A DNA stretch of 64,000 nt, taken from positions 248,001 through 312,000 of the forward strand of contig WHVD01000057.1 of NCBI GenBank assembly GCA_015178975.1, given 5' to 3'. The notes beneath the pieces were generated by a model. The model did no database searches, was not told where the DNA came from, and saw nothing but the letters and a program-made list of their open reading frames with translations. The first letter of the stretch is position 1. Each line of letters starts with the position of its first letter. This DNA comes from Hysterangium stoloniferum (Eukaryota > Basidiomycota > Agaricomycetes > Hysterangiales > Hysterangiaceae). This document shows, in pieces, positions 1 to 64,000 of the stretch. A program made the translations under genes and the position numbers.

Positions 1-1697
1 TCGTCTTTCACGTCCGAAACTAAAGATCGCCCCCCGAGAACCGAAACCGACGCGCAGGCACAGCACGATGAAGGAATGCAAGACTCGGCGGTTGAGGTAC
101 TAAGGAAGGCAGGCTAATTCAAATTCATTTGGATGGCCGACCTTCCCATAGGGATCTGGTTCGATACGAGTTCGATAAACAGTTGATCTTAAGATCAAGA
201 TAGATCAACACGAGTGGGGGTGGTAATATGGTTGAAATCCGCTGTGTTGAATGGACACTCGGATGCACACCCGGACTGGGATTTAAAGACAACAGCAGCT
301 TGATATAAAATATGCACTACATGCAGACTGTTCGAAGGAAGGAACACCATTTACAGTCCGCTTAGAGTACATGCGAACTGTTCAAAAGTATGAGTGAAAA
401 TGCGCTCAAAAATGCTATAATGCGACCACTGTTTTTGTGCACGAGAACCGTGCCCTGGGTGTATATAGAAGTGGGCACACTTCCCACAGCCCGGACCGTC
501 GCGGATTTTGTCAGCCCGCTGCCAGTGCCTTCGTTTTGGATTCGAACCCTGTCACAGTTAGAATCTATTCTGGTATAACAAGTGAGACAGGATCGCTTTA
601 TCAAAGCCCAATTGAAACAGCCTTCTCCATAGACTCGTGACCAATTCAAAATTATCGCTGTGGATATTAGAATGTTTGAATGTTGCCATGAATTAGAGAC
701 GCTGGCGTTCCTATTAATGATGGACGGGGTATAGGTATACATATAGGCATGCTGGGTAAGATACCTGAAAGGAATATGGATCCTCCAGGCTCCTGTGGTA
801 TTCCGGAACGTGGGAAGAGCGTCCAAACGATGTCTATGAAGCCAATCATTAATGGGAAATCGGCACAAGAACCGTTGAATCGTTTGTCAAAAGAAACCCT
901 TTATTCGAGTCCCTAGAAGGTTTCCATGTCGGCTATACCTCTTTGAATGGGATCTAAAGCAAGATCCATAACCACCACTAGAGCAGAGCACAAGTCAACA
1001 GTTATATGTCGAGCATGGAGTAATTCGGTATATCGTGATGGAAAATCTTAGTTGTACTAGAGCATCCCATTAATGGTTCGATATTACTTATACAACCTCA
1101 GGTTAGGGCTTGATATTGTATCTTGCAAAAAGCCCGTAAATACGTCGTAATTGTGGTTGATATACAGAACAAATTTGGACTGAGCTTGATAAGAAAATGA
1201 GCAGTGCCGTCCTCCAGAAAATTGTCACTATCGCTTATGTTAAATACAGCATAAATATCCAGACCAACAAGGAAGATCCGAAACACTGGGACCTGTAATT
1301 GACTCAAAGACGTCGCTTTGGCGCCTAGGATGTCACTCATCTCCAAAACGGAAAGGCGGTGGTCTTGAGTACTACTTCGAAACCGGAATGACAAGAGTAC
1401 TCGACAACTCACGTTCTGAACATATTCAAGTTCATCCAAAGCCAAAGCGCAGCCTTCTATTAACCAATCACACCTCTGCTGCCATAGCACGTCCTACCAT
1501 CGCTCATGCGTAAGAGCTAAAATGTTTCCGACACGGCGTTGACAAACACTCTCTTTGCAGGCAGTTACGACATCTATTAGCTTGCCCTCAAAGAAGAGGA
1601 GTCGTATATTTTATTAGTGATACAGCTATCGTTGAAAGGAACTTGTTCAGTCCACAAGCAGTCAGTAAAACCCCTGGTGACTGGGCGTGAGAGCTGA
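1..1697. other. Mostly unassigned 5' flank
   Basis: No complete gene is recognised here apart from a short wax-synthase-like relic at 764-896 on the minus strand. A 130-codon minus-strand reading at 1098-1490 resembles nothing I know and is probably chance. The missing first exon of the neighbouring WD-repeat gene should lie in the right part of this stretch if that gene is complete. Confidence 0.5.
764..896 (-). pseudogene. Relic of a wax-synthase-like MBOAT acyltransferase exon
   Basis: A minus-strand reading gives GFIDIVWTLFP followed by EPGGSIFLS. This lines up with DFIDSAWKLFP and ETGGTIFVASLP in the intact wax-synthase-like gene at 60.2-61.7 kb. It ends at a plausible splice donor (GTATCT). 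No flanking exons with the preceding or following family motifs were found, so I read it as an isolated fragment of a lost gene copy. The match is short and made by eye; it could be chance in part. Confidence 0.4.
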
Positions 1698-3654
1698 CCG
1701 CTTGTACAGCCTCCTCGAAAAATTATCGAATATAACTTCGAACCAACCTGTTTTGCCGCAACAGCTGTTCCGTCAAACCCAAATGCTATTTTGTTTGCAG
1801 TAGGCGGATTGAGATCTCAGCTTCACATATCGTTACATTCCTTCTCTCCTTCCACAACTTCGCCTCAACCGACGTACACGCCTCCTAAGCTCATTTGGAA
1901 ACGTGACTGCACACCTTCCGACGAAATCGACATAGTCAACACCATCATATTCACACCGACATCATTGACAGATGATAGTGGGCGCGCAGGATCGGAACTC
2001 AGGATGGGTGTTAGTGGTAATAACTCTATCGTTCGTTTCTTTGATATCGCGCTACAACCGCATGTTCGCGACGACCAACGATTGCAATTGTGTGGACAAG
2101 TGGAGTTGGAAACGTTCATTAACCACTGTATGTCTATCTCATCTCCACTGCATCGTGATTGACGCCGGCTAGTGTCCATCTCTCCCAACGGTCGTACGCT
2201 TCTTTGTGCCGGAGACACACCAAAAGCATACTTGTACCACATAACCCCTGGTCAGTCTGTTACGCTCTCTCACATAACCACTTACATCCTTCCGCCGCCA
2301 CCGCCACCGCCACAGTCCCCGTCACTCTCCTCGACAGCGACTTCGCCGCCCAATATTCGCTCTGTTGCTTGCTTCAGCACTGCTTGGTCCCCTGATGGAT
2401 TCAAGTTTGCTGTCGCCTCTCAAGAAGGTCAACTTTGTGTGTGGGACGTAAGGAGTACAGTTCCAATCTTTACTTTTTGGACGACTTTTCGCCCAAATTC
2501 GTACTGGAAGGGTAGGATTCAGGACAATACCGGGCTTTTTCATTCGACAAGACCAGATGATAATGGACTAGACAGTGGTATTCGAAGTGTGGAATTCACT
2601 GGTGGGCCAGGAGGACGTGAATTGCTTCTCTGGGTTGAGGTGAGAGGCCTTTTTTGCCTGCGCTTTTGGGGAAGTGTACCACTCATGACAAAAATAGCAC
2701 ACCGTCAATTTGCATGTCATTGACGCGCGAACTTTCGATCTTGCCACTCATATTATTATACCATTCCCTGATCTAACCTACTTAATACCGTCGCCTCCCT
2801 CAACGCCGCCTTCGCCCGTAGAAGCGACTTCGTCTAGTTCTATACGCGAACCACGCACGCCTTCCCCCCCTGCTCGTTCCCGCTCCCCACCCATCCAACT
2901 TCGCCGACGCTCGGTGTCACCGGTCATGATCGTCAATAACACGACAAGCGCCCCTGTCTGGGTCGACCCTCGTTCCGGTTCGCCCGTCGAAAGGCGTCCT
3001 TCTTTGGGACAGCAAGCCGACGCCTCGCCATCCCCCACTCCCCCACCGCGTCAACCCATACCGGCCAACCCCCTCGTAACCCCGCTGCCGCCCATTCCAA
3101 CCTCGCAGCCTCCGAATCCTCGCCCTCCCGGTCTCGCGGTACTTGCTCCTAACGAGCCACGTCCGGCACGCCCGCGCACGGCTACCCTCGAAGCCCAAAT
3201 TGAAGCACAGCTGCTCCCCATACCTGAAGGCGACGAAGAGCCCGAACTAGGCCACCTGACTGTGCTCGATCGCATCGCGCTAGAAGTCCGCGAACAGGCG
3301 CGGCTCCGACCGGAGGACATGCTAGGATGGAACGCAGCGGGCGACGAGGGCCAGCGGCAGGTCATACTTCGTGCCATTCAGTCGATATTAGAGGGGCCCG
3401 ACGCTGGCGTGGGGGCGGAGGTGCAGGCGGCGCAGCGTTGGGTGCGGAATGCTCGGCCTGTTCGACGCAGTCCACGAGAGCGGGACCGAGAGGCGGAACC
3501 GGCACATCCTGCCGAGGAGCTGGTCCACATTGCGGGATTGTGTTTGGATCCGACTGGGGGGTGGGTGTATGTTTCGGGACGGAATGGTATCGTAGAATGG
3601 CGTGTGAGGGAGAGGGAGGAAGGGAAAGGGGGTGGGGTAGGAGGATGGGTATAG
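1698..3654 (+). CDS. WD-repeat protein with DUF2415 motif, 5' end unresolved
   Basis: Three exons join in phase: 1698-2127, 2173-2639 and 2698-3654 (at least 617 residues). Exon 1 reads like a beta-propeller blade (ILFAVGGLRSQLHISLHS). Across intron 1 the text becomes LSISPNGRTLLCAGDTPKAY. Across intron 2 it becomes ELLLWVEHTVNLHVIDARTF, the short DUF2415 (PF10313) signature of fungal WD-repeat proteins. The rest is a long Pro/Ser-rich, probably disordered region, followed by a last blade-like LDPTGGWVYVSGRNGIVEW near the C-terminus. The reading is open upstream only to a stop at 1695, and no ATG precedes the first blade, so at least one 5' exon is missing from this model or lost. Cellular role unknown. 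Family call good, start uncertain. Confidence 0.75.
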
Positions 3655-6070
3655 TGTTGGTGGTTGTTTTTTTTTTCTTTTTCGAAAGGACTTGGTTTGT
3701 GACTTCTGCTTTGAATGTTGTACAGGATTGGATTGCATCTGTTGTATCGCTATGGATTTTTTTTTCCTGCTCCATTTCTTGTTGTTCCCGGTTTTCCCGT
3801 GCAGAATATGGAACTCGGCAAATAATTTTATTGAGTATCCGATAGTTTGAGGTTTTCTCAGACATGATCTTCCCAGACAATCCTAAACCCCTGAGACATT
3901 CAAGGGAAAATCTCAGCCGTTTCATGGTGCCTCGAGTTACTATGAAGGGATTTTAGTCCCGTATTTTCATTCAAATTCACTCAAGAAATTTACAACGGAA
4001 ATACTATCGAAATGCCTCGGAAAAGACTACCGTGAAACTTTCAGTAATACGTAGGAATAATTGCTCAGGAATAATTGCTCAGTCGAACCCCTCTTAATCC
4101 ATACCTCTGATGGCCCATAACCACTTATATCCCATAGCTCAAGGGATCCACCAATTTACTTTTCAGGGCTTTAACACACTCTCAGAACCTAGTGCTACCA
4201 AGTGCATACTTACTAGCAGCCATGGCGTTAATGCTGGATGCATATAAACCAACTGGATGTATTATATGAATACATGTTAGTAATCTTTTAAAAGTCGTGG
4301 AAGCCCACATCCCCCTCTATCGGGCTCATCAGGTCTACCTTACCAGTATACCTACCTACGTAACTGTGCCAGCGCGCTGTTGCAGAAATCCGCGCTCGTT
4401 GTTCAATTTATATCACTGCTCAGCATCGGAACTCCTGTCTGTAGGTACGCCGCCATGCTAAGGGCCGTTATTCCAAGCCCTTGAGAGTAAATGGACATAA
4501 CCTTCCTTTCAGAATAGTTAAACTTGTATATAAATTTGACACTTCGATTGGATGTTTTGTGTGACAATTGTGAGGAGCCGGTGTGTGATGTAGCCTCTTT
4601 TGATCATGTGGAGAACAAAGGGAGTTTATATTTGGCGAGCAGTTGGAAGAAAGGAGAGTTTAACTCAATTGTGGACCATCTAACAGATTCTATATCATTT
4701 TGTAATTCCATCAAATTCAGGGATGTGAATGGGATTTTAAATTGATTGATTACACACATGTTCTATGTGATGTTAAATCCTGCAACCACATCCGGGAGTT
4801 TTGTGGATTTTTAATTCAATCATCCTCTGAAAAGTCACAGTAAAGGTAAAGGGATACAGAATTCCACTGGACATACAAAATTGAAGTTTATATTTAATGA
4901 TATGGTTGATTGAAAGGCAGCCTCACTCAGTCAGCAACGGACAGGACAAAGTTCTCTTTGTTGATCATAAGGGGAGAACATGATAGCTATCTGGTGGGGG
5001 GGTGGAATAACTAACTCCCCTCGGAAAGGACAATTGTCAATCTAATATACCTGCAGTCAACAGTGGAGCGGTGTTAATCGGGGTTTTAGGAACAAGAAAT
5101 AGGAAGAACAAAAGGGATCAAGGCGGAGAGGTGAGACCGTAGATTTCAATCGAGTCGGAGGAACAATGTGATGGCGATTGGGAGATAATGATAGCACGAT
5201 CGGCGATGAGGTCCATGTGGTAATGCGGTCAGGATTACATTGATGCCTAAAAGATCCTATGTACATTTGATCGCCCTCCAACTACCTTTTGGATCCTTAA
5301 CCAATTTCAAATCTTATAAGGATCCAATAGAGTTTATTGGAGTTTATATAAGATAAGGCTCTACTACGGATCTTAAAATCTTTTGGAGAGAGGGGTTTTC
5401 CTGGTGTAGGGCTCTGAACGCCGACGTTAACCCAGTTACGTCTGGTAGGCGAAAGCGACCGTTTGGTTTTACTTCGTCTCCATGAAGCCGCCATTACCAT
5501 ATGGAGGAGTCAGACTACTCCTCCGACTATCCTTGATCGTGTTGCGTAAACGAACTCTATTGGGAACTTGCACAGACCACAGTAGATATTAGAATATAAC
5601 TTGGCTTGTATCTATGAGTAAACTACTGGGGATTATATATATATGTCTATGGGGAGAAGGTTCTGGAAGGGATGACAGAGATATTACTAAAGCTATGTTA
5701 AGTATGTTCCAAGATATTCTATAATATTCTAGGGATGTCAGGTTGATTACCAACAAACTCACGATTCTATATCAAGTCATGGGCCAAACCCCGTGCCATC
5801 TTTGAAAATTAAGAATCTGGGGACTAAAATGGTTTCCAGGGGCTTTCGAAAGATGAGGCGGAGAAATGTCTGCATCTGAAACATCAGACGCGTCAGACTC
5901 AGGCTGAAAGTGCAAACGGCCAAGTTAATCAGGGCATCATTTTTCTATTGTTGTTCCAAAGCAGATACACTATTCAACATGCAGTCACGATCAGAACAGC
6001 GGCTATGCATCCACCCAAAGATATTTTTTCGATTACAACCCGTCTACATACGCACATTGATGTGATCATA
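3655..6070. other. Intergenic, no gene recognised
   Basis: About 2.4 kb with only short readings on both strands. It starts with a T-rich stretch just after the WD-repeat gene. I found no conserved motif, long inverted repeat or clear mobile element. A reading at 4524-4745 with a CDNCEEPVC motif is too short and isolated to call. Confidence 0.5.
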
Positions 6071-7551
6071 TCAATATGCTACAGAATTCTCTGAGCTCTT
6101 GGTGTAAATCTGTTCGTCCGGTGCTGCGTTCTTCATGAGTCTATTGTTCAGCTTCTTTTTCTTCTTCCGCGCCATCGCTCTTACTCTTGCATCCACTTCC
6201 TTTTGATGTGTGTCATAAAATTTCTCCCAAACACCTGCGGTACGGGTTGGCTCCTATGATCAGAAGGTTAATTACGTTCGATCTGGCTAGGGCTACACTT
6301 TCCTTTAGTGCATATTCCTTCCAGAGCTTTGTACGGTCCCGTGATAGATACCACTGCGTTTGTCCTCTTATAAATTTGGCAAGTTTTTTTGCCTCGGCCG
6401 CGTCGTTGGAGTCTGTGGGTGGAGCTTTGGAGGGTGGTCTTGCATAGTCGGCAGAACTACTATTTCGTTGTACCTCCATCTCTACCTCATGTCTAATACT
6501 GTCAAAGAATATCCTATTTCTGGTCCAATATTTTTTCCATGATTTATCTGAATGATGTGTAACCTTGCAATGCAATACTTCATAAGGCGACATCTGGAGC
6601 AGGCTTGGAGACAGACTTACACGGAGCGCGATCTCTGTGAAGATTCTATTGGTGCTGGGATATGGTTTGTTCCTCAATCGGTACCTAAAGAAATGCTACA
6701 GCGTTGTTAAAGCTTTTAGATGTAGAATAAAAACGGAGACAACCTCGGCGTATCTCTTATCGTCTTCCGTAAATTTATTTCCCCGGTTATCCTGCACGAC
6801 TTTCGTCGGAGGCTCGGGAGACTTCGAGAATGTAGGGAGTGGGGGTGGCATGCGGGATTGGGGCGCTTTGCTATTGGCTGAGACAGAAGCAACCTGTGAG
6901 CCGTCTGACTGACTGTCGTTTTGTTCAACACCATCTTCCGAGGGCCTCTGTTCGATGCTCGGAGTAGTCGCCCGGCTCGGGATCTCACTGGTAGGGGCGC
7001 ATTGAGGCGGGCCCGAGGGGAAGTTCGTCGAGATTAGATCTCTTATTCTGACCGTGTTGTCAACATAGAATTGGGACCATTCCTGTGAGGTATGACCATG
7101 CAGCTGTAAAATGTGAGAAAAGTCAACCCAAATTAACTTATGTGAGTATCGCAAATAAAATACATACTCTAGATAGTTCACGGGCTATCTCGCCCACGGT
7201 TTCGGTGTTCCCTCTTTCAAAGATAGCTTGGGCTAGGAGCAGCTCATCCGCCTCACTGAAGTAGGGGATACTGGTAGCAGTAGGATTTATCCCGTAAGGT
7301 CTGTATCGACCCGCTGCCATATTGCCTTGAGACGCCAATAACGATAGTACTCTATGGTGATGTTGGCCAGGTAAGTGCTGTAGTTGCTGCTGACGAAAGG
7401 GACATCCGTTTTTAATAAGGTAATAGGCATATATTTCTTCAGGACTGAGACAATGTTCAGTTTGGGGTCCGACGATTCCTTCCCTGAAGCTCAAGGTATT
7501 TTTGATACTTTCGAGCAAGGCGGCAGCGTAATCATACGGGGAGGAAGACAT
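6071..7551 (-). CDS. Nuclear protein with two Myb/SANT-like domains, possibly Rap1-like
   Basis: Five exons join in phase to 415 residues: 7551-7168, 7103-6744, 6695-6621, 6563-6299 and 6234-6071. Starts MSSSPYDYAAALLESIKN. Repeat 1 (about residues 90-150) has YFSEADELLLAQAIFE, then SQEWSQFYVDN. Repeat 2 (about 235-300) has KFTEDDKRYAEHFF, then THHSDKSWKKYWTRN. Both follow the acidic-start, Trp-rich third-helix plan of Myb/SANT folds; the second resembles the Rap1/TERF2IP-type Myb. A Pro/Ser-rich linker separates them and a Lys/Arg-rich tail (MARKKKKLNNR) suggests nuclear entry. Intron donors include GTATGT and GTAAGT; intron 2 uses a weaker GTTGTC. DNA binding is inferred; the telomere link is only a suggestion from domain type. 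Confidence 0.7.
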
Positions 7552-8143
7552 AATCGTTACGTTGAGGGTGAAAATAGTTTGAATGGACTTTATAAGACAT
7601 TTGTCTATGAACTCCCGTTAGATATAGTGTGCTGGAGGTTTAAACTCTCAGATGCCGTGCACGCTGCAGAGGCTAGAAGTCGACATTCAACACCATTTAA
7701 CGTTTCCGCTCTTCACTGTGTCTGGAAGTACTTGCCCACAACTAGTGCCTCAACATGCACGTTTAACCCTTGCTACACCAGGTGACAAATAATATTACTA
7801 CATGCCACGTCGTGAGGCACTGAGTCCATCGATGCATACCATACCATTAGTAATATGTCAATACTCAAGTTCGATTTACTCAAGAATGGACTCCTAAGAT
7901 GCTATACGCGTGTCTTGACGGTGCTATAATATCCATGCTATGTGTTATAGCACAAGGACGTCAGTTTATGTTGAACAATATTAATGAGTATTTGTTACAG
8001 AGAGCCGAACAGGTGTGATATGCACGTTGCCTGATATAATCGAAAAATCACATAATAGGCCATGAGATTTTTTTTACCGCTTTGCACATGCCATTATATT
8101 ATGATACTTTGCTGCTAGCAATCAAATATTTATCACTATAATA
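7552..8143. other. Intergenic between two minus-strand genes
   Basis: About 590 bp, AT-rich, holding the promoter of the Myb-like gene and the 3' flank of the ZNG1-like gene. No further gene or repeat seen. Confidence 0.5.
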
Positions 8144-9832
8144 TCATACAGGAGGTCTGAAAATCCTTGCTAAACTGGCCTCAACTTCTGCAGTCAATCC
8201 CTTCCCAATAAAGACCAATTTCCCGGAAGATACGCCAACCTTTTCATCTGAAGATTCGGGTATCTCCGAGACTTCGTACAAGTTCCGCACCCCTTGCAGC
8301 ATGAATCGCGTCTTCTTGTTGTTCCACCAAAACCCTTTACAGCGTAAAATCTCTAATGGAGGTGAGGGTAAGTCGTCAAATGACTGAGATACATCTTCAG
8401 GGGGTATTCTGTTATCCCACAATACGCTGCGTATCCATTCATCGAGTTTCACGATCTGTGCGTCGTTTAGGGGACCCGGAACGTGAGAAATAATGCTGGA
8501 TATTCCTCCATGAGGCATGAAGTGTGAAGCGTGCTCATTTCCGTCCTCGTGTTCATGGTTGTGGTCATGGGTATCGCAAAGAGTGCTTTGAGAAATTTTT
8601 TCAAGAAAGGCTTGGGATCGATCCGGATCGCTGTATGCCCCTAACCCCATGACGACTGACAGATCGATCTGCGCACGCATAGTTCTATGTATGGGTATCG
8701 CAGGATTTATCGCACGAAGTATGTTTTCTGTCTTAACGAGCTGAAACTGGGAAACGAGATCCACCTTGTTAAGCAATAAGACATCTGCAGCGCCAATTTG
8801 ACTATTCATACGCGAAAAGTTGAATGTAGCTGGAAAATTAAATGAACGAGGGCCTCACCGAAGACTGTGATTGATGCCTTCAAATTCTGCATCCTCCTGG
8901 ATTTGCTAAAAGAAGGTGGTGGCCAATATGATGTACCAATTTGAATAGAGGAAAAATGAATAACGTACCTTTTCAGCAAAAACGGCATCAACAACGCAAA
9001 TTACCCCGTCTAGATAGATATCTTTCCCTAATCCCATTGCGTATTCTTCATTTTGCCAGAACATGGCGGCAATTGGGGCTATTACACACCAAGGCGTCAG
9101 GTCGTGTGCCTTAACCTCATATTTATTAATGTATACGAACCGGGGTCGGCTAATCCCGTCGTTTCTAGTAAAATATGGTCGAATGAACCCTTGCGAGTCA
9201 TTAATTTCTCAATAGCAGCCACGCCTGTGTCCTTGATGCTACAGCAAAGACAGCCATTGGGAAGTTCAAGAAATTCTTCCGTTGCCTGCTCCAAGCTACC
9301 GTTCGGATCCTCAGCAGATGCGACTTTGATGGCGCGACCTAGAAGAAGCACTTGTCATGATGGACACATGAGTGTAAACCTCGCACATACATACCCTCGA
9401 TATCCTTTTATAATTTAGGGATGAGTAATATCCAGATATTACCAAAAGCCAATACGTACCGCTGTATCACCAAACTCATTCATGATCACAGCTATTTTGT
9501 AGCCATGCCGCTCACTTAATATCCGCCTGAAGTTGGAATATCACAATGTTAGCTGTAGTGTATCCCTCAAAGTTCTCGAGCCACAGCCATACTTCAAGAG
9601 AGTTGTCTTTCCTAAAAGTTCATTTGTGTTGAGTCAACTCTGAAAGAGAGAAAAACGCATCACGTTCTCATTACCTGCACCTAGAAATCCACAAATAAGC
9701 GTAATTGGGACTCGTTTATCTGGTTTAAGGAGTTCTGCAGGTGCGCTACTTATGAGTTCTCTGATTTTATTCCATGAGAAATTATGTTATATATTTAATT
9801 ATTAACACGTACGGTACTTCATCGTCGTCCAT
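8144..9832 (-). CDS. ZNG1: ZNG1-type zinc metallochaperone GTPase (COG0523/CobW family)
   Basis: Nine exons join in phase to 404 residues: 9832-9813, 9760-9675, 9611-9593, 9526-9460, 9404-9395, 9338-9141, 9078-8969, 8905-8859, 8801-8144. The protein opens MDDDEVPELIS, like the PELVP-type motif through which ZNG1 proteins contact methionine aminopeptidase 1. Then come the P-loop [26 protein letters not shown], the metal motif GCLCCSIKD (CxCC), [10 protein letters not shown], and NKVDL for guanine recognition. A His/Asp/Glu-rich loop ([15 protein letters not shown]) and the CobW C-terminal domain ([11 protein letters not shown]) complete it. Role by family: GTP-driven zinc transfer to METAP1. 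Exon 5 is only 10 nt. Family very secure; the smallest exon boundaries are predictions. Confidence 0.9.
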
Positions 9833-10108
9833 TGAATAAGGTGGCTGAGAGCAACCTGTGGCGCTTACTGTAGTAAGCTTTGGGTGGAGTCCCACGGTGA
9901 GCTGGGGATACAGAACAAACGTAAACAAATATTCCCGCTCATTATTTATATATTTTTTACGTTTCATTCTTGCAGATTGTACGTTGAGGCTTGGAGTTCA
10001 TATTAAATTAAAATCCTCTTTTCTCGAAGGTAAGTGTACCCCGGCCATTCCCGATCCGGCAAATGTGGGTGTCTGTGACATTATTTCTTGGTACTCCGAG
10101 AAATTTAG
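9833..10108. promoter_or_regulatory. Shared divergent promoter of ZNG1-like and ETF-beta genes
   Basis: The two start codons face away from each other with 276 bp between them, so both 5' untranslated regions and promoters must fit here. No clear TATA box was placed. Co-regulation is possible but not shown by the sequence. Confidence 0.6.
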
Positions 10109-11249
10109 ATGAGACCATCACCCGTGAGCTTGTTGCGGATCCTCGTGCCAGTAAAGCGGTGAGCTGAGCCTCTTAAATGTATTCATAAAGAATAAAAAAT
10201 GGTTATTTTATTCTGCAGATGTGTCGATTATGCAATCAAGATCCGGGTCAATCCTTCGGGCACAGGCATCGACACTAATGTGAAGCATTCCATGGTGAGT
10301 ATATTCCACTCAGTCTGTACACTATCTCATTATCACCATCCCCCAGAACCCATTCGATGAGATTGGTATTTAACTCACTACCTTGACGTTGTTTTCTGCT
10401 CAACGGTGCATCTGTATAGCGGTCGAGGAGGCAGTTCGACTGCGGGAGCGGCGCAAAGATGTCGTAACCAATATTACCGCCATCACCATTGGTCCTACCA
10501 AGTCCACGGAAACACTACGGACTGCCCTCGCCATGGGCGCGGATAGCGCAATCCATGTTGAAATACCCGACTCACTTTCGCCAGAGCCGTTGGGCATTGC
10601 CAAGGCCTTGAAAGCCCTCATTGAAAGGGAGAAACAGAAGGAACAAGTCGATCTCGTCATTATGGGAAAGCAGGCCATCGACGATGATGCTGGGCAGACG
10701 GGCCAGATGCTTGCTGGCTTACTGGACTGGCCACAGGCCACATACGCCAGCAAAGTGGTCATATCGGAGGATCAGAATTCTGTGAATGTCACTCGGGAAG
10801 TTGACGGCGGTGCGGAGGAAATCAAGTGCAGATTACCAACGGTCGTAACAACGGACTTGAGGTCCGTCAAGTCTCTTTCAATGTTGTAACTGACTCACTA
10901 ATAGAACTATCCACTCAAGATTAAACGGTATATTGTAATAACATTGTGAGGCCCTAGCGTGGCTGACAGTTTTACATTCAGAGCCGCGATATGCCTCATT
11001 ACCAAATATCATGAAGGCCAAGAAGAAGCCTATAGAGAAACTATCCATAGAGGACCTTGGTGTCGATTTAACTCCCCGTCTGGAAATCTTAAAGTTCCAA
11101 GAGCCTCCAAAACGCGTTGGTGGCGGCAAGGTAATGTCAAAGACCTAGTTAATATTCTATTTTTCTAAAGTTACATTATCTAGGTTGCCAATGTCGATGA
11201 GCTAGTTGCGAAGTTGAAAGAGGCAGGTATTACAGCTGTATCTAATTAA
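10109..11249 (+). CDS. ETFB: Electron transfer flavoprotein subunit beta
   Basis: Seven exons join in phase to 269 residues: 10109-10158, 10219-10294, 10347-10365, 10420-10861, 10920-10927, 10982-11130, 11184-11249. Start [17 protein letters not shown], then [15 protein letters not shown] and [16 protein letters not shown]. The AMP/flavin-binding core has [19 protein letters not shown], and the C-terminus [15 protein letters not shown]. The protein pairs with ETF-alpha in the mitochondrial matrix and passes electrons from acyl-CoA dehydrogenases to ETF-ubiquinone oxidoreductase; length fits the family (about 255). Two exons are tiny: 19 nt (NPFDEI) and 8 nt, the latter supplying the Leu-Asn of RLNEPRY. 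Both are needed to keep the conserved text and phase. Confidence 0.92.
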
Positions 11250-11543
11250 ATTTATGCAACTATGCAGCTTAAGAGACTTCAATATCTAAATATCATAGAT
11301 TAAGATCATGGTATGCATTGTTCATTACAAAAAAACGAAGATAGCAATCATCACTACAGTGCCCAAACTTTTTATACATCAGCAGTCTTTTGCCATGGGG
11401 ATTGAGGAACATAGTATGTAATGGAGTCATGGAAATGGAACGAGTGCGAGATATTGCCAAGCAAGTATGAGAGAATAGGAACATGGTCTTGAATGAAGGA
11501 AAATGGCTGTGATAGATGTCGATTAATGCGATGACTAGATCTT
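11250..11543. other. Convergent 3' flanks of ETF-beta and RING genes
   Basis: About 290 bp between two converging stop codons. Nothing else is seen; it probably holds both polyadenylation regions. Confidence 0.5.
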
Positions 11544-14500
11544 TTACAAAGGTGATTCTGATGATGCCTCTGCATACGCTAGAGGGTCGTCACCCGTCCG
11601 AACTCCCTTTGATCTGCAAGCTGGGCAGTTGTTTCTGCCGGTTTCGAGCCACCTGGAAGGCGCCATGTCAACGATGTTCCTACGAGCCCGTAATGAAACT
11701 TTTCAACTTACTTATCAATGCAGTTTTTGTGGAAAGCATGCCGGCAAGAAAGCAGTCGGACATCGTCTTCTGGCTCATATTCATCAAGACAAATCACGCA
11801 CTATAAAACAACCAATTAAAAAGAAAAAAACTAAAAAGGAGACAAACGGGTACCTTCTCAACTGTGTTAGATGCAATCTTCCCAGCTTTGTCATAATCAG
11901 GAAGAGCAGATGCTTTGATAACGGCAAGACCTGATTTTTCGATGTCGTCTTTCGTAGCAACGGGTGGTTTGGCTTGGCCAATTAACTCCGCAAGGTCCCT
12001 GAAAAAAAAAAGAGCGCAACCCATAAGCCGACGCAAACGAGGTAGGTATAAACATGTTACATACCACAAAGCCTCGAACGAATTCATATCATCCGCACCA
12101 GTAACAATACTATGATTCGGTGGGTAGTAGCCTATGAGCATAATGATTAATGTCAGAGCGATATCAAGCCTCAAATCCTAGCAACTTACCGCCAATAACA
12201 AATATCAGGTATGTTCGTCCACTCTGGCGAGCCCGCTGCTCGGGGTTCTCACTTGGGGGCGCTGTAGTGCTTGCCTCAGGAGTCGCGTCCCCATCCCCGC
12301 CTCTGTGCATTCGGTTCAAAGCCCTCGACGCTGCGCGGAAGGGCCACGGGCGCTCGTGACTGGGGATATCCATAGGAGCGTTGAGACCTGGGAATGCATT
12401 ATCGTTTGGATGAAGAGGCGGACCGTTCTCATCTTGTTGCGCTCTCACAGGAACGGACTGGAGTCCCACAACAATAACAGGCACTACTTGTTGGGGATCG
12501 TTCGAAGCGGAACCAGGAGCAGCGGATTGCCCAGCATCGTCTGACGACTCAGTCTCAACAGTGGTAGGGGTTGGCTCTTGAGTGTTGTCGGGCGGTGGGA
12601 CCGGAGTCTCTACAGTATCAGGGATACCCGTTGCTGAAGGTACATTGGGGTTACCAGCTGTATGTGGACCCATTGTCATGGGTGGGAATCTGTACAGCCG
12701 CCACCAGTTAATACCCGCGCCAGGCTGCCCCGTCATGCCTTGAGCTTGGGGAGGCCCATCTGTGCCATCACTCCGCTCAGCATCTATACCAGGAATGGGA
12801 GGCAAGTCAAGATGCGCTGTCCGCGGGGTGGGCGCCCAGCGTTCAGCACCGTTTGTAGCTGTCGGTATCGCCCGTTCAGCAGACGAATCTTCAGGTACAG
12901 ACGGCGTGGTACTTGATATTGGCTGTTGAAGCCCATCCGATGTCTCATCTTGTTGACTTTGTTCGCGGGTAGCGCGAGCCCGCGCTCGCCGAGCCGCATA
13001 ATCTTCTACCAACGCAGTGCGCAGATCTACTTGCAAATTATGCAAAAATCGTTCAAAACTACCATCCGGTCCTGGCCCAGGAGCCGTAGAACCCCCCGCC
13101 TCAACACCTGTGCCAGCTGCTTCGTCGTTCAATCTTGAGGCCGCGTTCGAAGCGTCAGCTTCATTTTGTGTCGCTGCCCCACTCCCCTCCTCTAATCCTG
13201 CGCTCGGGCCACCTCCACTGAGGTTTAAATTGAATGCACGGGCCATTTCACGTAACATCTGCTCTCTAGCTTCTTCTCTGTCCTCACCGATGTCGCTGTT
13301 AGACGCACGCGCATCTCTCCTTTGGCGCGATCTTGAGAACCGCTCCCTCACATTCTCCCACATCGACCGCGCACGGTCATTATGTACATTTGCCGCCGGC
13401 GGGTGACGGGGAGACGGCCCCAAATTAGGGTTACTGCTACCCGTCGGCGGAGCATCGGGCCTGGCGTTGGGGGGTGCGCCAGTCGGTCCTTGCGAAAACA
13501 AGGGATCTGTGTTACCGCTAACGAGCGACGCAGCCGTAGCAGCAGTTGCGACACTAGACATGATGACAGGTTAAGGAAGAATTATTACCCTGAAAAAAGT
13601 CGAATCACCTTAAGAGGGTTCCCAAAACCTCTATGCTGTTGGCGGATAACTCAGCATCGCTGTCATCGTCGGAACTGGCATCGGCGTCATTTTCACTGGA
13701 ATTACGCCTGTGACCACCAGTCTCCCGACTCGGGGTTTCATCCCGCCTCTGGCGGTTGAAGGATCGATTTCTGCGCTGCTGACGTTCGTGTTCGCGATCC
13801 ACGGGGATACTAGGCCAAACGGATGAATCATCGGTTGATACGACCGCACCTACAGACGAGATCTCGCTAGATGTCACCGCCGATGCAGAAACATCTGTAT
13901 CAGAAGAAGTAAATCCTGCGCCTAAACTGCCCAGACTGAGCCGTGACGCGGTCTCCTCTGAAGTTTCATTACTTAATTGCGCGTCGGACACGCCTTGTGG
14001 CAAGCCGCTTGCGCTTGCACCTCGTAATGAACTGGGAGTTCTTGGCCTCGATCTTTGCCGGAGGCTGTTGGCAAACGAAGAGAACCGGCTGTGACGGGGC
14101 GGTTGCGGCGTCGAAGAGCGACTTTCAGGACGCGAAGCGGACGATGCATTCATGTTGCGTATTGTCGGTGCGGAAGAGGTGGGACGCATCCGTGCAGTCG
14201 AAGGAGCGGGCGGCTGAAAAGTCTGTGCTTGTCGCACGTCGGCCGTATGCACTACACCTTGTACTACGACCACTGTACCCGTACCGGTTGGGTGAGGCCG
14301 CCTTTCCGTTGGAGCAGGCTGACTTGTCCCAATGCTAGGGGCAGCAGGTGGAGTTGCAGTCGCAGTTGGCATATGTGATGAGCTGTGAAGCACACCTAAT
14401 GTTACTAAAAGGTTCTCGTTCTACAAGTTACAAAACACACCTCGATTCTGGATCTGAACCAAATGAGTGGGAAGCCGGTGCTGTAGGAACTGCAGGGGGT

Positions 14501-15332
14501 TGAGATTCGAGATTTTGTACTTGGGAATGACAACCGCCCAACCAAGAGCCTAACACACCTGCTAACTCGGCATTAGAAGACTCGTTCGCCTCTCCGATAA
14601 CAGATGAAGGTATGGGTGTGGGGGGCCGATCACTCGACCCACTACTACTACTAGACTCTGTCTCAGACACAGCAGCCGCCAATTCTCGTAACTCCTGCAG
14701 TATTTCATCGTTGGTGGACACGGGCTCTTCTGCAGCTATCGGGAATACAGTTTCTTCCGCAATATCTTCAGGATCCCGTACAACGTCTATGTCCTCAGTT
14801 GTTTGAGCCAAAACAGTCTCCTCACGCTTTTTCCCTTTATCGTCCATTGGTGACCCGGTGATAGAGTGTGAAGGACCAGATTCATCGGGATCGACAACTG
14901 TCGAACTGGAAGTCGCTAAATTACTGACAGGTCTACTTTTTATCCCACTGAGACCGTACCATCGGCGACGCGATGGTAAACCAGCTTCCACGTCTGAAAT
15001 ATTGAATATAATAGTGTTATTTATTTTATTAGCGATCGGCAATTGCAAGTTGGACTATTATTTATGCACATACCTGAACTCTGCTCCTCCCCTGCCGTAC
15101 TCCGTTGCTGCCGCCGTCGCCGCAAAGATAGAAATTTCAACATTGACCGACGCCTGTCCACGACATGAGGCGTGGCACTGCCCTCTTTGTTCTTCTCGGG
15201 CGTTTCGGAAACTCCGACAGTGCCATTATCTGCCTCTTCTGATGCTGATACGGGGGTCGGAGGGGCTTCAGGACAATTACGTGGCGGTTGAGGGGTATGA
15301 CCACTATTTCGTGAAGAATGGGAATTGCCCAT
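11544..15332 (-). CDS. Large RING-H2 finger protein, probable E3 ubiquitin ligase
   Basis: Eight exons join in phase to 1119 residues: 15332-15074, 14993-14441, 14382-13609, 13553-12190, 12131-12065, 11998-11854, 11800-11712, 11652-11544. The N-terminus MGNSHSS fits the N-myristoylation pattern (Gly2, Ser6). Residues about 60-1000 are Ser/Pro/Thr-rich and probably disordered, with a basic patch ([18 protein letters not shown]). A conserved block ([18 protein letters not shown]) precedes the C-terminal RING-H2 at about 1055-1101: [13 protein letters not shown], then [14 protein letters not shown], then [11 protein letters not shown], with all eight metal ligands. By family it would pair with an E2 to ubiquitinate substrates; the substrate is unknown. 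The splice from exon 3 to exon 4 skips an in-frame stop and is the least certain. Confidence 0.85.
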
Positions 15333-15667
15333 AGAGTGTGTATGTAGTGGAGGTGAACAGAAATGGTGCCACCAGCGGCAGAAGATAGGGCACGCTGTGC
15401 AACCTTGATGAAACTTCTGAAGAACGAATGAACGTGCTCAGTGAGATGATCTATTCAAAGAAAAACAATATGTAAATGGCGTGCTGGCGGGCGAGGTTCT
15501 TTAGCGTATGATGATGGTACAAGACCAAGAGGTTGCTGCTGTGTTGTTGTGCTTGAGTAATGGCGGCGCCTACGGTCTGGCTCTCATGACAAACACTTCC
15601 GATGGATTGACTTAAGACTTTCAATTTAAATCATGTACAGGTAACATCATAAATTAACAATCTACAG
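15333..15667. other. Intergenic between RING and MYG1 genes
   Basis: About 335 bp between the RING gene start and the MYG1 stop. Should hold the RING-gene promoter; no motif is called. Confidence 0.5.
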
Positions 15668-17262
15668 CTACATCTTCAAAGCTGCCTTTGCCATCAGCAG
15701 CACACCCTCTTTCGTTTTGTTGCCTGAGTTGATAATCAAGATGATGCTGTGCAGCTTGCGATTAGAGCACACTCACCTCCAATAAAACCAGACGAATGCA
15801 CAAAGATGCATCCCGGAATTCCAGATTTCTCGGAAAGTTCATCGTCTCTGAGCCCTCGCCATCTGAAACAATCGAGTGAGCGCCGATATTACATGTTGCA
15901 TGACGAAAGAGCATGACGTACACTTCTGGCAATGACTTTCTGTTTTCGAAACCCTCAGACCGTACAGGCACAGCCTGGATCCTCCAATTACCTGCTCCCT
16001 CATCCATATATAATACATACAAAACCTTTTCATTTCTTGTGGTACCAAGTGCATCCTCAAGACTAAACAGATGTTCCTGCGGGCTCAAGTTAGTCTACAA
16101 CTCAACAAGTGGCATCAGCAATCACCTTCCAAGGAACAAATCGTTCGAATACGACGATGTTTCCACTGTGATGAACCTCCTTTCGACGTTTCAGAGCCTC
16201 CATTACAAGGTCGCGTGCAGGCAACCACGCTTTTGCATAGAAATCCAGACGATTAAGGAACTCTCCCCCAGCCAAATCGGATGCTTTCTGGAAACGTTCC
16301 TACGGACATGCGTGATGACACGGTCGAATAAGGGATCGAATTTCTACATACATCGATGGCTTTCTCGTCAGCACTCTCTAACCACGTAGGATTGAGCCAT
16401 GATATACGGCTTGATAGATCCGTTCTGATTTTATACATAGCCTCAAACCCCAGGATGACGTCGTATTGCGATATGCCATTGTCAATGGCATCGATAGGCT
16501 CTATGAATATCTAGCAATGGATGATTATGTAGTATAGTGAGGTCAACTTTCCAAAACGTACGCCGTAAAGTTTCAAAAACAACATGTCGACGTCGGGATG
16601 AGTAATAGGCACTCCAATTCTCTTTGCAACAATCTCGCGTCCGAAATGCCTGAGTCGTCGAACCATCAAGACAATTTGAAAAAGACAGTAATTAAAAACC
16701 CACTTATAAACGAGGCCGGCACTGCTCAATTTTATGGCGTGGTATTTATCTTCCCCCAACACTTCCTCAAAACCCCTTTGATGATGGTCGAATCGCTGGG
16801 TCTCCACGTCGTAAACGCCTCCAACATCGACCACAATATCACATTGTGCCAGTTTCGCGGGATCCCGTGTCCTCACAAGGTCTGTAAGCGTGAAACCTCA
16901 GCGTCATAGCCATGTTAGAAAGGGAGTGCAGCATACGAGCATCCTTGTATGCATCGGTGAGACGCAGTAAGAAGACAGCCAGCGCCTCGTCACAATGGAA
17001 TGTGCCATTGTGCGTTCCTATGAGCTATATATCACACATCATCTTCAATATATTAATCATGCATGATGGAACTAACCTTGGGAGGTGGTGGCTCTGTTCG
17101 CGTACGTTTGGAGACGGGTTCAAGTGCGCCGGCGAGAGACGACATTGTTGCAATATTCGGTTGATAATGTCGAAATGAACGAGCTTTGGAGCAACTTGTG
17201 GGGGTGTGAACAGTATAAAAAGCCACTGTTCGATGAGATCTAGCGATAAACGCGCGTAGCAT
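15668..17262 (-). CDS. MYG1: MYG1 family exonuclease (UPF0160, DHH-like)
   Basis: Nine exons join in phase: 17262-17077, 17024-16937, 16881-16704, 16649-16562, 16510-16352, 16299-16126, 16076-15922, 15862-15777, 15723-15668. Conserved text in order: [95 protein letters not shown], and [13 protein letters not shown] at the end. The NGTFHCDE and DHH motifs supply metal ligands of this 3'-5' RNA exonuclease, which acts in nucleus and mitochondria in other eukaryotes. From ATG 17262 ([13 protein letters not shown]) the protein has 389 residues and an Arg/Ser-rich, acid-free leader like a mitochondrial presequence. From ATG 17145 ([17 protein letters not shown]) it has 350 and starts near a basic, NLS-like patch. 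An upstream ATG at 17316 is also in frame. Confidence 0.9.
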
Positions 17263-17847
17263 AACGGTTTTCTGGCTCCGCGATGAAGAATATTGCCATA
17301 AAGGGACACGCCCCATTTTTTGCAAGTGTTACATAGTGTTCTGCAGGATTGGCGAGCTCAGATATTGTCAAGTGATTCAAGTAAATTGTTTCGTATATCG
17401 CAGTATTCAAAACCCTCTGACGACCAAGGACGTCGTCGTCGTTTCTGCCACCATATATATCCTACTCGGATAATTAACATGCAGACGACTGTGAATGCGT
17501 TTACACCTTGCTTATCAGGCGAAATACTTCCCGAATTTTACAAACTATACGTGCCCATAGACCCTTCCCAGTTGTGTCGCACATATGGGAACCAACCGAC
17601 ATTGATCAACATTGTCGGGCATAGCAACAACGAGACCTCATGGTTGACTACATGTATTCATCGAGGTCGCTGTACTCTTTTTAAATAAATACACAGATAA
17701 TTTATCAACTTTTGGCTCTCAATAATCTTCATAACGGGACCGCGGCCCGGCGGTCTGATACTACCAAAAATTGGCCGTCGTCGGGTTTCTCGGCTCTTGT
17801 TGAGATGGGTGCTATTTGGGGCTTTCCTATTAGCCACCACATCCCTA
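17263..17847. other. Divergent promoter region, MYG1 and P450
   Basis: About 585 bp between the MYG1 start and the P450 start, including possible 5' leader of each. A reading at 17320-17688 has no recognised content. Confidence 0.5.
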
Positions 17848-20565
17848 ATGTTCAATACCCTCAGCGTCCTTTTAGCATGGTTTATATATCCTTCGCTCGT
17901 CCTCCTGTCTCTCGTACTCGTATACGCTGTCTCCGGCCTAGTACAGCTTATGGTCACACAATACTTTTCTCATCTCGGCGCGTTGGGTTGTCCACCAGTC
18001 CCTAGTTTCTTTTGGGGACATTTGCAACTTTTACACGACGCAGAGAATACTAATGTCTACAATAAATGGAGAGAGGAATTGGGTTCAATATTCACCTATC
18101 GAGGATTCATTGGGGTGCGTCCAAAACATGTCTGCACGGTATAGTGAGATGAATTGGCCCAGGGTTATCGTCTGGTCACAATGGATCCTCGTGCTATTAT
18201 TCATATACTCTCTAAACCCGATCATTATCCCAAACCCTCTTTCGTGAGAGACAGTCTGGCGAGCATGGGAGGGGAGTATGGCCTTATAGTTGTCGAGGGT
18301 ATGTTTTAATGACCTCTCGCCCACCTCTTTTGACGCCGATGCCAGGCGATGACCACAAAAGAATGGTATGTTGTAGATTTCCCCCACGGTGCATCGCTTC
18401 CATTCCGTCCGGCTCACTGCCATCGTAGCGGAAAATCATTGTAAGCTATTTTCAGGCATTCTACTGCCATTCCATCATGATCATTGCAGAACCCCTCCTT
18501 CACCTCACCTCAAGTGCGCGAACTTACGCCTATCTTTTATGAGAAGGCCGTCAAAGTCAGTGCACCCTTCCTTCAATTACTTATTACCCTACTCAATTGA
18601 TCTTCCCCGACATCCCCGATATTCCCGACATTCCCAACCCGCCACAATCTCCGACCCCTGGCCCTGATTTCCCGTTGACGCCCGTTTCTGATCCCTCATA
18701 CCGCTTAACGATATCTAATCTTAATTAGCTTCGTGATATTTGGCTCAGTCTCATCGACACTGCGTCATCGTCGCCGACAGAAATACACAACCCACCGTCG
18801 ATCCTGAGACATACTGACAAACCCTTTCACTTGTCTTTCCTCTCACCAGCGACTCCTATTCTTCCACTTCGCTCACGGTCCCGAACTAATAAAGTGAATA
18901 TAACCAGCCCCAGTCCATCCCTCTCACTGCCCTCATCGTACTCGTCTACCTCTTCGATCCGCCTTGATATCCTCTCTTGGCTTGGCCGTGCCACCCTGGA
19001 TGTGATAGGTCTCGCGGGCTTCGGATACACCTTCGATGCGCTGGTGGATGATCAGAACGAGCTCGCAGCAGCGTTTGCCGACGTCTTCAGTGCGGCTAGA
19101 AAGTTTCGCGTTTTGACGGTCTTGCAGGTCTGGTTTCCCATCTTAAGGTATTTCGTGAGTACGAATTGTTTCTCAAGGTTTTGTCAAGAGACTCTTGGCA
19201 CTGTAATTTATGTCTTGTACAATGTAGCGCCCCAACAGAATGAGTACGGAAAGCTCATTGAGGACTATGCAACGGATTGGTCGTGAACTCGTCTATGGAG
19301 CTCAGTCGAGGATGGCTAGAAAGGGAGAAGAGTACCGTGATATCGATTTTCGAGAAAAAGATCCGGGCAAGGAAGCTAGGTTGTCGACTGATGGGGATGG
19401 GGCGTTGAAAGGACGGGATTTGTTAAGTTTGTTGAGTGAGTATCGAATAATCAATTTTATCCTCCTCTTTTCGTATTTTTACTATTATTCAATATCGCAT
19501 GCCTGAAACTCCCAAACAGTCAAATCAAATCTCGCATCTGAAGATAAAGACCGTATGTCGGAGGATGAAATTATATCCCAAATATCGACATTTATGGTTG
19601 CTGGACATGAGACGACTTCGTAAGTTTATTCGAATATTTACTCGCTTTTTAAGCTACTCACCTTTCGTATAGTTCTGCCTTGGCATGGACACTTTACACT
19701 CTTTCCCACCATCAGCGTAGCCAATCGATCCTCCGTGCTGAACTCCTCTCTATCCCCTTTTCGCCGATGCCCTCTCCGGAGGCCATTTCTGCCCTGCCGT
19801 ATCTGGATATGGTAGTCCGCGAGAGCTTGAGACTATTTAGCCCTATCTCACAGACAATGAGAATAGCGACCAAAGACGACATCGTACCGGTCAGCGGGCC
19901 ATATAGGGACAGGAAGGGGCAAAAAAGAATCGAAATTGTGTGAGTCGTTCATTGTTGTTTTAATCTCTTCAACTGAACGGTCGATTTAGGATTAAGAAAG
20001 GGGACATCATCACCATTCCGATTCAAGCCATGAACAAATGCAAATGTCTCTTCGGCGACGATGCGGAAATGTTTGTGTGCGTCGGGCTCCCTCGCATTTC
20101 CCATTTCTGCCGGCTTACTCTGATGTTTCCAGTCCGGAGCGCTGGAAAGATGATCCCCCAGATCCGAGCCATATGCCGACTTTATATTCCAATATTCTTA
20201 CCTTTTTGCACGGCGGACGTGGATGTATAGGATATAAATTCGCCTTGTTGGAGTATGTCAATTCTATACCCCTTCTCGCTAACGTCTAAAATGTTGATTC
20301 GATTTAGGATGAAAGTGTTTCTCTTCATTTTGTTGCGAGATATAATTTTCCAGCCATATCCAGGTCTTGTTATCGAGAAACGACTGAAGTAAGAAGCCCT
20401 CTACCCGTTTCTCGCTTTGCATCTCACCTCTATTGACATAGTGTCGTAACCCGCCCCCTCGTTAAATCTGAACCTGAACGAGGAAATCAAATGCCTCTAC
20501 TTTTGTCGCGGACACCATCTGCTACAATTGCAATTGGACCGCCTCCACATCCCGGCTCGCTTTGA
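17848..20565 (+). CDS. Cytochrome P450 monooxygenase
   Basis: Thirteen exons join in phase to 637 residues: 17848-18114, 18163-18298, 18346-18365, 18429-18440, 18490-18555, 18729-19154, 19228-19435, 19520-19619, 19673-19939, 19990-20076, 20133-20252, 20308-20388, 20442-20565. An N-terminal membrane anchor (LLAWFIYPSLVLLSLVLVYA) places it on the ER. Signature motifs are whole: I-helix AGHETTS, ExxR as ESLR, MFVPERW, and heme loop FLHGGRGCIG with the Cys ligand. Exon 4 is 12 nt (RKII). About 60 Ser/Pro-rich residues inside exon 6, between LRDIWLSLIDT and RLDILSWLGRATLDV, make it longer than the usual 500-550; a 75-nt in-phase piece there (GT near 18833, AG near 18907) could be a further intron. 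The open frame runs upstream without ATG, so a short first exon is possible. Substrate unknown. Confidence 0.88.
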
Positions 20566-20669
20566 TAAATTCTCTCATGCTATTACATTATTCCATAGTA
20601 TCATCCGCAGTACGCGCATTGTATCACTTGAACTCATGGGATAGCTGTTGTATGTTAGTTTATTACAGC
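20549..20669 (+). repeat. P450 3'-flank repeat, copy a
   Basis: About 120 bp spanning the P450 stop codon (CGGCTCGCTTTGATAAATTC through TTTATTACAGCAAG). Nearly identical copies lie at 21038-21165 and inside unit 2 at about 25625-25740. Confidence 0.85.
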
Positions 20670-21037
20670 AAGTTGTCTTGGACAAATTTATTTGTACATG
20701 GTCTCTGATGGAGGAATGTGACATGTCTTTGACAATGTGCAATCACGCTACCACTCGATTGTTCTCTTTGTTCCCTTGTCCTATTGTCTATCACCTTTTG
20801 TTCTATTTCCTATATATACTACACATCATCTCACATATCCCTCATCTGGTCTTGTCTTAATTCCGCACTCAATAGTCTTCAAAGACTTCGAGTCCATTTA
20901 TTTTGCACCCACCCTTTCGCTTTCCCTAGAAATACTTCTTACAATTCTTGTATTTCGCTTCCGCCGGCTTGAGCACGGCCCGATCAATTTTGGGTCGCGC
21001 AAAGAGCGGTGGCGACGCAATGTAACTCTTTTGCATC

Positions 21038-21165
21038 CCGGTTCGCTTTGATAAATTCTCTCATGCTATTACATTATTCCATAGTATCATCCACAGTACG
21101 CGCATTGTATCACTTGAACTCATGGGATAGCTGTTGTATGTTAGTTTATTACAGCAAGTTACAGT
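21038..21165 (+). repeat. P450 3'-flank repeat, copy b
   Basis: Second copy of the 120-bp P450 3' flank, about 0.4 kb downstream of the first, just before the USB1 gene. The DNA between the two copies (20670-21037) shows no gene. Confidence 0.85.
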
Positions 21166-21295
21166 TATTAAATCGGTCACGATAAACGGCTGCTCTATTT
21201 TTGGCTATGATGCAGCGTAATGAACTCGATCCTTACATAAGCGTCCCTGCCACACTACTCAGCCATCTGCACCAGCCACTGTTTACACTTGTGAT

Positions 21296-22394
21296 ATGCA
21301 AATCCTAGTAGAGTATGAGAGTTCGGATGAGGAATATCATTCGCCTCTTGTCAGTGAATCTTCAATACTCCCACAATCCCCTATTATCCAACAGAAACGG
21401 TGAGTTTGTGTCCCCCCACACACGGTGAATCTGAAGCACGGGTCGCACAGGAAACTACCCTCTCTCCCATCTTCTTTGATTATCAAAACTCCTATATCTG
21501 ACCCCGCTCAACACCAAGGTCGTGTTAGAACTCAGCCGCACATGGATGGTCAATTCGCCTGCTATGTATACGTACCTATAACATTAGAGTCAGGAGGTTT
21601 CGGTAGACTTATAAAACGAGCCTTGAAGTATGCCATTAGAGTCGAACCGGCAGTTCACCCGATTATTGAAGACTGGGGTAGCCAGAAAGGTCAGGATATT
21701 GACGGCGAGTTGCACATTAGTTTAACACGCCCCGTATACCTCCAACACCACCAGAGAGAGGGCTTCAAGCGTGCAGTGATGAAAGTGGCGGCTTCGCATT
21801 CCCCGTGAGTCGCTTTCATTTTATGGCCGATGAAATGGTCTATTTTAATAATTACACAGCTTCCCCGCATCATTTGCAACCTTCGCCACTTTTGATAATG
21901 ATGAAAAAACTCGAGCCTTTCTAGCCCTGGAAATTGGCGCGGGGCATTCCCAGGTAGGTATCCAGCCACACTGTTCTCTCCGCGTATACAATCATGTGCG
22001 GGATTTTAACTGAATATACATGTTTTTTGTCTGCTAGCTTCGCCAGATGACGGAAAGCATCACTCCCACGCTGCGCTCATTATATCAGAAAGAATACTAC
22101 ACAGAGCCGCGCTTTCATGCTTCTATCGCGTGGGCACTGCTCGATCCTACATCACAAACGCAGCTTGTTTCTACGCCTGAAGTTCTTGCAGATTCGGATG
22201 TTGAACTTTTGTCCGCGTCTCAGCCATCTAGCGATTCAACCTTTATCACTGTGCCAGAGTTTCCCCGTGAAATTCTTTCTACGTTTAACGATAAATTGGG
22301 GGATCGACTGCGTGACGTTGGTATTTTCGACGTGACGACCATCAAAGTTCGCATCGGAAGGGAAGTCAGTACTTATGCTTTACGGGGTAAATAG
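21296..22394 (+). CDS. USB1: U6 snRNA phosphodiesterase USB1 (2H family)
   Basis: Four exons join in phase to 302 residues: 21296-21399, 21451-21804, 21860-21953, 22038-22394. Start MQILVEYESSDEEYHSPL. The two catalytic HxS motifs of the 2H phosphoesterases are present: GELHISLTRP (about residue 130) and EPRFHASIAWALLD (about 210). Family role: 3'-5' exonuclease that trims the oligo-U tail of U6 snRNA and leaves a terminal phosphate, protecting U6 for splicing. All splice sites have standard GT-AG ends, and length matches fungal USB1. This is the intact copy of the pair made by the tandem duplication. Confidence 0.92.
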
Positions 22395-23768
22395 TCCCAG
22401 TGGTATATTCTTGCTGCGGTCAAGCCTACACTGATGGCCACATTGATGGCCACAGTTATTCCGTATAATAGTTCACGCAATGTAAAAATGTAAGCTTGGA
22501 TCCCGAAGAGGAAGGTTTATCTATACTGTTCGCCTCGCGGGGCGCTTTCAATAATTGTGTATATACCAATTCACTACTAATACCAGCCCTCATTAGGCTC
22601 TCATTTGCAGTCACGTCCACTTGGACTGCCTAGTGACGCCATAGTTATTTCAAGGGAGTCATCTTAAACTGGGACAATATGGAATGCTTGAACTGATTCA
22701 TGGGGTGTTCTTGAAGGCTAAAGAATGCACTCTTCCTCATTGCTATCGTTCTCGGGTTCAAGTCAATGCGACATGGTCCATATGAGGCGTAATACAAGGT
22801 ATAGCAAATAGTTCAGACTATTTCTCGGAACGTCATATCTTCAGGCAAGTATGAAATGGCCCGTACAATTAATTAGATTGCCGGACATCTCTAAGAAAAA
22901 CTCGGGCAGGCGTAGTAATGTCTACCACATAGATTACAACGACACGCCATCGTTAACCCAATAGGGCAACAAGTACGGGATATATTTATACAAAAATGAA
23001 TAGTGAATCTAAGACCTCAAAGTGAAACTGACGATGAGTGCGTTTCTTCGATCTTTTTCCACGATCTGTCAACTTGGCTTTTTTTTCTGCAGATCATGAG
23101 AGCGTTACTGTACCTCGGAATGCCGATCTGTCAAATTGTTTTATTTATAGCACCTTCTTTTCCATGGCTCATTTGAGTCTACTGAACATACCCTTGCTAT
23201 CGTATACCTTATTGATCAGCGAAGGTAGCTTGAGGAATGCACATACAGCGCCACACTTCGTCTGGAGGATTTGACGCACCTCCATGGGAACCTTTTGATT
23301 TCTTGCTGTGTCCAGATCGGCGGGAAGGTGTTGTCACTTCACATTATTACTTTTTCCCCCGAAAGAACGGCAAGCGTGAGAGGGACTGTCAATGCTTCAG
23401 TACGACTTGTTCGTCAATCTCCGGTCCATCGGTTTGTCCCGGTATACATTACTGAAATCATAAAAAGCCCTTTCGATCATGGTTTACGCAGCGGTGTCCC
23501 TTTACGCATCACAAGACGTATAGCCGTACTCTATCACTAACTATATTTAACAAAACGAAAGGCGCAGAGGGGAAACCGCGTTCTAACAGTATTTGACGCT
23601 GCCGGGGCTTGTCGAATGATTCGCTGTCCGTATGAGAGTTGCCCATCAAGCAGTTTTGATCCATATCGGGCCATTATTGCGTCTTTTCGCTATATAAGGA
23701 GAGCAGGCTCATACTTTCCAACAAGTTTGGCACTTTCACTGGCAGGCAGAGTGTTGCTTTTCTCCACC
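22395..23768. other. Intergenic, duplicated in unit 2
   Basis: About 1.4 kb between USB1 and the membrane-protein gene. Its counterpart is at about 26954-28376. Readings here are short and not kept open in the second copy, so I see no gene. It should hold the promoter of the membrane-protein gene. Confidence 0.55.
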
Positions 23769-25217
23769 ATGTCCTTCAATGCTACCCAATCGTCTGGGTC
23801 GGCATGCTTTCTTGATCTTCTGCAGGCAGAGGGTCCAATTCGATGCCCTATCACACCGGACATGGTGGCCTCATTAAATCTAGACACTTTCGCTGCGTTT
23901 TTCGGCGCATATTGTTTGAACCCCCCGCAGGGCGATCACTGTCCATACGGGTATTGTCCAAACTCCGAGATTGCAGGTCAGTGTCCCCAAGTTTGTGCTG
24001 TTGAAATATATGTCTGAATATTCGTGAAGGCCTTCTTGTTCGGCTCTCCGCGTATGCAACCAACTTCTTTGTCGGTAGGATCATTTCAGCGATAATAAAT
24101 TATAGACTAGTCAATTGACTTGCATTTCAGCTATTCTAATATATTATGAGCGTGAAGAGCTCAAGGACATGTTCTGGGTGCAGTTCTTTGGGATATATTC
24201 GTTGTTGTTGACTAGTGCTTGGTCTATTTTTCGTCACCAGCTTACACGGATCCATGCTATTCTGACAATGGCTACCGTGGGCTCACCGGTCACCGTTTAT
24301 TTTTTTGTATATGCAGTGAGATCGTCGCTGTGGAAAAGAAAGCATCACTTAGAACCTGTCATTGGCCAGAAGAAACGGCTTAATCGAGGATTCGTTTTAC
24401 TCGCTTTGTTCATCTGGATTGGATTGAACGTCTACATTTTGCTTCCTTCACACCTCTCAGATTTTCAACAAGAAGCGTGCGAAAAGCACAATCGTGTTGT
24501 CGAACACTTCCTTTTCTTGCCTGTTTTAATTGTTGTTGACCTGCCCCGTTGGGCACAGTGTCTGGCGGTGTTACCTTTCGTATTGACGGTGGTAACATGG
24601 ATCACCGTTATTCTCATAAAACGTCGGAAGATATGGCCAAAGGGCGAAGCATTCACGCCTCTCACTTTCTGGTACCTTTATAACTGTCTTTGAAATATCT
24701 TAACTTTAAACATTAATATTTTATTCAGGGGTGACATAAAAAAGCACTATCCATTCGTTCAGTTCATAACGATAGTGCTTATTCCCACTGCCTATTGGAT
24801 AGCAACGATTGAAGTCGGTGTGTTGAAGGCGGGGACGAGGGATAACGAACTATCTGCAAGTTTTGGTCAGGTCCGGTTTGCTTTTACACTTTGTCCACAT
24901 GATTATTGAACAGCTATTTCAAGGTCCTAGCTATGTTTATAGCTGTACCGCCGTTCGTATCTGTCCTTAAACATCATTGCCACTTTATAAACTGGCTTAT
25001 CAATCTCACGTGGGTTCGCCTCCTTACAACAAGAAAAGATAGCCCTGAACTTCCCCTCACTATCAATCTGTCAACGGCCACCCTTGTTGGGCGCGAGAAA
25101 GTGCCTGCCACCGCGCAACGCCTCAAATTAACGTTATCTAGGGGTGGATCTTTTCTCAGCATGCCAAAAGAGTTATTGTGGCCAGAGAATGCTCTGCCAG
25201 TGGCTCAGAACCGTTAG
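23769..25217 (+). CDS. Multi-pass membrane protein, Agaricomycete-type, function unknown
   Basis: Five exons join in phase to 409 residues: 23769-23976, 24030-24074, 24131-24671, 24729-24870, 24924-25217. The N-terminal part (MSFNATQSSGSACFLDLL) is Cys-rich, with CPITPDMVASLN, YCLNPPQGDHCPYGYCPNSE, suggesting a disulfide-bonded extracellular region. Several hydrophobic helices follow, among them FGIYSLLLTSAWSIF, GFVLLALFIWIGLNVYILL, LPFVLTVVTWITVILI, FITIVLIPTAYWIATIEVG and VLAMFIAVPPFVSVL, about six or seven in all. The tail is soluble. I recall similar uncharacterised predicted membrane proteins in mushroom genomes, but no function is known to me. The acceptor for exon 5 was chosen because it alone keeps the phase. 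Confidence 0.8.
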
Positions 25218-25489
25218 GGTTGGCCATAAGATTCAGCTTCCAAACCACAGTCTTTACGGTTCACGTCTCCACCTTCAATGCTTTTTCGACCTTCATTTTC
25301 CACGGTGTAATTGGTTACTTTCGTTTTATTATTTCTCTGGGGAGCGGAGATGTGGTGTTTAAATAGGTACAATATAATGGCCGTGTTCATATCAAGGTTC
25401 TAAAGTTACAATACATACACTAACTAATGTGTCTAGCTGGTCTGCTGTGGCCACAGTTTCTCAGCATGCTCGAAGATAATACACGTTTT

Positions 25490-25645
25490 TCGCTTTGCAT
25501 CTCACCTCTATCGACATAGTGTCGTAACCCTCGTTAAATCTGAACCTGAAGGAGGAAATCAAATACCTCTACTTTGTCGCGGACACCATCTGCTGCAATT
25601 GCAGTTGGACCGCCTCCACATCCCGGCTCGCTTTGATAAATTCTC
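25490..25645 (+). pseudogene. P450 last-exon fragment carried by the duplication
   Basis: Copy of the final P450 exon and the end of the preceding intron (compare 20410-20565). Small deletions break its reading (the CCCGCCCCCTCG stretch is shortened to CCCTCG and ACTTTTGTC to ACTTTGTC). With no upstream exons it cannot encode a P450. Confidence 0.85.
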
Positions 25646-25861
25646 TCATGCTATTGCATTATTCCATAGTATCATCCGCAGTACGCGCATTGTATCACTT
25701 GAACTCATCGGATGTTGTATGTTAGTTTATTACAGCAAATTAAATCGGTCATGAAGTTTAAAATATATAAACGGCTGCTCTATTTTTGGCTATGATGCAG
25801 CGGATCCTTACATAAGCGTCCCTGGTCACACTACTCAGCCATCTACACCAGCACTTGTGAT

Positions 25862-26953
25862 ATGCAAATCCTAGTAGAGTATGAGAGTTCGGATGAGGAA
25901 TATCATTCACCTCTTATTAGTGAATCTTCAATACTACCGCACCCCCCTATTATCCAACAGAAACGGTGAGTTTGTGTCCCCCACACACGGCGAATCTGAA
26001 GCACGGGTCGCACAGGAAACTACCCTCTCTCCCATCTTATTTAATTATCAAAACTCCTACGTCTGACCCCGCTCAACACCAAGGTCGTGTTAGGACTCAG
26101 CCGCACATGGATAGTCAATGCGCCTGCTATGTATACGTACCTATAACATTAGAGTCAGGAGGTTTTGGTAGACTTATAAAACGAGCCTTGAAGTATGCCA
26201 TTAGAGCCGAACCGGCAGTTCACCCGATTATTGAAAACTGGGGTAGCCAGAAAGGTCAGGATATTGACGGCGAGTTGCACATTAGTTTAACACGCCCCCA
26301 TATACCTCCAACACCACCAGAGAGAGGGCTTCAAGCGTGCAGTGATGGAAGTAGCGGCTTAGCATCCCCCTTGAATCTCTTTTATTCTATGACCGGTGAA
26401 ACAACCTATTTTAATAATTACACAGCTTTCTCGCATCTTTTGCAACCTTCGCCACTTTTGATAATGATGAAAAAACTCGAGCCTTTCTAGCCCTGGAAAT
26501 TGGCGCGGGGCATTCCCAGGTAGGTATCCAGCCACACTGTTCTCTCCGCGTATACAATCATGTGCGGGATTTTAACTGAATATACATCTTTTTTGTCTGC
26601 TAGCTTCGCCAGATGACGGAAAGCATCACTCCCACGCTGCGCTCATTATATCAGAAAGAATACTACACAGAGCCGCGCTTTCATGCTTCTATCGCGTGGG
26701 CACTGCTCGATCCTACATCACAAACGCAGCTTGTTTCTACACCTGAAGTTCTTGCAGATTCAGATGTTGAACTTTTGTCCGCATCTCAGCCATCTAGCGA
26801 TCCAACTTTTATCACTCTGCCAGAGTTTCCCCGTATTCTTTTTACGTTTAACGATAAATTGGGGGATCGACTACGCGCGTTGGTATTTTCGACGTGATGA
26901 CCATCAATTCGCATCGGAAGGAAGTCAGTACTTATGCTTTACGGGGTAAATAG
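25862..26953 (+). pseudogene. USB1 pseudogene (unit 2 copy)
   Basis: Copy of the USB1 gene at 21296. The start, intron 1 and the first HxS motif (GELHISLTRP) are kept. An extra base directly after that motif (CGCCCCCATAT against CGCCCCGTAT) shifts the frame. The exon 2 donor CCCCGTGAGT has become CCCCTTGAAT. Deletions in the last exon (near 26833 and 26876-26915) shift the frame again. The second HxS (RFHASIAW) remains readable. A host gene copy that has lost function; no alternative splice I can see restores the frame. Confidence 0.88.
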
Positions 26954-28376
26954 CCCCAGTGGTACATTCTTGCTGCGGTCTAGCCTACATTGATGGCCAT
27001 GGTTATTCCGTATAATAGTTCACGCAACGCAAGAATTTAAGCTTGGATCCCGAAGAGGAAGGTTTATTTATGCTGTTCGCCTTACGCGGCGCTTTCGACA
27101 ATTGTGTATATACCAATTCACTACTAATACTAGCCCTCATGAGGCTTTCATTTTCATTTGGACTGCCTAGTGAGGCGATAGTTATTTTAAGCGAGAGTCA
27201 TCTTTAATTGGGACAATATAGATTGCTTGAACTGATTCATGGGGGGTGTTCTTGAAGGCTAAAGAATGCAGTCTTCTTCATTGTTATCGTTTTCGGGCTT
27301 AAGTCAATGCGACATATAGTCACCTATCATGTGAGGCGTGATACTAAGCATAGCAAATAGTCCAGACTATTTCTCGGTCATATCTTCAGCAATTATAAAA
27401 ATGGCTGTCCGGTCAATTAATTAAATTTCTGGATATGTCTAAGAAAAAATCCGGCAGGCGTAGTAATGTCTACCACATGGAGTACAACGGCACGTCATCG
27501 TTAACCTAATAGGGCAACAAGTACGGAATATATTTATACAAAAAAATGAATGGTGAATCTACGAGCTCGAAGCGAAACTGACAATGAGTGCGTTTTTCCG
27601 ATCTTTTTCCGCGCTGATCTTTCAACTTCGTTTTTTTTACTACAGATCATGGGAGCGTTACTGTACCTCGGAATGCCGATCTGTCAACTTGTTTGATTTA
27701 TGGAACCTTTTTTTCCAGGGATCATTTGAGTCTACTAAACATACCCTTGCTATCGCGTACCTTACCGATCAGCGAAGGTAGCCTGAGGACTGCACATACA
27801 GCGCCACCTTTCGTCTCTGGAGGATTTGACGCACCCATGAGCACCTTTTCTGTGCCTGGATCCGGGGGAAAAGGCCGTCACTTCATACCATTACTTTTCC
27901 CCCGAAAGACCGGCAACTGTGAGAGGGACTGTCAATGCTTCAGTACGACTTGCTCATAAATCTCTGGGAAACCGTGAGAGGGGCTGTCAATGTTTCGGTG
28001 CGACTTGCCCATCAATCTCCGGTCCATCGTTTGGGCCTGGTATACATCACTGAAATCATAAAAAGCCCTTTCGATCATGGTTTCAGAAGCAGTGTCCCTT
28101 TACGCATCATAGGACGCATAGCCGTACTCTATCACCAACCATGTTTAACAAAACGAAAGACGCAGAGAGGAAACCGTGTTCTGACAGTGTTTGACGCTGC
28201 CGGGGCTTGTCGAATGATTCGCTGTCCGTATGAGAGTTACCCATCAAGCAGTTTTGATCGATATCGGGCCATTATTGCGTCTTGTCCCTATATAAGGAGA
28301 GCAGGCTCATCCTTTCCAACAAGTTTGGGATTTTCACTGCCAAGCAGAGTGTTGCTTTTCTCCACCATGTCCTTCA
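26954..28376. other. Intergenic of unit 2
   Basis: Counterpart of 22395-23768. It contains an additional local duplication at about 27918-28020 (the GTGAGAGGG(A/G)CTGTCAATG stretch twice). No gene is supported. Confidence 0.5.
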
Positions 28377-29873
28377 ATACTACCCAATCGTCTGGGTCGG
28401 CATGCCTTCTTGATTATCTGCAGGCAGAGGGTCCAATTCGATGCCCTATCACACCGGACATGGTGGCCTCATTAAATCTAGCAGACAATTTCGATGCGTT
28501 TTTCAGCGCATATTGTTTGAATCCCCAGCGTGGCGATCACTGTCCATACGGGTATTGTCCAAACTCTGAGGTTGCAGGTCAGTGTTCCCCAATTTTGTGC
28601 TGTTTGAAATATATGTCTGAATATTCGTGAAGGCCCTCTTGTTCGGCTCTCCGCGTATGCAACCAACTTCTTTGTTGGTAAGATCATTTCAGCGATAATA
28701 AATTATAGACTAGTCAATTGACTTGCATTTCAGCTATTCTAATAATATGTTATGAGCGTAAAGAGTTCAATGAGCGTAAAAAGCTCAATGAGCTCAATGG
28801 GCGTAAAAAGCTCAATGAGCTCAAAGAGCTCAAAGACATGTTCTGGGTGCAGTTATTTGGGATATATTCGTTGTTGTTGACTAGTGCTTGGTCTATTTTT
28901 CGTCACCAGCTTACACGGATCCATGCTATTCTGACAATGGCTACCGTGGGCTCACCGTTTTTGTACATGCAGTGAGATCGTCGTTGTGGAAAAGAAAGCA
29001 TCACTTAGAATCTGTCGTTGGCAAGGGGAAACGGGTTACTCGAGGATTCGTTTTGCTCGCTTTGTTCATCTGGATTGGATTGAACGTCTACATTTTGCTT
29101 CCTCCACACCTCTCAGATTTTCAACAAGAAGCGTGCGAAAGGAACAATCGTGTTGTCGAACACTTCCTTTTCTTGCCTGTTTTGATTGTTGTTGACATGC
29201 CTCATTGGGCACAGTGTCTGGCGGTGTTACCTTTCGTATTGACGGTGGTAACATGGATCACCGTTATTCTCATAAAACGTCGGAAGATATGGCCAAAGGG
29301 CGAAGCATTCACGCCTCTCACCTTCTGGTACCTTTATAACTGTCTTTGAAATATCTTAACTTTAAACATTAATATTTTATTCAGGGGTGACATAAAAAAG
29401 CACTATCCATTCGTTCACTTCGTAACGATAGTGCTTATTCCCACTGCCTATTGGATAGCAACGATTGAAGTCGGTGTGTTGAAGGCGGGGACGAGGGATA
29501 ACCATCTATCTGCAAGTTTTGGTCAGGTCCGGTTTGCTCTTACACTTTGTCCACATGATTATTGAACAGCTATTTCAAGGTTCTAGCTATGTTTGTAGCT
29601 GTACCGCCGTTCCTATCTGTCCTTAACTATTATGGCGAATTTAAAGGCTGGTTTTTCGGTCTCACGTGGGTTCGCCTCCTTACAACAAGAAAATATAGCC
29701 CTGAACATCCCCCCGCCATCAATCCGTCAACAGACACCCTTGTTGGGCCCGAGAAAGTGCCTGCCACCGCGCAACGCCTCAAATTAACGTTATCTAGGGG
29801 TGAATCTTTTCTCAACATGCCAAAAGATTTATTGTGGCCAGAGAGTGCTCTGCCAGTGGTTCAAAACCCTTAG
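28377..29873 (+). pseudogene. Membrane-protein gene copy, frame broken (unit 2)
   Basis: Copy of the gene at 23769. Exons, splice sites and the C-terminal exon are well kept (MSFNTTQSSGSACLLDYL start; VLAMFVAVPPFLSVL near the end). Two differences stand out. At about 28750-28836 a short charged motif (ERKEFN, ERKKLN, GRKKLN, KELKD) has expanded as imperfect repeats, adding about 18 codons in frame. At about 28955 a 13-bp loss relative to copy 1 shifts the frame and leads to a stop within a few codons, before most helices. Copy 1 is therefore the likely working gene. Confidence 0.8.
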
Positions 29874-30139
29874 GGTTGGCTATAAGACCTAGCTTCCAAA
29901 CCACAGTCTTTACGGTTCACATCTCTCCCTTCCTGTCTTTTTCGATCTTCATTTTCCACGGTGTAATGGGTTACTTTCGTTTTAATATTTCTCTGGGGAG
30001 CGAAGACGTGGTATTTAAATAGGTATAATATAATAGCCGCGTACATATCAGGTTCTAAAGTTACAATACATACACTTGCCAATGTGTCTAGCTGGTCTGC
30101 TGTGGCCACAGCTTCTCAGCATGCTTGAAGATAATACAA

Positions 30140-31065
30140 TTCACCATCAGTGTTAAAAGTGTAGAAAATGAATGGCCAGACTGGGGATTGAACCCAGGGC
30201 TTCTGCATATATAGCAGGGGTGTTACCCATTACACCTGACCCTGCTAGTATTACATAATTTAACAATCAGTTCATCTTGTTAAGATATATCCTTCGTCTT
30301 TGACAATGTACCCCACAGCCTCATCATATGAGGCACTGAGGTTCAATGGTCCTACCTCATATTGTGAAGGAGGTGCAAGGACTATTACAGTACTCATAAC
30401 ACCTTGTCACAGAGATCAGACAATTCTCAAAAAATTACCCAATATAGTATAGCATCTTTGCTTCAACTTGACACTTGGCTTATGTAATTTGAATCTAAAT
30501 TGGTGGAATAATAAATAAAACAAAATAATCACTCATTGGAATGATTTTTTGACCCTCTCTTATTTTGACAGAAGAGCTACTATTTCAGTAAAAATATAAG
30601 TCTAAACCACTTGTAAGAATAATAAACATGTCATGTGACTTTGTTTACATCTGTTTGACATGTTGACAGTTGGTTCAACCACTCTTGAGTCTTTACCACT
30701 ACCATGAAAGCTATTTCTGTTAATAATAACAAGTCTTTCCATAAACCTAGACCGGGATTGAATCTGCAATGATGAGTGTATGCGCATATACTATGGTGCC
30801 ATAAGGGAGAACTAACTCCTTTGATCATATACCTGTATTATCCTTTAATGATGCAATTAGCTAGAAACTTTGAGTATCTAAATTTCTCCTTTTTACTCTC
30901 CTAAAGACTCCCCTAAACAATTACAAAGTAAATAAAAGGATATAATATTTGCCATATACCTCAGTGAAAGTTATTCATTCACTGAGGTATGTGTGCAATC
31001 ATTTACTATTATCCTATTACTTATGAAACATCTTGTAGCTGCATATACAGGTACTATAATATATA
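30140..31065. other. AT-rich border between host duplication and transposon block
   Basis: No gene is seen. The stretch holds one degenerate tRNA-like sequence, several short repeats (for example AGTGAAAGTTATT at 30963 and 31067) and sequence typical of decayed repeats. Confidence 0.5.
30174..30246 (-). tRNA. Degenerate tRNA-like sequence (tRNA relic or SINE head)
   Basis: On the minus strand a GGTGTAATGGGTAACACC D-arm-like stretch (A box) is followed by a CCTGC/GCAG anticodon-like stem and a perfect T-arm, CTGGGTTCAATCCCCAG (B box). The anticodon loop reads TATATAT, without U at position 33, and the acceptor stem pairs poorly. I read it as a tRNA pseudogene or tRNA-derived repeat, closest to a Val-type layout. 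Confidence 0.35.
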
Positions 31066-32147
31066 GTGAAAGTTATTTGCTCACTGAGCTGCATATACAG
31101 ACTCTATCATGAGTGGAAGGCTGCTTTCCAAACAAATAGAGGGTTGTTTGAACCCTTTGTCATGTTTTTTGGTCTCACTAATAGCCCGGCAACCTTTCAG
31201 ACTATGATGAATGACATCTTCTGGGATTTGATTGCTGAGGGAGTTGTCTGTGTCTACCTGGATGACATCCTCATCTTTACCAAGACACTTGAGGAACATC
31301 GGCATGTCCTATTACTGGTTCTTGAGCATCTTCATGAGTATAAGCTCTACCTCAAACCAGAGAAATGTGGGTTTGAAAAGACAAAGGTCAAATACCTTGG
31401 CCTAGTCATCTCTGAAAACCAAGCAGAGATGGACCCAATCAAGGTGTCAGGTGTGTGTGATTGGCCCCACTCCTACCAGTTGGAAGGAGGTACAAGCCTT
31501 CCTTGGATTTACCAACTTCTACAGGTGATTCATAGCAGATTTCTCCCACCATGCATGACCACTGTTTGACCTCACAAAAAAGGAATCAACTTGGAGGTGG
31601 ACTGTGACTGAGGACAATGCTTTCCTTCTCCTCAAGGATCTGGTTACAAATGCACCAATTCTGACAATGCCTGATGATTCAAAACCCTTTCAAGTTGAAG
31701 CTGACTCATCAGACTATGCCACTGGCAGTCTTCTCACAACAGCTGGATGATGGAAAGTGGCATCCTGTTGTCTTCTACTCAAAAATACTGTCCACTGTTG
31801 AATGCAATTATGAGATCCATGACAAAGAAATGCTTGCAGTGATTTGTGCCTTTGATGAATGGAGACATTTCCTAGTGGGGGCATGACACTCAGTTGAGGT
31901 ATGGACTGACCACAAGATCCTTGAGTACTTCATGTCCTCAAAAAAGCTAAATTGAAGACAGGCTAGATGGTCCCTGTTCCTGGCACGTTTCGATTTCCAA
32001 CTGCACCACTGGCCAGGACACTCTATGGGAAAAACTGATGCACTCTCTTGTTGGCCTGACCATGGTTCTGGTGAAGGTGACAACTTGGATATCACCCTAC
32101 TTAAGCCAGAGTTTTTTGCAATTTGAGCCATGGAGGGTGTGTCAATA

Positions 32148-32375
32148 CAGTGACTTACTGTACAAAATGTATCCAATGTTTTGCAGTTTCAACTTGTATA
32201 GCTTATACCCCAGTAGATAAAATCATAACAATCACCAAAATATTTTCCAACATGCTCTATCATGTATAGTCCAAGGCACCATAAGTTCATTATGTAATAT
32301 CCATATATGGTAACAATATGAATATTTTAATAGAGAGGGGTCATTGGATACCTTTTGTAACTGACAAAATTAGGC
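32148..32375. repeat. Left terminal inverted repeat of Tc1-like element 1
   Basis: About 228 bp, inverted relative to about 34355-34582; contains CCAATGTTTTGCAGTTTC near its outer end and GAGAGGGGTCATTGGATACC near its inner end. Confidence 0.8.
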
Positions 32376-32389
32376 AGGAAAGTACTTGT

Positions 32390-33394
32390 ATTTAGTACTT
32401 GGTATAGCCACCCTTTGCCTTTAATACATCTGCAACCCTCCTAGGCATACTTTCAATCAAATCCTGGCACACCTTTGCATCAATCTTGTACCATTCCTCC
32501 ACTACCCTCTCCCAAAGCTCTTCCATCTCCTGGGATGCATTCTCATACCCTGCCAACCTCCTCTTCAGGTGATTCCATAAGTGTTCAATGGGATTCAGGT
32601 CAAGAGACTGTGCTGGCCATGAGAGACCCCTGAAACCATTTTCTTGGAACCAATTCTGGGCCTTCTTGCAGGTATGCTTGGGGTCATTATCCTGCTGGAG
32701 ATGACATCATCTGCAGATTTACCATAATCCCTGAGGCTGGCTTACAGGTCATACTCTAGAATCTGTATGTAGAGATCCCCATCCATCCATCCATCAATCT
32801 TGCATACATAACCAACCCCTCCCTACAGTATGCACCCCCATATCATCAAAGATCTACCACCAAACTTCAGGATTCTCTCAACCAGCCTGTCACTCAAGCC
32901 CTCCCCTGCCTTTTTCCACACCCACTCACCCCAGCCTATTGATTTGTCTCATCAGACCACACCACTGTCTTCCAGTCCTCCACAGTCCAATTCTGATGTA
33001 TCAAAGCAAAGTCCATCCTCTCCTTCCTATGCTTCTTAGAAAGAAGAGGCCTTTTCTTCTTTACCACAGGCTTCATCCCAGCTGCCTTGAGTCCATGATA
33101 TACTGTTTGAGGATTGAGTGACTGGTTGGTGATAGTGCAAAGTGCCCTTGTTGCATCTACAGCTGTATCAGCCTTTCCAGAGCTGATAAGATGTTGTGCA
33201 AAACAGATGTTGGCCATAGAGAGTTTGGAAGGATGACCACCAGAGGACTTAGAAAGGTGGGAATGATGTTTAGAGTGAAGTCTAGAGATAGTAACAAAGT
33301 TATATCCAGTAGAAACTGAAATATGTTTGGCAGAATGGCCAGCATCAAATAGAGAAAGGATCTCATGCTGGACAGCAGGGGACAGAGGATGCAT
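32390..33394 (-). pseudogene. Tc1/mariner transposase, broken
   Basis: The open N-terminal part (33394-32936) starts MHPLSPAVQHEILSLFDAGH and has the paired helix-turn-helix domain (HISVSTGYNFVTISRLHSKH) and the first catalytic Asp in VVWSDETN. Downstream, in shifting frames with stops, come the second Asp in QQDNDPKHT (about 32.69 kb) and the Glu in LDLNPIEHLWNHLK (about 32.6 kb), giving a DD34E-type triad. Frameshifts and stops after the first Asp make it inactive. Confidence 0.82.
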
Positions 33395-33430
33395 AGTTGA
33401 AATTAGAAGAATCTTAGCTGTGAGAGCCCT

Positions 33431-34265
33431 TGTTACGACTGGAAATCCCGCTGGACTCCAGGCACTAACTTATACACACCTGTGCCCTATATGCACCCAT
33501 TATCAGTTTACCAAAATTCCCGCTGGACTCCATATATCAGACTCGTCTACGTTTGACTTCGTTACATTGTGTTTCAGTCACTGGAATACCTACCGGACTC
33601 TGTCCCTGTCTATGTCTGACCCCATCCCATGCATCAGTAACCGGACCCTGCTCGGAAAACCCGTCATCCCTCTAACAGAGCCCCATTCCCGTTTTAGTCA
33701 AATGACCTGTCACGATTTGGACTCCACTCCCGCTCTGTTTCCTGTTATGGTTTATGATTTGTCACGATTCAGACTCCATTCCATTCCGTCCCATTCCTAA
33801 CACCAAATTTGGTGTTTACTATTGCTGTTTCATGTTTTGTTAGTTCCATTTCATCATTACTGGATTTGGTATGTCATTCACTCCACGGTCTATTTAAACT
33901 GGCAGATGTTGTACATACAATCCAGTCAGAAAATCAGCTTAGATTTCCCCTGGTAATCTAATACATTTTCCGCTCTAAACTCCTACTTGAATCACACCGC
34001 TCACACTAGTTGGAGCCCATGGGCTCCGGCACATCTATCTCTCTTACTTATCTCGACTTACGCCTTGACTCACAACCTCTCAACCCACGACCTCCGACCC
34101 ACACCCCTCGACCCACGAACCCTGCCTGGACTCCCTGGGATTCCCATCCGCCTGTCTGAAATTGGACAACACGATCTTGCAAGGGCACAGCCTATAAGCT
34201 GAAGCCAAGTCCTACCGGATATTCCGCAGGTTTCTCCGGAAACCCACCATGTACGTACCCTAACA
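33431..34265. mobile_element. Solo LTR, separate LTR family, inside the Tc1-like element
   Basis: 835 bp starting TGTTACGACTGG and ending CCTAACA, flanked by a 5-bp target-site duplication GCCCT (33426-33430 and 34266-34270). Beyond the first nine bases it does not match the other LTRs here. It is a fossil of an LTR retrotransposon lost by LTR recombination. Confidence 0.8.
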
Positions 34266-34354
34266 GCCCTTCTTCTTATACTTTAGCACAGCATGATCAC
34301 ATGACATGTTGAAAAATATAAACAAGTGCAAACAATCAATATTGTCATATGATT

Positions 34355-34582
34355 TTCATACAAAAGCCTGTCAGTTACAAAAGGTATCCAATGACCCCTC
34401 TCTATTAAAATATTCATATTGTTATCATATATGGATATTACATAATGACCTTATGGTTCCTTGGACTATACATGATAGAGCATGTTGGCAAATATTTTGG
34501 TGATTTGTATGATTTTATCTACTGGGGTATAAGCTATACAAGCTGAAACTGCAAAACATTGGATACATTTTGTAAGTCACTG
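34355..34582. repeat. Right terminal inverted repeat of Tc1-like element 1
   Basis: Reverse complement of the left repeat, ending TAAGTCACTG before the TA duplication. Confidence 0.8.
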
Positions 34583-35006
34583 TACATGGGCCCAAACATG
34601 AATTCCTCACTGCTATTCGCCAAGGAAATGAGAAGGGTGAACAGGAAGAAGCAGTGATCAAGGCAGTGAAGGAACTCCAAAAATCTGGTGGCCAATCTAT
34701 CAGATTAATACAGAAGAGGATGGACTGGTGTTGTATCAGGGTTGGATATATGTATGTACCAACAGACCCAGAACTGAGGCATAGGATTGTGGAACAGCAC
34801 CATGACTCTCAGGTTGCTGGCCATGCAGGATGATGGAAAACCTTAGAGCTAGTGAGTCACAATTTCTGGTGGCCAGGCATGTTGTGATATATAGGGCAGT
34901 ATGTCAAGACATGTGACACATGTATGTGCACCAAGTTCCAGCATCAGATGCCAATTGGTGAATTACACCCAAACACCACACCAGAAGATCAATTGGATAC
35001 AACCAG

Positions 35007-35639
35007 TGTGAAGAGTAGTGGAAGTTCTAACCATTCTATATACAAAGAATATCTGTTTAGGTATGAACAACGATGTATTGACTATCTAAGTCTAATACAG
35101 ACCGAACATGTATTGACTGTTTAGTTCAATATGGTCGAGTGAATTAGCTATCTAAAGTAGAATAGAGAGCTAAAACAAATAAAGGAGGATCAACTGTAAA
35201 GTATGATTCTGAATGACTGCTCGAGTGTTGAAGAGAATAACGAGAGAGTCAAATAACAGAGTAGTGCGGATGTAGTCGATGTGGATTGAGATAATGGTTT
35301 GAGTTTCAACTAATATAGTTCGAAACTCTGATTGTGCAGATAGTTAAAGCCTGTCTGTGATGGTCGAGACGATACCCCAATCACAACTTACAGGACACTA
35401 ACTGGGTGTCTGGGTAAGTCGTGGTTGTGGGGTAAAAAGTGTCTGAGTTCTAACTACTGGCACTAGAATACATAAGTCTGGCACGTATGCACCCACAAGA
35501 GTCAATGTACTGAATGCATAGGCTGTTGAACTAAATATATGTGTATGATAAAATAGAGAGAAAATAGAAATAATAATGGAAATATAGTGTGGGCTCTTCT
35601 GGACTATATTTCGGAGTATATTTTGCAGTATCTCTCACA
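35007..35639. mobile_element. Solo LTR, family B, copy 1
   Basis: 633 bp, TGTGAAGAGT to TCTCTCACA, with target-site duplication ACCAG (35002-35006 and 35640-35644) inside the integrase region of the old chromovirus. The reverse complement of the same family is found at 56748-58108. Confidence 0.82.
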
Positions 35640-36017
35640 ACCAGTGTCGATTTCATAGTGGACCTACCTGAATCCCAAGGGTATGATTTGGTTATGGTAA
35701 TTGTAGATCTTATGACAAAGTGTGGACATTTCCTCCCCACACATAAGACTGTCGACTCTATTGGTGCAGCTCGGATCTTTTTCAAGGATGTGTGGAAGCA
35801 CCATGGACTTCCACAGTGAGTTATCTCAGATTGTGGATCACAGTTTGCAAGCCATTTCACTCGGGAATTATACCGACTCCTTGGGATTCAACCAGCCTAT
35901 TCCACAGCATACCACCCTCAGACTGATGGGCAGACTGAACAAGTCAACCAAGAGCTTGAGACATATGTATCTGCAGATATTTGTAAATCAGTGCCAATCA
36001 GACTGGGTTGACCTTCT

Positions 36018-36757
36018 TGTTAAGAACAGAAAACTGACTAATGTCAGTAGGCCAATGGGAACCAATCAGAAGGACTTGGCTTCAACTTATGTGCTGCACC
36101 CTCACAAGTTACTGTCAGGTGTCCTTAAATTTCGGGTGGGTGAAGACTAGTCCTATTGAATCCCTCATGGTGAGTTACCAATCGGAACCGAAGGATAAGC
36201 CAAGTGTTGGGCCGAGGGGTCAGAGGCCGGAGATGGGCAAGTGCACACAGAGGTGGGGAGCGGGATACTTAGTGTAAGGCTTATAGAGATGTATGTGGAT
36301 GTTCTGAGTTGATATTCTGATTGCCTAGTAACTACAACTACAGCGGATTTATATACAAGTTATTGGTGTCTAGAAAATACTAACTAAGGGAAGAGTGGAA
36401 ACATTATTGACAAATAAACTTGACTAGGAACTGGAAGGTTACAATAAGTTTGGAGGCCATGAATTAACCAAGAGCAGAATTACAAGAAAAGGAAATAGTC
36501 CACAGGTTACAAGTATATACGGGTATATGTGAAATATAGAGTAGAACAGATCATCATAATAAAAGGGGACATATCAAAGTATAACCAGATAGTGTGAGTA
36601 TAATTTGACAGGGGTGTAAACAGGTTTGATCGCCATGAAGGCATACATCAGTGTCAGGCAACTGATGGCTTCTGATGTGATGACTTGATCAATAACTAGA
36701 AATGTCAGTTGGCAGTAATATCCTCAGGGACTGTCAGGTTGTGACACAGTCGTAACA
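36018..36757 (-). repeat. LTR (3') of the older family-A element
   Basis: 740 bp, TGTTAAGAACAGAAAACTG to CAGTCGTAACA on the plus strand; the element reads on the minus strand, so this is its 3' LTR. Confidence 0.85.
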
Positions 36758-36996
36758 GTATCCCCCCTTTTGGCTGAAATCCCAAGGAGGCTGAAAATCT
36801 AGATCTTGTACGTAAAACTTGTCGGGTACAGGTAGTGTGTCAAAACATCATGTGACCTGGTAAAAATTTACATATAAAAATTTGAGGGGTGCTGGCACTT
36901 GAATTTTAACTCTTCTCCCTCCACCATGATGACCATGGGATCGAAGCCCTTCCCATCCAGGCCAACCGTCACCCCCGTATTGGGTCTGAGTGGACC

Positions 36997-37719
36997 TGTT
37001 AAGAACTAAAAACTGACTAATGTCGGTGGCCGACGGGGACCGATCGGGAGGACTTGGCTTCAGCTTATGTGCTGCGCCCTCGCAAATATCCGTAGGTTGT
37101 CCTTAAATTTCAGACAGGCGAAGACTAAATCCTAAGAAGAACCTTTCGGCGAGATACCGATCGGAACCGAAGGACAAGTCAAGTGTCGGGCCAAGGGATT
37201 TGGGCCGAGAGTGGGCGAGTGCATGCGAAGGCGGAAGGGGGATTCTTCTAGTATGAGACTGCTACAGACGTATGAGGGTATTCTGAGTCGATATTCTGAT
37301 TGCCTAGTAACTACAATTACAGCGGGTTCATATACAAGTAACAGGCATCTGGAAAATACTAATGGGGAGAAGGGCGGAACACGGTATTAACAATAAGCTT
37401 GACTAGGAACGGGAAGTTTATGATTAGTTCGGAGGCCGATGATAACCGAGAGCGGGATTACGATAAAAGGAAATGGTTCAAGGACTACAAATATAGATAG
37501 ACATATGCGAAACATAAGATTGAACAGATCAACATAATAAAGGGGACGTATCAAAGTTTGACCAGACAATACGAGTTATTTTGACGTGGGCGTAAATGGA
37601 GTTTGATCTTCGCGAAACATTCGTCAGCTTCGGGGCCGATGGTTTCCGAGAGGATGACTTGAAATGTTGACAAGTGGCGATAACCTCGGGGCCGATAGGG
37701 TTGCGACACGGTCATAACA
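36997..37719 (-). repeat. LTR (3') of the young family-A element
   Basis: 723 bp, TGTTAAGAACTAAAAACTG to GGTCATAACA on the plus strand. Confidence 0.88.
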
Positions 37720-37735
37720 GTATCTCCCCTTTTGG
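37720..37735 (-). promoter_or_regulatory. Polypurine tract of the young element
   Basis: On the element's sense (minus) strand the sequence AAAAGGGGAGATAC stands directly before the 3' LTR, as expected for the plus-strand priming site. Confidence 0.65.
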
Positions 37736-37836
37736 CCGAAATCCCAAGGAGGCCGAAAATCTAGATCCCGTATGTAAAAACTTGTCGGGTATGGCTGGGT
37801 GTGTCAAAACATCATGTGACTCGGCAAAAGTTTGCA

Positions 37837-37844
37837 TATAAAAG
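37837..37844 (+). promoter_or_regulatory. TATA box of the antisense accessory gene
   Basis: TATAAAAG lies about 50 bp before the plus-strand ATG at 37891, preceded by CATCATGTGAC. The older copy keeps the same arrangement (CATATAAAAATTTGAGG at about 36872). Confidence 0.6.
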
Positions 37845-37890
37845 TTTGAGGGTCCCTGGCGCTTGAAATTTCACTTCCCTTCCTTTAACC

Positions 37891-38868
37891 ATGACCATAG
37901 GCTCGGGGTCAAAGCCCTTCCCAGTTAGGTTAACAGTTGCGCCCATGTCGGTGCCGAGTGGTACGGCGAACGCGAAGGAGCGTCGGCGTATACTCGAGCA
38001 GAAGAAAAAGGCACGTGAAGAGGAGGAGCGGAAGGAGAAGGAGGAGTTGGTGGCCATCGAGGCCGAGGAGAAGAAACAGGTGGCAGAAGAGGCCGCGCGC
38101 AAGCACTGGGAAGCAGTGCTTGCAAAGAACAAGCAGCAGGAGGCCGATCGGGCGCAGGAGGAGGCGGCGAAAAAGAAGCGGGAGGGAAAGGTGAGTTGGC
38201 TCTGGTGTCTTTTGTGAACCTTACTGACAATATTTGTTAGCGCAAGGCTGCAACGCCTTTGGAGTCTGATGACGAAGAGGGAGAGGAGGACGAGGAAGAT
38301 GCACCGGGGCCGTCGAGCCCCAAGGTGGGTTCGGTTTCCTAAAATAAGACTTCCTAAATAATTTTTCCTATAGAAACAAAAGCAGGCCCCCAAGGCGGGG
38401 CCCGAAAATGACCCCAAGTGCAATTGGTGCACGAAACGGGGTCGAACCTGTCATCCCCGGACCAATGGTCGGGGCCGCACTTGTCAAGAGTGCGCTGATC
38501 AGAAGCTTGGGTGTGTTTTCCCGGGGGCTGATGGCTCATTCCAGGAGCGACAGGCTGATGCTCTAGAAGAGCAAAACTGCCTCATGCGGACCTACTTCTC
38601 GGAGACGAGTCGGTACCGATATGAGATGTTGCGACAACAAGGGCTCATAACTGAGCAATTGCAACTCTTGGGTGTCGGGCTGGAGAAACAGACCAGTGTT
38701 ATCGAGTCTCTCGGTGGTCAACTTGAGCAGTATTTGGAAGTCTCGAGTTGCGGTGGGCATGAAATTGGGGTTTCGGAGAAGGTCGGTGGTGTGGTATCGG
38801 TGGCTGTCGGTGCGGAGGAGGGTTCGGAGGCCGGAGAGGAGGGAGAAGTTGTAGAGGGAGAGACTTAG
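37891..38868 (+). CDS. Antisense accessory gene of the LTR element: coiled coil plus Zn2Cys6-type cluster
   Basis: Lies between the end of pol and the 3' LTR, on the strand opposite to gag-pol. Reads open across two phase-0 introns (38190-38239, GTGAGT to TTAG; 38324-38372, GTGGGT to ATAG). Order: MTIGSGSKPFPVRL, a Lys/Glu-rich coiled coil (about residues 30-100), an acidic stretch (DDEEGEEDEEDAPG), then a cysteine cluster spaced C-x2-C-x6-C-x10-C-x2-C-x6-C (CNWCTKRGRTC, then CQECADQKLGC), the Zn(II)2Cys6 pattern of fungal transcription factors. A second heptad-like region (LRQQGLITEQLQLLGVGLEK) and an acidic tail ending EVVEGET follow. Function unknown; DNA binding is inferred from spacing only. 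A decayed homologue with the same six Cys sits in the older copy. Confidence 0.75.
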
Positions 38869-38963
38869 ATAGTGAAATATATCGGTTTTTCTTTTAAACA
38901 AACAAATCATAGTGTGAAAACATAAGGCATAGTCGGAAAAAGGTCGGGTACCGCGTGATAGAC

Positions 38964-41900
38964 TTATAAGGAATTGAGAGGACCGGGTTTGTTCGGATAA
39001 GCTTGGTGAAACCCTAAAACGATTTCCGAGGCATTACCGAGCTCTGTAGCTAGGATCCATGAAGTTTCTTCATCTGTACCTTCATAGCCAGCCCATTTGA
39101 CCAAATAAAGTAATTTGCATGAGCGTCGGCGATTGTCGATTTTTGAGTCTAGGATTTCTGATATCTCAAATTCGGGTTCCCCATCAATAATCACGGGTGG
39201 AGGTGGTGGTTGTATGCGATCCGGTATACTGTTAGGAACACAAGGTTCTAACATAGATACATGAAATACCGGGTGCACTGCACGCATGTTGTCAGGGAGC
39301 TGAAGCGTCCATGAAAGTGTGCCGGCTTGTGCTATAACTTCAAAAGGACCTAAATATTTTTCAGAGAGCTTCTTAGAAGGTCTAGTAGTTCGGAAAAACT
39401 CGGCTTTAACGAATACTCGGTCTCCGATCTTGAAATCAGGAGGTGGAAGTCGGTTTTTATCCGCAGACCGTTGGTATCGTTCTTGAGCCATTGCGATAGT
39501 TTTACGAAGTTCTTGATGTAGCTCATCGAGGTTTGTAACAAAGTCTTGAGCACGGGCAGATGCGAGATCGCGTTCCGGGTGGATTGCGATGTTGGGGTTG
39601 TAGCCTTTATTTGCGAAGAAAGGTGAAATGCCAGTAGTGGCATTCGGTGCATTGTTGTATGTGAATTCGGCCAGCGGTAGTAGTGATTTCCAATTGTCTT
39701 GTTGATAGTTGCAATAGACACGGATGTATTGCTCCAAGGTTTGATTCATGCGTTCGGTTTGTCCATCGCCTTCTGGGTGATAGCCCGAAGTGAAATGTAG
39801 CTTCATGTCTAGTGCTTTTCCGAGTGACCTAAAGAAGTGAGAGACAAACTCGGATCCGCGATCGGATGTGACATGCGATGGAACGCCATGCTTGGAAAAT
39901 ACATGGGTAACAAATAATTCAGCTAACTGTACAGATGTTATTGTGTCATATGTTGGAATGAAAATACTTTGCTTTGAGAGCCGATCCACAACAACTAGGA
40001 TTGCTGTGTGACCTTCAGATGCCGGTAGGTGCTCGATAAAATCCATAGAAATCGAGTTCCAAGGTTTTTCCGGTATCGGTAATTGTTTGAGTAGGCCATA
40101 TGGTTTGTGTCGCTGTGATTTAGAGCGTAAACACGTAGTACAAGATTTACAATAGTGCTTAACAAAATCTCGGATGCCGGGCCATGTATATTCTCTTCTA
40201 ATGAGTGAGAGGGTCTTATTGAGGCCGAAATGTCCCGAGATTGGGTGGTCATGCTTATGTTGTAGGATTCACAGCCGAAGGGTGTCGGAATCCAGTACAT
40301 AAATGCGATTGTCAAGTCTAATGAAACCTTGTGAGTCTAATGACCATCGAGGTTGATCGGGGTCGGACGGGTTATCGAGGTGTGCTTTGGTGACTGGGTC
40401 TAATGGAATTGCCGATAGTATGTCTTGATGTAACTTTTCGGTATCCATAAGGAGAACACTTTGCAAGACTGGATGAATGAGGTAAGTGGCTCGGATAGAT
40501 GCGGACAGTTGTTCCGATGAAAACATAGGCTTGAAATTATGCGGATTAACTGTGGCGTAGTCGCTACTCCCCTCTTTAGGATAGACGTCCCATCGTCTAG
40601 TCATAGCGTCGGGTTTTCCACCAAGGCGGCCGGGACAGAAGCGAATTACCATGTTGAAAGTGGAGAGGTATTCGGACCATCGAGCTTGTCGACGGGTGAG
40701 AAGTTTTGTGGTTGAAAAGTAAACTAAATTTTTGTGGTCTGTAATAACATCTACCGGGTGGGCCGAGCCTTCCAAATAATGTCGCCATGTCTTGAAAGCT
40801 TCAAATATTGCAAGTAATTCCTTATCGTGAACGTCATAGTTGAGTTTGGGCGCCGAAAATGTGCGAGACAGAAAAGCTACTGGGTGTACTTCACCATCGG
40901 TGTCCAGAATGGACAATATCGCGGCAAGCGCATAGTCCGAAGCATCAGTTTCCACGATGAGTTGAACGTCGGGTTTCCAGTGCGACAAAATAGGGGCGGA
41001 TGTAAACGCACTTTTCAATTCCTGGAATGCCGATCGGCATTCTTCGGAGAAATTCCACGGGGTGTCTTTGCGAGTAAGACGAGTGAGCGGAACGGTAATT
41101 TTTGAGTAATTGTGAATGAAACGGCGATAAAAATTGGCGAAGCCTAAAAAGGATTGAATATCTTTAACCTTTCGGGGTTCCGGCCAATCTTGAATGACTT
41201 GAATTTTAGCGTCGTCCATGCGGAGACCATCGGGTCCCATCATGAAGCCTAAGTATTCAACCGTGTCGACATCAAAAGAACATTTTTTACCATTCGCAAA
41301 AAGACCATGTTTTCGGAGTCTTCGGAGGACTTCACGGACGTGTTCATCATGAAGTGTAGGGTCTTCGGAGAAGATGAGGATGTCGTCTAGGTACACAATG
41401 ACAAAGACGTCAAGGAGGTCGGAAAAGACGTCGTTGATAAAACGTTGAAAGACCGACGGAGCGTTGGTGAGGCCGAAAGGCATTACTAACCATTCAAAGG
41501 AGCCATAGCGAGTGCGAAAAGCCGTTTTCCATTCGTCGCCTTCGGCGATCTGAACCAAATGATAGGCGTGTTTGAGATCTATCTTTGTATAAATTCGGGC
41601 CTTCCGAGGGGCATCGAGTAAATCGGAGATTAATGGTAATGGGTACTTGTCTTTTCGAGTGATCGCATTTAGTCCTCGAAAATCAACGCAAAGTCGAAGG
41701 GAACTGTCTTTTTTCCGAACGAATAGGACGGGGGCTCCATAAGGAGACTTTGAGGGTCGGATAAAACCTATAGCCAAATGTTCGTCCAAGAAATCTCGGA
41801 TAGCTGATAATTCGGACTGCGAGAGAGGATAAACTGGGCCTAGGGGCGGATGTGAACCATCTTCAATATCAATTTTCAAATCGTAAGGCCTGTGAGGGGC

Positions 41901-42776
41901 GAGTCGATCGGCTTTTTGTTTACTGAAGACATCTGCAAATTCATGGTATTTTTTAGGAACACCTTCTAAATCTGCGATCGGTTCGGTCACCGGGGATGCA
42001 AAGCGACCGGTGACTTCGTCAACTTTAAGATTGACTGTAAATGCTCAGGAGCCGTCCAACTTGATGGCTCTCATAAAAGCTGCGGCGTTTATTAGAGAGA
42101 CGGGCAGCGGAGAGCGCGGATTTGCCACGGGGGCCGGAGGTGCTGTAGAGGCCATATTTGCCGAAACAGGCGGAAGCGGACCAGTCGTATCGGGTGCCGA
42201 TGGGGTTCGGAAATGGATACTGCCCAATACCCAATCAATCAACGGATTATAGCGGGTGAGCCAGTTATGTCCTAGAACCACGGAGCAACTCGAGTCCAAC
42301 TGTGTTACAAAAAACGTAACTGTCTGAAAGGTTCCACACGGGAACCGAAGTCGGAGTTCGCAGGCTTGCGAGATTACGGAGTTTGAGGTACCATCAAAGA
42401 GTCGGAGCGGAATCGGATCTATTGCATAGGTTTTTAACTGATTTTTTCGGGAAAAACTTGTATCTATAAAACAATGGGTTGAACCTGAATCTATGAGAGC
42501 TCGAAAAGTGAAACTCCCGAGAGGTTCCGAAGTAAGATTTATGAACAAAGAATTAGGATCATACAAGGCGGATGCGTTAAGATGACAATTTTCCGGTGTG
42601 CGAGGAGATTCAATGCAACTCTCCAACCGCACGGAATCCAGAGAGTTGCTTAATCTTTTTTCGACTCGGCAGCCGGCTTGGCCGGTTGTGAGGTTGTGGC
42701 TGTATTGGCTGATCGGGCTTTTGTGGCTTTTGGGCAAGCAGCGACTCGGTGTCCGGGATCTGCGCACAACAAACAA
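38964..42776 (-). CDS. pol region of the young chromovirus
   Basis: Domains on the minus strand, right to left: aspartic protease (about 42.0-42.8 kb, with ALIDSGSTHCFID), reverse transcriptase (about 41.2-41.9 kb, with [16 protein letters not shown]), RNase H (about 40.6-41.1 kb, with VETDASDYALAAIL), integrase core (about 39.4-40.05 kb, with DRGSEFVSHFF and HPEGDGQTERMNQTLEQY), and a C-terminal chromodomain (38.97-39.2 kb, with LYLVKWAGYEGTDEETSW) that would steer integration to marked chromatin. The region is open over most of its length, with about two interruptions. Gag and protease readings overlap in different frames, as in families that use frameshifting. Confidence 0.85.
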
Positions 42777-43948
42777 AGGTTGTTGTCCATTCGGCGTTGC
42801 TTTTCCTGTGGTAGGAGCTTGCCATCGGAGCCGAGTTTGCCAGTTAAGTCGGGTTTGTCTTTGTCTTGAGACTTATTCGACTGTTTGCCCTTGCCTTTTT
42901 TGTCGTTAGACCCTTTGTTTTCGGACTTCTTATTGGAAGTCGAGTTGCCAGTGTTATTGGTGTTTTGATTACCAGACTTGTTGGCATTCTTGTTGTCCGA
43001 TGATTTTTTGTCCGACGGGTTTTCACGACTGATTTCCAAACGTTGTTCCCAGTATTGAGCATCTGCGTTTTGGGCTTTCAGGCGCATGAGAGGGAGGGTT
43101 TTCAGCTTGCCGGTCTCTCCTTTGGAAACTTCGTCTTTGAGGCGAGACGGAAGGCCGGAGTAAAACTGGTAACGGAGGGCCGAATCGCCCCAGTCGCAAC
43201 GCGCGGCGAGGTTGTTGAACTGGACGATATAATCGGTGATGCGCTGAGTGTCTTTCATTTTGAGATTAGAAAGCGCGGTTTCGGCATCGCCAGTTTGGTC
43301 GTAGGGACCGAAGTTGGTTTCGAGTTCCTCGACAAAAGCATCCCAATCGTGGAGCCAATCGGGGTCTTCGGAGGTGAGGCCAGAAAATGCGGGTTCAAAC
43401 CAGGCTGCTGCGGAATCCTTAAGGTATGAGAGTGCGAAGTTTACCTTTCGGTCATCCGTTGCGAATGCAGCCGGGCGGTCCCGAAAGTTGAATCGACATT
43501 GCATAAGAAATGTCGGCAATTTCTTCAGGTTTGAGCCAGTAAATGGCTTGGGTTTGTTGACTCGGGTTTGCCCAGGTTCCTTTTCCTTGATATTGCTTTT
43601 AAGGAATTCATTAAGGGATCCTAGAGTACCTGAAAACAATTCCCATGTTTCTTCAGGGTCGAGAGCCGGTTTCTTCTTTGCGGACTTCTTGGAGCCACTA
43701 GCCTGAGGTTGGTCGCCATCCTCGGGTTCGTGTTCCGAAACTGGTTGATTGTTAATCTCCTCAGTTGCTTCGGGATCGGTTGCTTCAGTTACTTCTTCAG
43801 CATCGCCGGTAATCTCCACAAAGCGAGATTCTTCGGAGGTTTCTGGTAGCGGAGTTCTCTGAGTAGCTCGGGCTGTATACAGAAAAGGAGACTTGAGAGT
43901 GGAAGATTCTGCTTCGCCGCTAGGCTTGGCATTTTTCCTCGGAGGCAT
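42650..43948 (-). CDS. gag of the young chromovirus
   Basis: 432 residues starting MPPRKNAKPSGEAESS. An acidic N-terminal part is followed by the retrotransposon gag core (WFEPAFSGLTSEDPDWLHDW, ITDYIVQFNNLAARC) and a zinc knuckle near the C-terminus, CLLCADPGHRVAAC (C-x2-C-x4-H-x4-C). It forms the particle that packages element RNA. Open throughout. Confidence 0.88.
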   Translation of the reverse strand: MPPRKNAKPSGEAESSTLKSPFLYTARATQRTPLPETSEESRFVEITGDAEEVTEATDPEATEEINNQPVSEHEPEDGDQPQASGSKKSAKKKPALDPEETWELFSGTLGSLNEFLKSNIKEKEPGQTRVNKPKPFTGSNLKKLPTFLMQCRFNFRDRPAAFATDDRKVNFALSYLKDSAAAWFEPAFSGLTSEDPDWLHDWDAFVEELETNFGPYDQTGDAETALSNLKMKDTQRITDYIVQFNNLAARCDWGDSALRYQFYSGLPSRLKDEVSKGETGKLKTLPLMRLKAQNADAQYWEQRLEISRENPSDKKSSDNKNANKSGNQNTNNTGNSTSNKKSENKGSNDKKGKGKQSNKSQDKDKPDLTGKLGSDGKLLPQEKQRRMDNNLCLLCADPGHRVAACPKATKARSANTATTSQPAKPAAESKKD

Positions 43949-43973
43949 GTTTAGACGGAAAATGTGAGTGTGA

Positions 43974-43984
43974 AATCAGAATAT
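43974..43984 (-). promoter_or_regulatory. Primer-binding site with self-priming complement
   Basis: Two bases from the 5' LTR the sense strand reads ATATTCTGATT. It is the exact complement of AATCAGAATAT at 44298-44288 in the LTR, where the element RNA is predicted to begin. No match to a tRNA 3' end is evident. Confidence 0.65.
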
Positions 43985-43986
43985 AC

Positions 43987-44716
43987 TGTTAAGAACTAAA
44001 AACTGACTAATGTCGGTGGCCGACGGGGACCGATCGGGAGGACTTGGCTTCAGCTTATGTGCTGCGCCCTTGCAAATATCCGTAGATTGTCCTTAAATTT
44101 CGGACAGGCGAAGACTAAATACTAAATCCTAAGAAGAACCTTTCAGCGAGATACCGATCAGAACCGAAGGACAAGTCAAGTGTCGGGCCAAGGGATCGGG
44201 GCCGAGAGTGGGCGAGTGCACGCGAAGGCGGAAGGGGGATTCTTCTAGTATGAGACTGCTACAGACGTATGAGGGTATTCTGAGTCGATATTCTGATTGC
44301 CTAGTAACTACAATTACAGCGGGTTCATATACAAGTAACAGGCGTCTGGAAAATACTAATGGGGAGAAGGGTGGAACACGGTATTAACAATAAGCTTGAC
44401 TAGGAACGGGAAGTTTATGATTAGTTCGGAGGCCGATGATAACCGAGAGCGGGATTACGATAAAAGGAAATGGTTCAAGGACTACAAATATAGATAGACA
44501 TATGCGAAACATAAGATTGAACGGATCAACATAATAAAGGGGACGTATCAAAGTTTGACCAGACAATACGAGTTATTTTGACGTGGGCGTAAATGGAGTT
44601 TGATCTTCGCGAAACATTCGTCAGCTTCGGGGCCGATGGTTTCCGAGAGGATGACTTGAAACGTTGACAAGTGGCGATAACCTCGGGGCCGATAGGGTTG
44701 CGACACGGTCGTAACA
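43987..44716 (-). repeat. LTR (5') of the young family-A element
   Basis: 730 bp. Its sense strand (minus) has TATATGA at 44331-44325, about 30 nt before AATCAGAATAT at 44298-44288, a good TATA-to-start distance. Confidence 0.88.
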
Positions 44717-44721
44717 GGACC

Positions 44722-45650
44722 CTCAAATGCATAAGAGTGTCATCGGCTTCTCAAAGAGAAGAAGAAGGCGTGTGAGGAGGAGGAGTGTAAAGAGAAGGAG
44801 GAGCTGGAGGCAATAGAGTTGGAGGAGAAAAGGTTGGCAGAGGAAGAGGCTGCGTGCAAGCATTGGGAGGCCATGGTTGTGAAGAAAAAGCAGCAGGAGG
44901 CTGATCGGGTATGAGAAGAGGAGGCGAGGAAGAAGCGGGAGGGTAAAGTAAGTTGGAGGTTTCCCATTTTGACTCTTCTGACTTTCTTTTAGTGCAAGGT
45001 GGTGACACCATCAGAATCTGATGATGAAGAGGACGAGGAGGACGAGGAGGATGTACTGGGGGCCTTCAAGCCCCAAGGTATGTTCAGACTCCTAGTATTT
45101 TAGTTTTTCTAATAATTCTTTTTTTGTTTTCAATTATAGAAACAGAAACAGGCCCCCAAGGTGGGGCCCAAAAATAACCCAAAGTGCAACTGGTGCACCA
45201 AATGTGGTCGGACTTGCCATCCATGGGTGAATGGTCAGGGCCACACCTGTCAAGAGTGTGCCAACCAAAAACTCAGCTGTGCCTTCCCAGATACCGACAG
45301 GAATGGGTCTTATCAAGAGTGGCAGGCAGATGCCTTAGAGGAGCAAAATTGGCTTATGCGCACCTACTTCTCGGAAATGACTCAGTTCCGGTTCAAATAA
45401 TTGCGACAACAAGGCCTGATCACCAAACAACTGTGACTATTGAGCATGGGGCTGGAGAAACAAACCAGTGCCATAGAGTCTCTCAGGGAACAACTTGAAC
45501 ATTATTTGGAAGTGTTGAGTTCTGATGAAGCTGGGCCTGGAGTTGGGATATTGGGGAAAGTTGGTGAGGAGGTGTTGGTGGCTGTCGGTGAAGGGGAAAA
45601 CTTGGAGGCTGGGGAAGAAGGAGAGGTCATAGAGGAGACTTATAGATAGT
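44722..45650 (+). pseudogene. Decayed accessory gene of the older family-A copy
   Basis: Homologue of the antisense gene at 37891-38868; its first part lies left of the young insertion (about 36930-36996). The cysteine cluster is kept with identical spacing (CNWCTKCGRTC and CQECANQKLSC), as are both intron positions. It is broken. Confidence 0.75.
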
Positions 45651-46720
45651 TGAAATATAATGGTTTTCTTTTAAAACAAAACAAACAAAATACAAAAACA
45701 TAAGACATAGTCAGAAAAGGGGTCAGATGCCACATGAAACTATAGAGAACCTAAGGGACCAGGTTTATTCAGATATGCTTGATGAAAGCCTAAGATGATT
45801 TTTGACGCATTGCTGAGTTCTGTAGCTAGGATCCATGAAGTTTCTTCATCTGTACCTTCATAGCCAGCCCATTTGACCAAATAAAGTAACTTGCATGAGT
45901 ATCGGTGATTGTTGATCTTGGAGTCTAGGATTTCTGATATCTCGAATTTGGGTTCTCCGTCAATAATCACAGGTGGAGGTGGTGGTTGTATGTGATCCAG
46001 TGTATTGTTAGCAACACATGGTTCTAACATAGATACATGAAATACTGGGTGCACTGCATACATGTTGTTGGGAAGCCGAAGTGTCCATGAAAGCATGCCA
46101 GCTTGTGCTATAACTTTAAAGGGACCTAAATATTTTTCAGAGAGCTTCTTAGAAGGTCTAGTAGTTCGGAAAAACTTGGCTTTAATGAATACTCGGTCTT
46201 TAATCTTAAAACCAGGAGGTGGAAGTCGATTCTTATCCGCGGACCATTTGTGGATAGGCTCACAAAGCAAAGTATTTTCATTCCAACATATGACACAATA
46301 ACATCTGTACAGTTAGCTGAACTATTCATCACCCATGTGTTCTCCAAGCATGGCATTCCATCGCATGTTGCATCTGATTGCAGATCTGAGTTTGTCTCTC
46401 ATTTCTTTAGGTCACTCAGAAAAGCACTAGACATGAAGTTACACTTCACTTCAGGCTATCACCCAGAAGGCAATGGCCAAACCGAACATATGAATCAAAC
46501 CTTGGAACAGTACATTCGTGTCTATTGTAACTATCAACAAGATAATTGGAAATCACTACTACCGCTAGCCAAATTTGCATATAACAACGCACCAAACGCC
46601 ACTACTGGCATTTCAGCTTTCTTTGCAAACAAAGGCTACAACCCCAATATCACAATCCATCCAGAATGCAATCTCGCATCCACCTGTGCTCAAGACCTTG
46701 TTACAAACCTTGATGAGCTA

Positions 46721-48160
46721 CAGTGACCTCAAAAACTCTTTCCATGTTGACCCTAAATGCAGTGTTTGAAGAACACTGCCTTACAGCATGGGAATTATGC
46801 TTAGCTTTGGTGGAGTCATACATAGTACATCCTCTTGGCTACAATATTGCTCCCTGGGTCACGTGATTCCGATCACAGGGTGTAGAGATATGATTAATTT
46901 AAAACAGCAATACCATGGAAAGGGTTTTTGCACTTTTGAACTGATGACTAGGATCTCAGTCAAATCATAGAATAATGGCTATTATTTGTTGGTACAAATA
47001 GATATATACATGTAAATAGTATGTCTGAGTTTAAAAAAGTTCTCACACTTCCACACTTCTTGATTCCTAACCACCATCATGGTCAGATCCCTCTCTCTTA
47101 CTCAACAGAATACCATCCTCTCCTTGCTTGATTCTGGCCACTCTGGTGAAGCTATTGCCAAGAGAACTGGTGTTAGCCCATCTGCCATATCCAAACTTCA
47201 CTCCAAACATTGTTCTCTCCTTCCCAAAGCTGTTGGGGGTCGTCCCTCAAAGCTTTCTCCTACAAATATTCGACATGCTCAGCATCTCATCACCTCTGGC
47301 AAAGCTGAAAATGCTGTCCAAGTGACCAAAGCCCTTACCAACATTATCAACCAGCCCCTCTCTGCCAGTACAGTTCGCCTCCACTTGAAGAAAGCTGGTA
47401 TGGAAAAGGGCAGGTAAAGGCCTTAATGATAGGCTGGTAGAGGGAACTCTGAAGTTTGGAGGAGGTTCTCTTATGATGTGGGGTTGTATGACTTGGGAGG
47501 GAGTTGGCTTTGCTAGCAAGATTGATGGTAGGATGGATGGAGACCTCTATCTTGAAATTTTGAAGGATGAGCTCCAGCAAACCCTGGAGTATTATGGTCT
47601 CAATCCTTCTGACATCATCTTTCAGCAAGATAATGACTCTAAGCATACCTACAGGCTGGTCAAGAACTGGCTAGAAGAGCAAGAATTCAGGACTATGGTT
47701 TGGCCTGCACAGTCCCCAGACCTGAATCCTATTGAACATCTCTGGGGTTGTCTCAAGCAGAGCATGAAAACCCCCCAATGGAATTCATGAATTGTGGGAA
47801 AGGATTCAAGTGGAGTGGGATAGAATACCAGTTGAGGAGTGTCAGAAATTGATTGAAAGCATGCCTAGAAGGGTTCAGGCAGTGCTTAAAGCAAAAGATG
47901 GTTATACCAAGTACTGATAATATGTAAATACCCTGTTCAGTTCAAAAGTGCAAAAACCCTTTCCATGGTATTGCTGTTTTAAATTAATCATATCTCTATA
48001 CCCTGTGATCGGAATCACGTGACCCAAGGAGCAATATTGTAGCCAAGAGGATGTACTATGTATGACGCCACCAAAGCTAAGCGTAATTCCCACTCTGTAA
48101 GGCAGTGTTCTGCAAACACTGCATTTGGGGTCAACATGGAAAGGGTTTTTGAGATCACTG
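46721..48160 (+). mobile_element. Tc1/mariner element 2, internally deleted
   Basis: 1440 bp with TA duplications (46719-46720, 48161-48162) and terminal inverted repeats of about 230-250 bp starting CAGTGA(C/T)CTCAAAAAC. It sits in the integrase region of the older chromovirus. The terminal sequences differ from Tc1-like element 1, so it belongs to a related but separate family. Confidence 0.87.
47079..47790 (+). pseudogene. Tc1 transposase lacking the first catalytic segment
   Basis: The first open part (47079-47417) has the helix-turn-helix domain (MVRSLSLTQQNTILSLLDSG; ISKLHSKHCSLL). The second (47473-47790) has the later catalytic motifs: Asp in FQQDNDSKHTYRLVKNW and Glu in SPDLNPIEHLWG. 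The segment that should carry the first Asp (WSDE-type, present in the other Tc1 copy) is missing around 47415-47440, so this is an internally deleted, non-autonomous copy. Confidence 0.85.
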
Positions 48161-51100
48161 TACATCAAGAACTTCGAAAAACTATCACAATGGCCCAAGA
48201 ATGATACCACAACTAGGATTGCTGTATGACCTTCAGATGCTGGTAGGTGCTCGATGAAATCCATAGAAATTGAGTTCCAGGGTTTTTCCAGTATTGGTAA
48301 CTATTTGAGTAGGCCATATGGTTTGTGTCGCTGTGATTTAGAGCGTAAACATGTTGTACAGGATTTGCAATAGTGCTTAATGAAATCTTGGATGCCAGGC
48401 CATGTATATTCTCTTCTAATGAGTGCAAGAGGTTTATTGAGGTCAAAATGTCCCGAGATTGGATGGTCATGCTTATGTTGTAGGATTTGCAGCCAAAGGA
48501 TGTCAGAATCTGGTACATAGATGTGGTTGTCAAGTCTAATGAAACCCTGTGAGTCTAGTGACCATCGGGGTTGATCGGGGTCGAATGGGTTATCGAGTTG
48601 TGCTTTGGTGACTGGGTCTAATGGAATTACTGATAGTATATATTGATGTAACTTTTCGGTATCCATAAGGATAACACTTCACAAGACTGGATGAATGAGG
48701 TAAGTGGCTCAGATAGATGTGGACAGTTGTTCAGTTGAAAACATAGGCTTAAAGTTATGCAGATTAACTGTGGCGTAGTCGCTACTCCCCTCTTTAGGAT
48801 AGATGTCCCATCATCTAGTCATAGCGTCGGTTTTTCTACCAAGGTGGTCAGGACGGAAGCGGATTACCATATTAAAGGGGGAGAGGTATTCGGACCATCA
48901 GGCTTGCCGACAGGTGAGTAGTTGAGAATGTCGTCTAAGTACACAATGACATAGATGTCGAGGAGGTCAGAAAAGACGTCATTGATAAAATGTTGAAAAA
49001 ACAATGGAGCATTGGTGAGGCAGAAAGGCATCACTAACCATTTGAAGGAGCCATAGCGAGTGCAAAAAGCCATTTTCCACTCCTCACCTTCGGCAATCTG
49101 AACTAAATGATAGGTGTGTTTGAGATCTATCTTTGTATGGATTTGGGCCTTCCAAGGGGCATCAAGTAAATTGGAGATTAGTGGTAACGGGTACTTATCT
49201 TTCCGAGTGATCACATTTAGTCCTCAAAAGTCAACACAAAGCCGTAGGGAACTGTCTTTTTTCCAAATGAATAGGACAGGGGCTCCATAAGGAGACTTTG
49301 AGGGTCAGATAAATCCTATAGCCAAGTGTTCATCCAAGAAATCTCAGATAGCCAATAATTCGGACTGCGAGAGAGGATAAACTGGGCCTAAGGGCAGATG
49401 TGAACCTTCTTCAATATCAATTTTCAAATCGTAGGGCCCGTGAGGGGCAAGTCAATCAGCTTTTTGTTTACTGAAGACATCTGCAAATTCATGGTATTTT
49501 TCTGGAACACCTTCCAAATCTGCAATCGGTTCGGCCACTGGGGTTGCGAAATGACCAGTGGCTTTGTCAATTTTAAGATTGACTGTAAATGCTCGGGAGC
49601 CTTCCAACTTGATGGCTCTCATAAAAGCTGCAGCATTTATTAGAGAGATGGGAGGTGGAGAGCTTGGATTTGCCATGGGGGCTGGAGGTGCCGTACAGGC
49701 CATATTTGCCGAAACAGGTGGAGACGGACCAGTCGTATCAGGTGCCAATGGGGTTCGGAAATGAATACTGCCCAATACCCAATCAATCAATGGATTGTAG
49801 TGGGTGAGCCAGTTATGTCCTAGAACTACAGAGCAGCTCGAGTCCAACTGTGTTACAAAAAATGTAACTGTCTGAAAGGTTCCACATGGGAACCGAAGTC
49901 AGAGTTCACAGGCTTGTGAGATTACAGAGTTTGAGGTACCATCAAAAATTCAGAGTGGAATTGGATCTATTGCATAGGGTTTTAACTGATGTTTTTGGGA
50001 AAAACTTATATCTATAAAACAATGGGTTGAATCTGAATCTACAAGAGCTCAAAAAGTAAGACTCCTGAAGGGTTCTGAAGTGAGGTTTATAAACAATGAA
50101 TTTGGATCATATAGGGCAGATGCGTTAAGATGACAATTTTCTGGTGTGCAGGGAGATTCAACGCAACTCTCCAACCACACGGAATCTGGAGAGTTGCTTA
50201 ATCTTTTTTTGACTTGGCAGCTGGCTTAGCCAGTTGTGAAGTTGTGGCCATATTGGCCAATCGGGCTTTTGTGGCCTTTGGGCATGCGGGAACTTGGTGT
50301 CTGGGATCTGCACACAACAAACAAAGGTTGTTGTCCATTCAGCATTGCTTTTCTTGTGGTAGGAGCTTGCCATCAGAGCTGAGTTTGCCAGTTAGGTCGG
50401 GTTTGTCCTTGTCTTGAAACTTATTTGACTGTTTGCCCTTGCCTTTTTTGTTGTTAGAACCCTTGTTGTTGGACTTCTTATTGGAGTTCAGGTTGCTGGT
50501 ATTGTTAGTGTTTTGATTACCAGACTTGTTGGCATTCTTGTTATCTGATGATTTTTTATCCAATGGGTTTTCACGACTGATTTCTGAGCATTGTTCCCAG
50601 TATCAGGCATCTGCATTTTGGGCCTTTAGATGCATGAGGGGGAGAGTCTTTGGTTTGCTGGTCTCTCCTTTGGAAACTTCGTCTTTGAGACGAGATGGGA
50701 GGCTGGAGTAAAACTGGTAATGGAGGGCTGAATCGCCCCAGCCACAATGTGCAGTGAGGTTGTTGAACTGGATGATGTAGTCGGTGATGTGTTGGGTGTC
50801 TTTCATTTTGAGATTAGAAAGCACAGTCTCAGCATCACTGGTTTGGTTGTAGGGGCCAAAGTTTGTTTTGAGTTCCTCAACAAAAGCGTCCCAATCATGA
50901 AGCCAATTGGGATCTTTGGAAGTGAGGCCGGAGAATGCAGGTTCAAACCAGGCTGCTGTGGAATCCTTGAGTTAAGAGAGTGTGAAGTTTACCTTTCGGT
51001 CATCCATTGCGAAAGCAGCTGGTTGGTCCTGAAAATTGAATTGACATTGCATGAGAAATGTCAGTAATTTCTTTGGGTTTGAGCTGGTGAAAGGTTCAGG

Positions 51101-51541
51101 TTTATTGACTCAGGTTTGCCCAGGTTCCTTTTCCTTGGTGTTGTTCTTAAGAGAATCGTTAAGGGAACCTAAGGTACCTGAGAACAATTCCCATGTCTTG
51201 TCGGGAGAGAAATCTGGTCTTTGTTTTGCAGACTTCAAGGACCACTAGCCTGAGGTAAGGACTGGTCACTATCCTCGGGTTTGGGTCCTGGAGCTGACTG
51301 ATTGTTAGCCTCTTCAGGTGCTTCAGGTTCAGTGGCTTTGGTAACTTCTTCAGCATCGCCAGTAATTTCCACAAAGCAGGATTCTTCAGAGGGTTCTGGA
51401 TGTGGGGTTTTTGGAGTAGCTTGGGCTGTATACAGGAATGGAGATCTGAGAGTGGAAGATTCTGCTTCGCCACTTGGCTTGGCATCCTTCTTCCTCAGAG
51501 GCATTATTGATGGAAAATGCGAGTGTGAAATCAGAATATAC

Positions 51542-52263
51542 TGTTAAGAACAGAAAACTGACTAATGTCAGTAGGCCAATGGGAACCGATCAGAAGGACT
51601 TGGCTTCAACTTATGTGCTGCACCCTCACAAGTTACCATCGGGTGTCCTTAAATTTTGGGTGGGCAAAGACTAGTCCTATCAAATCCCTCATGGCGAGTT
51701 ACCAATCGGAACCGAAGGATAAGCCAAGTGTCAGGCCAAGGGGTCAGATGGGCAAGCGCACGCAGAGGCAGGGAGTGGGATACTTAGTGTAAGGCTTATA
51801 GAGATGTATCTGGGTGTTCTGAGTTGATATTCTGATTGCCTAGTAACTACAACTACAGCAGATTTATATATGAGTTATTGGTGTCTAGAAAACACTAACT
51901 AAGGGAAGAGCAGAAACATTATTGACAAATAAACTTGACTAGGAACTGGAAGGTTACGATAAGTTCGGAGGCTGTGAATTAACCGAGAGCAGAATCACAA
52001 GAAAAGGAAATAGTCCACAGGTTACAAGTATATACGGGCATATGTGAAACATAGAGTAGAACGGATCATCATAATAAAAGGGGATGTATCAAAGTATAAC
52101 AAGTATAATTTGACAGGGGCATAAATGGGGTTTAATTGCTGTAAAGACATATGTCAGTGTCGGGCAACCAACAGCTTCCAATGCAATGACTTGATCAATA
52201 ACTAGAAACATTAGTTGGCGATAATATCCTCAGGGACCATCGGGTTGCAACACAGTCGTAACA
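51542..52263 (-). repeat. LTR (5') of the older family-A element
   Basis: 722 bp ending CAGTCGTAACA before the CTTCT duplication. The same primer-site complement as in the young copy is kept (ATATTCTGATT at 51539-51529 against the LTR). Confidence 0.85.
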
Positions 52264-52350
52264 CTTCTCCCACTTGCAGAATTCCAGTACAACAACCATA
52301 TCCATGCATCTACACAACAGACACCATTTATGCTAGACTGTGGACATCAT

Positions 52351-53099
52351 TGTTACGACCATGTCGCAACCCTGTTGCAAACCAACAGTCCCTGAGGATA
52401 CTACCATTTCAAGTTACTGCTCAAGTTATCATATCGGCAATCGTCGGTAACCCAACTGACTGTATACCCTCATGGCAATCAAACCCCATTTACACCCCTG
52501 TCAAGTTATGCTTGTACTATCTGGTTATGCTTTGATATGTCCCCTTTTACTTACATATGATGATCCGTTCTACTTTATGTTTCACCTATGCCTGTATATA
52601 CTTGTAACCCTTGGACTATTTCCTTTTCTCGTAATCCCGCTCTTGGCTAATCACGGCTTCTGACCTTATTGTAACCTTCTGGATTCTAGTCAAGTCTATT
52701 TGTCAAAATAGTATTTCTGCTCTTCCCTTAGTTAGTAGTTTCTAGACGCCGATAACTTGTATATAAACCCGCTGTAGATGTAGTTACTAGATAATCAGAA
52801 TATCAACTCAGAACACTCATATACATCTCTCATAGTCTCGCTGGAAGTATCCCGCTCTCCACCTCTGCTTGCACTCACCCACCCTCAGTCTCTGACCCCT
52901 TGACCTGACATTCAACTTATCCTTCAGTGTCTGATCAGTAACTCACCATGAGGTGCTCAATAGGACTAGTTTTTCACCTGCCTGAAATTTAAGGACACCC
53001 GACAGTAACTTGCGAGGGCACAGCACATAAGCTGAAGCCAAGTCCTTCCATTCAGTCCCTGTCGGTCTACTGACATCAGTCAGTTTTCTGTTCTTAACA
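52351..53099 (+). mobile_element. Solo LTR, family A, opposite orientation
   Basis: 749 bp, TGTTACGACCATGTCGCAACC to GTTCTTAACA, inserted in the integrase region of the old chromovirus. The flanking 5-mers (ATCAT and GTCAT) differ at one base, consistent with an aged target-site duplication. CpG-poor, so old. Confidence 0.8.
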
Positions 53100-53844
53100 G
53101 TCATCCACAAATGGGCTTTGAACCAGACCTTCGATCCAACAAGGTGGAATCAGCAAATGATTTTTGAGATCAAATGGCTGACACTCTTGAAGAGGCAAAA
53201 GCAGCACTGGCTAAAGCAAAGGATGAGATGACAAAATACTACAACTGTTGGCAAACCCCAGCACCAAGCTTCAAGACAGGAGACCAAGTTTTCCTGGATG
53301 CCAGTGATATTCAAATGGCCCAACCATCAAAGAAACTGTCACACCTTTGACTAGGGCCATTCAAGGTACTTGAACAGGTCTCACCAATCTCCTATAGGTT
53401 GGAACTGCCCAAGTCAATGAATAGACTCCACCCAGTCTTCAATATGGTGAAACTGACACCAAAAATTGAGGATCCAATCATTGACCACCATTCTAAACCA
53501 CCACCAGATACAATAGTAGTGGAAGGAGAGGTGGAGTATGAGGTTGAGAAGGTGTTGGACAGTAGATGGAGGTATGGGCAGATTGAATACCTCATAAAAT
53601 GGCAAGGTTTTGGTGTGGAACATAATAGTTGGGAACCAGGACATAAGGTATTTGCCCCTGCCTTGACAGCAGACTTCCACACACAACATCCAGAGGCAGT
53701 AACAATTCAAGGCCCTATTCAAGGATCAAGGCAACCTCAGAACAACATAGTACGAGTAAACCAGATTCCAGGGTTTCAAGAGGTTAAGCCTGGACTTTAT
53801 TGGTAGCAACAACATGTCAGGATGCCATACCTTAAAAGGGGGGG

Positions 53845-54148
53845 TGATGTCAGGGGACAACCTTAAGTTTCCCAAATTCACTCTGGACCTTTCAAAGTCT
53901 AGTCTCATAAGTCCAGGGTAAGGGACCTTGTCTTTATCACATTTTCAAACTCCACTGCACCTTTAGTTAGTCACCCACTAGCCAAGGGTTCCTTAGACTT
54001 TTCTCTTCAGATTCCCTCTGCTAGGTAAGTAGTACTGTAATCTGTATGTATATAAATAGATAGATATAAACTTACTTTGGATTCCCTCTGCTAGTGCCCC
54101 AACTCAGTCTTAGTGCAAGTCAGTATGGTCTAGAGAGTCACCCTTACA
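53845..54148 (+). repeat. 3' LTR of the old chromovirus relic
   Basis: Begins TGATGTCAGGGGACAACC right after the polypurine tract AAAAGGGGGGG and ends CACCCTTACA; about 304 bp, with a TATATAAATAG promoter-like stretch. No matching 5' LTR is in the window. Confidence 0.65.
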
Positions 54149-55441
54149 GTAGCTTGCTCAATTTATATAAGATAAAAATACAAAATAAATTGCATCATTT
54201 CAATATAAATCAAGTGAATATTGTACATTTTTTATCGTTGTGATATAAATACATTTAAGAGCCTTTGTTAAGAATTTCATTTTGGGAAAATTGTGAAAAA
54301 TAGAAAAAACCTTAAAAATACATAACAGTATCACAATACAGCATGCTGGATCCAACAATGATCATTTCTCCATCAGAGATGATATCACTCCTGACAGTGC
54401 CATTTCCCCTTCCATGTCACCCCTTCCAGTTCCCATCACTTGTAGTAAGTGTTTATTGTACCAGGCAGCCACATGGGATAACAGCAACCAATCTGATTCA
54501 GAGAATTGGGAGTCATCCACTAGTGACATGGACTATGGCAACAACAGCAACAATGACAGCATAATTCTGGCTGATGACTTGGATGCATAGTATGTCTATG
54601 TCTAGGTTTCAAATCAGTGAAATTGTACTAGTGATAGTTCATTACTGCTAGCAGCTAGAATTACTTAAAATCAACCTTTTTAAAAAAAAGTTAAATAATA
54701 TTAGTTTTCAAAGCCATTTGACTGGGATGGCAGGGCAATTAAAAGAAAAATATATTAATATATTAGCAATATACAAGACATGTGGATGACACAGGAGGCA
54801 GTATGATCCAGCATAATCCAGCATAATCCAAGACATCCAAGGCATTCCAACATAATCCCAGACACTCCATGATGCTGCCAGAATGGGTGACCTCCTCCCA
54901 CACCTCCAGCACTCATGGAGCATCCAAGACCATCCAGGTGCCAATACCATGTTACTGATGAGGGCAGCACTTGCACAAGTGACAAGGCTACCAAATCAAA
55001 AGATAAATCACAAGGACCTCAGTTAAGAGGTAGATGAAATGAGAGAGATGAAAGTAAAGGAATAAGGATCAATGACTTATGTAGGTTCTCACTTGTGACT
55101 AGTGGGAATCCTAAGAGATTGAAGCTGAGGCTAACTACTGTACATGTAGGGTATTTATACTACTGAGAATATCTAAAACATTACATAGTATAATAGCATT
55201 TTACAGCATCTCTGCATCACTGACAGAAGTAGTGGTACTCTGACAATATGTTGTCAATAGATTTCGAATTGTACTGCAGGCATGTTGTCCACTCCAAGTT
55301 TGGCAACATATCTAGAGACCCAGTTTTGCCTGAAGGCCACACAAGCTAATTGTTTCTTTGCCATCCAAGAGGGAGATGGGTCAAAGATGAATTTCCTTCA
55401 TGCTGCTTATTGTAAGCCTGGCCACCTTACCACATACCAAC
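54149..55441. other. AT-rich repeat-like DNA, no gene
   Basis: No supported gene. A short tandem repeat of an ATCCAGCATA-type unit occurs at about 54804-54832. Confidence 0.5.
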
Positions 55442-56619
55442 TGTCACAACCGTCACAAGTCACAATACTGTCACAAATATTCAAAGGTAACTTTCAACAA
55501 CTCTTCGACTCATCAAATTTGACTTGACAAAACCCGAACATTATTCAACAACATCAAATCTCTTTCGACATGTCTCATTTCGACATCACAAATGATTTCA
55601 TTATTAGTTCATAACATAGTCATAACGATACGAAGAAAAGCATAAAAGGGCTACAAAAGGAGTGAGGGAAGTCAGTCGAAATATCTGTAAATTAGTGATA
55701 CTAGTAATCTAACTTGTCATAACTTCTTCAACAAATACTTCCATGAGTTCTCGCGACTGGTGTTAAGAACTGAAAACTGACTAATGTCGGTGGCCGACAG
55801 GGACCGATCGGAAGGACTTGGCTTCAGCTTATGTGCTGCGCCCTCGCAAAATATCCGTAGGGTGTCCTTAAATTTCGGACGGGCAAAGACTAATCCTAGA
55901 GAGTTCCTTTCAGTGAGATACCGATCGGGACCGAAGGACAAGTTGAGTGTCGTGCCAAGGGGTTGGGGCCGGGAGTGGGCGAGCGCACGCGAAGGCGGAA
56001 GAGGGGGTTCTTAGTATGAGACTGTTACAGATGTATGAGGGTATTCTGAGTCAATATTCTGATTGCCTAGTAACTACAACTACAGCGGGCTCATATACAA
56101 GTAACAGGCATCTAGAAAATACTAATGGGGAGAAAGGTGGAAAACAGTATTAACAATAAGCTTGACTAGGAATGGGAAGTTTATGATTAGTTCAGAGGCC
56201 GAAGAGATAACCGAGAGCGGAATTACGGAAAAAGAAAATAGTTCGAGGACTACAAATATAGATAGACATATGTGAAACATAGGATAGGACGGATCACGAT
56301 AATAAAAGGGATGTATCAAAAGTTTAACCAGATAGTATGAGTATATTTTGACATGGGCATAAACAGAGTTTGATCATCGTGAAAGCATACGTCAGCATTG
56401 GGGGCCGATGGTTTCCAATGTGGTGACTTGAATAGTAACTTGAATTGTCGATAAGTGGTGATAACCTCGGGGACCGATAGGGTTGTGACACGGTCGTAAC
56501 AACTGGTAATAGCCTCTTACTTTATCGACAGGGCGAATATATACTTCATCGAATGAGGCTTTTGAGTTCGATCAGTAGAATATTATTTGACTATATTGAA
56601 GAATAATCAATTCGTGAAA
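55442..56619 (+). mobile_element. Possible solo LTR of another family, split by a family-A LTR
   Basis: Starts TGTCACAACCGTCAC and is flanked by CCAAC on both sides (55437-55441 and 56620-56624). It carries a promoter-like CATAAAAGGGC at about 55650. Its right end does not finish in CA, so the call is tentative. Net length without the insert is about 430 bp. Confidence 0.4.
55761..56501 (-). mobile_element. Solo LTR, family A
   Basis: 741 bp, TGTTAAGAACTGAAAACTG to ACGGTCGTAACA, with target-site duplication ACTGG (55756-55760 and 56502-56506). Less CpG-depleted than the older element's LTRs. Confidence 0.87.
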
Positions 56620-56620
56620 C

Positions 56621-56749
56621 CAACCTCTCCCATCAACCACTCATTGCTCCGCCACTTGATTGTTAAGTAGCACCCTTGCACCTGACAACCTCTCCAATCA
56701 ACCACTCATTGTTCTGCCACTTGATTGTTAAGTAGCACCCTTGTGCCTG
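56621..56749 (+). repeat. Two-copy 65-bp tandem repeat
   Basis: CAACCTCTCC through AGTAGCACCCTTG occurs at 56621-56685 and 56686-56749 with a few differences. The right copy is cut by the family-B LTR. Confidence 0.8.
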
Positions 56750-58108
56750 TGAGAGGTACTGTGAAATATACTCCGAAATATAGTTTGGGCGAGCCCATAC
56801 TATATTTCCATTATTATTTCTATTTTCTCTGTATTTTATTATATGCATATATTTAGTTCGATGACCTATGCATTCGGTACATTGACTCTTGTAGGTGCAT
56901 ACACATCAGACCTATGTATTCTAGTGCCAGTAGTTAGAATTCAGACACTTTACCCCGTAACCACAACTTACCCAGACTGTTACGACCGTGTCGCAACCCT
57001 ATCGGCCCCGAGGTTATCGCCACTTGTCAACGTTTCAAGTCGTCCCCTCGGAAACCATCGGCCCCGAAGCTGACGAATGTTTCGCGAAGATCAAACTCCA
57101 TTTACGCCCACGTCAAATAACTCGTATTGTCTGGTCAAACTTTGATACGTCCCCTTTATTATATTGATCCGTTCAATCTTATGTTTCGCATATGTCTATC
57201 TATATTTGTAGTCCTCGAACCATTTCCTTTTATCGTAATTCCGCTCTCGGTTATCATCGGCCTCCGAACTAATCATAAACTTCCCGTTCCTAGTCAAGCT
57301 TATTGTTAATACCGTGTTCCGCCCTTCTCCCCATTAGTATTTTCCAGACGCCTGTTACTTGTATATGAACCCGCTGTAATTGTAGTTACTAGACAATCAG
57401 AATATCGACTCAGAATACCCTCATACACCTGTATCAGTCTCATACTAAGACTTCCCCCATCCGCCTTCGCGTGCGCTCGCCCACTCCCGGCCCCGACCCC
57501 TTGGCCCGACGCTCGACTTGTCCTTCGATTCCGATCGGTATCACGCCGAAAGGTACTCACTAGGACTAGTCTTCGCCCGCCCGAAATTTAAGGACATCCT
57601 GCGGATATTTGCGAGGGCGCAGCCCATAAGCTGAAGCCAAGTCCTTCCGATCGGTCCTTGTCGGCCACCGACATTAGTCAGTTTCCAGTTCTTAACACAG
57701 ACACCCACTTAGTGTCCTGTAAGTTGTGATTGGGGTATCATCTTGACCATCACAGACAGGCTTTAACTACCAGTGCAATCAGAGTTTTGAACTATACTAG
57801 TTGAAACTCAAACTGTTATCTCAATCCGCATGGACTATATCCACACTACTCTGTTTATTTGACTCTCTCATTATTTCCTCAAACACTCAAGCAGTCACTT
57901 AGAATCATACTTCATAGTTGATTCTCTTTTATTTGTCTTAGCTTTCTATTCTACTTAAGATAGCTAATTCTCTCAACCGTATTGAACTAGATAGTCAATA
58001 CATGTTTGGTCTGTATTAGACTTAGATAGTCAATACATTGTCGTGTCGTACCTAAACGGTTGATATTCTTCATATATAGAATGGTTAGAACTTCCACCAC
58101 TCTTCACA
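56748..58108. mobile_element. Solo LTR, family B, copy 2 (inverted relative to copy 1), with a nested LTR
   Basis: TGTGAGAGGTACTG to CTCTTCACA with target-site duplication GTGCC (56743-56747 and 58109-58113). Without the nested family-A LTR and its duplication it is about 636 bp, matching copy 1 at 35007-35639. Confidence 0.83.
56978..57697 (+). mobile_element. Solo LTR, family A, nested in the family-B LTR
   Basis: 720 bp, TGTTACGACCGTGTCGCAACCC to AGTTCTTAACA, with target-site duplication CAGAC (56973-56977 and 57698-57702). CpG-rich and very like the young element's LTRs, so recent. Confidence 0.9.
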
Positions 58109-58113
58109 GTGCC

Positions 58114-60205
58114 TGATCATGTGGTTCTTTGTTCTCCCACCACATTCACCTTGACTATATAAAAACCCATATCCTATAGTGATAGAACCAATCTTCTCTT
58201 TGACCATTAATCCTTTCCCCACTCTTCCCTAGAGAACCTTGCATTCACCTTGTATCCTACTGATATTTAAAAATAAAGAAAACTTAGTCCTGTCCATGTT
58301 GACCGAGTGAGGCTGATACCGACAGCCTTACACTTATGGTGGATTTAAACCCCAATTTATGTCATTTCTCTGTTTAACTTAGACAACCAGGTTTTGGTGC
58401 AATGAGTGCCCTGCTCATAGCAACCCAATTTGCTCAGTTGAATCATTGGTTATTCTACTACTTCACCAGTCTTGAACTGTCAATAGTGAAGATAATTTGT
58501 TTGGGTGCAATCTTCAAGCTCAGACTCAAGATGGTATTTAACCTCTTCTCTTGATCAAGCTTGGATCATAACAGCTGGGAGTGGTCATTTTTTACTATAC
58601 AATTACATGTCCAATAACATATTACAAGCTCATTTGGTTTGGTGCAGTGGTTGGCTCACAAATGAGTTTGCAAGCTCAAATGGACTCCAATTGTGGGAAA
58701 TATGCTACAGGTCGAATTGTTGTGACATAATAACTCACTATATATATAGTATTAATATATATATATAAAGTTACAAGGTGATCAGTCAACATTTGAAACA
58801 GCCATGAGGTTCGCAATTTTCATGCAATATTTCCGGCACACGCCTCACGTAATGCAAACTGCTGTAAGAAGTTGCTGAGCTTGATCGAGATGGGGAGACA
58901 AGATCTAGATGATATTGGTCAAGGGTTTGTTCAATCCCTGGAATCTGGTGATTTCACTTGGAGAGCCATCATATTTATAAGATGCCAACTGAACTCCTCT
59001 GGCAAGCTAACAAAAGTGCTCCTGTAAAGATACCTTAAAAAAATGTTGATTCACAATTATATCCAAGGACTACGTGAGGCCCACATCGAAATAATTGATG
59101 GTTGATAAACACATGCAAAACATATCAGTTCATGAATATCCTCCTCCCTATCCACATTGCGGTGTCTAAGTCAGGACACATGCATATTGTAGAAATAGTC
59201 TAGATGATCGTGTATCAACAGACAGACCAGAGTAGAAAGCATAATCTCCCCGGAAATCACATGCATCAGGGATTTGGGAATGCCCACACCCATTATGTAG
59301 ACTCCCTAGACTCCCTAACTCCCTGGATCTATAGTAAGCCTTTATACCGAGTAGTAAATAGGGATCTCGCGAAAGTAGTGTGTCTAGCCGTGTCTAGCCG
59401 AGCTAGCTCTCCTAGATGGCTCCAGACAATATAGACGGCATACTTACTAATCTTCCCACTTTCCTGATGTGCCCTCGTATCTTTTTTCTGATAGAAGGCC
59501 TCGCGCCGTTTCTTGCCAGGGTTCGCTATTTATTTTGCAAAGCATCATTTCCAGAGTCCTTTGACAATCCAAGAATGTTGGTACCATGAAGGAGTGCAGT
59601 GATGTCGTGCAAATCAGATAGATTCAACTGAAAAACAAGTAATTAAAATGAATAAATAAATCAAGCCGATTAATACATCTGTGCCTGCATAACGACGTAG
59701 TGTACTCATGGCATGATTCTCTCTGGGCATCTACAGCCAGAATCAGTCTGTTGTGAAGGCCTGCTAACTACAGGAAATATGGTTGACTTGAGAATGAGTG
59801 ACTTGGAGGTCTGAAGTCGCTTAGATTGTGCATCCCAGCCGTTGCCATGTATAAAGAATCAAATTGAGGCGCTGTTCTTGAGAGAAATATTATAATATGA
59901 GGCTCATATCCAGCATATATTTATAGGCCCATCCAATTCTTTCACTGTCGAGACCTCAGCCAAAAAGCCACGTCTCTCTATGGCAATATAGAAGTGCTTC
60001 CAGGCTTCGATAATCAAAGGCCCATTCAATTAACGGGTGGATGGAGGTATGATTGTCGCCCCCTCATTGATGTCTATTAGGGTTCGTGGTAACCACAGTG
60101 CTTGTGTATTATATACATGACTATCTACAAATACCAACCTAGTGATATAACAAAGTAATCAATCATTTGCGTTTAAAACTATTTCAATTTGAAGAGTAAC
60201 GGTCG
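58114..60205. other. Repeat-like DNA then intergenic, no gene recognised
   Basis: The left part has LTR-like marks (CTATATAAAAACC at about 58157, AATAAAG at about 58272) but no confirmed ends. An AT dinucleotide-rich run lies at about 58738-58768. A reading at 58505-58768 is unassigned. The remainder to 60.2 kb shows nothing I can name. Confidence 0.45.
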
Positions 60206-61707
60206 TTAATGACTGAAGTAATGGATTAATGGGGTCAATAAGTGCGACAACACTGGAAAAATGAACATTTTCATTGGACTGATTGCTTGAGGGATGATCA
60301 CCGAACTTCCAAAGCCGCCGCGTAGATGCCACGAGTCATCTACAAAAGAACTGTTAGTATTAATATACTAAATGAATTGGACAAAATATAGCCATACATA
60401 TATTCTCGCGGAGAGCACCCATTACAAGATGCATCCATAAGAAACCAGGCCAACCGGCAACTCGTTGACCAGTTACCCTTTTCCAAACGCGCTCAAGAAA
60501 TATGCAACACGCATGTTGCATGAAGAAAGCAGGTGCACGCCAGTCAAAACCTAACCCTAGTAAATAAAACGGCATTTCGTGGTACAAGGCAGAACCGAAG
60601 AATGTGCCAAACAGCAGACCGGTGCCTCCACCAAGACCTATTTTTTCGCCAATCCACTGCCCAGGAAGCCCTCCGCAGACGAAGAAGGTTCGGCGTAATG
60701 TTTGGTGCCATCCAATCGCCCAGAAATTGATATCAGAGTCTTGCTGGAAAGGTCGGTCAAATATCGGGGGCCAGACCTTGGGTGATTGTCCCAGCACAAG
60801 CACACCAGTGAAGGTGAAGAAATCATAAAAGGTCTGGAAAAGTTGACGCTGCATTATCCCACTTGAATAATGTAACACACTGGATAGGATATAGCGTGTC
60901 GGCCAGGGTAACGAAGCGACGAATATGGTGCCACCTGTCTCGTTTTGGAAAGGGGGAAAGAGTTTCCATGCGGAATCGATGAAGTCGATGATGAGGAGAC
61001 CATTGACCAAATTCCGAAACGTTTCTCGTAGGAAGGCGGCTCTTTCCAGCGACCGTGTCTCCCGTGGCACTGTGACATCTTGACCCCAATCATATTCGAG
61101 TCCCCGTGACGATACCATGACATTAAAACTTTCCCGTACATCATATATAAAGCTAGTACCCTCTAGCTCTTCCTTCTCGGGCGGGGAGCCGACGTCAGTC
61201 AGTTTGCGGCAGTCCTTCTTCTTGTGATCGAAATTTACGACTCTTTTCATGGCATCCGGGCGGATGGCAAAATCCACGGCCTTGAACATGCCAACCAGGC
61301 AAAAGAAAGCTAAAACAGAACCATCATTAGAATACTCCTACGTCGTCCAATAAAAAAAACGAGAAAGACCTTTTAGAAGATTATAAAACGTGTAACGTGG
61401 CTCCCACACGTAGCCAAATGCCATCAGAAGGGAACAATAAATTGGTACAGGAACGAACAGTAGTCGAAACAAATGCGTCCCAGGCTTTCGAACTAGATAT
61501 GCCATATAGAATATACACAATATGGGGATGGGCGTCCACCACAGAAAATTGTATCTATCAATAAGTATTTGCTCTCCAGGCTTTGGAAGTGCATGCCGAA
61601 AAAGTTTTTCGACTACAGAAAGACCTCTCTCGGATCTGAATAGTTATATTAGTGGGATAGGCAAGCAGGGGGCCTGTACGGAGTTACCCTCGTTGAAATA
61701 TTTTCAT
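60206..61707 (-). CDS. Wax-synthase-like MBOAT acyltransferase
   Basis: Four exons join in phase to 443 residues: 61707-61688, 61635-61370, 61309-60398, 60339-60206. The first exon is 20 nt (MKIFQR). Membrane helices include FLWWTPIPILCIFYMAYLV and LFRLLFVPVPIYCSLLMAFG. The wax synthase domain (PF13813 type) carries INFWAIGWHQTLRRTFF and the His of GSALYHEMPFYLLGLG, the expected catalytic His. The end reads ENIYDSWHLRGGFGSS. In fungi such integral membrane enzymes move acyl groups to alcohols, including acetylation of terpenoids. No terpene-type core gene is next to it, so the substrate cannot be guessed. A relic of the same family lies at 764-896. Confidence 0.85.
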
Positions 61708-63175
61708 GATTATCGCACTGACACTGCCACAAAGTTATCGATTTCCGTTGCCACGTTGGGAGACGAATGTGAGGCCCGAGAAGACGAGGGGATATAATGT
61801 TACGAGCTCCTTTTAAATTGGAGTACAAGCCTCATGACCAGACACTTCTATCATGATGTGTTACTTTTAGGCGGAAATTTTCGGTCAGCGTCGGTCGAGA
61901 CTTCTAAAGTGGTATGCGACCAATTGAGACGCGAGGAAATTAGGGTAGGTGAAGGACAGGTATATAAATTGAATTAACCAAGAGGTTCCATTGACAGCTG
62001 CTACCAGACATAAATTGGCCACTTCCCCTACCCTGACTCCAGAGTTAAAGTAATCCCTGTAGATGAGAACCCCGATTGGTTGCCTTTCTCACACCAGCAA
62101 GGTATTGAACCGGGGCAGTGGCCTCCGGAGAAGAACAACAAACACCCACACCTGGTACAATCCTAACGTTGGCGCTCTCTAAACACAATGCACCTGACAT
62201 CGGCTATTGTCGATTGTATGTAGTCACGGCGTGAGTATGAGAATAGAAGTGTAAAGATAAAGGAGTAGCCAACTATTAAACCAGCCTTAGCTGGGACCGT
62301 CAGGTGAACAACTAAGTCATCTACGCATATTAAACTACGGTGTGTATTAGCGTAGGTAAATTATGGGTGATGAGGTACTGCTACTTACTTCGCCAGATTT
62401 ACTTACGTCTTAGTAGGTGAACAACTAAGGCGATGAACTTAGGATATAATATATAACCTCGGTTAGTCATACCCGGGTCGCGTGCTCCCCCTGCATGTAC
62501 GGTCGGCTTCGGTCATTACAACAAGAAGTGTGCTAAACGAACTTGTTGAAATAGACTCGTGCGCCCAAGCTTAAGTTAAACTTACACAACGACACTAAAC
62601 AACACCGTCCCATCCCGTATCAAGCTTATATGACAGTACCCAGCCATACCGTACCTTAGAACACACGTATTACCATCTCAGCCGCACGTTAACCGAAGAG
62701 TATTTAACTACGACAGTTACACACCCATTCCTCAGTCGAATCACCCTTACGTGTCGACTGAGTATATTTGTTATAGAACTTTACAACTGAAGAGTTTGCA
62801 TATTTTTTCAACGAGAGCTAAGCTTTCAGTGAGAGCCATTGTTTCACCAACTTGAGTGTGGATGATAGATTTCTAATCTTCTCCAAACCTTGAACGGTGG
62901 GATGTCACACTGCCATTATCCACAAGCCGATTGCAAATACTTACATACAAAATTATTAAATTGATACTAGACTTCTCCTATTCATTTGACTAGATTGTTA
63001 ATCGTTGATCTTGTCACCGATAGGTAACAAGGGAGATTTACGTACTGGGTAGCTGGGGTCCGACAGTTCGGCACGGACAGCCGTGGGTCAGCTTTGCTCT
63101 ATTCTGACAAATTGCATCTAGTAGGCGATTAGAAAGCTCAGCCGATGCCATATAATAAGGAAAGACATCACTTGA
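61708..63175. other. Divergent intergenic region, MBOAT and MFS genes
   Basis: About 1.5 kb. The 14-mer AGGTGAACAACTAA occurs at about 62302 and 62415. No gene is supported; it should hold both promoters. Confidence 0.5.
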
Positions 63176-63990
63176 ATGACACACACAGCTCTGATGGCAA
63201 CTACAACCACCGCAGTAGTAACTGACGCAGAGTCCATACGTCTTTCGAATTTTAGGGTGGGACTTGGAAGCCATCGTGCAATATCCAAGAATAATGAAGA
63301 AAATAGTGGCATAATACAACAATCAAATGCGTCTGCAGGGTTTGACAATGTTTCTGAAGCTATCCCTGACACCCCCTCTAACCCTACCAAGAAAAATTCG
63401 AGAGGGCACATCCAGTTTGCTGCTTTATGCTTTTGCCTATTTTTAGCTGGGTGGAATGATGGTATATTCTTAACATAATTTTATTGCCCGTTGATATTTA
63501 TGATGGAATCAATAGGCACCACAGGACCACTTTTGCCAAGGATACAAAAAAACTACCATGTGCGTTTCGCTTGCTTGGTACCTTCACTTTATCTGAGTTT
63601 AACCAGGTCAATTTTGCCGTTGTGTCGCTTCTTTTTGTCTGTGCTTGCATCGTGAGTGATACAGGTCTTTTTTTATCTCTTTGCTTAAATAGTGGCTAGG
63701 GATTCATTATAGGCGGTCTTTCAAATGTATTTTTTACGGAGCGGCTGGGGTTTGGAAAGGTAAATAATACCCGTATCATAGTCATCTAGCCCAACTAACA
63801 TGTCTCAATTTTTTGGTGATACAGACTATCGTACTGGGTACTTCATGAAACTGCGCCATGGGCAACTGACACAACGCTTCCTGCAGGTGCACTTTCTCAA
63901 GTTATTGGTTATGTGCTTATGGTACCTGCACCGCCTTTCCCTGTACTTGTGATTGGATATATTGTCAACGGATTTGGAATTGCGTTGCAG
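63176..63990 (+). CDS. MFS transporter, 5' part (continues past the window)
   Basis: Six exons within the window join in phase: 63176-63461, 63516-63559, 63607-63651, 63700-63759, 63825-63837, 63887-63990; a GTATGT donor follows at 63991. Start MTHTALMATTTTAVV, or Met7 at 63194. After about 75 soluble residues come helix 1 (HIQFAALCFCLFLAGWNDG), TTGPLLPRIQKNYH, helix 2 (VNFAVVSLLFVCACIGFIIG), the loop TERLGFGKT, helix 3 (IVLGALSQVIGYVLMV) and helix 4 (FPVLVIGYIVNGFGIALQ). This is the first third of a fungal MFS permease of the fucose-permease/Bsc6-like type. Exon 5 is 13 nt. Substrate unknown. Confidence 0.82.
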
Positions 63991-64000
63991 GTATGTTGTC

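Follow-up and report, generated by a model that had tools for sequence, protein, structure and literature searches.

An antisense gene with two introns, under selection in a large Ty3/Gypsy chromovirus family of the fungus Hysterangium stoloniferum

Background

What does a gene do that a retrotransposon carries on the strand opposite to gag and pol, and can such a gene keep its introns when the element transposes? Antisense accessory genes of LTR elements are already known in plants and in deltaretroviruses, and their function within retrotransposons is an open question. An earlier note on a 64,000-nucleotide stretch of the Hysterangium stoloniferum genome (the window; coordinates below are positions in it) drew attention to such a gene in a fungal element. 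We find that a large self-priming Ty3/Gypsy chromovirus family carries it as a regular component, that it is under selection and that its two intron sites are conserved. Here a fungal element with near-identical recent copies combines a constrained antisense gene with introns that are intact after transposition. The element may carry its own regulator, and spliced, TATA-driven genes of this kind within repeats may be mis-annotated as host genes.

Anatomy of the element

The young element occupies positions 36997-44716, with gag-pol on the minus strand, and is flanked by the target-site duplication GGACC (36992-36996 and 44717-44721). Its 3' LTR (36997-37720, TGTTA...TAACA) and 5' LTR (43987-44716), both on the minus strand, are 97.3% identical. 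Gag-pol consists of four minus-strand ORFs with domains in Gypsy order: gag (42650-43948), aspartic protease (42045-42776), reverse transcriptase with RNase H (40269-41990) and the 3' end of pol, with integrase, SH3_Tf2-1 and chromodomain (38964-40046). The chromodomain (PF00385) at the integrase C terminus lies just above the Pfam cut-off (25.4 bits against 25.1); with SH3_Tf2-1 and integrase present as well, the element was rightly labelled a chromovirus by domain content.

Tf1/sushi elements are self-priming, with a primer-binding site (PBS) complementary to the 5' end of their own RNA. In the young element the PBS ATATTCTGATT (sense strand; 43974-43984, minus strand) lies 2 nt behind the 5' LTR and is complementary over 11 nt to the LTR at the inferred start of R, AATCAGAATAT (sense strand; 37291-37301, minus strand), a match reached by 0 of 500 shuffles of the LTR letters. 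The identical 11-nt PBS is also found in the older copy described below and in L099, a locus of a second subfamily. Self-priming as in Tf1/sushi therefore fits, and the complementarity puts the sense transcription start at 37301 in the 3' LTR, which is sense position 419 of the LTR. TATA spacing supplies this estimate of the RNA 5' end: by hand count in the young element, a TATA-like TATATGAA begins 33 nt before this start. The 11-nt self-priming PBS, the chromodomain integrase and SH3_Tf2-1 are all features of the Tf1/sushi group, in which we know of no antisense gene.

For the comparisons below we divide the LTR into a proximal part (36997-37530), comprising U5, R and the promoter-proximal U3, and the distal U3 (37535-37720, left edge approximate), which shares the divergence of the antisense gene when the window element is compared with L096, a copy of a second subfamily. 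Adjoining the 3' LTR is AAAAGGGGAGATA (sense strand; 37721-37733, minus strand), which we take to be the polypurine tract (PPT).

Structure of the antisense gene

The region between pol and the 3' LTR, 1.24 kb long, holds the antisense gene on the plus strand. Conservation counts are from an alignment of 70 rows, made of 68 loci, the window copy and the older copy (locus L070, with a long insert, was left out), and refer to rows with letters at the site. A TATA box, TATAAAA (37837-37843; 63 of 66 rows), stands 116 nt within the internal region, outside the LTR. Exon 1 (37891-38190; 300 nt, 100 codons) opens with an ATG at 37891 that is present in 66 of 67 rows, and its product is rich in Lys and Glu and coiled-coil-like by eye. 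It is followed by intron 1 (38191-38240; 50 nt, GTGAGT...TAG; GT in 70 of 70 rows, AG in 69 of 69), the acidic exon 2 (38241-38324; 84 nt, 28 codons) and intron 2 (38325-38373; 49 nt, GTGGGT...TAG; GT in 69 of 69, AG in 68 of 68), both introns being in phase 0. Exon 3 (38374-38868; 495 nt including the stop at 38866-38868) encodes a six-Cys cluster, a predicted long helix and an acidic tail. The cluster, C-X2-C-X6-C-X10-C-X2-C-X6-C (38419-38514), keeps its Cys codons in 70, 70, 70, 70, 70 and 69 of 70 rows. The product in the young element is 292 aa long, and the gene is convergent with pol, with 95 bp between the stop codons (38868 and 38964). In all of this the coordinates agree with the earlier description of a plus-strand gene opposite gag-pol, between pol and the 3' LTR, with its own TATA box, two phase-0 introns, an acidic stretch and six Cys spaced as in Zn(II)2Cys6 clusters.

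The lead between the PPT and the gene contains two conserved blocks that are candidate cis sites. One (37734-37769) has two direct copies of GGCCGAAA (37734-37741 and 37751-37758), and the other, TGTGTCAAAACATCATGTGAC (37800-37820), lies upstream of the antisense TATA. Bins from 37741 to 37820 are kept at 0.91-0.99 in 21 divergent copies. Adjacency to the PPT could be an alternative reason for the conservation of the GGCCGAAA repeats.

The young element has landed in an older copy of the family (36018-36996 and 44717-52263; target-site duplication CTTCT), within exon 1 of that copy's antisense gene. The older gene is thus cut into its lead and start (36759-36996, plus strand) and a remainder (44722-45640, plus strand, end approximate) and has in-frame stops at codons 29, 89, 213 and 225. 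It still retains TATAAAA, the ATG, both intron sites and the six Cys, much as had been noted.

Copies across the genome

Searches of the organism's own genome covered 111 Mb in 554 contigs and found hundreds of candidate copies of the antisense gene; in the protein search, 150 of 410 candidates were scored and were 71-100% identical. The same genome has 21 matches to DUF6534, a domain typical of mushroom-forming fungi, as suits an agaricomycete. The earlier note had taken confinement to the two window copies as telling against its reading, and the many own-genome matches rule such confinement out. At 64 of 72 loci (69 of the window-element family plus L096-L098) the order is LTR, gene, pol, which bears out, within the H. 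stoloniferum genome, the idea of the gene as a stable component of the family. Six of the exceptions (L014, L057, L058, L059, L064 and L069) have no preceding LTR or no following pol within the stretch. At L098 the sequence read ends before pol, and at L097 homology ends within exon 3 and the sequence read stops short of pol. The sample of loci is non-random: L010-L038 are the top-scoring copies after the window's own, and for 40 further loci the search results show no exon 3 stop in 22 and stops in the other 18. We therefore claim no share of intact copies.

Throughout the 70-row alignment the splice dinucleotides are kept wherever letters exist. The whole six-Cys motif is found in one frame at 67 of 69 loci (the exceptions are L052 and L053), two of the 67 having a stop within it. 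Of 69 loci, 63 fit the search pattern; in these, intron lengths vary (49-59 and 43-62 nt) and exon 2 is 84 nt long in 58. In the divergent set the introns differ from the window copy by 0.21 and 0.25 on average, the exons by 0.13-0.15. The same is seen in 20-bp bins, with CpG-type changes left out, for the 21 copies whose exon 3 differs by more than 20%: bins that touch an intron have identities of 0.45-0.79, exon bins 0.71-0.94 apart from a single one at 0.60, and the stretch 37721-37820 has 0.90-0.99.

A junction-spanning search for intronless copies (best 150 of 703 candidates scored) listed matches that begin at or near exon 3. One locus, L060, is without exon 2 and most of both introns; the loss is deletion-like and the sole such case among the 70 aligned rows. 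Positions 1330-2007 of L060 form a single open frame of 226 aa that joins part of exon 1 to exon 3, with in-frame stops further up in exon 1.

Numerous near-identical young copies are found no more than a few kb from contig starts (for example, in C62, C134, C170, C314, C543, C519 and C188). Assembly breaks therefore probably occur at this family.

Selection on the coding sequence

We compared variants seen in a single copy with those common to at least two copies, using the 59 of 70 rows with full coverage. Singleton variants are mostly decay after insertion and have a neutral look. With CpG sites masked, nonsynonymous, synonymous and stop changes in the antisense gene number 78, 28 and 8 among singletons and 33, 85 and 0 among shared variants (Fisher p=2.6e-13). 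The same test on the C-terminal part of pol gives 171, 55 and 10 against 20, 48 and 2. Without CpG masking the contrast in the antisense gene is weaker and still holds (92, 30 and 8 against 131, 130 and 4; p=7.4e-7), and it loses significance when the 27 youngest copies are taken by themselves (p=0.85 unmasked, 0.34 masked). Judged by these substitution patterns, the antisense gene is under constraint similar to that of pol.

Reading frame was used as a control. In frame 0 the shared nonsynonymous-to-synonymous ratio is 0.38. Four of the remaining five frames have ratios of 3.4-6.8, and the fifth, which reads the opposite strand with the same third positions, has 0.60 and five shared stops. 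Pairwise dN/dS to the window copy is 0.09-0.42. Purifying selection, whose absence the earlier note had held would count against the gene, is thus present across copies. A chance ORF is excluded by the frame control, by the contrast of introns and exons and by the comparison of shared and singleton variants, and we regard it as nearly certain that this is a real, selected protein-coding gene. A minus-strand ORF of 206 aa (37812-38432) was considered as a gene in its own right and rejected, because the best minus frame has five shared stops and is less constrained.

Among the copies that diverge most (such as L055-L078), the antisense gene has about three times the synonymous distance of the pol end (about 1.0 against about 0.3), while copies such as L039-L046 are without this excess. 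The excess (37721-39800) would fit an exchange of pol between lineages.

A second, very recent subfamily

The junction-spanning search also found L096 (C1:274700-277500), an intact gene encoding 298 aa, whose two introns, 53 and 48 nt long, occupy the same sites. Its protein is identical to the window protein at 190 of 301 alignment columns, with pN 0.20 and pS 0.69 between the genes and mismatches by codon position of 57, 67 and 150 in 289 codons. The two LTRs of its element are 99.86% identical (one gap, no mismatch), the target-site duplication is ACTAC, and at least seven places including L096 match the 517 nt around its exon 3 at 100% (rounded). By these sequence signs, the element carrying the L096 gene moved very recently. 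Introns had been predicted to survive retrotransposition, and L096, with its 99.86% identical LTRs, keeps both, as expected of introns that are antisense to the genomic RNA. Among 41 listed matches (40 of 223 candidates scored), 37 fall at 84-100%, two of these being pieces of one place, and four at 69-70%, with none between.

Divergence between L096 and the window element is uneven. About 93% of positions match in the proximal LTR (39 mismatches in 529) and the pol end (45 in 627), against 29-34% mismatch in the distal U3 (55 in 160), the lead (48 in 168) and the gene with its introns (315 in 968); distal U3 and proximal LTR differ in divergence at p=1e-15. Nearly unchanged are the PPT-adjacent DNA with the two GGCCGAAA copies, the block TGTGTCA.AAC.TCATGTGAC and the TATA box. 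L097, by its gene an older relative of L096 (85%), has a proximal LTR about equidistant from L096 and the window element (80% and 83%, main piece), and recombination between lineages is therefore the simplest reading of L096. On that reading L096 would be a mosaic, with gene, lead and distal U3 from one lineage and pol end and proximal LTR from another.

Across 55 copies, the exon distance matrix correlates with those of distal U3 (0.97), pol (0.94), lead (0.90) and proximal LTR (0.88), where the copies are non-independent and the differences small. The co-divergence rests on one recombinant, L096, read across the LTR, the gene and 636 bp of pol. Neutral recombination can also join gene and U3 in this way, and the single recombinant, the small differences in correlation and the non-independence of the copies are all compatible with it. 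The two subfamilies, which share the pol end and carry gene-plus-U3 blocks about 30% different, make recognition of the element's own promoter directly testable.

The predicted protein

Zn(II)2Cys6 clusters follow the spacing C-X2-C-X6-C-X5-12-C-X2-C-X6-8-C. The cluster of the antisense protein fits this pattern (PF00172), and to that extent the label Zn2Cys6-type given to the gene stands. As a statement of family membership the label is too strong, as Pfam Zn_clus is below its cut-off in every copy scanned: the gathering cut-off was never reached, 16 of 32 copies gave sub-threshold matches when E was allowed to rise to 10 (the best at E 0.0058), and the L096 protein had no Zn_clus match. A genome search with PF00172 placed one row at a known copy (C203:26125, E 1.02), below the cut-off.

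Ten copies were scanned singly and seven list Zn_clus. In six of the seven, residues 12-27, the first half of the cluster, align to positions 16-31 of the profile, its second half; in the seventh it is the second half of the cluster, residues 37-48, that aligns, to profile positions 20-31. By this alignment, the first half of the cluster looks like the usual second half. Profile-profile alignment (hhalign) of the antisense protein with one host Zn cluster gave the ordinary order (Prob 64), which speaks against a plain swap of the halves.

A helix is predicted after the cluster, at residues 54-125 of exon 3, with block-mean pLDDT of 95-98 over residues 61-120. The cluster itself is modelled at low confidence, and a second model is of low confidence overall. 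Given the sub-threshold Zn_clus matches and the poorly modelled cluster, we therefore call the protein Zn2Cys6-like and not a member of the family. PDB holds nothing significant by sequence, nor by fold with the first model. TRP28 (PF04195) and bZIP are absent from Pfam matches at E up to 10, and in prokaryote genome contigs and viral contigs no relatives of the protein were confirmed. Elsewhere in the genome, contigs C56, C115, C209, C308, C309 and C37 have several close-set Zn_clus matches, which look like multi-cluster Cys-rich genes in related loci.

Comparison with known systems

Parallels in layout are found in plants. Retand, Grande and RIRE2, according to the available text of PMC11963269, have conserved antisense ORFs between pol and the 3' LTR with TRP28 (PF04195); the Grande antisense protein is nuclear, and a role as DNA-binding regulator has been proposed for the plant antisense ORFs. 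The element described here is likewise a Ty3/Gypsy element with a conserved opposite-strand gene in that place, in a fungus. The plant systems belong to the Retand lineage, which is non-chromovirus, and have TRP28 and a pol-LTR region of 2.9-6.6 kb (PMC11963269, same text), whereas the fungal element is a chromovirus with a 1.24-kb region, a six-Cys cluster, two introns and no TRP28 match. The word 'intron' is absent from the main text of that paper.

Among deltaretroviruses, HTLV-1 has the antisense gene HBZ and HTLV-2, HTLV-3 and HTLV-4 have APH genes, and HBZ, APH-3 and APH-4 down-regulate LTR transcription (PMC10186651, available text). Here too an antisense gene lies at the 3' end of a retroelement, spliced there and predicted to be spliced here. 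By the same text, HBZ has a bZIP (coiled-coil) domain, whereas the DNA-binding candidate here is the Cys cluster, and the HBZ and APH promoter is in the 3' LTR, whereas the TATA box here is inside the internal region. The likeness is one of layout, and no sequence relation is claimed. Fungal Zn(II)2Cys6 regulators (PF00172) likewise have six Cys of permitted spacing followed by a coiled coil; unlike them, the antisense protein is encoded by a retrotransposon, falls below the Pfam cut-off and, in single scans, mostly aligns by its cluster to the second half of the profile.

VANDAL elements are DNA transposons of the plant Arabidopsis. Their VANC proteins, as described in the available text of PMC5735166, are transposon-encoded non-transposase proteins that evolve along with their own non-coding target. 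The likeness is in working principle alone: an element-encoded protein that co-diverges with the element's own non-coding DNA. In a brown alga, a gene lies opposite the transposase of a DNA transposon (PMC12477816, available text). The parts available of a survey of fungal LTR elements (PMC3248453) and of a screen for fungal co-option (PMC10799480) mention no such antisense gene. Among the matches listed from searches of the CC-licensed PMC literature, none presents in its title or opening lines of abstract a fungal element with an antisense zinc-cluster gene, and reports beyond these may exist.

Proposed role and alternatives

We propose that the gene has a TATA promoter of its own, next to the 3' LTR on the internal side, and that the transcript made from it would be spliced to encode the 292-aa protein, with a putative basic/acidic coiled coil, an acidic segment, the Zn2Cys6-like cluster and a second coiled coil. 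The protein may enter the nucleus, dimerise and bind DNA. About 530 bp of U3, PPT and lead separate the sense start inferred at 37301 from the antisense TATA at 37837, the two being divergently oriented. On this shared region the protein would act, tuning gag-pol transcription through U3 and its own expression through the lead, either as a repressor, like HBZ, or as an activator or anti-silencer, like VANC. A DNA-binding protein that diverges with the distal U3 is best read as the element's own regulator. We give this self-regulator explanation as a whole a probability of roughly 0.55, and put at even odds that the element's own U3 and antisense promoter are the protein's main target. The earlier suggestion that the protein controls transcription of the element or the host may hold, with the element's own promoter as the likelier target. 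In U3 and lead, CGG/CCG triplets are without enrichment; TCGG/CCGA does show enrichment, as it does in the proximal LTR too, and the signal is non-specific.

A bolder version of self-regulation joins the gene for a Zn-cluster, coiled-coil DNA-binding protein and the distal U3 into one regulator-and-target module that recombination has moved between lineages, with pol and the core LTR shared. The cluster might be a Zn2Cys6 variant with a first half of second-half type, and the self-control, HBZ-like or VANC-like, would have a separate fungal origin. We hold this version tentatively, as less probable than not. Somewhat unlikely, too, is an anti-silencer akin to Arabidopsis VANC, binding the element's non-coding region and countering methylation or heterochromatin, with protein and target co-diverging between subfamilies. 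The gene and distal U3 do diverge together, as VANC proteins co-evolve with their targets in the available text of PMC5735166, and copies L039-L078 have an excess of CpG to TpG changes (26.5% of CpG C against 9.4% of other C), as expected of methylated copies, so that silencing by methylation is plausible. Such decay bears on methylation indirectly, however, and homology to VANC was looked at through Pfam only.

Self-regulation also has to be weighed against readings in which the element's promoter is not the target. Zn2Cys6 proteins are usual fungal transcription factors, and the protein might be aimed at host genes as a nuclear factor that alters the host state. HBZ also acts on host factors (PMC10186651, available text). 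Co-divergence with the element's U3 gives no cause to invoke host targets, however, and points, as far as sequence can, to the element's own promoter; we consider a host-directed role improbable. Nor do we expect the protein to be a Gag-like or nucleocapsid-like accessory with a structural or replication function, its Cys cluster binding a nucleic acid that is not promoter DNA. A basic coiled coil and a zinc cluster can, as a general matter, bind RNA too, and the protein is known from a model with a low-confidence cluster and no PDB fold match; but the Cys pattern differs from a CCHC knuckle, and a separate antisense promoter would be odd for a virion component. It is highly improbable that the antisense RNA is what matters, whether by forming dsRNA or by transcriptional interference across pol's 3' end, with the ORF incidental. 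The two genes do run towards each other, and an antisense transcript would be able to pair with the genomic RNA, yet codon constraint in one frame, zero shared non-CpG stops and exons kept more than introns largely refute this.

Surroundings in the window

In the older element, a 475-bp piece of integrase (46248-46722) is inverted relative to the young copy and adjoins inverted repeats at 46709-46944 and 47937-48169 (94%). Further LTR copies of the family lie at 52350-53101, 55761-56501 and 56976-57697, the first and third inverted. A separate reverse transcriptase fragment (PF00078; 31066-31569) is not part of the two nested elements. Positions 20402-30138 form a tandem duplication with a period of about 4.6 kb, whose main pieces are 88-93% identical and which contains an HVSL (PF09749) ORF at 25966-26490.
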